A stretch of DNA of 33,754 nt from the IMG/VR virus record IMGVR_UViG_3300027749_000023, positions 1 through 33,754 of that record, one strand, 5' to 3'. The DNA comes from a virus. Of the stretch, positions 1 through 33,754 are shown piece after piece. The position numbers and the translations under genes are program-made. The notes under the pieces were generated by a model that searched no databases, was not told where the DNA came from, and saw nothing but the letters and a program-made list of their open reading frames with translations. How positions within the stretch are numbered: the first letter of the stretch is position 1; every line of letters starts with the position of its first letter.

Positions 1-127
1 CAAGAGAATTTGAAAGCAATACAAGACTTACATATCCACCAGATTGAATTGTGGCAACAGTTGTACTTGAATTGTTCTTGACAATAATAGTGCCACTGCT
101 TTGATTATTGTTAAAAGAAAATATTGC
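1..127. repeat. Left copy of 127-bp terminal direct repeat
   Basis: These 127 bases are identical to the last 127 bases of the window. An exact overlap of this length is what a de Bruijn assembler with k=127 leaves on a circular contig. It therefore probably marks circularity (unit length 33,627 bp) rather than a biological terminal repeat. The repeat lies inside the large tail-fibre gene, which continues in frame across the joint. Confidence 0.95.
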
Positions 128-1150
128 TCCATTAGACAAAGTTGTTGCATCAGGCAGTTGAATTGTTTGACCGCCTGAACCAGTAACAACATAATTTGGC
201 GCAGAACTTACAGTTAAAACTGTTGTTCCACCAGCCGCCGCAATACTTGCAAAACCACTAACATCAGTATTGTTTAAAACTACTGCGCCAGTCTTTCCTG
301 CAACACTGGTAACTAAGTTGGTTTGGTCTAACTTTTGCCAAGTAGAACCATTGAATATTAACCAATCTCCAACTTGCCAATCAGTAATACCATTGAGACT
401 AGTTGAGCCAGCAGTAGCCACAACGTAATAGTAGCCGTTTGTTCCAGAACTACTAGTAAGAGTTGGAGAATTTGTAGAAGCATTCCAAGTACCTTGATAA
501 CTCAATACACCTGTAACAGAAGCCCATGAAGTGCTTGTTCCATTGGTAGTTAAATACTTTCCTGATTTACCAGTTTGACTAGGAATCAGATTAGTAATTT
601 GTGTCTGTAAAGAGTCTAGAGTATCAAGTACAGACTGAGAAGTGCCGCCACCATTAGTAATGACTTTGATGGATTCAGCAAGATCAGGAGCAACAACCTC
701 ACCAACATTAAGCTCAACACCTGTAGACAGAGTAATGACAAGTGAACCATCAAAATCAATATGAGCATTGGTGACAGACACACCATCAACACCATTAATT
801 CCGTCAATCCCATTTTGACCAGTTTCACCTTTTTCGCCTTTTGCTCCATCCCTACCATTTTTTCCGTCTTTTCCATCACGACCATCCTTGCCATTAGAGC
901 CATCACGCCCGTCTTTAATAGATGCAACACGCTTTTCAATAACATTGCCAACATCATCAAAGCGGCTACGAATGTCAGATTCAATTGTCTTCAGTGCTTG
1001 GACAACAATGTCTACGTTCTCGCCAATCTTGCGTTTTTGTACTTCTCTAGCTTGAGCAACAGACGCTTTAACAGAATCCAAAACAGCCATTTGCTGTTCA
1101 GGAGTCATGTTCTTAAGAATTAGCTCTTTGGCTAGGCTTTCGACATCCAT
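1..1150 (-). CDS. Large collagen-like tail fibre protein, N-terminal part (continues at 33627)
   Basis: This is the first 383 codons of a fibre gene that crosses the circle joint. The whole gene runs from 1150 down to 1 and then from 33627 down to 31712, and encodes 1,021 residues. The start ATG overlaps the portal stop as TAATG, and AAGG lies 7 nt upstream. Residues 1-75 are a charged, probably helical attachment segment. Residues 81-123 form 14 uninterrupted Gly-X-Y triplets of collagen type (GRD, GKD, GEK and similar), expected to fold as a trimeric rod. After that the sequence becomes Ser/Thr/Asn/Gly-rich and beta-structured, with phrases such as GKYLTTNGTSTSW common in podovirus fibres. 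The role is inferred to be host attachment. The frame is open throughout; my reading found no stop codon. Confidence 0.85.
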   Translation of the reverse strand, partial: MDVESLAKELILKNMTPEQQMAVLDSVKASVAQAREVQKRKIGENVDIVVQALKTIESDIRSRFDDVGNVIEKRVASIKDGRDGSNGKDGRDGKDGKNGRDGAKGEKGETGQNGIDGINGVDGVSVTNAHIDFDGSLVITLSTGVELNVGEVVAPDLAESIKVITNGGGTSQSVLDTLDSLQTQITNLIPSQTGKSGKYLTTNGTSTSWASVTGVLSYQGTWNASTNSPTLTSSSGTNGYYYVVATAGSTSLNGITDWQVGDWLIFNGSTWQKLDQTNLVTSVAGKTGAVVLNNTDVSGFASIAAAGGTTVLTVSSAPNYVVTGSGGQTIQLPDATTLSNGAIFSFNNNQSSGTIIVKNNSSTTVATIQSGGYVSLVLLSNSL

Positions 1151-3216
1151 TATTGAGCCTTCGGTTGGGTTGAGCCTAAAGATTTGGACAATTGGTCTAA
1201 GAAATCTTGTTCCATACCACCAACTTTATTGTTATTCTGAGACATTTGCAACTCAACAATCTTAGATTTGTTCTTAATGTCAGCTTCTTTCAACATCAAT
1301 TCGGCAATCTTAACTCTCCTATCAAACTCGGCAGATGCTTGATCTGATTGATTTGGCAGGTTATTTGTGGTTGATGCAATGACTTTTGCCTGTACTTCTT
1401 GAGGGATGTACTGTGCTTCCACCATTTTCTTGGTTGCATCAGCACGATTTTGCTCTGCTTGAGTGGTAACTAAGGCAATATTGGCTTGAGTCGCTTGCAT
1501 TTGCAACTGTTGTTGTGCTTGTTGCATCTGTTGTGCTTGTGGGTCTGGCTGAGACATTTTGTCCAAAGCATCTATCATCTCGAACCTATTGCTCAAACTT
1601 GAATTAGCAACGATTCCTTTGAGAATAATGGGCAAAACAGGAGTTTGAGGGCCAAGTGTCTGAAGTAGGCTAATGAACTGCTGTTGCTCATACTCACGGG
1701 CAATAATTCCCAAAGTAGCCGTAGGAATGAAGTTCATGTCCACAGATGGATAGCGGTTTGGGTCAAACTGCATATACCTAAATGCGGCTTTCTTGATGAA
1801 AGGCACAAGGAAATCTTCTTGGAAGTTCACCAATGTACGCTTGTACTTCTTAATGATAGAAGCAACAGCCATTGACATACCACCACCATCACGGCTAGAC
1901 TGAGTAACCATACCATTTGAATCCAGCGTACCAGTAGCTTGAAGCAACATACGTTCAAACTCTTTAGAAGTGGCTAGATTGTTTCCATCAGTAACGCCAA
2001 ACTTGAATGGCATCAAAATCTCAGCAGGAGAGCCGTTTGTTAGGATAGCTTTCCCAGGTTTTACTTCAAATTTTGCGCCACGGGGAAGTCGAGTTGCATC
2101 CATTGCAACCATAGGGCTTGTAGTCAATGCTAAAGAGTCTAAATGGCTGCGAATTTGTGCATCCATAGCCTTTTGCATATTGTAGGCTTTTTCAACTGTC
2201 CCACGACCTAACAAACGATTAGGCACAGTGTCATCCTGATAGGAAATCACTGGCCTATCTTTCATCATGTAAGGGCTTTCTTCAGCCTTGAGCAACAAAG
2301 TGTCGTTAGCAATAACAACAATCGCTTCAATCATGTCTTGATAGTCTTCTGCTTCTGAACTTGTAGGGAACAATTCAACAATGTCTTTGTTCTCAGCCAA
2401 GTTTTGCATATATTCCCGTGGGACAAGGCCATAGTAGGTCAGCAATTTGACCTTTTGGTCTTGGAACATTGTGAGTTCTTGTGTGGGCTCTAGATCTTCA
2501 TCAGAAGCAACCACTCCAACATCAACCTTGCGATACATCCCAGACTCAATACCAGCCACAATCTTGTGGATAGAGATGAATTTCTCTACGGCAACACCCA
2601 TACAGTCATCAATGCTTGTGCCATTTGGGTCAAACAAGAAGTTCTTGGGGTTGACAGGCATGATCTTGACGGACATTCTGTCTCGTTCAATCACGCCAAT
2701 AGCCGCCTGACCTTGCTGATTAGGAATTGCTTGGGTACTTGGGACATACTCTTTCTCAGTACGCACAACAATCTCGCCAATGCCAGTTCCATAAATCTCA
2801 GCCATCAACTCAATTTGGTCAATAGCCTTGCGAATTTTGTCTTTCTTGAAGTCTTCCATCAACTGATTCTTGATTTGCTCAACATCAATTGGGTTGCCAT
2901 TCACATCTTGAATATTGTCTTCAATGTCAAAGAAGTCGCCTTGACCAAAGATAGCTTCCATGATCTCGGCATGACGAGTCTCGACTGCTTGTTGGGTTGC
3001 AGGGGTAACAATACGGCTACGCTCAGATTCACGGGTCTTGTCGTCATCAGCCCATTGACCACGGAAGATGCGTTCATATTCTTCCCAGTCGTTCAAGAAG
3101 TTAGTATCTCGATAGTTGCGCCATCTGTCGCAATGGTCAATGACAAAGGCAGTTAATTCCTTGTCATTTTCAGTAGGTTCATAAAATTCGTTTTGATCTA
3201 ACTTATTTGTTGCCAT
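1150..3216 (-). CDS. Portal protein (head-tail connector), podovirus type
   Basis: This 688-aa protein lies directly after the large terminase, the normal place of the portal, through which DNA is packaged and ejected. Its length is in the range of P22-like portals. The N-terminal region is rich in acidic and aromatic residues (FRGQWADDDK, IFGQGDFFDIED), followed by a mixed alpha/beta core. From about residue 560 there is a long Gln/Ala-rich helical stretch (PDPQAQQMQQAQQQLQMQ onward) that resembles the C-terminal helical barrel of long portals. The start ATG immediately follows the terminase stop, and the stop overlaps the fibre start (TAATG). The call rests on position, size and general character rather than a diagnostic motif. 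Confidence 0.85.
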   Translation of the reverse strand: MATNKLDQNEFYEPTENDKELTAFVIDHCDRWRNYRDTNFLNDWEEYERIFRGQWADDDKTRESERSRIVTPATQQAVETRHAEIMEAIFGQGDFFDIEDNIQDVNGNPIDVEQIKNQLMEDFKKDKIRKAIDQIELMAEIYGTGIGEIVVRTEKEYVPSTQAIPNQQGQAAIGVIERDRMSVKIMPVNPKNFLFDPNGTSIDDCMGVAVEKFISIHKIVAGIESGMYRKVDVGVVASDEDLEPTQELTMFQDQKVKLLTYYGLVPREYMQNLAENKDIVELFPTSSEAEDYQDMIEAIVVIANDTLLLKAEESPYMMKDRPVISYQDDTVPNRLLGRGTVEKAYNMQKAMDAQIRSHLDSLALTTSPMVAMDATRLPRGAKFEVKPGKAILTNGSPAEILMPFKFGVTDGNNLATSKEFERMLLQATGTLDSNGMVTQSSRDGGGMSMAVASIIKKYKRTLVNFQEDFLVPFIKKAAFRYMQFDPNRYPSVDMNFIPTATLGIIAREYEQQQFISLLQTLGPQTPVLPIILKGIVANSSLSNRFEMIDALDKMSQPDPQAQQMQQAQQQLQMQATQANIALVTTQAEQNRADATKKMVEAQYIPQEVQAKVIASTTNNLPNQSDQASAEFDRRVKIAELMLKEADIKNKSKIVELQMSQNNNKVGGMEQDFLDQLSKSLGSTQPKAQ

Positions 3217-4476
3217 TTAAAACCCCGCTATTACATCCATTGGTTGCCACTCGTCTGAGTCGTCTTCATCAAAGTAAGTGGTAACAGCCAGTTGGTCAAT
3301 ATAAGAAAGAGCATCAGGCAAGTCGTCGTGAACACCAGTTGCAGGAAACATCAAGAGTTGATCTTTGAATTCATCCCAATCTTCCTTGGAGTTCAGCACA
3401 ATACGCCCATGCTCAAACCTTCCTTGAAGTGACCAAATGATACGATCAGCCTTTTTGCGATTGCCGTGGGTCAAGTCAACTATATGGGAATATACATTAT
3501 TTTTCCTCATTAAGTCACTCAAATACGGCAAAACGGCGTTTTTTAACGCACCTTTCTCAATTCCTATAGCCAATGGGCGGTAATCCCGCATCTTCATCAG
3601 TATTTTGGCGGCAGTCTCTCGAATGTCCCAACGCCCAAATTCAATTTCTTTAACAAACCATTTGCCATCATCAGTCACCTTGACCACAGCAATAGCAGTC
3701 TGGTCTAGTCTTTTCTTGGAATTAGCCGCTTGTTTAGCAACTTCTTCAAATCCAGCTAGGTCAACAGCCACATAGTACGAACCATACTCAGGTTCTTCTC
3801 CGTACTTAATCCATTCTTCTTTGAAAACATCTGACCCCGCATTGTCAAAAGATGCCATATACTCTTGCTTAAAGGCAAAGGTGCTAAGGGATTTCTTTGC
3901 GCTCTCGATTTCACTGGGGTCGATCAAGGGGTTGTCTTTGGTGGTGAAGTGCCAAGTTTTCCAGTCTGAGTCTTCTCCCGACTGTCCAAGTTTGAAGATG
4001 TCGTAGAAGAAGTTGCGACCCTTTGGAGTGCCGATAAACATTGCTCTTCCCTTTTTATCTGACAGAGATGCACGAATAACTTGTTCCCATGCTTCAGGTT
4101 TAATATCGGCAACTTCATCCAACACAGCGTAGGTGAGAGACACCCCTCGCAAAGTATCTGGTCTATCTGCACCTCGGACATAAATCTTTGCTCCGTTTAT
4201 CAAAGTGATGTCCATGTTATTGATGTGGCTTGCCGAGATAACCTCTCTGCCCAATTCCATCAATACATCCCAAATAATCTGTCGAGCTTGCCCATTGGTA
4301 GGCGCAACATAAAGCACAGCAGAGCCAGCAGTACACTGCAAACCCTCAATCAATAGGGTAATGGCTGAAAGCCTAGACTTACCGCATCTGCGACCAGCAG
4401 CAATAACTTTAAACCTTGTTTTATCAGCAAATACTTCTTGTTGCCAAGGTAAGAGGCTAAAGTTTAGATCAGACAT
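3217..4476 (-). CDS. terL: Terminase large subunit (ATPase and nuclease)
   Basis: This is the packaging motor. It has a Walker A motif AAGRRCGKS at residues 26-34, and a Walker B segment YAVLDEVAD with D120 and E121. The coupling motif FIGTPKGR follows at about residues 148-154. The C-terminal RNase H-like nuclease carries its acidic residues in VAVDLAG (D239), IGIEKGA (E307) and HDDLPDAL (D384, D385 and D388). At 419 aa it is of compact phage length. Its start overlaps the small-subunit gene by 8 nt, and the portal gene follows with no gap. All key residues are present, so the enzyme should be functional. Confidence 0.96.
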   Translation of the reverse strand: MSDLNFSLLPWQQEVFADKTRFKVIAAGRRCGKSRLSAITLLIEGLQCTAGSAVLYVAPTNGQARQIIWDVLMELGREVISASHINNMDITLINGAKIYVRGADRPDTLRGVSLTYAVLDEVADIKPEAWEQVIRASLSDKKGRAMFIGTPKGRNFFYDIFKLGQSGEDSDWKTWHFTTKDNPLIDPSEIESAKKSLSTFAFKQEYMASFDNAGSDVFKEEWIKYGEEPEYGSYYVAVDLAGFEEVAKQAANSKKRLDQTAIAVVKVTDDGKWFVKEIEFGRWDIRETAAKILMKMRDYRPLAIGIEKGALKNAVLPYLSDLMRKNNVYSHIVDLTHGNRKKADRIIWSLQGRFEHGRIVLNSKEDWDEFKDQLLMFPATGVHDDLPDALSYIDQLAVTTYFDEDDSDEWQPMDVIAGF

Positions 4477-4864
4477 CTTTGCTTTCTATATCTTCAGCTT
4501 CTACAGTATTTTCACCAATGGTTACGCCACCAATACCTGAGATCGTAATGTTTACAGCACTTCTTTGATTCTTTTCTTTTTCAAACAGAGTAACGGGAAG
4601 CATCCTATCCATACATATCTTCAACGCCGCCATCTGAGCAGGGTGGTCGTCATCAAGGGCAATCTGAACAGTTTTTTGGACAACATTAACTCCAGCACTG
4701 TTTATCAATAAGTCTTTGAGTTCTTTGACTCTCTGGTTCTCAGTCTTAGGCAACATAGCTAATGGTTTGGCATCAGCGTATTTAGCCATAGTCAACTTAC
4801 CTGAACCCTTTGGGCGACCCTTGGTTTTCTTTAGGTTGTCAGGGAGTGCATCTATTACGTTCAT
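4469..4864 (-). CDS. terS: Probable terminase small subunit
   Basis: This 131-aa protein is the first gene of the long minus-strand late operon and overlaps the large terminase start by 8 nt. It has a basic, Gly/Lys-rich N-terminus (KKTKGRPKGSGKLTMAKYAD) suited to DNA contact, a central helical part and an acidic C-terminus. This agrees with the usual small-subunit role of recognising viral DNA and recruiting TerL. The family was assigned by position and size; no specific motif proves it. An ACTAAC box lies on the same strand 24-29 nt upstream of its start. Confidence 0.75.
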   Translation of the reverse strand: MNVIDALPDNLKKTKGRPKGSGKLTMAKYADAKPLAMLPKTENQRVKELKDLLINSAGVNVVQKTVQIALDDDHPAQMAALKICMDRMLPVTLFEKEKNQRSAVNITISGIGGVTIGENTVEAEDIESKDV

Positions 4865-5103
4865 CTTTTGTCCAACAGAATGGGAAGTTAGTGCATACTT
4901 TACATGAGAACAGGAATCTTGTATAGTGACTCAAACGGGGGCATCACCCACCCCTCTATGCGGTTGAGCCGACCAAGTAGGATAAACGTAGTGAACCATG
5001 TAGTTCTCAAGTAAAGACTCACTTCTTGAACGGGGCTTGTAGCGTGGAGTGATCGATCTGACAGTCATCACTAACTTAGATAAACGAGAGGCTCTCCTTT
5101 AAA

Positions 5104-5133
5104 AGGATACACCCACTCACGGGTGTCTATCCT
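5104..5133. other. Imperfect hairpin
   Basis: AGGATA plus CACCC (5104-5114) pairs with GGGTG (5121-5125) and TATCCT (5128-5133), with a 2-nt bulge and a 6-nt loop. Only a short run of T follows on the minus strand, so it is not a convincing intrinsic terminator. A structured leader or protein site is equally possible. Confidence 0.5.
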
Positions 5134-5269
5134 ATTTGTCAACCAACTCTTTACTTTAATCCAGCTACCCTTTTGTTGTGTAACACTAAGATTGGCTTTT
5201 CCAGTGGGGGCGAGGGTACAACAATATTTCATCACCACCAACCACCCCTCCCCCCCATACAAAGTAAGC

Positions 5270-5302
5270 GCACACTTCGTGTGCCTCGCCCGAAGCGAGC
5301 AC
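5270..5302. other. Two overlapping, mutually exclusive hairpins
   Basis: GCACAC (5270-5275) can pair with GTGTGC (5279-5284). Alternatively GTG (5281-5283) and CTCGC (5285-5289) can pair with GCGAG (5295-5299) and CAC (5300-5302). The GTG at 5281-5283 is shared, so only one hairpin can form at a time. Two ACTAAC boxes follow directly. No T-run follows, so termination is unlikely. Confidence 0.4.
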
Positions 5303-5453
5303 TAACTAACATGGCAAGTCAGTAAGCACTAACCTAGGGTAATGCAAATGAGAATGATTCGCATCTAGGTCATGTGATGATACACTATATTGCATATATG
5401 GTTTATGCACCATTTCTCTGGGACTTCATAACTTCCAGTAATATACAAACCAC

Positions 5454-5490
5454 AATATGAAATGTAAATAATTGTTTCATATTATGAAAC
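5454..5490. promoter_or_regulatory. TATGAAA/TTTCATA operator-like cluster
   Basis: AATATGAAA at 5454-5462 is an exact inverted copy of TTTCATATT at 5475-5483. The latter is also the left part of a near-perfect palindrome, GTTTCATA-T-TATGAAAC, at 5474-5490. Three half-sites of the same 7-8-bp word in 37 bp suggest cooperative binding by a dimeric repressor upstream of the early operon. No cognate protein is identified. Confidence 0.5.
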
Positions 5491-5515
5491 GGCATTTCAC
5501 GGAGATTCGATATTG

Positions 5516-5590
5516 CACCATCTTGGTGAATAGCGTGTACTAACATCCCATTTTTGGTGCAGAGTGTCTACTAACATCACCAGTTTGGTG
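5516..5590. repeat. TTGGTG iteron-like repeats with 31-bp period
   Basis: TTGGTG starts at 5523, 5554 and 5585, exactly 31 bp apart, which is close to three helical turns. The first two 31-bp units agree at about 22 positions and share TACTAACATC. The first and third copies are also the right arms of CACCA-N3-TGGTG inverted repeats (5516-5528 and 5578-5590). Such phased repeats are typical of initiator- or repressor-binding arrays. Confidence 0.55.
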
Positions 5591-5711
5591 CGCTTGGTTA
5601 GTGTTCACTATCGTTGCAAGCACTGTATTTGTTGGATGTGTAAAATTGGCATGGTTTGTGCATTAGTAAAATGCCTTCGGGCACATCGTCAACATTTTAA
5701 AAGGCTTCAAT

Positions 5712-6296
5712 ATGACAAACACAATCACCCGTGAGCAGTGGCTCAACCAAGCAGGCGAGCACCTGAGTACCTTGTTTGAGAGCGTAGGCGAGACTGTACC
5801 AACTAAGGTAAGGGCTTCGTGTGGCTTCCCTAGTAAGGGCGCTCTCGGTGCTCGGAACCGCACTGTCGGTCAGTGCTGGAATGCCATTGCATCGGCTGAC
5901 TCTCACGCAGAGATTTTCATCTCACCGACAATCAGCGAATCGGGCAGAGTCTTAGACATTCTCGCTCACGAATGGATTCACGCCATTCACCCAAACGCAG
6001 GGCATGGCGCAGCGTTTAAACGCACTGCCACTGCTATCGGCTTGGAAGGCAAGATGACTGCTACTGTCGCAGGCGACAAATTCAAGGCATGGGCTTCGCC
6101 AGTGCTCGCCATTCTCGGCGAATATCCACACGCAGAACTTCAACCCGCCAATGCGATCAAGAAACAGTCAACTAGAATGCTGAAATGCGTGTGTTCTGAC
6201 TGCGGTTATATCGCCTACACTTCAGGCAAGTGGCTTGCCGAGATGGGAGCACCTTACTGCCCCGAACATGGACAAATGGACACAGACAGCGTTTAA
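5712..6296 (+). CDS. SprT-like zinc metalloprotein
   Basis: This 194-aa protein is the first gene of the early plus-strand operon. Residues 86-90 read HEWIH, the HExxH zinc-metallopeptidase motif. GHGAAF follows with a further histidine (H98), the arrangement of SprT-like proteins. The C-terminus has a zinc-ribbon pattern: C159, C161 and C164, then C183 and H186. Cellular relatives (SprT, Spartan) act on DNA-bound or stalled protein complexes; whether this phage protein cleaves a host target is unknown. The start follows the shared AAAAGGCTTCAAT leader. Codon use looks more GC-rich than in the later small genes. Confidence 0.8.
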   Translation: MTNTITREQWLNQAGEHLSTLFESVGETVPTKVRASCGFPSKGALGARNRTVGQCWNAIASADSHAEIFISPTISESGRVLDILAHEWIHAIHPNAGHGAAFKRTATAIGLEGKMTATVAGDKFKAWASPVLAILGEYPHAELQPANAIKKQSTRMLKCVCSDCGYIAYTSGKWLAEMGAPYCPEHGQMDTDSV

Positions 6297-6307
6297 ACAG
6301 TCTGACT

Positions 6308-6332
6308 GTCAGCCCTGCGGGTCAGGGTTGAC
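6308..6332 (+). other. Strong stem-loop between early genes
   Basis: GTCAGCCCTG (6308-6317) pairs with CAGGGTTGAC (6323-6332), giving ten base pairs with one G-T wobble and a 5-nt loop. No T-run follows. It lies just after the SprT-like gene and before the next leader, so it may protect the mRNA 3' end or separate translation units. Confidence 0.6.
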
Positions 6333-6373
6333 GGGCGAACTGCCAAACTCTTATAACTTTGAAAGGCTTGAAA

Positions 6374-6586
6374 ATGAAAACCAATTATTTGACCCCTAAT
6401 GATATGCGCCATGCTTGCCGAGAACTTGAATCAGGTCGGCATGGTAGCTTTGCCCAAGACTTAGCACGGGCATACTTTCACGCAGACAAAACCAATGCAC
6501 AGAGGCTTGCCAGTGCATTCCCTGAGATATTTGAGCGTGGCTATCACTTCTACCAATCCGACAAACTGCGCCAAATTCCCGCATAA
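6374..6586 (+). CDS. Small early protein of unknown function
   Basis: This 70-aa protein is unrecognised. It is mostly helical in appearance, with LESGRHGSFAQDLARAYFHAD in the middle and an aromatic, basic C-terminus. The start was set at the ATG at 6374 because the shared leader TTTGAAAGGCTTGAAA occupies the 16 nt directly before it. Upstream TTG extensions would place the ribosome-binding site inside the gene. It lies between two GC-rich hairpins in the early operon. Confidence 0.75.
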   Translation: MKTNYLTPNDMRHACRELESGRHGSFAQDLARAYFHADKTNAQRLASAFPEIFERGYHFYQSDKLRQIPA

Positions 6587-6592
6587 TTAACC

Positions 6593-6608
6593 AAGCCCTT
6601 CGGGGCTT
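6593..6608 (+). other. Small UUCG hairpin between early genes
   Basis: AAGCCC pairs with GGGCTT around a TTCG tetraloop. This is the same stem as the terminator at 7662, but here it is followed by ACTTTTGAAAGG rather than a clean T-run. It is at most a weak terminator and precedes another copy of the 16-nt leader. Confidence 0.5.
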
Positions 6609-6627
6609 ACTTTTGAAAGGCTTAAAA

Positions 6628-6717
6628 ATGAAACACTACATCATCCCAATAATTCAGACCATTCTCTGTCTTGCAGTGTGGGCTTATATCGGCGTTCTAC
6701 TTGGCTTGGGAGTCTGA
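6628..6717 (+). CDS. 29-residue membrane micropeptide
   Basis: This very short gene encodes MKHYIIPIIQTILCLAVWAY followed by a further hydrophobic stretch ending in GLGV. The whole peptide reads as one transmembrane helix with a positively charged N-terminus. Support for translation comes from a full copy of the shared leader (TTTGAAAGGCTTAAAA) directly before the ATG and from tight linkage to the next gene 2 nt downstream. The function is unknown; small phage membrane peptides can act on host envelope processes. Confidence 0.65.
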   Translation: MKHYIIPIIQTILCLAVWAYIGVLLGLGV

Positions 6718-6719
6718 CA

Positions 6720-6884
6720 ATGACAGAGAATCAAATTGAGATTATTGTTGAGCGAGCAATAGACAAACTTGACGCTCGCCTGATGCAAAGCAAGATCACC
6801 CAATCAGAATACGATTATGAGGTATCAATCATAGACAAATGGGCGACTCAGCAATACGAGCATTCTAAAGCTGAGAGCGTTTAA
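6720..6884 (+). CDS. Small helical early protein, unknown function
   Basis: This 54-aa protein is predicted helical and charged (MTENQIEIIVERAIDKLDAR at the start). I do not recognise a family. The ATG at 6720 was chosen because GGGAG lies 8 nt upstream and because it begins just after the stop of the membrane micropeptide. The two are probably translationally coupled. The stop codon forms part of a GTTTAAAC octamer. Confidence 0.7.
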   Translation: MTENQIEIIVERAIDKLDARLMQSKITQSEYDYEVSIIDKWATQQYEHSKAESV

Positions 6885-6892
6885 ACAGAGTC

Positions 6893-6962
6893 CAAACCCT
6901 TGGGGATTTTGTCCCCTTGGGCTTGCACTTTTTCTGTGTAAGGCTTGCAGGGGTTAACCTGC
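6893..6962 (+). other. Two stem-loops before an early gene
   Basis: The first hairpin pairs CAAACCC (6893-6899) with GGGCTTG (6919-6925) and GGGGA (6902-6906) with TCCCC (6912-6916), with a TT/TT internal loop and one mismatch. The second pairs GCAGG (6947-6951) with CCTGC (6958-6962). A short T-run at about 6929-6933 follows the first, so partial termination is possible. The next gene restarts from its own leader. Confidence 0.5.
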
Positions 6963-6963
6963 G

Positions 6964-6979
6964 TTTGAAAGGCTTCAAA
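6964..6979 (+). promoter_or_regulatory. Shared 16-nt translation leader (most symmetric copy)
   Basis: TTTGAAAGGCTTCAAA sits directly before the ATG at 6980. The six outer bases on each side are complementary and the loop carries the AGG of the Shine-Dalgarno. Similar 16-mers lie directly before the starts at 5712, 6374, 6628, 9850 and 10692, and a longer variant before 7608. The common core is GAAAGGCTT. Confidence 0.7.
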
Positions 6980-7384
6980 ATGTCCGCTTTTATTGTTTCT
7001 GACACACACATAAATTCTTTGGTTCGATATGCCTCACGGCACAATGTTCGGGCTTTTCATAACAACCCGATGGAGGTATTCAGAGTCAAAGATAACGAGC
7101 AAGAAACTGCTAGATTATTGCTTGACGAAAATGTTAAAAGCGTCAATTCTAGGTATCGAGACAATGAAGTTATGTCTATTACTTACGACATGGGCGCACC
7201 AATTCTCACCGCCATTCAAGCAATTAAAGCGGCTCAGTGCCTGCGTTATCAGTCATGTGAACACTCCGACTATGAAGACTCCATTGCGTTTAAACTGATT
7301 GAGGCAATCATTACAGACGCAATACCACGCCTTGAGGGTTACGAGTCCGCACAGTGGGCAATATCTGACAAGGTGACAGCATGA
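6980..7384 (+). CDS. Conserved phage protein of unknown function
   Basis: This 134-aa protein begins MSAFIVSDTHINSLVRYASR. I recall similar openings in unnamed phage and bacterial proteins but no assigned role. It appears alpha/beta with a helical C-terminal half (AIQAIKAAQCLRYQSCEHSD). The start is fixed by the best copy of the 16-nt leader, immediately upstream of 6980. Its stop overlaps the next start by 4 nt (ATGA). Confidence 0.75.
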   Translation: MSAFIVSDTHINSLVRYASRHNVRAFHNNPMEVFRVKDNEQETARLLLDENVKSVNSRYRDNEVMSITYDMGAPILTAIQAIKAAQCLRYQSCEHSDYEDSIAFKLIEAIITDAIPRLEGYESAQWAISDKVTA

Positions 7385-7611
7385 AAGCTACTATGTGCTG
7401 GTTTGGTCACATGACCCACGGAACTTTCACCATTGGGGGCAATGAAAACCCGATTGTCATTGTCAATTCAATAGATGAAAAGGCAATAATGAACCCTGAT
7501 GATGTAGATGAATATTGCATAAGCCAAGGGCATGACAGCTACCTAGTGCTCGATGAATTCCAAGGTGATATTGTTTTTTCGCAGACCTTTTTGAAAGGTT
7601 TAACAGAATGA
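7381..7611 (+). CDS. Small early protein, unknown function
   Basis: This 76-aa protein starts MKATMCWFGHMTHGTFTIGG and has an acidic middle (NPDDVDEYCISQGHDSY). It is predicted mixed beta/alpha. No family is recognised. The ATGA overlap with the preceding gene implies coupled translation. It is the last sizeable gene of the first plus-strand block. Confidence 0.7.
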   Translation: MKATMCWFGHMTHGTFTIGGNENPIVIVNSIDEKAIMNPDDVDEYCISQGHDSYLVLDEFQGDIVFSQTFLKGLTE

Positions 7612-7658
7612 TTTATGCCACCATTGCACTATTACTAAAAATAATCCTAAGAAAGTAA
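7608..7658 (+). CDS. Possible 16-residue hydrophobic micropeptide
   Basis: A short frame encodes MIYATIALLLKIILRK, an amphipathic or membrane-seeking peptide. It overlaps the preceding stop (ATGA) and has GAAAGG upstream, a longer-spaced form of the shared leader. It ends four bases before the operon terminator hairpin. Such a short frame could be chance, so the call is tentative. Confidence 0.3.
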   Translation: MIYATIALLLKIILRK

Positions 7659-7661
7659 ATT

Positions 7662-7681
7662 AAGCCCTTCGGGGCTTTTTT
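7662..7681 (+). terminator. Intrinsic terminator of first early operon
   Basis: AAGCCC (7662-7667) pairs with GGGCTT (7672-7677) around a TTCG tetraloop, and six T follow. This is a textbook rho-independent terminator for the plus strand. The minus-strand block ends about 75 bp further on; in that direction no T-run follows the stem. Confidence 0.9.
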
Positions 7682-7755
7682 CTTGCCTACTGCTACCCTG
7701 CTATCACCAAGCCCTAAATAATCGCTTCTAGGCACTTTTAAAGCCTTCCAAGCCA

Positions 7756-7953
7756 CTAATCCGCCACTGTGCAAAGCCCAACATAATTGAGGTCATCATC
7801 CGAGCGCAAACCTATTGCATGAAAATGCACAGCCCAACGTAGACAAACCCTGAACCCTTCGCTTAGGTTTCCGTCACCTATTGCCCTTATTGCTTCGTAT
7901 TCGATAGGGTCAAACTTGATAACTATGCCCTTTTTGTCGGCAGTTTCAGACAT
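7756..7953 (-). CDS. Small ribbon-helix-helix-like protein
   Basis: This 65-aa protein reads GIVIKFDPIEYEAIRAI then LSEGFRVCLRWAVHFHAIGL. That is a short beta strand followed by two helices, the layout of ribbon-helix-helix DNA-binding proteins. The assignment is by pattern only. Its ATG overlaps the end of the RuvC-like gene by 8 nt, making it the last gene of this minus-strand block. It could regulate one of the repeated sites in the control regions, but nothing in the sequence links it to a particular site. Confidence 0.6.
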   Translation of the reverse strand: MSETADKKGIVIKFDPIEYEAIRAIGDGNLSEGFRVCLRWAVHFHAIGLRSDDDLNYVGLCTVAD

Positions 7954-8404
7954 TGCACTGTCTCCAGTATTCTGCGATTAATAGCGCCTCTGCTCGATTA
8001 ATGTCCTTTTTGAGCCTTAAGGGTGCTTTGGGGAATAACTGTCTAGCTAGGTCTAATGCCTCGTTTTTGTCTGCGGTAAGGTTAAAGTGCTTTTTCCACT
8101 TTTGAGGGGTAACCAAGTGGAACGGGTAATTTGTAAGCTCACAGACTGCACTAATTACGCCCACAGCGCGACCAAAAGAGAATGTACTGCTAACCCCTTG
8201 GTTTGGCATTGAATGGACTTGTTCCATACAAATCTCTGCGCCTTCTTTGGGGTCGACAATGCTTAGGATACGGCTTTTAAAGACTAAAGCCCTGATGTGC
8301 TTGTCTAAGTGTTCGATGTTGAAGCTGTCGATGTACTCACCATTATGGTTAATTGCCCCTAATGCACCATTGACAGAGCCTGGGTCGATACCTATGTAAA
8401 CCAT
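7946..8404 (-). CDS. RuvC-like Holliday junction resolvase
   Basis: This 152-aa protein begins MVYIGIDPGSVNGALG, the RuvC-type RNase H-fold opening with catalytic D7. Further acidic residues lie in CMEQVHSMPNQG (E61) and KKDINRAEALLIAEY (D134 and E139). The phrase STFSFGRAVG is typical of phage RuvC-like resolvases. It would cut branched DNA formed during recombination-dependent replication or before packaging. AAGGA lies 7 nt upstream of the ATG. It overlaps the upstream gene by 13 nt and the downstream one by 8 nt. Confidence 0.88.
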   Translation of the reverse strand: MVYIGIDPGSVNGALGAINHNGEYIDSFNIEHLDKHIRALVFKSRILSIVDPKEGAEICMEQVHSMPNQGVSSTFSFGRAVGVISAVCELTNYPFHLVTPQKWKKHFNLTADKNEALDLARQLFPKAPLRLKKDINRAEALLIAEYWRQCNV

Positions 8405-8670
8405 TGATTTTCCTTAATATTATTCATTCTTTGCCTCAAATCATTAGCGGCGACTGACCCACGCTTTTTTTCTATTTCGGATAAGGTTATCTGCCACCAA
8501 GCGGAGGCTTTGAGCTTCCCAAGTTCTTTGGCTTTCCTCTTGTATCTCAAAATCCACTCTCTCGCTTCCGTTTGCTTCAATGTCTCCAGTAGCTGTGAGC
8601 GCTCTTGTGGTGTCAGCGTAGCTAAGTTGCGAGGTTTCCCTACATCTGTCCAGTAATTTATTTGCGTCAT
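8392..8670 (-). CDS. Small protein between replication gene and resolvase
   Basis: This 92-aa basic protein carries REWILRYKRKAKELGKLKAS and then EIEKKRGSVAANDLRQRM. This pattern is familiar from unnamed small genes beside phage replication genes. It overlaps the resolvase start by 13 nt. A competing frame at 8444-8680 has the better ribosome-binding site (AGGAG 9 nt upstream, ATGA overlap with the replication gene) but encodes a less protein-like sequence. I prefer this frame on composition, and the start remains uncertain. Confidence 0.65.
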   Translation of the reverse strand: MTQINYWTDVGKPRNLATLTPQERSQLLETLKQTEAREWILRYKRKAKELGKLKASAWWQITLSEIEKKRGSVAANDLRQRMNNIKENQWFT

Positions 8671-8676
8671 CTCTTG

Positions 8677-9465
8677 TCATGATAATTTACTCCTGAATCC
8701 TTCCCTAATTTTGGCAAGTATTTCAGGGTTTGGCTTGGCATACTTCATATCTTCATCAAGTTTTGCAAGGGCAGGGTCACGCTGTGAGCTTGATGGTACT
8801 GTGACATGGGCTATATCAAACTTGTTGACCAGTTTGGCCTTCTCAACAACCCATTCAGCCTTAAAAGCCTGCCAACCACGAACACAACATTCACTCATGG
8901 CTTGCTCAAGTGTCCAACCTGCAATGTCAGCCTGTTCACGCATTCCATCAATTACTCGTTGCGTTATGGGTGCTTTTTTGGCTTTCCTTAAATTCTTGAA
9001 ATCTTGCCAAACAGATTGTGAAACGCCTTCAGGCGTAATATCGGTTTTAGTTTTAGTTTCTGTTTTAGTTTCGGTTACGGTTACGGTTAAAGGTGCATCT
9101 GTATGCGTGTTGCATACACTTGTATACATCTGCATATCATTGTATTCAGGTGTAGGAAACTTGCTTTCTTGTGCTCTAGGTTTGTTGTCCCACTTGCACA
9201 TTTGCAGATATTGCTTGCCATCAGACTCGTAAACAAGAATTAAACTGCTTTCTTGTAGTTCGCTTACTAAATCCTTACACTTGTTTAAAGTGACTGACTC
9301 TTTTATTGGGAAACAGTTGGCTTTAATCATGGCTGGTCTGGCATCAAAACGACCAAAATCATCTACTGTGACCAGCAAACGATAAAAAAGTGTTTCGGCT
9401 AAAGGGGAGAGTTTGTCGATGGATTCGCTGTCACGAACCCCCGATTTTAAATATCGAGTAGGCAT
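8677..9465 (-). CDS. Replication protein, replisome-organizer type
   Basis: This 262-aa protein opens MPTRYLKSGVRDSESIDKLS then LAETLFYRLLVTVDDFGRFD, the N-terminal DNA-binding domain commonly seen in phage replication initiators. A linker of alternating Thr (TVTVTETKTETKTKT, about residues 126-140) joins it to a helical C-terminal domain (VWQDFKNLRKAKKAP, WTLEQAMSECCVRGWQAF) that resembles DnaT-type partner-binding domains. It probably marks the origin and recruits the host helicase. AAGGA lies 7 nt upstream of the start, and AGGAGG a little further up. The linker is encoded by a hexamer array described separately. Confidence 0.75.
   Translation of the reverse strand: MPTRYLKSGVRDSESIDKLSPLAETLFYRLLVTVDDFGRFDARPAMIKANCFPIKESVTLNKCKDLVSELQESSLILVYESDGKQYLQMCKWDNKPRAQESKFPTPEYNDMQMYTSVCNTHTDAPLTVTVTETKTETKTKTDITPEGVSQSVWQDFKNLRKAKKAPITQRVIDGMREQADIAGWTLEQAMSECCVRGWQAFKAEWVVEKAKLVNKFDIAHVTVPSSSQRDPALAKLDEDMKYAKPNPEILAKIREGFRSKLS
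9043..9090. repeat. Hexamer array inside replication gene
   Basis: Eight consecutive plus-strand hexamers of form NGTTNN fill this stretch: GGTTTT, AGTTTT, AGTTTC, TGTTTT, AGTTTC, GGTTAC, GGTTAC and GGTTAA. They encode the Thr-X linker on the minus strand. Phage lambda keeps its origin iterons inside the O initiator gene, so an origin role is possible, but simple dipeptide repetition explains the pattern equally well. Confidence 0.6.
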
Positions 9466-9528
9466 TTTTTTCCTTCGCTGTCCTCCTGAGACAAAGAAAC
9501 AAACGGCAGGCGGGGAGGCTCGCTTTTC

Positions 9529-9550
9529 GGTTGAGAGATCAAGCTCAACC
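9529..9550 (-). other. Hairpin in leader of replication gene
   Basis: GGTTGAG (9529-9535) pairs perfectly with CTCAACC (9544-9550) across an 8-nt loop. It lies in the roughly 100-bp gap between the small regulator gene and the replication gene on the minus strand. No T-run follows on that strand, so it is more likely a leader structure than a terminator. Confidence 0.4.
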
Positions 9551-9568
9551 TATCCGTGTTTCAAACCA

Positions 9569-9733
9569 TTATACTGTTTTCTTCTCTTTTTGCTGTTTTT
9601 CAAGAGAATCGGCTAATAATTGGCGTAACCATTTAGTTCCTCCAAGGCGTTTAAACTCATTCCACTCAGACATGGTGGCTCGTGCGGCAATAGTCTTACC
9701 GCTTTTGGTCATTTCAGTTTTAGGTCTAGGCAT
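9569..9733 (-). CDS. Ribbon-helix-helix-like regulator candidate
   Basis: This 54-aa protein contains TIAARATMSEWNEFKRLGGT and then KWLRQLLADSLEKQ. That is a strand, helix, turn and helix arrangement like Arc/MetJ-type small repressors. The ATG at 9733 was chosen; a TTG at 9766 would add 11 residues. No good Shine-Dalgarno lies before 9733, so the message may be leaderless or start elsewhere. It is the first gene of the minus-strand replication block and faces the recombination operon across a region with four ACACTA half-sites. Autoregulation is therefore a reasonable inference. Confidence 0.6.
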   Translation of the reverse strand: MPRPKTEMTKSGKTIAARATMSEWNEFKRLGGTKWLRQLLADSLEKQQKEKKTV

Positions 9734-9749
9734 AGAGGGCAGGATTGTG

Positions 9750-9816
9750 TAGTGTTTAACAAACAACGCAATTAGGGTTTGTCCTAGTGTGCAACACTAC
9801 ATTCTGTGACACACTA
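9750..9816. promoter_or_regulatory. ACACTA half-site array in divergent promoter region
   Basis: TAGTGT occurs at 9750-9755 and 9785-9790, and its complement ACACTA at 9794-9799 and 9811-9816. The middle two form a perfect TAGTGT-GCA-ACACTA palindrome. The array lies between the small regulator gene (minus) and the plus-strand gene at 9850, where both promoters must be. A repressor dimer binding here could control both directions. Confidence 0.55.
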
Positions 9817-9849
9817 CGAACTCTACAAACCACATTGAAAGGCGTGAAT

Positions 9850-10071
9850 ATGGAATTCGAGATAGAACTTTACGAATTAGACGATATGTTTAAATTCGTT
9901 GTCGAATGGGAATACGACCCCGAATACAGCCCTAAAGAGGGTCTATATAACAAATTCATCTGGTCTTTGCGCTTGGTTATAAATTCCAAGAATATAGACA
10001 TTACTGATGATCTTTCCGACAAAGACCGAGACTTAATTGAACAACAGATTGAGGAGATTTGCTGTGAGTGA
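9850..10071 (+). CDS. Small acidic protein, unknown function
   Basis: This 73-aa protein is strongly acidic (MEFEIELYELDDMFKFVVEW at the start, EEICCE at the end). No family is recognised. It is the first gene of the second plus-strand block. The start is fixed by a variant of the shared leader, ATTGAAAGGCGTGAAT, directly before the ATG at 9850. The next gene's GTG start lies inside its last codons, 8 nt of overlap, so the two are coupled. Confidence 0.7.
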   Translation: MEFEIELYELDDMFKFVVEWEYDPEYSPKEGLYNKFIWSLRLVINSKNIDITDDLSDKDRDLIEQQIEEICCE

Positions 10072-10405
10072 ATACTTTGAAAAAGCCAAATGGGAAGCCT
10101 TGCAAAGTCTGAATGATGATGATGTTATGGAGGCTATTGCTGGCTCGGTTGCCATTCCTCTTGCCATCAAACAAGGAGATTGGCAAGATGCTATGCAATT
10201 ACTTGCAAAGCGCATAGAGACAAAAACAATCCGACAAGCAGAATTTGCTACTCATGGATTTGTCAAGACCAACTGGATTGATGAAGATGATGAACTCAGA
10301 GAATTACGCAATATTTGGATTCTCAGGGATGCAACTGCAATGGCATTGGCTAAAGAACGTCAAGCCAAGATGGATGCACAGTTTCAACAAATGTTTGACG
10401 AGTAA
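10064..10405 (+). CDS. Small helical early protein with GTG start
   Basis: This 113-aa protein begins with GTG at 10064, chosen because GAGGAG lies exactly 7 nt upstream. It overlaps the preceding gene by 8 nt. The sequence is predicted almost wholly helical (SEYFEKAKWEALQSLNDDD, WILRDATAMALAKERQ) and slightly acidic. No family is recognised. It belongs to the early recombination operon. Confidence 0.7.
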   Translation: MSEYFEKAKWEALQSLNDDDVMEAIAGSVAIPLAIKQGDWQDAMQLLAKRIETKTIRQAEFATHGFVKTNWIDEDDELRELRNIWILRDATAMALAKERQAKMDAQFQQMFDE

Positions 10406-10410
10406 ACGCT

Positions 10411-10626
10411 ATGAAAATGAAAAACTCAGTAGGTCAAATCTTAGAGGAAAATCAAGATGAATATTTTTGTCAATTTTGTACAAAACCTAAGATTCAAACT
10501 GTTCCAATCTGCTCATGCTCAGGCTCTTGGTTCAAACTTAGAGACTTTGACTTTGATACCCAATTCTCTATTGCCCAACAAATTTTTAATTCAAAGAAAG
10601 GTATACCCGACACAAAAATTGACTAA
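10411..10626 (+). CDS. Small cysteine-motif protein, unknown function
   Basis: This 71-aa protein has CQFC near residue 20 and CSCSG near residue 35, a spacing compatible with a small zinc-binding knuckle. The C-terminal half is amphipathic. No strong Shine-Dalgarno is seen before the ATG at 10411, though it starts only 5 nt after the preceding stop and may be coupled. A perfect 22-bp palindrome follows its stop. Confidence 0.55.
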   Translation: MKMKNSVGQILEENQDEYFCQFCTKPKIQTVPICSCSGSWFKLRDFDFDTQFSIAQQIFNSKKGIPDTKID

Positions 10627-10629
10627 CCC

Positions 10630-10651
10630 TGAGTTTGTATATACAAACTCA
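10630..10651. promoter_or_regulatory. Perfect 22-bp palindrome
   Basis: The arm TGAGTTTGTAT (10630-10640) is followed directly by its exact complement, giving 22 bp without a spacer. No T-run follows in either direction, so an intrinsic terminator is unlikely. It lies 40 bp before a gene with its own leader, in the widest gap of this operon. It could be an operator or a resolvase/junction-like site. Confidence 0.55.
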
Positions 10652-10691
10652 ACCAACACCAACATTTCAACAACATTTCAAAAGGCTAAAG

Positions 10692-10886
10692 ATGCTAGAT
10701 TACGCACCAATATTGATGAACATAGAACAGGCAACTAAGCGCTTGTCCGAAAACTGTCTCGCAAACAAATTTGATGGGTTTTCCAAAGATATTAATCGGA
10801 TTCATTGTGAATTAACCCTGCTTTCAATGTGGGCAGTCAACAAAGAAGCACAAGAGATTTTTAAAGATATTTTTAAACAGGAGTGA
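10692..10886 (+). CDS. Small helical early protein, unknown function
   Basis: This 64-aa protein is predicted helical (MNIEQATKRLSENCLANKFD, ELTLLSMWAVNKEAQEIFK). No family is recognised. The ATG at 10692 follows a copy of the shared leader (TTTCAAAAGGCTAAAG). Its stop lies 2 nt before the annealing-protein start, and its last codons supply that gene's AGGAG. Confidence 0.65.
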   Translation: MLDYAPILMNIEQATKRLSENCLANKFDGFSKDINRIHCELTLLSMWAVNKEAQEIFKDIFKQE

Positions 10887-10888
10887 AT

Positions 10889-11452
10889 ATGAATCAAGAA
10901 CAGGTGTTAATGTTGCTCAACAAGAATGTAAATGAGCATACCGAGAAGAAAGCCAACCTAACCTATCTCTCATGGGCTTGGGCATGGGCTGAAGCACTCA
11001 AGGCAGACCCTACAGCCATCTACAAGGTAGAGATGTTTGGCGACAAGTGCTTCATGGACATCAACGGCACAGCAATGGTGTTCGTCACAGTCACTATGTT
11101 TGGCAAGCCAATGACTTGCCAACTTCCAGTCATGGACTATCGCAATAAAGCTATACCCAACCCTGACGCTTTTGCAGTCAATACCGCCATCATGCGGTGC
11201 ATGACTAAAGCATTGTCATTGCATGGTTTGGGTCTGTATATCTATGCTGGAGAAGACTTGCCAGAAGGTGATTCAGGTTCAGACATTGATGTAAACATGA
11301 TGATTGACCACTTGGCGGCTATTGATGCCGCATCAACTTTAGAGGAATTAAAGAATGTCTACTCTGTTGCTTACTCTGCTTGCGCTGGTGATAAAAGTTG
11401 GCAAAAGAAAGTGATTGATGCTAAAGAAAAGCGTAAAGGAGCATTGAAATGA
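10889..11452 (+). CDS. Single-strand annealing protein, DUF1071 type
   Basis: This 187-aa protein contains LTYLSWAWAWAEALKADP, then LPVMDYRNKAIPNPDAFAVN and AIMRCMTKALSLHGLGLYIY. These are hallmarks of the DUF1071 (SSAP, Rad52-like) recombinase family. It would anneal complementary single strands at ends resected by the YqaJ nuclease encoded three genes later. AGGAG lies 5 nt before the ATG at 10889; an in-frame GTG 6 nt earlier overlaps that site and is less likely. The stop overlaps the next start (ATGA). The C-terminus is basic and helical. Confidence 0.85.
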   Translation: MNQEQVLMLLNKNVNEHTEKKANLTYLSWAWAWAEALKADPTAIYKVEMFGDKCFMDINGTAMVFVTVTMFGKPMTCQLPVMDYRNKAIPNPDAFAVNTAIMRCMTKALSLHGLGLYIYAGEDLPEGDSGSDIDVNMMIDHLAAIDAASTLEELKNVYSVAYSACAGDKSWQKKVIDAKEKRKGALK

Positions 11453-11694
11453 ACTACGCACAAATGAAAAATGCACCAGCATTCCCAGTTTCTTTTAAAT
11501 GGGGCAGAGAATTATCTCAATATAACGGCATGACCTTGCGTGATTATTTTGCGGCAAAGGCTATGCAAGTTATTTTGCAAAGCCAATATGAAGATGGTAT
11601 TTATGTTGGTGATTTAGATAATGATTGTGAACAAGTGTGTGCGAGTTCTGCATACATCATGGCAGACGCAATGATGAAAGCGAGGGAAGCATGA
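11449..11694 (+). CDS. Small conserved phage protein, unknown function
   Basis: This 81-aa protein contains YNGMTLRDYFAAKAMQ, a phrase that recurs in many unnamed phage accessory proteins. The C-terminal part is helical (CASSAYIMADAMMKAREA). It overlaps both neighbours by 4 nt (ATGA on each side), so it is fully coupled within the recombination operon. No biochemical role is known to me. Confidence 0.75.
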   Translation: MNYAQMKNAPAFPVSFKWGRELSQYNGMTLRDYFAAKAMQVILQSQYEDGIYVGDLDNDCEQVCASSAYIMADAMMKAREA

Positions 11695-12185
11695 GCGATT
11701 TTGTACAAGTTCTTGAAAAACTAAGGTTTGACAAAGAAACAGGACAATTTTTTTGGGTTAATCCAAACAAACATCACTTGGATTTGATTGGGAAAATTGC
11801 TGGTTGCGCTCAAAAATCAAATTTAAATAAAAAATATTGGGTGATTAAGTTAAATGGGAAAACCTATAAAAGAGGGAGACTTGTTTATTTAATCACTCAT
11901 GGAAAGTGGCCTGAGCCTTGTGTAGACCACATAAATGGGGACTCACTAGATGACAGACCTGAAAATCTCAGACAGGCAACAGTAACAGAAAACAACTGGA
12001 ATCATAAATCTAGAAAAAGAAAAATAAATCTTCCGATGGGTGTGCGTGTTAATCCTGCTGGAACTTATTCCGCAAGAATATCAGTCAACAAAAAACAAAT
12101 TCACCTTGGATTTTTCAAAACTACAGAGGAAGCCTATTCTGTTTATCAGATGGCAAGAGAGGAAATGTATGGACAATTCGCCTGA
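11691..12185 (+). CDS. HNH endonuclease with C-terminal AP2-like domain
   Basis: This 164-aa protein has the HNH core VDHINGDSLDDRPENLRQAT in its middle, with the paired histidine/aspartate and downstream asparagine of the HNH_3 type. The C-terminal third (MGVRVNPAGTYSARISVN, then HLGFFKTTEEAYSVYQMA) matches the AP2-type DNA-binding fold seen in phage homing endonucleases. Its DNA is visibly more A-rich than the flanking genes, suggesting separate acquisition. It sits between the annealing protein and its exonuclease partner and overlaps both neighbours, so it has settled into the operon without breaking it. Confidence 0.9.
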   Translation: MSDFVQVLEKLRFDKETGQFFWVNPNKHHLDLIGKIAGCAQKSNLNKKYWVIKLNGKTYKRGRLVYLITHGKWPEPCVDHINGDSLDDRPENLRQATVTENNWNHKSRKRKINLPMGVRVNPAGTYSARISVNKKQIHLGFFKTTEEAYSVYQMAREEMYGQFA

Positions 12186-12798
12186 AGTTACTCAGCAATC
12201 TCCAGAATGGTTTAAACAGCGTTGCGGTAAAGCTACTGCATCTCGTATCTCAGACATTGTTGCCAAAACCAAGTCAGGCTACAGCACCAGTAGGGCTAAC
12301 TACATGGCTCAACTGGTAGTCGAGCGTATGACAAACCAAGTAGCAGAGTCTTACACCAATGCGGCTATGGAATGGGGTATCGAGAATGAACCTTTTGCTC
12401 GTGCCGCATACGAGGCTAAATCAGGCAATATGGTAGATCAGGTAGGTGCTATTGACCATCCACGAATTACTATGTCTGCTGCCTCTCCTGATGGCTTGGT
12501 TAGTGATGATGGATGCCTAGAGATCAAGTGTCCAAACACGGCAACTCATATCGACACAATTCTTGGTGATGAACCAGCAAAGAAATACTACGACCAAATG
12601 CAGTGGCAAATGGCGTGTACGAACAGAAGTTGGTGCGACTTTGTGAGTTTTGACCCACGAATGCCTGAACACCTGCAACTGTTTATCAAAAGAGTCGAGC
12701 GCAATGATGTTTATATTGCAGAACTCGAACAAGAGGTTATCCAGTTTCTCTCAGAAGTGGATGACAAGGTTAAAAAACTCAATGAAATTAAGGTGTAA
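12169..12798 (+). CDS. YqaJ-type recombination exonuclease
   Basis: This 209-aa protein begins at the ATG at 12169, inside the end of the HNH gene. Upstream in-frame ATGs would only read through the HNH gene. Motifs are [40 protein letters not shown] (D108) and LEIKCP (E118 and K120), the metal-binding and catalytic set of YqaJ/lambda-exonuclease-fold nucleases. It resects double-strand ends for the DUF1071 annealing protein. AGAGG a few bases upstream is supplied by the HNH gene's last codons. Confidence 0.92.
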
Positions 12799-12800
12799 AT

Positions 12801-13049
12801 ATGGAACAGCGTGACAATTCAGGTGTCTTGTTTAAGAACGACAAGAAGGAAACAGGCAACCAACCAGACTATAAAGGCAACATCACAGTTGATGGCAAAT
12901 CTTATTGGCTTTCAGCATGGGTCAAAGAGGGTAAATCAGGCAAATTCATGGGTTTAGCAGTAAGTCCTAAAGAAGAAGCCAATACTTCCTCACCCAAGAA
13001 GAAGCCCTCAAGTGGCTTTGACGACATGGACTCTGACATTCCATTTTGA
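12801..13049 (+). CDS. Small protein with SSB-like acidic tail
   Basis: This 82-aa protein has a short beta-rich core ([33 protein letters not shown]), a low-complexity linker and the C-terminus DDMDSDIPF. That end is nearly identical in style to the acidic tip of bacterial SSB, which docks partner proteins. It follows the YqaJ gene by 2 nt, so a single-strand-binding or SSB-mimicking role in the recombination cassette is a fair inference. It is much shorter than a normal SSB. Confidence 0.65.
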
Positions 13050-13111
13050 TGTAACACAACGGGGAAAGCGTAAGTGAGTACCCACTAACTTTTTAATTGA
13101 TAGGAGTTGAT

Positions 13112-13444
13112 ATGAGTTTAGATAACACACATTTTGGCGGCAGTGTAAAGAAGTTCTTTGACTTGCCAATCTTCAACAGGGTAAGGAATACCGACCCAGT
13201 AACCAGCTATGAAGCCGCTGATGCAGCCAAGGACTTGGCGGCAAAACACTTTGGCATCATTGTGGACTGTTTAAAGGCTCATGGGGCGCTTGGAAAAGAT
13301 GGGATAGCTAGGCATAGCGGATTAGACAGAAATCAAGTCTCACGCCGTTTAAACGAGTTGGAGAAGATGAACTTGATTGAGTTGACAGGCAGAACTGTAA
13401 AGTCTTCTGCGGGACGTAATGAACGTGAGTGGAGGGCGATCTAA
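13112..13444 (+). CDS. Winged-helix DNA-binding protein
   Basis: This 110-aa protein has a disordered N-terminus and then a winged-helix domain (HFGIIVDCLKAHGALGKDGI, LDRNQVSRRLNELEKMNLIE). The NQVSRRLNELEK segment looks like the recognition helix. It probably regulates phage or host transcription or assists replication. AGGAG lies 5 nt before the ATG at 13112. The gap upstream (13050-13111) contains an ACTAAC box paired with a near-complement as GTGAGT-ACCC-ACTAAC, so this gene may have its own promoter and operator. Confidence 0.75.
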   Translation: MSLDNTHFGGSVKKFFDLPIFNRVRNTDPVTSYEAADAAKDLAAKHFGIIVDCLKAHGALGKDGIARHSGLDRNQVSRRLNELEKMNLIELTGRTVKSSAGRNEREWRAI

Positions 13445-13563
13445 TGTGGGATGTACTGGTTACTTTTATGTTGATGATGTTTGGCGCTTTCGCTGTTATT
13501 TTCTTTGGCGCTATGTTAATTTTTGTCTTGTATTTACTTCAAAATGAGGCTGACTATGACTGA
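13444..13563 (+). CDS. 39-residue membrane micropeptide
   Basis: A short frame encodes MWDVLVTFMLMMFGAFAVIF, then further hydrophobic residues and an acidic end (LLQNEADYD). It is essentially one long or two short transmembrane helices. It starts on the last base of the upstream stop (TAATG) and overlaps the downstream start by 8 nt, which argues for real, coupled translation. The function is unknown; an accessory holin or superinfection-exclusion peptide is possible. Confidence 0.55.
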   Translation: MWDVLVTFMLMMFGAFAVIFFGAMLIFVLYLLQNEADYD

Positions 13564-13768
13564 AGAAAAATTCAATTTTGCTAACAAGTTGGCCACTATG
13601 CGTAAAGAACCAGTTGAATCTTTAAATCGCAAACGTCAGATTCAGTCAACTAATCCTTATCGAAACATTGTTATTGAAGAAATAGCTCAAGAAATTGAGA
13701 AAATGTCAGGATTTGGTAAAGATACGATTGACAGTTTGGCTATTTACATAAGAGGAATGAAAGAATGA
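13556..13768 (+). CDS. Small helical protein, unknown function
   Basis: This 70-aa protein starts MTEEKFNFANKLATMRKEPV and ends with an amphipathic helix (IEEIAQEIEKMSGFGKDTID). No family is recognised. The ATG at 13556 lies within the membrane micropeptide gene (8-nt overlap) and its stop overlaps the next start by 4 nt. Confidence 0.65.
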   Translation: MTEEKFNFANKLATMRKEPVESLNRKRQIQSTNPYRNIVIEEIAQEIEKMSGFGKDTIDSLAIYIRGMKE

Positions 13769-13941
13769 CAAAAAACGCATTTGATTGGCAAGGTGAACCA
13801 AGCATTTGGTCAAGAGATAAACAACTTAAAAAAATACTTCAAGGTCAAAACTGGGGTCGCCAAACGCAAGCTAAGATAAATCCTAATGAAAAACGTGAGA
13901 TTTTCTATTATTCAAAGGCTAAACTAAAGAATGATTCGTAA
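13765..13941 (+). CDS. Small basic protein, unknown function
   Basis: This 58-aa frame encodes MTKNAFDWQGEPSIWSRDKQ, then a lysine-rich helix and YYSKAKLKNDS at the end. It is linked by ATGA to the preceding gene and overlaps the next start by 11 nt. The tight packing and tryptophan-containing composition support a real gene. It is basic overall, so nucleic-acid contact is possible. Confidence 0.6.
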   Translation: MTKNAFDWQGEPSIWSRDKQLKKILQGQNWGRQTQAKINPNEKREIFYYSKAKLKNDS

Positions 13942-14125
13942 GATCAAAACTTTTTATGGGTCAAGAAGTGGTCAAAAAGGCAATAAAAGAACCACAATAT
14001 CTCATGGAGAAGCATGGTTATGTGAGAAGTGTGGGGAGGTGATTCCTTATGAACACCTAGTCCCCAAACACTTCTGTAAACGCATAATCAAGCCATTAAT
14101 ATATCCAATGCCGCCTGAGTCTTAG
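13931..14125 (+). CDS. Small zinc-finger-like protein
   Basis: This 64-aa basic protein carries CEKCGEVIPYEHLVPKHFC, a C-x2-C followed by histidines and a final cysteine, consistent with one zinc site. The N-terminus is lysine/arginine-rich. It is the last gene of the plus-strand block, and its 3' end overlaps the convergent endolysin gene by 38 bp. No terminator is seen between the two convergent operons. Confidence 0.65.
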   Translation: MIRKIKTFYGSRSGQKGNKRTTISHGEAWLCEKCGEVIPYEHLVPKHFCKRIIKPLIYPMPPES

Positions 14126-14699
14126 CAACCCTGTCATCCAAGCCATGAGTGCCGCCATTGATCTTCTTGGTCAAGCCTTCCATGTCATTCTTGTCAGCGT
14201 AGGCATTGAGCTTATTCTTGTCCCAAAACCAACCAGCAGACAAGGCTGCGTACTGAGGTGTAGCCACTAAGTCAGGTTCAGATACCAAATCCACACCTAA
14301 AGCCTCACCACAAGCCTCATAGTTGCTTTTACCAGTCAATTGAATCAAGCCACGACCACGATAATCCCAACCTTCTCCTGAGTCCTCATCGCCATTGCCC
14401 ATGCGACCCGAATACACCTTGTTGGCAATCTTTTGAGGATTACGCTCATAGTTTTGACCATCATTAATTGTTGGAAAGCGTTTAGGCCAAACACGACACA
14501 AAGAAGAAGCAGAATAGTTTAGATTCTCTTGCAATGCAGTAAATCCAGCACTTTCATGGGCGCATTGACCTAAGAAACAGGCTTGTCTCTCAGGAGTATC
14601 AATCCCAAACTTTTCAAAAGTCTCGTTGATGGCATCAATCCACTCACCCGCTTTGGCAGGTTTCATGTTTAAGGCTTTGGCTAGTTGCTGAACATTCAT
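14088..14699 (-). CDS. Endolysin, glycoside hydrolase family 19
   Basis: This 203-aa protein has the GH19 layout: the catalytic glutamate in GQCAHESAGF (E49), then GRMGNGDEDSGEGW and YRGRGLIQLTGKSNYEACGE. Phage GH19 enzymes cleave the glycan strands of peptidoglycan to release progeny. There is no signal peptide, so it depends on a holin. GAAAGG lies 6 nt before the start. It is the last gene of the minus-strand late region and its 3' end overlaps the convergent zinc-finger gene. Confidence 0.93.
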   Translation of the reverse strand: MNVQQLAKALNMKPAKAGEWIDAINETFEKFGIDTPERQACFLGQCAHESAGFTALQENLNYSASSLCRVWPKRFPTINDGQNYERNPQKIANKVYSGRMGNGDEDSGEGWDYRGRGLIQLTGKSNYEACGEALGVDLVSEPDLVATPQYAALSAGWFWDKNKLNAYADKNDMEGLTKKINGGTHGLDDRVAKTQAALDILMA

Positions 14700-14793
14700 G
14701 GGTTACCTTTCGTTTTAAGTTAAAAATTACGAATTGTCACAAATTAGAGATAGGATTTTACTTGGCAATAGTGCCATAACCAAGGGGAATATC

Positions 14794-15066
14794 ATGTACA
14801 AGATTGAGATTAATATTGCAGAGTGGGATTTTGGAGATGACTCAGTAACTATTGAGACAAATGATTTTGATAAGATTGCAATCATCCAAGAATTCATCGA
14901 GTTTCAGCAATTGCATGGATGGGCTGTTGACTATGACGTTACTGAAGAATATCTTTACAACCAATGCGACGAAGACGAAAGCGTCGAAGACGAAGAATCC
15001 GAAGAATACGAAATCGGAGAGATCGTAGAAGACGAAGATGGCGTAGTCTGGCAGCGTATGGCATAA
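14794..15066 (+). CDS. Highly acidic protein, lone plus-strand gene in lysis region
   Basis: This 90-aa protein begins MYKIEINIAEWDFGDDSVTI, and residues 58-84 are largely Asp/Glu (for example CDEDESVEDEESEEYE). The ATG at 14794 was chosen for AAGGGG 7 nt upstream. It is the only plus-strand gene inside 24 kb of minus-strand late genes, and an intrinsic terminator follows, so it forms a separate transcription unit. Strong acidity in a small phage protein suggests DNA mimicry, as in Ocr or anti-restriction proteins, but no homology supports that here. I saw no clear promoter in 14700-14793. Confidence 0.7.
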   Translation: MYKIEINIAEWDFGDDSVTIETNDFDKIAIIQEFIEFQQLHGWAVDYDVTEEYLYNQCDEDESVEDEESEEYEIGEIVEDEDGVVWQRMA

Positions 15067-15088
15067 TTTAAGTGCAGTTGTTACTTTT

Positions 15089-15115
15089 AGGGGGGTCTTA
15101 GGACTCCCCTTTTTT
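15089..15115 (+). terminator. Intrinsic terminator after acidic-protein gene
   Basis: Six G plus TC (15090-15097) pair with GACTCCCC (15102-15109), with one G-T wobble and a TTAG loop. An A-T pair extends the stem and six T follow (15110-15115). It ends the plus-strand unit and overlaps the stop of the convergent metallophosphoesterase gene. Confidence 0.85.
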
Positions 15116-16073
15116 ATACATCGTAAATCTTGCCTCTGAATTCAATCTTTCCTTCAGCCCATTTATGGACTAATTCAGGCCAAAGTAACTTTCCTTCATG
15201 GAATGTCAGTACAGCAAAACCTGATCGCCAATTGGTAGGCGAGTCTTCAAGATAGTTTATAAACTGCGCTCCATTAGTATCAGCTAACGTGCCTGTGTCC
15301 ACACCAAACCTATTTCCTTGGTAATCACTAAATGGTGTAACTTTAAGGCTGTGTAGATGTCCTGTGACGATAGAGACACCAGCATTGATTGTGTTGTTAT
15401 GTGTAGCGTGTACGCCACCTTTCCAACGATGTTTGACTACCACTTCATCTGTAGGCCAACAAGACCAACATGGATGCCATGTGGGGAAATGGTCTTTTAA
15501 AGCAAAACCTTTGACAAACTCATACTGCGGAGCATTGGCAGCTAGACGATTCTCAAACCTAGCATCATGGTTTCCCAATGTCCACACTAGGTTTACATTA
15601 CTTCTTGCTTTTCTGGCAGCATCTTCTATCTCGCCAAGCGCAATTTCACAGGCTTTAAGTTCTTGTATTACCGATGGCGTTGAATCCCATCCAATACGAG
15701 GGAAACGACTAATAGAAGCGCCATCAAATACATCTCCATTGGCAATGACAGCTTTGGGTTGAAACTCTTTAATCGCCCAAAGAAGACCTTTAAATGCTGT
15801 TGTATGGACTGAAGGCCAGAAGTGAGCATCACTAAAAACAAGAACAATGCCATTTTCAATCCCCAATTCTTTTCTAACAGGATTGTCAGGTTTTACTATA
15901 TTCTCAGCCTTTGCTCTAGAAGTAAGTGCAATCCCTGTTCTATCTTCAATTTCTTTACGCCGTTTATAAATTTGCCTCTCATTCATTTTGAGAGCAACAG
16001 CCATTTTGCTGGCTGATTTATGCGCATTCCAAATTTCAATAAATTCTTTATCACTAAATACAGGATTAGCCAT
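15114..16073 (-). CDS. Metallophosphoesterase with N-terminal HTH-like segment
   Basis: This 319-aa protein has the calcineurin-like set of motifs: FSDAHF (D82 and H84), NGDVFDG (D114), LGNHDARFENR (N168, H169 and D170), HATH near 223 and GHLH at 239-241. The first 50 residues (AHKSASKMAVALKMNERQIY then KRRKEI) look like a helix-turn-helix, suggesting DNA or nucleoprotein targeting. The substrate is unknown; nuclease or nucleotide phosphatase activity are both possible. GGAG lies 5 nt upstream. It sits between the spanin and endolysin genes, an unusual place for a nucleic-acid enzyme. Confidence 0.88.
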   Translation of the reverse strand: MANPVFSDKEFIEIWNAHKSASKMAVALKMNERQIYKRRKEIEDRTGIALTSRAKAENIVKPDNPVRKELGIENGIVLVFSDAHFWPSVHTTAFKGLLWAIKEFQPKAVIANGDVFDGASISRFPRIGWDSTPSVIQELKACEIALGEIEDAARKARSNVNLVWTLGNHDARFENRLAANAPQYEFVKGFALKDHFPTWHPCWSCWPTDEVVVKHRWKGGVHATHNNTINAGVSIVTGHLHSLKVTPFSDYQGNRFGVDTGTLADTNGAQFINYLEDSPTNWRSGFAVLTFHEGKLLWPELVHKWAEGKIEFRGKIYDV

Positions 16074-16130
16074 GACAACTCCACTGAAGTTGCCTGAAAT
16101 TAAATCAAATCAATGACAACAGCGTGAATC

Positions 16131-16613
16131 TTAACGTGATTTGTTCAAAGTTTGATAAACAGTGTTGTAAGCATCAATACAAGCATTCAATTGTCGGATG
16201 GCTTTGTCTCCATCGTCTGTGATGGCGATAAGATTTTTAGCAGTCTCTCGGTCAAGTTCGGCTGTTGCTTGAACGCTATCTCTGGGGGGAGAGGCGGCAT
16301 CTGCGGTGGTTGATACGGGGCAGACGGGGGCTTTGACAGGAATCCGCAACTTGAGAGAACCAGAGTCAATGTCAGAATTACGCTTTTGTTGAGCAAGTTT
16401 TGCATCATTGGTTGCCTTTATCAATTGTGTGGTTTGGTTATTTACAGCCGCAACAAGGGCTTGTTCTTTCTCCCTAGCAGCAGCATTCAAGACAGCTATC
16501 TCAGCCTGTTGACGGGCAGTTTCATCCTCACCACCCTTGTAATAACCACTACCAAAAGAACCTGAAATAGCCATCAGGATGCCCAATAGCACCCAAGGGT
16601 TAAATAGACTCAT
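16131..16613 (-). CDS. Rz: Inner-membrane spanin (Rz-like)
   Basis: This 160-aa protein has an N-terminal transmembrane anchor (FNPWVLLGILMAISGSFGSG) followed by a long charged coiled coil (ARQQAEIAVLNAAAREKEQA onward). It then has a region with two cysteines that can bridge. This is the i-spanin plan: it links to Rz1 across the periplasm and fuses the membranes at lysis. The holin-like gene stop overlaps its start (ATGA). The Rz1 frame lies wholly inside it. Confidence 0.85.
   Translation of the reverse strand: MSLFNPWVLLGILMAISGSFGSGYYKGGEDETARQQAEIAVLNAAAREKEQALVAAVNNQTTQLIKATNDAKLAQQKRNSDIDSGSLKLRIPVKAPVCPVSTTADAASPPRDSVQATAELDRETAKNLIAITDDGDKAIRQLNACIDAYNTVYQTLNKSR
16187..16408 (-). CDS. 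Rz1: Outer-membrane spanin lipoprotein (Rz1-like), nested in Rz
   Basis: This 73-aa protein is read in another frame entirely within the Rz gene. It has a lipoprotein signal (VILTLTLVLSSC, lipobox LSSC with the acylated cysteine at residue 21). A proline-rich segment follows (KPPSAPYQPPQMPPLPPE), the signature of Rz1-type o-spanins. The embedded arrangement matches lambda. It confirms a Gram-negative host with an outer membrane. Confidence 0.88.
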   Translation of the reverse strand: MMQNLLNKSVILTLTLVLSSCGFLSKPPSAPYQPPQMPPLPPEIAFKQQPNLTERLLKILSPSQTMETKPSDN

Positions 16614-16924
16614 TCCTTGGCTTCCAAAGGTGGTTCTTCATCCTTAGCAATAGCCTTAGAAGCGGCAGAAACAGCACTGCGACCTGCTACGCCACCCAAT
16701 ACACCCGTGATAAATACCATAATGGTACTAATTTGTTGTGTATATACCTTGTCTATGGGAGCCATTCCAGCCATAGGTTGAGTTACAAATGACACGCTAT
16801 ACAAGAACATTCCCATTGAACCCAAGAGAATCATCACCAAGGCAACGATAACTATTGCCCAAATCCTGATTTCAATGTCTTCAGCAGTCATTCGATTATT
16901 TTGTTTAAACGCAATGGTAGGCAT
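16610..16924 (-). CDS. Holin-like small membrane protein
   Basis: This protein of about 104 aa has two hydrophobic stretches: IWAIVIVALVMILLGSMGMF and, after a loop, ISTIMVFITGVLGGVAG. A charged tail follows (AIAKDEEPPLEAKE). Size, topology and place just before Rz/Rz1 fit a class II-type holin, which would open the inner membrane for the endolysin. I set the start at the ATG at 16924, coupled to the lipoprotein stop (TGATG); a GTG one codon earlier is possible. AGGAG lies 8 nt upstream. Confidence 0.75.
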   Translation of the reverse strand: MPTIAFKQNNRMTAEDIEIRIWAIVIVALVMILLGSMGMFLYSVSFVTQPMAGMAPIDKVYTQQISTIMVFITGVLGGVAGRSAVSAASKAIAKDEEPPLEAKE

Positions 16925-17103
16925 CACTTTTTCTCCTGTTCAGGTTTCACAAGTTGTTCGGGACAAGTACCAGAAGCGGTACAGATTGGGGGTTTGCATT
17001 CATCATTACTCCAATTCTTTGGGTCTTGGCATTTGTAACGAAATCGGTCTTCGCACCCTGTCAAACACAGGATTATCAGAAATAGTGCTAGGCTCTTTAT
17101 CAC
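16924..17103 (-). CDS. Small cysteine-rich lipoprotein in lysis cassette
   Basis: This 59-aa frame starts at GTG and encodes MIKSLALFLIILCLTGCEDR, a clear lipoprotein signal with lipobox LTGC. Four further cysteines follow (at about residues 25, 36, 41 and 47). AAGG lies upstream at slightly long spacing. Its first 98 bp overlap the end of the upstream membrane-protein gene in another frame, and its stop overlaps the holin start. It may act at the outer membrane during lysis or in superinfection exclusion; the role is unknown. Confidence 0.7.
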   Translation of the reverse strand: MIKSLALFLIILCLTGCEDRFRYKCQDPKNWSNDECKPPICTASGTCPEQLVKPEQEKK

Positions 17104-17386
17104 GATTCTTTTTCCTTTCAGAACTTTCTATCTGTCTACGCAACTTCTCAACCTTTTCAACTTGTTGCTTAACCTCATTCTTGGCTTCAAGTGTCTCCAA
17201 TAACAGCATACCCATGATTGGCAACAAAAATACGACAAGTACACAAGCAGCAATCCATCCCACTACGTTCTCCCAATCTTGCTTATGAACCCTATCAGAA
17301 GCCACGAATATAGGAGGCAGAGGATAGTCACTAGAAGATACACTTGCTTTTCGTGTAAAAGACGCTCCTTTTCCTTTCGTTGCCAT
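17006..17386 (-). CDS. Single-pass membrane protein, late region
   Basis: This 126-aa protein has a basic N-terminus (MATKGKGASFTRKASVSSSD), one transmembrane helix (VVGWIAACVLVVFLLPIMGM) and a charged coiled coil (EAKNEVKQQVEKVEKLRRQI). It overlaps the upstream gene by 124 nt and the downstream lipoprotein by 98 nt, each in other frames. Such compression, with three overlapping membrane genes in a row, supports genuine coding. It probably belongs to the lysis or membrane-penetration set. Confidence 0.7.
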   Translation of the reverse strand: MATKGKGASFTRKASVSSSDYPLPPIFVASDRVHKQDWENVVGWIAACVLVVFLLPIMGMLLLETLEAKNEVKQQVEKVEKLRRQIESSERKKNRDKEPSTISDNPVFDRVRRPISLQMPRPKELE

Positions 17387-17949
17387 GTTTCTGCATCCCG
17401 ATTTTTCCTTGCTTTCTCTTGTTCTCCAGCAATGATGTCCCTCATCTTGAATACCTCTGAATACAAAGCACCCATCTCAGGGGGTGATTGGTAAACCATG
17501 CACTCACGAATCTGAACTACCAACCTCTCCATCTCTTGCTGTGCCAAAACCCTCTTTAATGCCGCCTCCATCAAGTTAGCATTTGGGTCATAGACTGTAC
17601 GAGATTTTTCTTCTTCTTGCCTGATGTGTTCATTCAATTGCTCCTGCAACCTGAAGAACTCAGTCAGATTCTTTACTATTTCTGCTTTAACCTCAGTTTC
17701 GTCAACAGCAACGTAATCAGATTTTTTAGCCCTTGCCACAGGTTGAGAAGACTTGATCTCAGGAGCAGGACTAAATAAGTTGCGTAGGAAGCCAAAGATT
17801 CCTTTAACTTCCTTGCCAATGGCAACAACATCATTAGCAGTCTTTTTGATTGAGACAAACTGCTCTTTAGCTTGTTTATAAAGGTCACAGCCAGCTTGGA
17901 TGTTTTTGACCAAGCCAGCCGCAAGAAGACAAATAGAGATTGGGTCAAT
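17263..17949 (-). CDS. Membrane-associated late protein with probable ATT start
   Basis: This protein of 228 aa has a coiled-coil middle (FFRLQEQLNEHIRQEEEKSR) and a C-terminal transmembrane helix (VYLLVTILCLLYSWLLIGFI). No ATG, GTG or suitable start is found near the upstream stop. The best ribosome-binding site, AAGGA, sits 6 nt before an ATT codon at 17949, giving a start like (M)DPISICLLAAGLVKN. A TTG at 17913 would shorten the protein to 216 aa but lacks a Shine-Dalgarno. The role is unknown; its position after the internal virion proteins suggests a virion or lysis function. Confidence 0.65.
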   Translation of the reverse strand: MDPISICLLAAGLVKNIQAGCDLYKQAKEQFVSIKKTANDVVAIGKEVKGIFGFLRNLFSPAPEIKSSQPVARAKKSDYVAVDETEVKAEIVKNLTEFFRLQEQLNEHIRQEEEKSRTVYDPNANLMEAALKRVLAQQEMERLVVQIRECMVYQSPPEMGALYSEVFKMRDIIAGEQEKARKNRDAETWQRKEKERLLHEKQVYLLVTILCLLYSWLLIGFISKIGRT

Positions 17950-17958
17950 TTTGTATCC

Positions 17959-20064
17959 TTATTGAATGCCACGGGCTTTTAATTCTGCTTCGATGTCTTG
18001 CAATGTAGGCGCACCTATTTCAGTTGAAGTTTGTTGTTGAGGTTCTTGCGGTGCAGTAGTTTCCATCATTGGCCCTGCTCTTGCGCCTAAACTTGCTGCA
18101 CCTTTTGATAAGGTAGCCAAAGCATTAGTAGCTTTTTGAGTCATTGTTTTAGTTGTAGCTAAATCAATCATTGCTTTGCGATATTCGGGATTAAAAATAA
18201 CATCAGCAAAATCAGCAGGACTTGCTACTAAATTACGGATAAATGGAACTAATTCTTTTGCCGCCAATCTGGTTTGAGCGCCACCACCAGTAGCACCAGT
18301 AAACGCATAGGCTTCACCACCAGTCATTCCAGCCATTTGTGGGGATTCGCTAGACAAAACACGACTCATCCAATTCATTGCAAGTCTTGCATCGTTAGCA
18401 TCTTTTTTATTTGGAAATAAATCAGCAAACTCACCACTTTTTTTATTCATCTCAGTTAAAGCAGTTTTGATATTAAAAGTTGGGTCTGTTGCAGCACCAC
18501 CTGTTACTTGTGCTGAACTCAAAACATCATCAAATTTTGAACGTCGAATAGAGTTTAAAACCTCAGTAACTTGTGGAGTTGGGTTATTTTGCATGACATC
18601 AATCAAAAATTGTCTTTGAGAAGATGGCATTTTTTTTAAATCTGAAATAACTTTTTCAGGAACAAGATCGGTAACATTTGCTACGTCAAATGCTTTTGTC
18701 AAAGGTCTGTCAGCAAATACTTCAATGCGAGCAATGTTTTCTTTAAATTTATCTCTTGCTTCTACAAGTTTGTCAGCGCCAGCAACTTTGTTGTCAATTG
18801 CATCATCTAAAGATTTTCTAAAGCCATTTAAAACAGCTAAAGCAATACCCTTTGCCTGTCCAACAGCAACACCTTCAAAGATATTTCCCTTGCCAAAATC
18901 TGCTGTTCCAGAGTAAGCCGCTTCTCCCCATGTAGACAAATTCTTTTGAAGTCTATTTATATCGATTTTTAATGTTGATGCAGGAACAGCAGGAATTACT
19001 TGTACAGAAGCAGGTTGACCAGCCGCATTAAGAATAGTTGATGGAATATTTTGTGCAGGAGTTGCAGGAGTTACATACTCGTCAATAATCCGTTGCATTG
19101 CATTTTTTACAGGGTCTAATGCCTTTACTTCTGGAGGAATTTCACCTAATTTACTTGTAATTGCATCTACAACAGGAGATGTATCAATTAGTCCACCAGC
19201 ATTTTTTGCAGCATTAAAGTCAGTTTTAGCATCAGACCTTAACTTTGAAGATAAAGATTTTCCATAGTTATTAAATGACGATACAACGGCTTGTGTAGTT
19301 TCTGTTGGAGTTAATGTTTTACCACTTGCCTTATTAAACAAGTTTGTCAAATATGATTCAAGATCGTATGCTTGTGCTTGTCTAAATTCAATAGGTTTTT
19401 GACCTGAAACTGGAGTACGTTCTATTCCTGCTTCAGTAGCTAATTGAGGTCTACTTAAACCAAGTTCTCCAGCAGTTAATCGACCAACATCAGCTAAAGA
19501 TTGTGTTTCAGCAATAGATGGAAACAAACCTTCTGGCTTTGTCATTTGACCGCCAATAGTTTTTAATCCACCTTTTACAACATAAGGAGATGCACCAATT
19601 GCTAATTGAGCTAATGGGCTTTCAGGGGCAACTTGTTGACCAAGAAGTCCTGTCGTACCAGCAACACCAAATTCACCTGCCAAACCACCTATAGATGGCT
19701 TAAAAAGTCCTGGAATTCCAATAGCAGTAGATAATGCTGCAGGCGCACCAGCAGAACCAAATTCATAAGCACCACGATAACTAGGAATTGATTGAACATT
19801 AACACCAGTTAATTTATTTAATGCCTGAGCAATTCCTGTACTAGAAAAAGCATTTGGGTCTTTGCTTTCTTTTAGATAATCATATAAATTACCCCATCCA
19901 CCAACCAAATCAATAACGCCTTTTGTTGAGCCTTTAAGCAAAGATGTTGTGAAGTTTTTAACTTCATCGAGAGTAGTTCCTTTGTCAAAAACAGAACCTG
20001 TGGATGTGGTTTCTCCACGTTTTTGAAGTTCTGCTTCAATGTCGGCTAATGAATATTCTGCCAT
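17959..20064 (-). CDS. Large internal virion (ejection) protein
   Basis: This 701-aa protein is Ala/Gly/Ser/Thr-rich with glycine-rich hydrophobic stretches (SAGAPAALSTAIGIPGLF, GASPYVVKGGLKTIGG) and long helices. It is the last and largest of three consecutive genes of the type that encode podovirus ejection proteins. The N-terminus (SLADIEAELQKRG) and the C-terminus (TLQDIEAELKARG) carry nearly the same motif. No lysozyme active site was seen. Assignment is from order, size and composition. Confidence 0.65.
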   Translation of the reverse strand: MAEYSLADIEAELQKRGETTSTGSVFDKGTTLDEVKNFTTSLLKGSTKGVIDLVGGWGNLYDYLKESKDPNAFSSTGIAQALNKLTGVNVQSIPSYRGAYEFGSAGAPAALSTAIGIPGLFKPSIGGLAGEFGVAGTTGLLGQQVAPESPLAQLAIGASPYVVKGGLKTIGGQMTKPEGLFPSIAETQSLADVGRLTAGELGLSRPQLATEAGIERTPVSGQKPIEFRQAQAYDLESYLTNLFNKASGKTLTPTETTQAVVSSFNNYGKSLSSKLRSDAKTDFNAAKNAGGLIDTSPVVDAITSKLGEIPPEVKALDPVKNAMQRIIDEYVTPATPAQNIPSTILNAAGQPASVQVIPAVPASTLKIDINRLQKNLSTWGEAAYSGTADFGKGNIFEGVAVGQAKGIALAVLNGFRKSLDDAIDNKVAGADKLVEARDKFKENIARIEVFADRPLTKAFDVANVTDLVPEKVISDLKKMPSSQRQFLIDVMQNNPTPQVTEVLNSIRRSKFDDVLSSAQVTGGAATDPTFNIKTALTEMNKKSGEFADLFPNKKDANDARLAMNWMSRVLSSESPQMAGMTGGEAYAFTGATGGGAQTRLAAKELVPFIRNLVASPADFADVIFNPEYRKAMIDLATTKTMTQKATNALATLSKGAASLGARAGPMMETTAPQEPQQQTSTEIGAPTLQDIEAELKARGIQ

Positions 20065-20073
20065 GACAAACCC

Positions 20074-21462
20074 TTATTTTTTGTAAGTTTTTTGCAAATC
20101 CAGCAACTCTTGTGTTGTCATTTGATTCAATGGTTTTGTAGTTGTCGATATACTTCCAACAACAGGTATTGTTGGCACATAACCATTTAATGACTTGTTT
20201 TTTCTAGCATAGTCTTCCATTCTCATGGTTTCATTAACAATATCTTGATTTTTCTTTGTCATAAAATCAATTAACTGTTTACGAGCCAAGGCACTATTTT
20301 CAAGTTGCGGAACTAAACTTTGAATAAATTTACGATCTTCATTAGAAAAACCAGCACCAAGTCTTCCTCCAAGTGTAGAAAGAATTACATCGCCAGCAAC
20401 TTTTTGATAATTTTCTGATGATGCTAGTTTTTCAACATCTTTACCACTTGCTAAACCTAAACTTGCAAGCAAATTTGTAGCCCCAACTCGACCAGATGCA
20501 AATGAACCACTAATCAAATCATTTTGATTCAGTTGATTTAATTGCTTTAAAGAACCTAATGCGGCAAGAGAGTTATCACGTTTGTCTCTAGCGGCGGCAA
20601 CAGCTTTGGCATCAAGTTCTCCAAGACCTTTAGCAAACGCTTCTTCACCCTTAACATCTACGCCTACACGAACACTCATGGCTTTGGCGGCGGCAAGTTT
20701 GATTTCGTCATCAAATAATGATTTATTTATTTGAGCAACTTGATCTTGACTGTAATCACCATATTTTGCATTAGCGCCAAAACCCAATTCAACTGCTTTT
20801 GCAAGGAAGTTAGAAGTTGTTTTAGTTTGTTTATCAATTGGTTCAAGTTCACCTTGACCTGATTGCCACTTAGTAACGCTTTCAGGAGTATATTTACCTG
20901 ATTCAAGCAATTTCATTCCTTGAGCAGATTTAGGAGTGTAGTAAGACTTAACCAATTCAGGATTAGAAGCAACTGCTGATGCTTCAGCTTGACTTAAATT
21001 ATGTTGAGTCATTAATTGCTGAGTTATATCTTGCAATCGTTGTTGAGTAGAGCCAATTTGACTTGCTTCAGCAAAACTCTTTGATGCTGTTGCTCTTTCT
21101 TGTAGTTGCTTAGTCATTGATTCTTGCAATGTTTTTGCTCTATCAGCCAAAGATGTTGCTAATTGAATATCGCCAAATTGCGATGCCTTTTGAGCACCTT
21201 GCATGATTGAAGCAGGGTCATTCATGTCAATTTGACTAGCAATCTGATTGCGCTGTGAAATTAACTTTAACTGAGGGTCTTCTCCACCTAAAGCACGACC
21301 AATAGCACCACCAATCTGATTACCTGCAACACTTGCGGCTACACGTTGAGCAGTACCCCAAGGGGCTTGTTCCATTTGAACAGCCCTTTCATAAGCCTGT
21401 TGTTGCAAGGCTTGTTGGTATTGCTCAGGGGTTTGAAAAAGTCCACCAATATCTGTTGCCAT
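20074..21462 (-). CDS. Internal virion protein, helical
   Basis: This 462-aa protein is Gln/Ala-rich and almost wholly helical (YQQALQQQAYERAVQMEQAP, SMTKQLQERATASKSFAEAS). It has a small hydrophobic Gly-rich stretch near residue 50 (VAGNQIGGAIGRALGG). Together with its two neighbours it probably forms the ejected internal proteins that line the DNA channel at infection. It lies 9 nt from the next gene. There is no enzymatic motif. Confidence 0.6.
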   Translation of the reverse strand: MATDIGGLFQTPEQYQQALQQQAYERAVQMEQAPWGTAQRVAASVAGNQIGGAIGRALGGEDPQLKLISQRNQIASQIDMNDPASIMQGAQKASQFGDIQLATSLADRAKTLQESMTKQLQERATASKSFAEASQIGSTQQRLQDITQQLMTQHNLSQAEASAVASNPELVKSYYTPKSAQGMKLLESGKYTPESVTKWQSGQGELEPIDKQTKTTSNFLAKAVELGFGANAKYGDYSQDQVAQINKSLFDDEIKLAAAKAMSVRVGVDVKGEEAFAKGLGELDAKAVAAARDKRDNSLAALGSLKQLNQLNQNDLISGSFASGRVGATNLLASLGLASGKDVEKLASSENYQKVAGDVILSTLGGRLGAGFSNEDRKFIQSLVPQLENSALARKQLIDFMTKKNQDIVNETMRMEDYARKNKSLNGYVPTIPVVGSISTTTKPLNQMTTQELLDLQKTYKK

Positions 21463-21472
21463 GATTTACCCC

Positions 21473-22531
21473 TTAAAACAATGTTACTGGCATACCATCA
21501 GAAAACCCTGTGGTATCTCCATAAGAAAACGCATTTGTATTTTGAACATACGGAGGATTAAAGAAATTTCTTAATCCACTTTGGAACTGTTGATTTTGTC
21601 CTAAACTACTTAATCCTGATTGCAACAAAGATGATGGTGAGTTTCTAGCCGCTAACAAATTGCTTTGAGCCGCCGCTAATCCACCAGTCAACAATGATTG
21701 ACCTGCATTAGCTCCATAAGCCGATGCTTGACCACCTAAACCAGCACCCAATGTCAATGGTTGTTGACCTAACTGTTCAATGCCTTGAGAAGCACCTAAA
21801 TATCCTTGGAATGGAGCAAGAGCGCCAGTCTGACCAGTCTGATACTGACTCAATAAATTAGAGCCACTACCAAGCAAACCAATGCCGTAATTGACGTTCT
21901 GCTGACCAGCTTGTTGTGCATTAGCCGCCAACTGAGCATCCTGTTGAGCCTGTGCGTTGTAATAGGCTTCCATCTCAGGTGTAGTAGCACCCAAACCTGC
22001 CGCACCACTTGGGCGTGTACCTGTAGCGCCTACAGACAATCCACCACGACCTTGCTGGAATAACTGGTTCTGCAAGTTAGCCATGCTTCTTTCACGGCTA
22101 GGAGCAAGCAAATCCTGTTGTTGTTGCATATATTTAGCCGCAACTTCTTGAGGACTCTGAGCAAGGTACTGCTGACCCAAGCCAAACAAGCCTGTAGCCG
22201 CTTGAGACAATGGTTGATACTGTTGTTGCGCTCCCTCTGCTTGAGTTAAAGCATTGCCAGTTAAACCCATCAAACGATCTTGATAGGCTCTCATCTCAGG
22301 AGTTAAGTTGTATCCTGCACCCGTCAAATAACCTTCAGGAGACATTTGGAAGTTAGAAGAACCAAATCTTGTAGTTATACCTACAGGTCTAAACTTCTGC
22401 GCTTCAGCCGCCAATCTAGCCGCCGCCATTTGGTCACCAGCTTGATTAGAGTAGCCTTGTTCTGCTCCTCCACCAAATAAACCACCAATAATTGATGGCG
22501 CTACTGCGCTAATTATTGAACTAAACGGCAT
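21473..22531 (-). CDS. Internal virion protein, Gly/Gln/Ala-rich
   Basis: This 352-aa protein starts with a hydrophobic, glycine-rich segment (FSSIISAVAPSIIGGLFGGG) that could insert in membranes, as seen in the smallest ejection proteins of T7-like phages. The rest is rich in Gln, Ala, Gly and Leu (QQYQPLSQAATGLFGLGQQY, SGSNLLSQYQTGQTGALAP). It overlaps the cupin-like gene by 11 nt. Function is inferred from position and composition. Confidence 0.6.
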   Translation of the reverse strand: MPFSSIISAVAPSIIGGLFGGGAEQGYSNQAGDQMAAARLAAEAQKFRPVGITTRFGSSNFQMSPEGYLTGAGYNLTPEMRAYQDRLMGLTGNALTQAEGAQQQYQPLSQAATGLFGLGQQYLAQSPQEVAAKYMQQQQDLLAPSRERSMANLQNQLFQQGRGGLSVGATGTRPSGAAGLGATTPEMEAYYNAQAQQDAQLAANAQQAGQQNVNYGIGLLGSGSNLLSQYQTGQTGALAPFQGYLGASQGIEQLGQQPLTLGAGLGGQASAYGANAGQSLLTGGLAAAQSNLLAARNSPSSLLQSGLSSLGQNQQFQSGLRNFFNPPYVQNTNAFSYGDTTGFSDGMPVTLF

Positions 22532-22829
22532 ATTCTTCCCCTTTAATCAAAATCTCATCCACTTTAGATGGGTCTTTCTCATCTGTGGCATGAATACAAA
22601 ACCAAACACAATCAGTAATCGCCTTAACGCCATGAATCAAACCAGCCTTAATCTCAAGGCAAGCAGGAGCATTAACAATGTCAATCTCGTCACCACGCAA
22701 TACAGCAACCTTACCTTCAGCCAAGATAGACAAATGACTGAAGTTATGAGTGTGTTTAAGAATGGCAGTACCCGCAGGAAATCTAGCTTCCTTTGCATAC
22801 AGTCCATCAGAAAAGTAATGTGTAATCAT
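22521..22829 (-). CDS. Cupin-fold small protein
   Basis: This 102-aa protein contains HTHNFSHLSILAEGKVAV and later AGLIHGVKA, the two conserved cupin motifs with metal-binding histidines. It lies between the second fibre gene and the internal virion genes. A catalytic or a purely structural role, for instance a small tail-associated barrel, are both possible. It starts 2 nt after the fibre gene's stop. Confidence 0.75.
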   Translation of the reverse strand: MITHYFSDGLYAKEARFPAGTAILKHTHNFSHLSILAEGKVAVLRGDEIDIVNAPACLEIKAGLIHGVKAITDCVWFCIHATDEKDPSKVDEILIKGEEYAV

Positions 22830-22831
22830 GT

Positions 22832-24400
22832 TTACTCGTATAAGATGTTGATTGAACCAGCGTCAAAGTTAGCTGTGCCACCCACAGTAGTAATTCGAAC
22901 TCTATCTAAAGTACCGCTTAGAGTTTTACTGCCACCACCGCCATATCCAAATGCGCCAGCGGCAACTGTTCCACCCATACTAGATGCAACCCAATTATTA
23001 GAACCAACTAAGCACAAAGTCATTAATCCATTCCAAACATCTGTATTACCTTGACCATACGCAAAAGCAAATCCAGACGTTGCTGATGTTGATCCTGCCG
23101 AATTTGTTGACCCAAAATATCCAACAACAGAAACATAAGAAGCATTGTCAATACTTCCAGCACCTAATTGAACAAGTAAAGTTTGAGTTGCAGAGTTTTG
23201 AGATATACCATTAAACATCACAGTAATCCGCTTCACCCAAGAAGGGATACCTGTAAAGTCAAAATACTGTGGCGTTGTTGGCGGTGAAGTTTGAACAGTA
23301 CCTGAGGTAATTGCTGTATTTAATTGCGGAACAATACCCCCTCCCATTCCTGCAATATTAGATGGTGATGTGGCATAAGCACCAGCAGTTGCTTCTGTTA
23401 ACTCAACATACCCAACAATTCTAAATGGTACAGAAGTTCTAGCAGTAGTTGAATAAATTACAGTTCCACTATCTGCCGCACCAACTCCACCTTCAGCAGT
23501 TGTACTTATCAAAATACGTTCATCTAAAAATCCATAGGAATTTGAATTAACAACAGCTAATTCAATTGTTCCTGCATTGTCTATAGCCAATACAGCCAAT
23601 TTAGCTAGTATCCCGCTTGTTGTACCAAGTGTAGAACCATTGGAAATAGTCAATGAAATGGCGGTAGTTACATTTCTTGTTGTTATTACACCTGAAGATG
23701 CCGTAGATGATCTAAAATCTAATGAACAAGGGCTTAAGCCTAATGTCAAAGCGTTTGAACCAACAGTAGCGGTTATTGTTGGAATCTGTTTGTAAGGTAT
23801 TACTGAAGTTCCTTCATAAGAATATGACCAACTTGCGGCAGTTGTTCCAGTAATAAGAATACAAGTAAATTGTATAGTTGTATTGGCAGGAATAGTTGTA
23901 ATCGTATTTGCGCCACTTGACTGAACAGTTAAAACTCCAGTTGAATTGTTAACAATTAAATAACTAAGTCCAAGTGCAAGTGTGCTTGTAACAGGCAAAA
24001 CAATAGTTTGAGTTGTTGTACCAGTAAAAAATTGTTGATTGGTACTACTAACTGTAAGTGTTGTAGTTCCAGCCGCAGTTACTGTAGTTGTATAACCTAA
24101 TTTTATGTTGTCAATTACAGGTAAAACAACATTGCTCAAAGTAGTTACGCCTGTGGCAGATAGTGTTGTGAATGCCCCTGTACTTGGAGTAGTTGCTCCA
24201 ATAGTAGAACTATTAATAGTTGAAGTCGTTATTGTTGCACTTGTAATCGCACCTGAACTTGAATCTAGTTTTGTTGCAATAGCAGTTTGAATATTGTCAA
24301 ACTCAGTGTTAAGTTCAGTACCTTTAACAATTTTTAAAGCATTGCCTGATGAAAGAGAATCTTTTGTGGCAAAGTTGGTTGATTTAGTGTAATCGGTCAT
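22832..24400 (-). CDS. Second tail fibre protein, receptor-binding type
   Basis: This 522-aa protein has an N-terminal segment (MTDYTKSTNFATKDSLSSGN, then TELNTEFDNIQTAIATK) common to podovirus fibres. A Ser/Thr-rich beta shaft (SATITTSTINSSTIGATTPS) follows. The C-terminal 135 or so residues match those of the 1,021-aa fibre, from GIPSWVKRITVMFNG to SGTLDRVRITT and FDAGSINILYE. The shared end probably forms the trimeric tip. It follows the nozzle-type gene by 9 nt. Confidence 0.8.
   Translation of the reverse strand: MTDYTKSTNFATKDSLSSGNALKIVKGTELNTEFDNIQTAIATKLDSSSGAITSATITTSTINSSTIGATTPSTGAFTTLSATGVTTLSNVVLPVIDNIKLGYTTTVTAAGTTTLTVSSTNQQFFTGTTTQTIVLPVTSTLALGLSYLIVNNSTGVLTVQSSGANTITTIPANTTIQFTCILITGTTAASWSYSYEGTSVIPYKQIPTITATVGSNALTLGLSPCSLDFRSSTASSGVITTRNVTTAISLTISNGSTLGTTSGILAKLAVLAIDNAGTIELAVVNSNSYGFLDERILISTTAEGGVGAADSGTVIYSTTARTSVPFRIVGYVELTEATAGAYATSPSNIAGMGGGIVPQLNTAITSGTVQTSPPTTPQYFDFTGIPSWVKRITVMFNGISQNSATQTLLVQLGAGSIDNASYVSVVGYFGSTNSAGSTSATSGFAFAYGQGNTDVWNGLMTLCLVGSNNWVASSMGGTVAAGAFGYGGGGSKTLSGTLDRVRITTVGGTANFDAGSINILYE
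22835..23265 (-). repeat. Fibre-tip module, copy in second fibre gene
   Basis: This stretch encodes the C-terminal domain shared with the large fibre (other copy at 31715-32130). Both ends are alike at the DNA level, including a 21-nt identical stretch near the stop codons and strong similarity around IPSWVKR. The middle is diverged. Confidence 0.75.
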
Positions 24401-24409
24401 GTTATTCCT

Positions 24410-25969
24410 TTAAGTCACTTTGCCATTTTTGGCTTGAATTTCAATCTTTTGAATAGACAGTGCAGAGCCATTTATATTTGTCTCATATCCAGTTTGAACA
24501 ATTTTTCCTGAACCAGTTGCATTAACTCTTAAAGTCTGTAATGCAATGCCAGTAGAATACTCTGCAATTACAGTTGCATTTTCACCATATTCAGCAATGC
24601 CATAATAAGAAACGCCTTGTGTTGGAATTATTGAATTTTCAGAAAGATAGTTTGTTTTAAAATCAAATCCCCATTTAAAAGTCAATGTTTGGTTAGTTCC
24701 GCCAATAACAACAACAGATAAACGCTTTAAGATCGAAGTTATATTTTGATCTCCAAGATCAGCATGATTTGTGTAATACAACATACGATATGAACTAGAG
24801 TCATCTTGATATGTACTATACAAACCTATATAGCCATTCTTTCCAAGATACAAAGTACCATCACGGCGAGATAAAAATGCAGTTGGAGCTATAGAGTCCC
24901 AAGTTGTTACTCTAGCAGAACCATCAGGTAAATATGCTTTTGTATCAAAACACCAAACAGCACTAATGCTAGGAGTTGACAACAAATAGAAAGCTTCTTT
25001 TTCAGAGTAAATAGACTTTACATTTATAAGTGTTTCACCAGCAATTACAGTCATCAAATCATTACGAACATTTTTAGACAAATCTCTCTCAGGAGCAGAT
25101 TTCTCTTGAATTGTCCGCATCAAAGAACGAACACCAGAATTAGATAAGAAAAGCACATCAGTGCTAGTAGTCTGAATACTGTCTCTTGCAATGCAACCAA
25201 TACCTTCAACAGTGTCACTTAATGCCATAGTTGATGGAGTAGTAGCACCTGAATAGATCAAAATCTGACGTTTGCCAAAGATAAACAAAAATCCATTGTG
25301 AGCCGCCAAACCAGTAATCTGGTCAGCACCATTAGGCCAAACATTGTTGACATTCAAAGAACCAGCAGTACCTGTTGACCATACATGACCAGAAATTAAG
25401 TCACTAAAATAAACAGTTGAATTGTTTGTTGTTGTATTAGCCGCCCATAAACGACCAAAGGCTGAGATACAAATATCAGCATCAGGAACAGTTGCCACAT
25501 AACCCGTTTTCTCTGTAACCCTACGATATGTTGTAGTGCTAACAGCAGGGTCATATATCAATGCGTTATAACCAGACTGAAAGAAATAGGTAATGCCATT
25601 CAATGAAGCACATTGCCAATTACTTGCAGTAATAGTAGGTGCAGTACCACCACCCCCATAAGTCAATTCAGTAACAACATTGCTTGCACCCAATTTAAAT
25701 ATCTTGTTGTTTCCAGCAAACAATACAGTCAAAGTTCCATCAGTTTGTACTAACTCATGGATAACTTTAACGTCATTAGTACCTAGATTACCACTAGAAG
25801 AATTAACCTTTGACCAACCCTTGCGTGAACCAATGCGACCATATTGGTCAATAATGCAGTTAGTAGCAACCAAAGCAAATCCAGCCGCTAAATCAAGCGG
25901 AGAATCTTGAGTATTTATCCCATAAAAACCTGGGGCTGAAATACTGCTGACTGTTAGTTGCTCTGCCAT
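24410..25969 (-). CDS. Tail nozzle/stabilisation protein (P22 gp10-like)
   Basis: This 519-aa beta-rich protein begins with an N-terminal GFYGINTQDSPLDLAAGFA followed by IIDQYGRIGSRKGW, the opening typical of the phage stabilisation/nozzle family. Propeller-like repeats follow (TLTVLFAGNNKIFKLG, GRLWAANTTTNNSTVYFSD, FLFIFGKRQILIYSG). It would close the tail tube below the adaptor. The ATG overlaps the adaptor stop (TAATG). Confidence 0.8.
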   Translation of the reverse strand: MAEQLTVSSISAPGFYGINTQDSPLDLAAGFALVATNCIIDQYGRIGSRKGWSKVNSSSGNLGTNDVKVIHELVQTDGTLTVLFAGNNKIFKLGASNVVTELTYGGGGTAPTITASNWQCASLNGITYFFQSGYNALIYDPAVSTTTYRRVTEKTGYVATVPDADICISAFGRLWAANTTTNNSTVYFSDLISGHVWSTGTAGSLNVNNVWPNGADQITGLAAHNGFLFIFGKRQILIYSGATTPSTMALSDTVEGIGCIARDSIQTTSTDVLFLSNSGVRSLMRTIQEKSAPERDLSKNVRNDLMTVIAGETLINVKSIYSEKEAFYLLSTPSISAVWCFDTKAYLPDGSARVTTWDSIAPTAFLSRRDGTLYLGKNGYIGLYSTYQDDSSSYRMLYYTNHADLGDQNITSILKRLSVVVIGGTNQTLTFKWGFDFKTNYLSENSIIPTQGVSYYGIAEYGENATVIAEYSTGIALQTLRVNATGSGKIVQTGYETNINGSALSIQKIEIQAKNGKVT

Positions 25970-26631
25970 TAGACCGCCACAAAAGCATCGTTTTCAGGAG
26001 AACGAGCAAGTTCCAAAGCAATCATGTCTGACATTGCAGACTTGAACAAGGCATACGCCTCAGAACTGCTTAAACCGCCATCCTCGCCACGTTCAACCAA
26101 TGCCCTAGCATAAGCACCCATAACAATAGGCTCTTTTGCCAACAAGGTTGTATCTGAATCATTAACAAAATCAGTTTCAGGAACAATCAAACTGAATCTA
26201 AGGTTATAAACACCATCAGGAACAGGCCAAAACTTGACCTTCAAATCACCATTTGTATCTACGCCTTGTACTGTGTAGTACATAGGAAGATTTTGAATAG
26301 GTGTGGGAACTGTGTAGTAGAGAATGTCGTGTTGGTCATGTGCTAATGGAGTTAACTGATAGTAACGTGTAGTGTTAATAACATCCATGGTTTTAAATCT
26401 AGTACCAGCACCTGTAAGAGAATATTCACCTACTTGACCAGTAACAGTAGTAATAGTCACAGCTTTGTTAAAGGCATCCCAATCATAAGCATCAGCTACT
26501 TGACGCTTTGTGTCATTGATGTACTTGCCAATAAGGGCTGAATAAGTTGTTCCACTAACAGTAGTAACTACTGGTTCACGCAAGCGAACCAATACATCAT
26601 TAACTAAACTGAGATAGGTAGATAGAGCCAT
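25969..26631 (-). CDS. Head-tail adaptor / tail tubular protein
   Basis: This 220-aa protein starts MALSTYLSLVNDVLVRLREP. It contains KYINDTKRQVADAYDWDAFN, GVYNLRFSLIVPETDFVND and AYARALVERGEDGG, a pattern of the SU10/T7 gp11-like adaptors that connect portal and nozzle. Its order directly before the nozzle gene agrees. It is coupled to both neighbours by TAATG overlaps. Confidence 0.8.
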   Translation of the reverse strand: MALSTYLSLVNDVLVRLREPVVTTVSGTTYSALIGKYINDTKRQVADAYDWDAFNKAVTITTVTGQVGEYSLTGAGTRFKTMDVINTTRYYQLTPLAHDQHDILYYTVPTPIQNLPMYYTVQGVDTNGDLKVKFWPVPDGVYNLRFSLIVPETDFVNDSDTTLLAKEPIVMGAYARALVERGEDGGLSSSEAYALFKSAMSDMIALELARSPENDAFVAV

Positions 26632-26930
26632 TACTTCTTCCCTTTATTTCTTGACGAAATCGCTTTAGCTTTTGCCTTTGCGTCTGCCTTAGATGAAGCA
26701 CCCCATGCTTGCAGAGAAAGTAGCAACCTTGTTGGTTTGCCATCCTTCATCTCTGCACCTTCCATGTTGCCCATCCTAGCGAGAAAAGAAGCTCGTCTTG
26801 GATTGTCACCCGACTTTACGGGTGGCTTGAGGTTTCCCCCAGTTTCTGCATTATAAGATGATCTACCCTTGGCATTCAAGCCGCCTTTTGGATTTTGACC
26901 AGCTTTTGTTTGCCAAGTAGGAGATTTCAT
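26631..26930 (-). CDS. Small basic protein, DUF6321-like
   Basis: This 99-aa protein has KSPTWQTKAGQNPKGGLNAK and KPTRLLLSLQAWGASSKADA. This Gly/Lys-rich pattern recurs in unnamed phage head-region proteins (DUF6321-like, from memory). It is strongly basic and may bind DNA in the head. I chose the ATG at 26930, coupled to the upstream stop (TGATG), over a TTG one codon earlier. Confidence 0.7.
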   Translation of the reverse strand: MKSPTWQTKAGQNPKGGLNAKGRSSYNAETGGNLKPPVKSGDNPRRASFLARMGNMEGAEMKDGKPTRLLLSLQAWGASSKADAKAKAKAISSRNKGKK

Positions 26931-27106
26931 CAATACCCCATTTTTGTCTTTTTCTTGGGTTTGCTCATGCCAGCTTCAGACAAAGCAATAGCCACTGCTT
27001 GTTTCTGTGATTTGACAACCTTACCAGTCTTAGAACCAGTGTGTAGAGTTCCCTCTTTCCACTCTTTCATTACCTTGCCAACTTTTGCCATTTTCTTTGT
27101 AGCCAT
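26930..27106 (-). CDS. Small basic protein, DUF6496-like
   Basis: This 58-aa protein encodes MATKKMAKVGKVMKEWKEGT, then SKTGKVVKSQKQAVAIALSE. This lysine-rich helical pattern matches the DUF6496 group of tiny phage/bacterial proteins (recognised from memory). The ATG at 27106 shares a base with the upstream stop (TGATG) and has AAGGGG 6 nt upstream. It is very basic, so a DNA-binding or head-associated role is likely. Confidence 0.7.
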   Translation of the reverse strand: MATKKMAKVGKVMKEWKEGTLHTGSKTGKVVKSQKQAVAIALSEAGMSKPKKKTKMGY

Positions 27107-27258
27107 CATTTACCCCTTGAAGATTTTTTCATCATGTTAGTTGCTGTGCGCTGACCCCGCATAGGCATAGCTTTTGGCTTGCCAACTGCCACCATGATTG
27201 CAATGGGAATGCCCTTTTTAGGGGCTTGAGGCATAGGTTTCTTTGGTTTGGTTGCCAT
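27106..27258 (-). CDS. 50-residue basic protein, unknown
   Basis: This short frame encodes MATKPKKPMPQAPKKGIPIA, then a hydrophobic patch and a basic end (NMMKKSSRGK). AAGGAG lies 5 nt before the ATG, and the stop overlaps the next gene (TGATG). It is one of three consecutive tiny basic proteins. Function unknown. Confidence 0.6.
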   Translation of the reverse strand: MATKPKKPMPQAPKKGIPIAIMVAVGKPKAMPMRGQRTATNMMKKSSRGK

Positions 27259-27267
27259 TACGACTCC

Positions 27268-27552
27268 TTAGTAAAGAATTTTTGCTGTGATAGTGCCTGT
27301 TACATAAACAGTGCAATTAGCCCGTAAATACTTGGGAGCGTTCGCTACTGTGACAATGCCATCAGCAGTTAATGAAGTCCCCAAAGTTGACCAGTTAGTA
27401 CCATCTAAACTACCTTGGAAAATAACAGTAGCTGATGTAATTCCACTAACCTGTAAGAATGCTGGATTGCCAGCATCACATTGAACTGCCTTAGATGCGC
27501 CTGTTGCAGTAACAGCGCTTAAAAGGGTGATTGCACTAGAATTAGAACTCAT
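27268..27552 (-). CDS. Small beta-rich virion-like protein
   Basis: This 94-aa protein is Ser/Thr/Ala-rich with the pattern FQGSLDGTNWSTLGTSLTAD, typical of small beta-sandwich decoration or fibre-accessory proteins. It is predicted nearly all beta. It lies in the head gene cluster between unknown genes. A capsid-decoration role is an inference. Confidence 0.6.
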   Translation of the reverse strand: MSSNSSAITLLSAVTATGASKAVQCDAGNPAFLQVSGITSATVIFQGSLDGTNWSTLGTSLTADGIVTVANAPKYLRANCTVYVTGTITAKILY

Positions 27553-27561
27553 GGTTTACCC

Positions 27562-27927
27562 TTACTTTAAGGTTAATTGATACAAAGTGTTTTGATACAG
27601 ACCGACAATTTCATCAATGACATTGTGTAAGGCTGTTTCGGTACGAGGTACGATTTGTTGGCGATTAGCCTCAATCCAGTCCATTTGCTGACGCAAAACC
27701 TGAGAAATCGTTCCTTTGTACTTGTTATTCACATAAGGAATGTCCAAGCGAATATCAAACTTCCCTTGATACTGTTGAGCAAAGTCATCAGCCAAAGGAA
27801 CAATGCCTTCATAGAACTCATTTAGAGTCTTATGTTCAGCAAAAGATGCGGTTTTAAGATGAATTCTATGGGCAATTTCTCTTGCCAAAAATAGCATTCC
27901 AACGAGTTCAGCGGCAGTGCTTTCCAT
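27562..27927 (-). CDS. Helical late protein, unknown function
   Basis: This 121-aa protein is mostly helical (FLAREIAHRIHLKTASFAEH, VLRQQMDWIEANRQQIVPRT). No family is recognised. It starts 2 nt after the cysteine-rich gene's stop. The regular amphipathic helices could make it a head-completion or assembly factor, but nothing specific shows this. Confidence 0.6.
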   Translation of the reverse strand: MESTAAELVGMLFLAREIAHRIHLKTASFAEHKTLNEFYEGIVPLADDFAQQYQGKFDIRLDIPYVNNKYKGTISQVLRQQMDWIEANRQQIVPRTETALHNVIDEIVGLYQNTLYQLTLK

Positions 27928-27929
27928 GA

Positions 27930-28340
27930 TTAATCCTTAATAATTGGGCCACCTGATTTCCACGCATCGCAAGTACGAGCAGCAGCACAGGTAAAATGAA
28001 ATAACTCACAGAAACCAAGATCAGCGGCATCAATAAACTCTTGGTCATATTCAAGCTCATTATTTGAGCTTTTACCTGCCTCTAAACCACTTTTGATGCA
28101 CTCCATCATCTTGGGAGTTTGTATAAATGCGGCACAGTTGCCACATCTCATATCTTTAACTACATTACTAGGTGCGTTATACATCTTGGCTTTTTTCATC
28201 CAAAACGCATCATTTGCATCATTTGGATTAGGTGGGCCATATCCAAACTTGGCAAAAGCATTATTTCTGTTCTTTAAATTAACAGTAATATCTTGGGTCG
28301 GTAAAGGACAAACTTCGCCTGACAACAGTCCTTCTTTCAT
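27930..28340 (-). CDS. Cysteine-rich late protein, unknown function
   Basis: This 136-aa protein has eight cysteines, clustered as RCGNCAAF, MMECIKSG, LGFCELFHFTCAAARTCDAW. The spacing suggests metal or iron-sulphur binding rather than disulphides, since the protein lacks a signal peptide. I recall similar unnamed proteins in environmental phages but no tested function. The start overlaps the upstream gene's stop (ATGA). Confidence 0.65.
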   Translation of the reverse strand: MKEGLLSGEVCPLPTQDITVNLKNRNNAFAKFGYGPPNPNDANDAFWMKKAKMYNAPSNVVKDMRCGNCAAFIQTPKMMECIKSGLEAGKSSNNELEYDQEFIDAADLGFCELFHFTCAAARTCDAWKSGGPIIKD

Positions 28341-28540
28341 TTGAATACTCGATCAATAATGAAAGTAACTACGCCACCACCAAAAGAAGCAAGTGACATT
28401 CCTACCCAAAGACCGCCTTTAGACTTGTTTGCTAGTTCTAAAAGTGATTTTACATCTGCACTTAATTGAGATACCTGACCTTGTAAAGACTCTACTTGAG
28501 CCTCTAACTTGCCAAAATCTCTAGCATCTACATCAGCCAT
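28337..28540 (-). CDS. Coiled-coil membrane-anchored small protein
   Basis: This 67-aa protein has an N-terminal heptad coiled coil (KLEAQVESLQGQVSQLSADV) and a C-terminal transmembrane helix (LWVGMSLASFGGGVVTFIID) ending in basic residues. Its size and design resemble some single-pass holins or membrane accessory proteins, though it lies among head genes far from the lysis cassette. It overlaps its neighbours by 8 and 4 nt. Confidence 0.65.
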   Translation of the reverse strand: MADVDARDFGKLEAQVESLQGQVSQLSADVKSLLELANKSKGGLWVGMSLASFGGGVVTFIIDRVFK

Positions 28541-28754
28541 TTGCTACCTTTCTTGGTCTTCCCATACGCTTAATTTGTGGGATGACAGGCGCAAATGCGG
28601 TATCTGTCCGTACTAGATTATCATCATACTTGGATTCTACAGGTTCTACAATATCTATTCTTTCGTAACCAGAATGACCTTTCATTGAGTCAATATCGAC
28701 TTGATGAACAAAAGTCACAGTGTTACCGCTTATCACACATTTAAATACTGCCAT
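28533..28754 (-). CDS. Small late protein, unknown function
   Basis: This 73-aa protein begins with a short beta hairpin (MAVFKCVISGNTVTFVHQVD) and ends with a basic IKRMGRPRKVANG tail, an AT-hook-like phrase. No family is recognised. It is the first gene after an intrinsic terminator, so an internal promoter or read-through must serve it. Confidence 0.6.
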   Translation of the reverse strand: MAVFKCVISGNTVTFVHQVDIDSMKGHSGYERIDIVEPVESKYDDNLVRTDTAFAPVIPQIKRMGRPRKVANG

Positions 28755-28770
28755 AGAACCCTCAAAAGTT

Positions 28771-28796
28771 AAAAGGGAGAGGTTTTACCCCCTCCC
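28771..28796 (-). terminator. Intrinsic terminator after decoration-like gene
   Basis: On the minus strand GGGAGGGG (28796-28789) pairs with CCTCTCCC (28782-28775), with one G-T wobble and a 6-nt loop. TTTT and a further T-rich stretch follow. It lies downstream of the decoration-like gene and should reduce transcription into the genes beyond. Confidence 0.75.
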
Positions 28797-28805
28797 CTAG
28801 TCTGT

Positions 28806-29135
28806 TTAAACAGGTCGAGCAATAATCAATTTGATGGTAGTTGATGCCAGATCGACAGAACTACCAGTCAAGTTGTCAGTTGCCACAGTCACAGTATTTG
28901 CGGCGGAAACATAAGCACGACGAACAATGCCAGCTTCTGAAACACCCACAGACATAGCGATAACCATGTCACCCAATGCTACTCCTGCGACAGTGATTGT
29001 GTCAGTTGCCGCACCTGCCGCACCTGTAGCTACAGATGCTGAGTCCAGAGTTGCAGTTACTGACCATGTGTCGTTAAACAAGCCACGAAAGGAAGCTTGA
29101 TCTCGTTTTGATACTACAGCGGTTGCTGATGCCAT
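28806..29135 (-). CDS. Capsid decoration-like protein
   Basis: This 109-aa protein is Ala/Thr/Val/Ser-rich and beta-structured (VTATLDSASVATGAAGAATD, TVTVATDNLTGSSVDL). It follows the major capsid gene between two intrinsic terminators. The place and composition fit a head decoration or minor head protein. AGGAG lies 8 nt before the start. Confidence 0.6.
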   Translation of the reverse strand: MASATAVVSKRDQASFRGLFNDTWSVTATLDSASVATGAAGAATDTITVAGVALGDMVIAMSVGVSEAGIVRRAYVSAANTVTVATDNLTGSSVDLASTTIKLIIARPV

Positions 29136-29157
29136 TTTGAATTCTCCTAATTAAGTT

Positions 29158-29188
29158 AAAAAAGTCCCCCCACCACTAGGGCAGGGGG
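29158..29188 (-). terminator. Intrinsic terminator after major capsid gene
   Basis: On the minus strand the CCCCC run (29188-29184) pairs with the G run (29171-29166), extended by inner pairs and wobbles around CTAGT. Six T follow (29163-29158). The stem begins 12 nt after the capsid stop, consistent with high, separately ended capsid expression. Confidence 0.8.
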
Positions 29189-29199
29189 CGCAACTGCTA

Positions 29200-30165
29200 T
29201 TAGGAAGGCACAACCAAAGCAAAAGCGGCGTAGTCACGCAGTTCACCAACACCATAAAGGGTGTCAGCGGTGAACAAAGTGCCAAGATACTCTTGTTTGT
29301 ATTGTGTCTGTGAACGAATTGCCATTTGCTCAACCAGAACCATGCCATCACGATGACCCATCAAACACACACGGGCGATAGCAGTACCAGAAGTAGGATA
29401 AGCGGCTGTGGCAGATGCTGAATCAGCATTGCTAGACACAAACACAGGCATACCATACAAGTTACCGATTTCACCATTGCGGATTGTGTTGCCATTTCCA
29501 GCATCACCCACAAAAGCCTGTTCAGTGTAACGGGCAAGACCCATTAAAGTGTTACGGCTTGAGGGAGGAATGATGAAGAAGCGACCATCCATAGGCACAT
29601 CGCTGTCATCCAAACGCTGAATAGTGCGGCGAATAGCGGCATCAGTCAGAGCAGAAGCGTTACCAGTGTTGGTGTTTGCAGTGTAGTCAAAGGTAGTTGT
29701 ACCATCGCCACCCACATAACCAGTATCGTAACGAGCGCCAGCCGCACCGCCATTAGCAATACGACCCAACTGAATCAAGTCAGTATCGACTTGTTTAGCC
29801 AAAGCGTAACCAGCATCTTCTGTGTAGAAACTACGCAAAGAAGACAATGCTTGTGCTTCGACGATGTCTTCAATCAAACGGCTATATTCATAGTGTTTGT
29901 TGATGGAAATGTCAACGATACCTTCGTTGTTGACAATCAAGGTAACGGCGTTTGTTGCGCCTTTAGCTGATGCAGAACCACGGGTAGGAGAAGGAATGTG
30001 AACTGTGTCACCTTTCTTGCCCTTGAAGTTCATTTTTTTAATGACGTTAGCAGCTACAAGGTTACGTTTGTAAGCTGCAACAATTTCGTCTGACCAAATT
30101 TCAGGGATGAAATTAGCGGCTGACGTAACAGTTACGTTATTTGCTGGTGAAAATGCTGTTGCCAT
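29200..30165 (-). CDS. Major capsid protein
   Basis: This 321-aa protein follows the scaffold-like gene and precedes a terminator, the usual spot for the highly expressed capsid gene. It has an N-terminal arm (PANNVTVTSAANFIPEIWSD), a basic loop region (KKMNFKGKKGDTVHIPSP), an acidic spine-helix-like stretch (YSRLIEDIVEAQALSSLRSF) and ALAKQVDTDLIQL, resembling the T7/cyanopodovirus HK97-fold capsids. GGAG lies 8 nt upstream of the start. No protease gene is evident, so maturation cleavage seems unlikely. Confidence 0.85.
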   Translation of the reverse strand: MATAFSPANNVTVTSAANFIPEIWSDEIVAAYKRNLVAANVIKKMNFKGKKGDTVHIPSPTRGSASAKGATNAVTLIVNNEGIVDISINKHYEYSRLIEDIVEAQALSSLRSFYTEDAGYALAKQVDTDLIQLGRIANGGAAGARYDTGYVGGDGTTTFDYTANTNTGNASALTDAAIRRTIQRLDDSDVPMDGRFFIIPPSSRNTLMGLARYTEQAFVGDAGNGNTIRNGEIGNLYGMPVFVSSNADSASATAAYPTSGTAIARVCLMGHRDGMVLVEQMAIRSQTQYKQEYLGTLFTADTLYGVGELRDYAAFALVVPS

Positions 30166-30190
30166 GTTAAATACTCCAAAAAGTTAAGTG

Positions 30191-30946
30191 TTATTTCACT
30201 CGACCCTCTTGATACGCCGTCATAATTTCATCTGATAACGTCTCATATCTCTGAGGGTCAGTCATTTTTAGCCGAATAAGGTCAGCACGCCTATAAACTC
30301 TCTTTCCTGATTCACCTGTTCCACCCGAATCAACTGAAGCGGCTTTAAGATTTTGCTTACGGGATACTTCTCCAGCATCTGACGTTTGCCTAGTCTTAAC
30401 ACCCTTCAACTGCTTATAAGTAGACAACAATTCATTAGCACTATCATAATCAAACTCACCATCTGCTTTGGCATACAAACCTATACGAATAGGTGAAGAT
30501 TTCACCCAATTCGCAAAGTCTGGGTCTTGAACAATCTGAGTGAAATCAGGGTGTTCTGCCGACAACTTCTGCTGAATCTGCATCTTTTTGAACTCTTGTC
30601 CCGCTTGGCGAGCCGCAAGTACATCTGGATGATTATTAATAGTGTTCTGAACTGCCTTTTTAGGGTCTTCAAAAAAGTCAATTTCAGGCTCTACCTCTGC
30701 ATTCTGACGACTTCCAGAAAGATTTTGCTTAATAAGTTCATCAGCTAGTTTTCGAACCTCTCCAACCTCTTGAGCTTGCTTTCCAATTAGCTTTTCAGCC
30801 TCTTGGTGCATCTTAATAATGTCACCTAAATCCTTGCCCCGATACTTGTCAGGTAAATCGCTGGTAACTTGCTCAATAGTATTGGCTAACTTCTTTTCTT
30901 CTACCTGAAGCTCACCTTGCATCTCATCATCATTGTCAATCAACAT
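30191..30946 (-). CDS. Scaffold-like assembly protein
   Basis: This 251-aa protein is acidic, helical and rich in charged residues (DDEMQGELQVEEKKLANTIE, HQEAEKLIGKQAQEVGEVRK) with a basic C-terminus. This composition and the position directly before the capsid gene are typical of phage scaffolding proteins, which guide capsid assembly and then leave. AGGAAA lies before the ATG at 30946. Confidence 0.75.
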   Translation of the reverse strand: MLIDNDDEMQGELQVEEKKLANTIEQVTSDLPDKYRGKDLGDIIKMHQEAEKLIGKQAQEVGEVRKLADELIKQNLSGSRQNAEVEPEIDFFEDPKKAVQNTINNHPDVLAARQAGQEFKKMQIQQKLSAEHPDFTQIVQDPDFANWVKSSPIRIGLYAKADGEFDYDSANELLSTYKQLKGVKTRQTSDAGEVSRKQNLKAASVDSGGTGESGKRVYRRADLIRLKMTDPQRYETLSDEIMTAYQEGRVK

Positions 30947-31004
30947 ACAGTTTCCTTTTCCTGCCCACTAGGGTTTTAGGATTTAACATGAACTCGACAT
31001 TCGT

Positions 31005-31232
31005 TTATGAGTTCTCTTTTAACTCTGCCGCCAATTTTTGCCGATGTTTTCGGTCAAATTGATGGGCTGATGTAGGGAAATGCCCAGACCAACCCTCCAA
31101 CTTGATATTGGGAGCAGAGATTTTACGATGTGAAATCACACCGCATTCACATTGGACATTGACCGCCTCATAATCAGTCAGTTTTTCAATGTGATGCCCG
31201 TTTTCACAGGCAAATTCATACATTCTTTTCAT
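31005..31232 (-). CDS. FmdB-type zinc-ribbon small protein
   Basis: This 75-aa protein begins MKRMYEFACENGHHIEKLTD, then QCECGVISHRKISAPNIKLE. The paired cysteine knuckles and the phrase after them match the FmdB-like zinc-ribbon group often found in phage structural clusters. Its role is unknown. It overlaps the upstream gene by 17 nt. Confidence 0.75.
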   Translation of the reverse strand: MKRMYEFACENGHHIEKLTDYEAVNVQCECGVISHRKISAPNIKLEGWSGHFPTSAHQFDRKHRQKLAAELKENS

Positions 31233-31455
31233 TCAATTCCTCATAAGCCTTTTCGCTGACCTCTTTTAAGGTTTTTAGCCAAGTCAAGATGGAAAGTTCG
31301 CCTTTTCTGAATTGCAGGGTCTTTTCATCAGGAATTACGCTTATATTATTAAGCGACTCTATCATACTGTCAATATCTATAGTTAAATCTTTCCAACCTT
31401 CCATTGACATCATGTCAAAGCGATCTTCGTAATACTTTTGTAGTTCTGGAGTCAT
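31216..31455 (-). CDS. Small helical late protein, unknown
   Basis: This 79-aa protein is helical and acidic (MTPELQKYYEDRFDMMSMEG, LSILTWLKTLKEVSEKAYEE). No family name is known to me, although its place between fibre and scaffold genes suggests an assembly role. It starts 2 nt after the upstream stop and overlaps the zinc-ribbon gene by 17 nt. Confidence 0.65.
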   Translation of the reverse strand: MTPELQKYYEDRFDMMSMEGWKDLTIDIDSMIESLNNISVIPDEKTLQFRKGELSILTWLKTLKEVSEKAYEELNEKNV

Positions 31456-31457
31456 TT

Positions 31458-31706
31458 TTATGCTTTAGGATATTTTGCTTTGACTGCCAAACACGCATCA
31501 ATGTAAGACTGAATTTGAGTTTGATCTCCTTTGACTATGCCATCAATGTAATTAGTCATTGGTGGGTATTCTGCTACACGTTTTTGCTGATAAGAAATTT
31601 GCGCTTGGCGTTGGGCTTCTGCTGTTTCTAAAGCAGATATTTCTTCTTGTGTTAAGTCAATGACCGTTTTTGCATTTGTTTGTAGATTTATTTCAATTCT
31701 TTGCAT
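31458..31706 (-). CDS. Small fibre-adjacent protein, possible assembly factor
   Basis: This 82-aa protein has a beta N-terminus (QRIEINLQTNAKTVIDLTQE), a glutamine-rich helix and the end YIDGIVKGDQTQIQSYIDAC followed by LAVKAKYP. Similar small genes directly after phage fibre genes often serve as fibre accessory or assembly factors; that role is inferred here. It starts 5 nt after the fibre stop. Confidence 0.6.
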   Translation of the reverse strand: MQRIEINLQTNAKTVIDLTQEEISALETAEAQRQAQISYQQKRVAEYPPMTNYIDGIVKGDQTQIQSYIDACLAVKAKYPKA

Positions 31707-31711
31707 GATTT

Positions 31712-33754
31712 TTACTCGTAAAGAATGTTGATTGAACCAGCGTCAAATGTGTCTGTGCCGTTGGTTGTGGTGATTCGGACTCTATCAAGAGTACCCCCCA
31801 ATGAGATATTCCCTCCACCCACCATTATGTCTGCACCTGAATCACCATAAACATGAGAGCAAACCCAAATATTTGATGAAACATTGGTAATAGTGAAATG
31901 CCCTGAGTGTGTGTAAGTTGAACTTCCATTATATGCAATAAAACCAGCGGTAGAAGATTGATATAACCCAGTCGATCCTCTAACAATGCCAGTAGACGAA
32001 ACATATCCTGTTGATGTAATTGATCCAGCGCCGATTTGAATTAAAAAATTTGCTCCTCCAGTTATACTCACCCCGTTAAACATCACAGTGACGCGCTTCA
32101 CCCAAGATGGAATACTTGTAAAGTCAATAGCAGTACCTGATGTAGATGCAACAGCAGTGCCAGACGACAATACACCCACACCTGTTGGAGTTCCAGCAAA
32201 TGCTGGAGACGTCAGAGTTGGTGATGTCCCAAGAACATTAGCGCCAGAACCTGTTGAAGTGGTTACACCAGTACCACCATTAGCAACTGGTAAAGCTGTT
32301 CCAGAATATGAAATTGCTAATGTTCCACTAGTAGTAATTGGAGAACCACTAATAGATAAAAATGATGGCACTGTTGCCGCAACACTTGTAACTGTTCCAG
32401 ATGAAGAAACTGAAGCCCAACTAGTTGTAGTTCCATTAGTTGTTAAATACTTACCTGAATTTGTTGCTTGACTAGGTGCAAGAGCATCAAATGCCGCTGA
32501 TGCAGTTGTTTGTCCTGTACCACCTTGACCAATCGTTACAGCCGCATTGGTTGTAAGAATTGTTGTTGTAGCATCAGGTAGGGTATAAGTTCTTTCTGCT
32601 GTAGTTGCACCAGTAAACTTGGTAAATCCATTGCCAGTACCGCCATAAGTAGATGCAATAACTTGAGTTAATGCCGCAGAACCATCAAAGTTATTTCCAT
32701 AAATGGCTCTTGCTGTTGTCAGTGTTGCCGCAGAACCAGTTGTATTTTGATTTAGTGTAGGTACATCACCAGCCGCAATAGTTCCCCAAACTGGAGCCGC
32801 ACCATTTGTTCCTGAACCCGTCATACTCAAAAAGTTTTTGGTAGTTGAGGTATTTGGCGCTAGTAATGTTGTTGTATTAGAGTTACTTTGATATGGCAAT
32901 GAACCAAGCAAAGTTGTGTTATTCCCACCAGCAAGACTTGTTGAATATCCTGTGCTATTTTGATTTAGTGTAGGAATATCAGATGCAACAATTGCTCTAA
33001 ATGTAGGAACACCATCAGCACCATTGGGTGCGGCTAAGACATACTTTGCCGTCTTAGATGCGTAAGGATTTAACGTATCGCCATAACCAGAAGACAACGA
33101 TATAGCAGGAGTAGCACCACCACTAGATGCAACAGGTGAAGTTCCTGTAACAGATGTAACAGTTCCTTGTGGATTAGATGCAGTTGTAATGCCAGTAACT
33201 CGACCATAAGTATCTATGGTAATTACAGGAATAAGTGATGACGAACCAGTTGTTCCAGCCGTTGCAATTCCGCTTGTTAAATCAAGAACAGGAGTAGCAC
33301 CCCCAGTTGATGTAATTCTTCCAGTTGTACCACTTACAGAAGTAACAGTACCTGTTGTTGGAGTTGTCCATGTAGGAGTTCCTGCACCCGCAGAAGTTAA
33401 GACTTGTCCTGTTGTTCCTATAGGTGTAACAGCTAATGCGCTTGTTGAAGAACCATAAACTACACCACCAGCAACAAATGCTGACGATTGTCCTGTACCA
33501 CCTCGGTTATAGGCAACAGCAGTTCCATTCCAAGTAGCAGATGTAATTGAGCCAGCATAATCAAATGTGTTGGTAGACCAAGATACATTAGATGGAGCAT
33601 AGTTATGCACATCCCATGAGCCAGCGGCAAGAGAATTTGAAAGCAATACAAGACTTACATATCCACCAGATTGAATTGTGGCAACAGTTGTACTTGAATT
33701 GTTCTTGACAATAATAGTGCCACTGCTTTGATTATTGTTAAAAGAAAATATTGC
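31712..33754 (-). CDS. Large tail fibre protein, C-terminal part (starts at 1150 across the joint)
   Basis: This is the 3' part of the 1,021-aa fibre gene whose ATG is at 1150; the window's last 127 bases repeat the first 127. The frame is continuous: position 33646 equals position 19, and 1150 minus 19 is a multiple of three. It holds a long Gly/Ser/Thr beta shaft with internal repeats (PTLNQNSTGYS and PTLNQNTTGS; several GTVTSV units; GKYLTTNGTTTSWASV, also present near residue 200). The C-terminal tip shares SIPSWVKRVTVMFNG and FDAGSINILYE with the second fibre. A TTG at 33646 is not the start. Confidence 0.9.
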   Translation of the reverse strand, partial: AIFSFNNNQSSGTIIVKNNSSTTVATIQSGGYVSLVLLSNSLAAGSWDVHNYAPSNVSWSTNTFDYAGSITSATWNGTAVAYNRGGTGQSSAFVAGGVVYGSSTSALAVTPIGTTGQVLTSAGAGTPTWTTPTTGTVTSVSGTTGRITSTGGATPVLDLTSGIATAGTTGSSSLIPVITIDTYGRVTGITTASNPQGTVTSVTGTSPVASSGGATPAISLSSGYGDTLNPYASKTAKYVLAAPNGADGVPTFRAIVASDIPTLNQNSTGYSTSLAGGNNTTLLGSLPYQSNSNTTTLLAPNTSTTKNFLSMTGSGTNGAAPVWGTIAAGDVPTLNQNTTGSAATLTTARAIYGNNFDGSAALTQVIASTYGGTGNGFTKFTGATTAERTYTLPDATTTILTTNAAVTIGQGGTGQTTASAAFDALAPSQATNSGKYLTTNGTTTSWASVSSSGTVTSVAATVPSFLSISGSPITTSGTLAISYSGTALPVANGGTGVTTSTGSGANVLGTSPTLTSPAFAGTPTGVGVLSSGTAVASTSGTAIDFTSIPSWVKRVTVMFNGVSITGGANFLIQIGAGSITSTGYVSSTGIVRGSTGLYQSSTAGFIAYNGSSTYTHSGHFTITNVSSNIWVCSHVYGDSGADIMVGGGNISLGGTLDRVRITTTNGTDTFDAGSINILYE
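31715..32130 (-). repeat. Fibre-tip module, copy in large fibre gene
   Basis: This stretch encodes the C-terminal domain shared with the second fibre (22835-23265). The outer parts are similar at DNA level, and the central part, likely the surface loops, is diverged. Confidence 0.75.
33628..33754. repeat. Right copy of 127-bp terminal direct repeat
   Basis: These bases are identical to positions 1-127 and close the contig into a 33,627-bp circle. Confidence 0.95.

Follow-up and report, generated by a model that had tools for sequence, protein, structure and literature searches.

Several described systems each resemble part of the locus reported here. Small, acidic phage proteins that mimic DNA and have host targets are established, T7 gp5.9 and Ocr being the cases treated in the excerpted text of PMC7617805. 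In T4, the MotA box (consensus (a/t)(a/t)(a/t)TGCTTtA) lies near -30, 12 +/- 1 bp from the -10 element, where it replaces the -35 element; T4 has nearly 60 such middle promoters (PMC2988021, in the sections drawn on here). The locus analysed here comes from a 33,754-base virus record, which we studied at its full length and refer to as the window. Like T7 gp5.9 and Ocr, its product is a small, highly acidic phage protein and, by analogy, plausibly targets host DNA-binding proteins; unlike them, it has no sequence or fold match, and its acidity lies in a variable tail behind a predicted beta-beta-alpha domain. Like T4 middle promoters, the leader of the gene has a box near -30 that appears to substitute for the -35 element. 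Unlike them, the box is TGTCA and not TGCTTtA, and the window has one such site against nearly 60 in T4; a MotA-type middle promoter was rejected on the sequence of the box.

The locus also recalls morons and prophage accessory loci (STMMW_20121 of ST64B, as given in the part of PMC7067206 used here) in having its own promoter and terminator, in running antisense to lytic genes, and in being sporadic in one lineage; the promoter and terminator are recognised by sequence, from the conserved leader and the terminator. Unlike morons, the cassette is fixed in the window's lineage and carries a specialised, conserved leader, and a PF00589 integrase is present in 0/14 records (window included; the records may be fragments), so that the prophage-accessory sense of the term fits poorly. 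What is new, as far as sequence comparison can tell, is a dedicated leader accompanying a family of acidic proteins. Comparison of the relatives shows that this leader, a short ORF (conserved N-terminal domain, variable Asp/Glu tail), and a terminator form one unit, which in the window and with its neighbours reads as follows.

14088..14699, minus strand: GH19 endolysin, divergent neighbour (PF00182, E 2.8e-14; phrog_181 endolysin, E 9.8e-90)
14734..14739, plus strand: activator-like box TTGTCA, placed near -29 to -24, where it would stand in for a -35 element; spacing fixed in relatives
14751..14756, plus strand: -10 element TAGGAT (TANNNT in relatives); T1, A2, and T6 invariant in 33 leaders
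14763..14776, plus strand: 5' hairpin TGGCA-ATAG-TGCCA, where the transcript presumably begins; pairing kept across relatives
14782..14789, plus strand: Shine-Dalgarno sequence AAGGGGAA, read directly; purine-rich site kept in relatives
14794..15066, plus strand: acidic-protein gene, 90 aa (ATG at 14794, stop at 15066; dN/dS about 0.12)
14794..14934, plus strand: predicted N-terminal beta-beta-alpha domain, residues 1-47 (AlphaFold2; nine invariant residues in 116 sequences)
14935..15063, plus strand: acidic tail, residues 48-90, 44% D/E, terminal motif EYEIGEIVEDEDGVVWQRM
15089..15115, plus strand: intrinsic terminator, 9-bp stem (15089-15110) plus T-run; kept in relatives
15114..16073, minus strand: metallophosphoesterase, convergent neighbour (PF00149 above cutoff; phrog_221, E 3.9e-30)

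The acidic ORF is a real gene whose N-terminal domain is, on the pattern of substitutions, under purifying selection: the median dN/dS of this domain against the window is 0.12 (53 pairs), and the value over 2240 pairs of 82 ungapped sequences is 0.15. A chance ORF was rejected in view of this strong selection and because contigs L002 and L003 each encode a 100% identical protein. A TTG at 14734 offers a mechanical alternative start; the start conserved in relatives is ATG 14794. The sequence-only reading had credited the gene with its own ribosome-binding site and terminator, and both stood, since the Shine-Dalgarno sequence and the stem with its T-run are kept in relatives. The terminator folds with -16.7 kcal/mol (z -2.70). 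A terminator scan of the window is weak when taken alone (2 terminator-like sites against 1.4 expected), and conservation in relatives therefore carries the weight. The protein has a net charge of -27 and a pI of 4.05. The Asp/Glu-rich tail noticed earlier proved to be a property of the whole family: residues 48-90 contain 44% D/E and 2% K/R in the window, and in 142 relatives, the tail (30-99 residues long) has a median D/E content of 50% and a minimum of 37%.

Structure prediction had been proposed by the sequence-only reading as a way to judge a likeness to Ocr/ArdA-type mimics. A first AlphaFold run with 60 sequences was poor (pLDDT 58). With 116 sequences, AlphaFold2 placed strands at residues 2-7 and 17-22 and a helix at 25-41, the block pLDDT being 76-87 over residues 1-40, and we assign the N-terminal domain a predicted beta-beta-alpha arrangement with moderate confidence; the overall pLDDT is 73, the pTM only 0.39, and the tail is poorly predicted. 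The fold search gave no PDB match at E<=0.001. Two structures, a designed EEH mini-protein (Z 3.9, rmsd 2.2, 38 aligned) and protein G (Z 3.3, rmsd 9.3, 55 aligned), were set aside as sharing a common arrangement. Foldseek in BFVD retrieved A0A6J5LQI9 (probability 1.00, 43% identity, E 1.5e-3), an uncharacterised 74-aa protein of an uncultured Caudovirales phage that is likewise without known function and is probably a member of the same family.

Searches of Pfam, PHROGs, PADLOC, and PDB sequences assigned the protein to no known family. For 60 members at E<=1, there was no credible match and none to Ocr/ArdA-type anti-restriction proteins in PADLOC, PHROGs, or Pfam; the best hits (E 0.046 in PADLOC, 0.0079 in PHROGs with unknown function, 0.059 in Pfam) are scattered and unrelated. 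Nor did the family, PADLOC, PDB-sequence, and fold searches connect it with any named DNA mimic or inhibitor. Across 50,697 phage records, tblastn found zero matches for the window protein or the relative L081 at E<=10 and zero for the diverged proteins L456 and L433 at E<=1, and 0/192 candidate stretches from bacterial and archaeal species genomes were confirmed as relatives. We noticed no publication on the family in a literature search that was not aimed at proving absence.

Relatives are plentiful in IMG/VR. A single-protein query returned 108, of which 80 were kept, and further queries widened the set, relatives being encoded in at least 269 stretches by the profile query (80 kept). From 249 loci we took 145 non-redundant copies preceded by 80 nt or more of sequence (four loci had no usable start, and others were dropped as duplicates or as too short upstream); 33 leaders that are mutually <75% identical serve as representatives. 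The order in relatives is the TGTCA box, exactly 11 bp, TANNNT, and then the hairpin. All 80 non-redundant first-round leaders have GTCA-N11-TANN[AT]T with identical spacing. Of the 145 leaders, 120 match perfectly, 23 deviate at one position and 2 at two; this count is less independent than the first because the spacing was set at 11 bp and the best-scoring anchor was then taken. The window holds one plausible leader copy and one other, chance-like match. A standard sigma-70 promoter scan reports nothing at this site, and there is no -35 element at the usual spacing. In the E. coli genome, phoA (TTGTCA-N11-TATAGT) and pstS (CTGTCA-N11-TATTTT) have the same geometry. From this likeness and the resemblance to T4 middle promoters, we infer that an activator at -29 replaces the -35 contact.

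The activator might be PhoB of the host, TGTCA being the promoter-proximal half of a pho box, in which case the acidic protein would be made in phosphate-starved hosts. The leader shares with the PhoB-activated phoA and pstS promoters both the half-site and its 11-bp distance to the -10 element ([CT]TGTCA-N11-TANNNT), the flanks fit (A at -3 in 28/33, then Y and A after TGTCA), and strict spacing between pho box and core promoter is reported in the excerpt of PMC10294691. A proteobacterial host is weakly hinted at by a 77% identical Sak protein on a 3.7-kb contig from a Burkholderiales MAG (L507, JAFMJY010000194.1). However, the available passages of PMC4415409 define the pho box by two tandem units, and the leader, unlike PhoB-activated promoters, lacks the second: a full pho box was looked for and not found, and the 33 representatives show no enrichment of the upstream half-site at the 11-bp register (mean 2.27/7 matches, most other offsets giving 1.2-3.0). 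We consider PhoB a candidate, but control by it unlikely.

The hairpin begins 4-7 nt after the -10 element in 32/33 representatives (at 0 in one), a distance by which we place it at the presumed start of the transcript. Comparison of the leaders indicates that it covaries, the sequence of the stem changing while pairing is kept. A stem of at least 4 pairs is present in 145/145 leaders, in 27 variants, and when the 3' arms were exchanged among 12 distinct types, 0/5000 permutations reached the pairing of the true combinations. The folding of single sequences is not significant, with z 0.27 for the window and -0.82 to 0.27 for four leaders, no better than shuffles; the minimum-energy fold of L158 is without the hairpin, only 11/33 leaders individually pass p<=0.05, and Rfam gives only a 12-bit match against a cutoff of 86. 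Alternatively, the inverted repeat could be the DNA site at which a repressor binds (an operator of the acr-aca type), since covariation with repressor specificity would likewise be expected of a palindrome with constant spacing to the -10 element. Yet many stems contain G.U pairs (TGCGGC/GCTGCA in 10/145, TGGCG/TGCCA in 17/145), which suit RNA but are out of place in a DNA palindrome, and the unit contains no regulator gene, the terminator following directly after the ORF. We therefore regard an operator as distinctly unlikely. An acr-aca cassette as such was rejected, there being no adjacent HTH aca regulator.

Used alone as a search pattern, the leader retrieved 103 stretches from IMG/VR. 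Among the 80 listed of these 103, it precedes a small, very acidic ORF in 77: 65 are family members by HMM, one is cut at the contig end after the first codons, and 11 are other acidic ORFs; the remaining three are chance-like. Many of the 80 matches overlap contigs that were already known, and the numbers are thus not independent events. The 11 other ORFs fall into groups whose N-termini have diverged and are unrecognisable when compared to that of the window, and hhalign between the N-terminal parts of three leader-sharing groups did not show homology (E 0.017, 0.81, and 0.00039; probabilities 1, 0, and 15). Nevertheless, the four of the 11 whose composition was examined have 44-57% Asp/Glu and 16-25% Trp/Tyr/Phe after residue 40, and the seven whose downstream sequence was examined are each followed by a G/C-rich, T-ending, terminator-like stretch. 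In the collected loci, 106/106 distinct matches to the composite leader precede the acidic family or diverged relatives of the L357/L390 type. One diverged cassette (L439:4226-4290) lies directly behind what appears by eye to be the 3' end of a tRNA gene.

The arrangement of the window itself explains why the gene looks solitary. An exact 127-bp terminal repeat (1-127 and 33628-33754) indicates that the record closes into a circle. Once it is closed, the minus-strand block (14088-33754 plus 1-4864, with terminase, portal, and capsid genes inside) measures about 24 kb, and the claim that the acidic gene is its only plus-strand gene holds: by our own reading, it is the sole credible one. A minus-strand gene with collagen-like Gly-X-Y repeats, tail-fibre-like in our reading, spans the contig ends. 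The idea of an insertion against the late operon has to be modified. Minus-strand late genes do lie on both sides, but the plus-strand early block (9787-14125: Sak annealing protein, HNH, YqaJ exonuclease, and SSB) ends one gene away, and only the GH19 endolysin separates it from the acidic gene, hence the solitary appearance. The position is the early/late junction and not deep within the late block. An Rz spanin is also among the genes around the acidic gene.

The same cassette is found whole at several genomic positions and in no fewer than two phage lineages; some copies run antisense to late genes, whereas others come last after the early genes or follow the capsid gene. Among the 80 non-redundant first-round loci, the upstream neighbour is a minus-strand endolysin of M15 type in 65 (the type is our own reading; the L204 copy matches endolysin) and of GH19 type in five; downstream, 65 have a 77-aa minus-strand ORF and 73 the phosphoesterase. 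Two exchanges in this neighbourhood may be recorded. The endolysin slot (14088-14699 in the window) alternates between GH19 and M15 types among relatives, and the 77-aa ORF between the acidic gene and the phosphoesterase has been lost in the window (15067-15113) and in several others. With its 94-bp divergent intergenic region in common with the endolysin and its convergence on the phosphoesterase, the gene could be a regulator of lysis or late functions, either as a divergent switch or through antisense control of the phosphoesterase transcript. We think this very unlikely, because the unit is intact without an adjacent endolysin in L204 and L221, where it directly follows early plus-strand genes, and without the phosphoesterase in L155 and L158, and because its terminator prevents a long antisense RNA. 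In records tested for the metallophosphoesterase, 11/20 have it, and those of L147, L155, L158, L171, and L253 do not. In four phage records with a relative of the phosphoesterase, no obvious counterpart of the acidic gene is annotated alongside.

The L147, L155, L158, L171, and L253 copies belong to the second lineage, mostly of larger records, in which the gene immediately follows the major capsid gene in the same orientation. Such a location would suit a structural or decoration protein of the virion, a role we nonetheless hold to be highly improbable: only 2/65 of the testable close capsid loci in that lineage carry a recognisable copy, the cassette keeps its own promoter and terminator even behind the capsid gene, and in the window's lineage, the gene lies a long way from the head genes, on the strand opposite the late block. 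The 65 capsid loci are those of 80 with at least 700 nt downstream (15 were set aside), and at least two of the 63 "absent" loci (L357 and L390) contain this leader with a diverged acidic ORF behind it. The capsid of L158 shares 72% identity with that of Planktothrix phage Pag-Yong1 and 64% with that of Pelagibacter phage HTVC023P; in the cultured relatives of this lineage and their neighbours (Pag-Yong1, HTVC023P, HTVC027P, DSL-LC04, CRP-901, and QDWS535), the acidic gene is absent behind the capsid gene. Three records under differently named cyanobacterial hosts (OQ594354.1, OL906435.1, and PP438419.1) agree in length (65,014) and in their capsid match and are possibly one phage. Tails in this lineage (L158:5001-5387, L176:5001-5438, and relatives) contain tandem aromatic/acidic repeats of the YDEETDAWYWYDEE type.

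The window's lineage behaves differently. An independent query with the phosphoesterase gave 80 loci, and the acidic gene is present in 65/65 of those with at least 900 nt downstream (7/15 of the shorter ones, which were set aside). On this sequence survey, the gene is fixed in the window's lineage, where it behaves as a core gene, and the cassette is sporadic in the second, as expected of a moron. The comparison with a moron drawn by the sequence-only reading thus survives for the separate promoter, leader, and terminator, the antisense orientation, and the second lineage (2/65) but not for the window's own (65/65). The same reading had named conservation in all relatives as a structural protein as evidence against it; conservation was found in the window's lineage, whereas nothing shows a structural role.

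Taking these observations together, we favour, at roughly 45%, a self-contained, monocistronic phage expression cassette for an independently expressed host-takeover or counter-defence protein that would act through its acidic tail. Host RNA polymerase and an activator on the -29 box, with no -35 contact, would transcribe it apart from the early and late programmes. The hairpin at the 5' terminus may shield the short mRNA from decay that depends on the 5' end; protection of mRNA by a 5' stem-loop against RppH/RNase E is established (PMC3997798, in the portion of the text used). The protein would then be made in quantity, and its tail would bind a basic or nucleic-acid-binding host protein, with host takeover or counter-defence as the outcome, possibly by DNA or RNA mimicry. 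We suggest such binding from the constant acidity of the tail and from the analogy with T7 gp5.9 and Ocr. The N-terminal domain might provide dimerisation or the choice of target. Against this proposal stands the 65/65 fixation in the window's lineage, which is unusual for a specialised counter-defence gene.

A wider proposal, which we put forward tentatively, is that the leader and not the protein defines an undescribed class of phage genes. In such a class, a promoter with an activator box, strict 11-bp spacing, and a covarying 5' hairpin would always deliver a small protein with a tail rich in Asp/Glu and Trp/Tyr, whereas its N-terminal part would diverge or be replaced. Small phage proteins mostly change too quickly for detection by protein homology. 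The regulatory leader is more constant than the protein and so retrieves proteins with no recognisable N-terminal domain (the 11 among the 80 listed of 103). If the proposal is correct, the leader could serve as bait for a hidden host-takeover or counter-defence family across uncultured phages and would bring to light a host activator that is widely shared and exploited by these phages. Should the proteins be host-takeover or counter-defence factors, it would make many of them accessible by sequence in abundant aquatic phages that lack cultured relatives, and the strict spacing between box and -10 element turns the identity of the host activator on which these phages depend into a testable question. 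The cassette recurs, at different places, in many uncultured freshwater phages.
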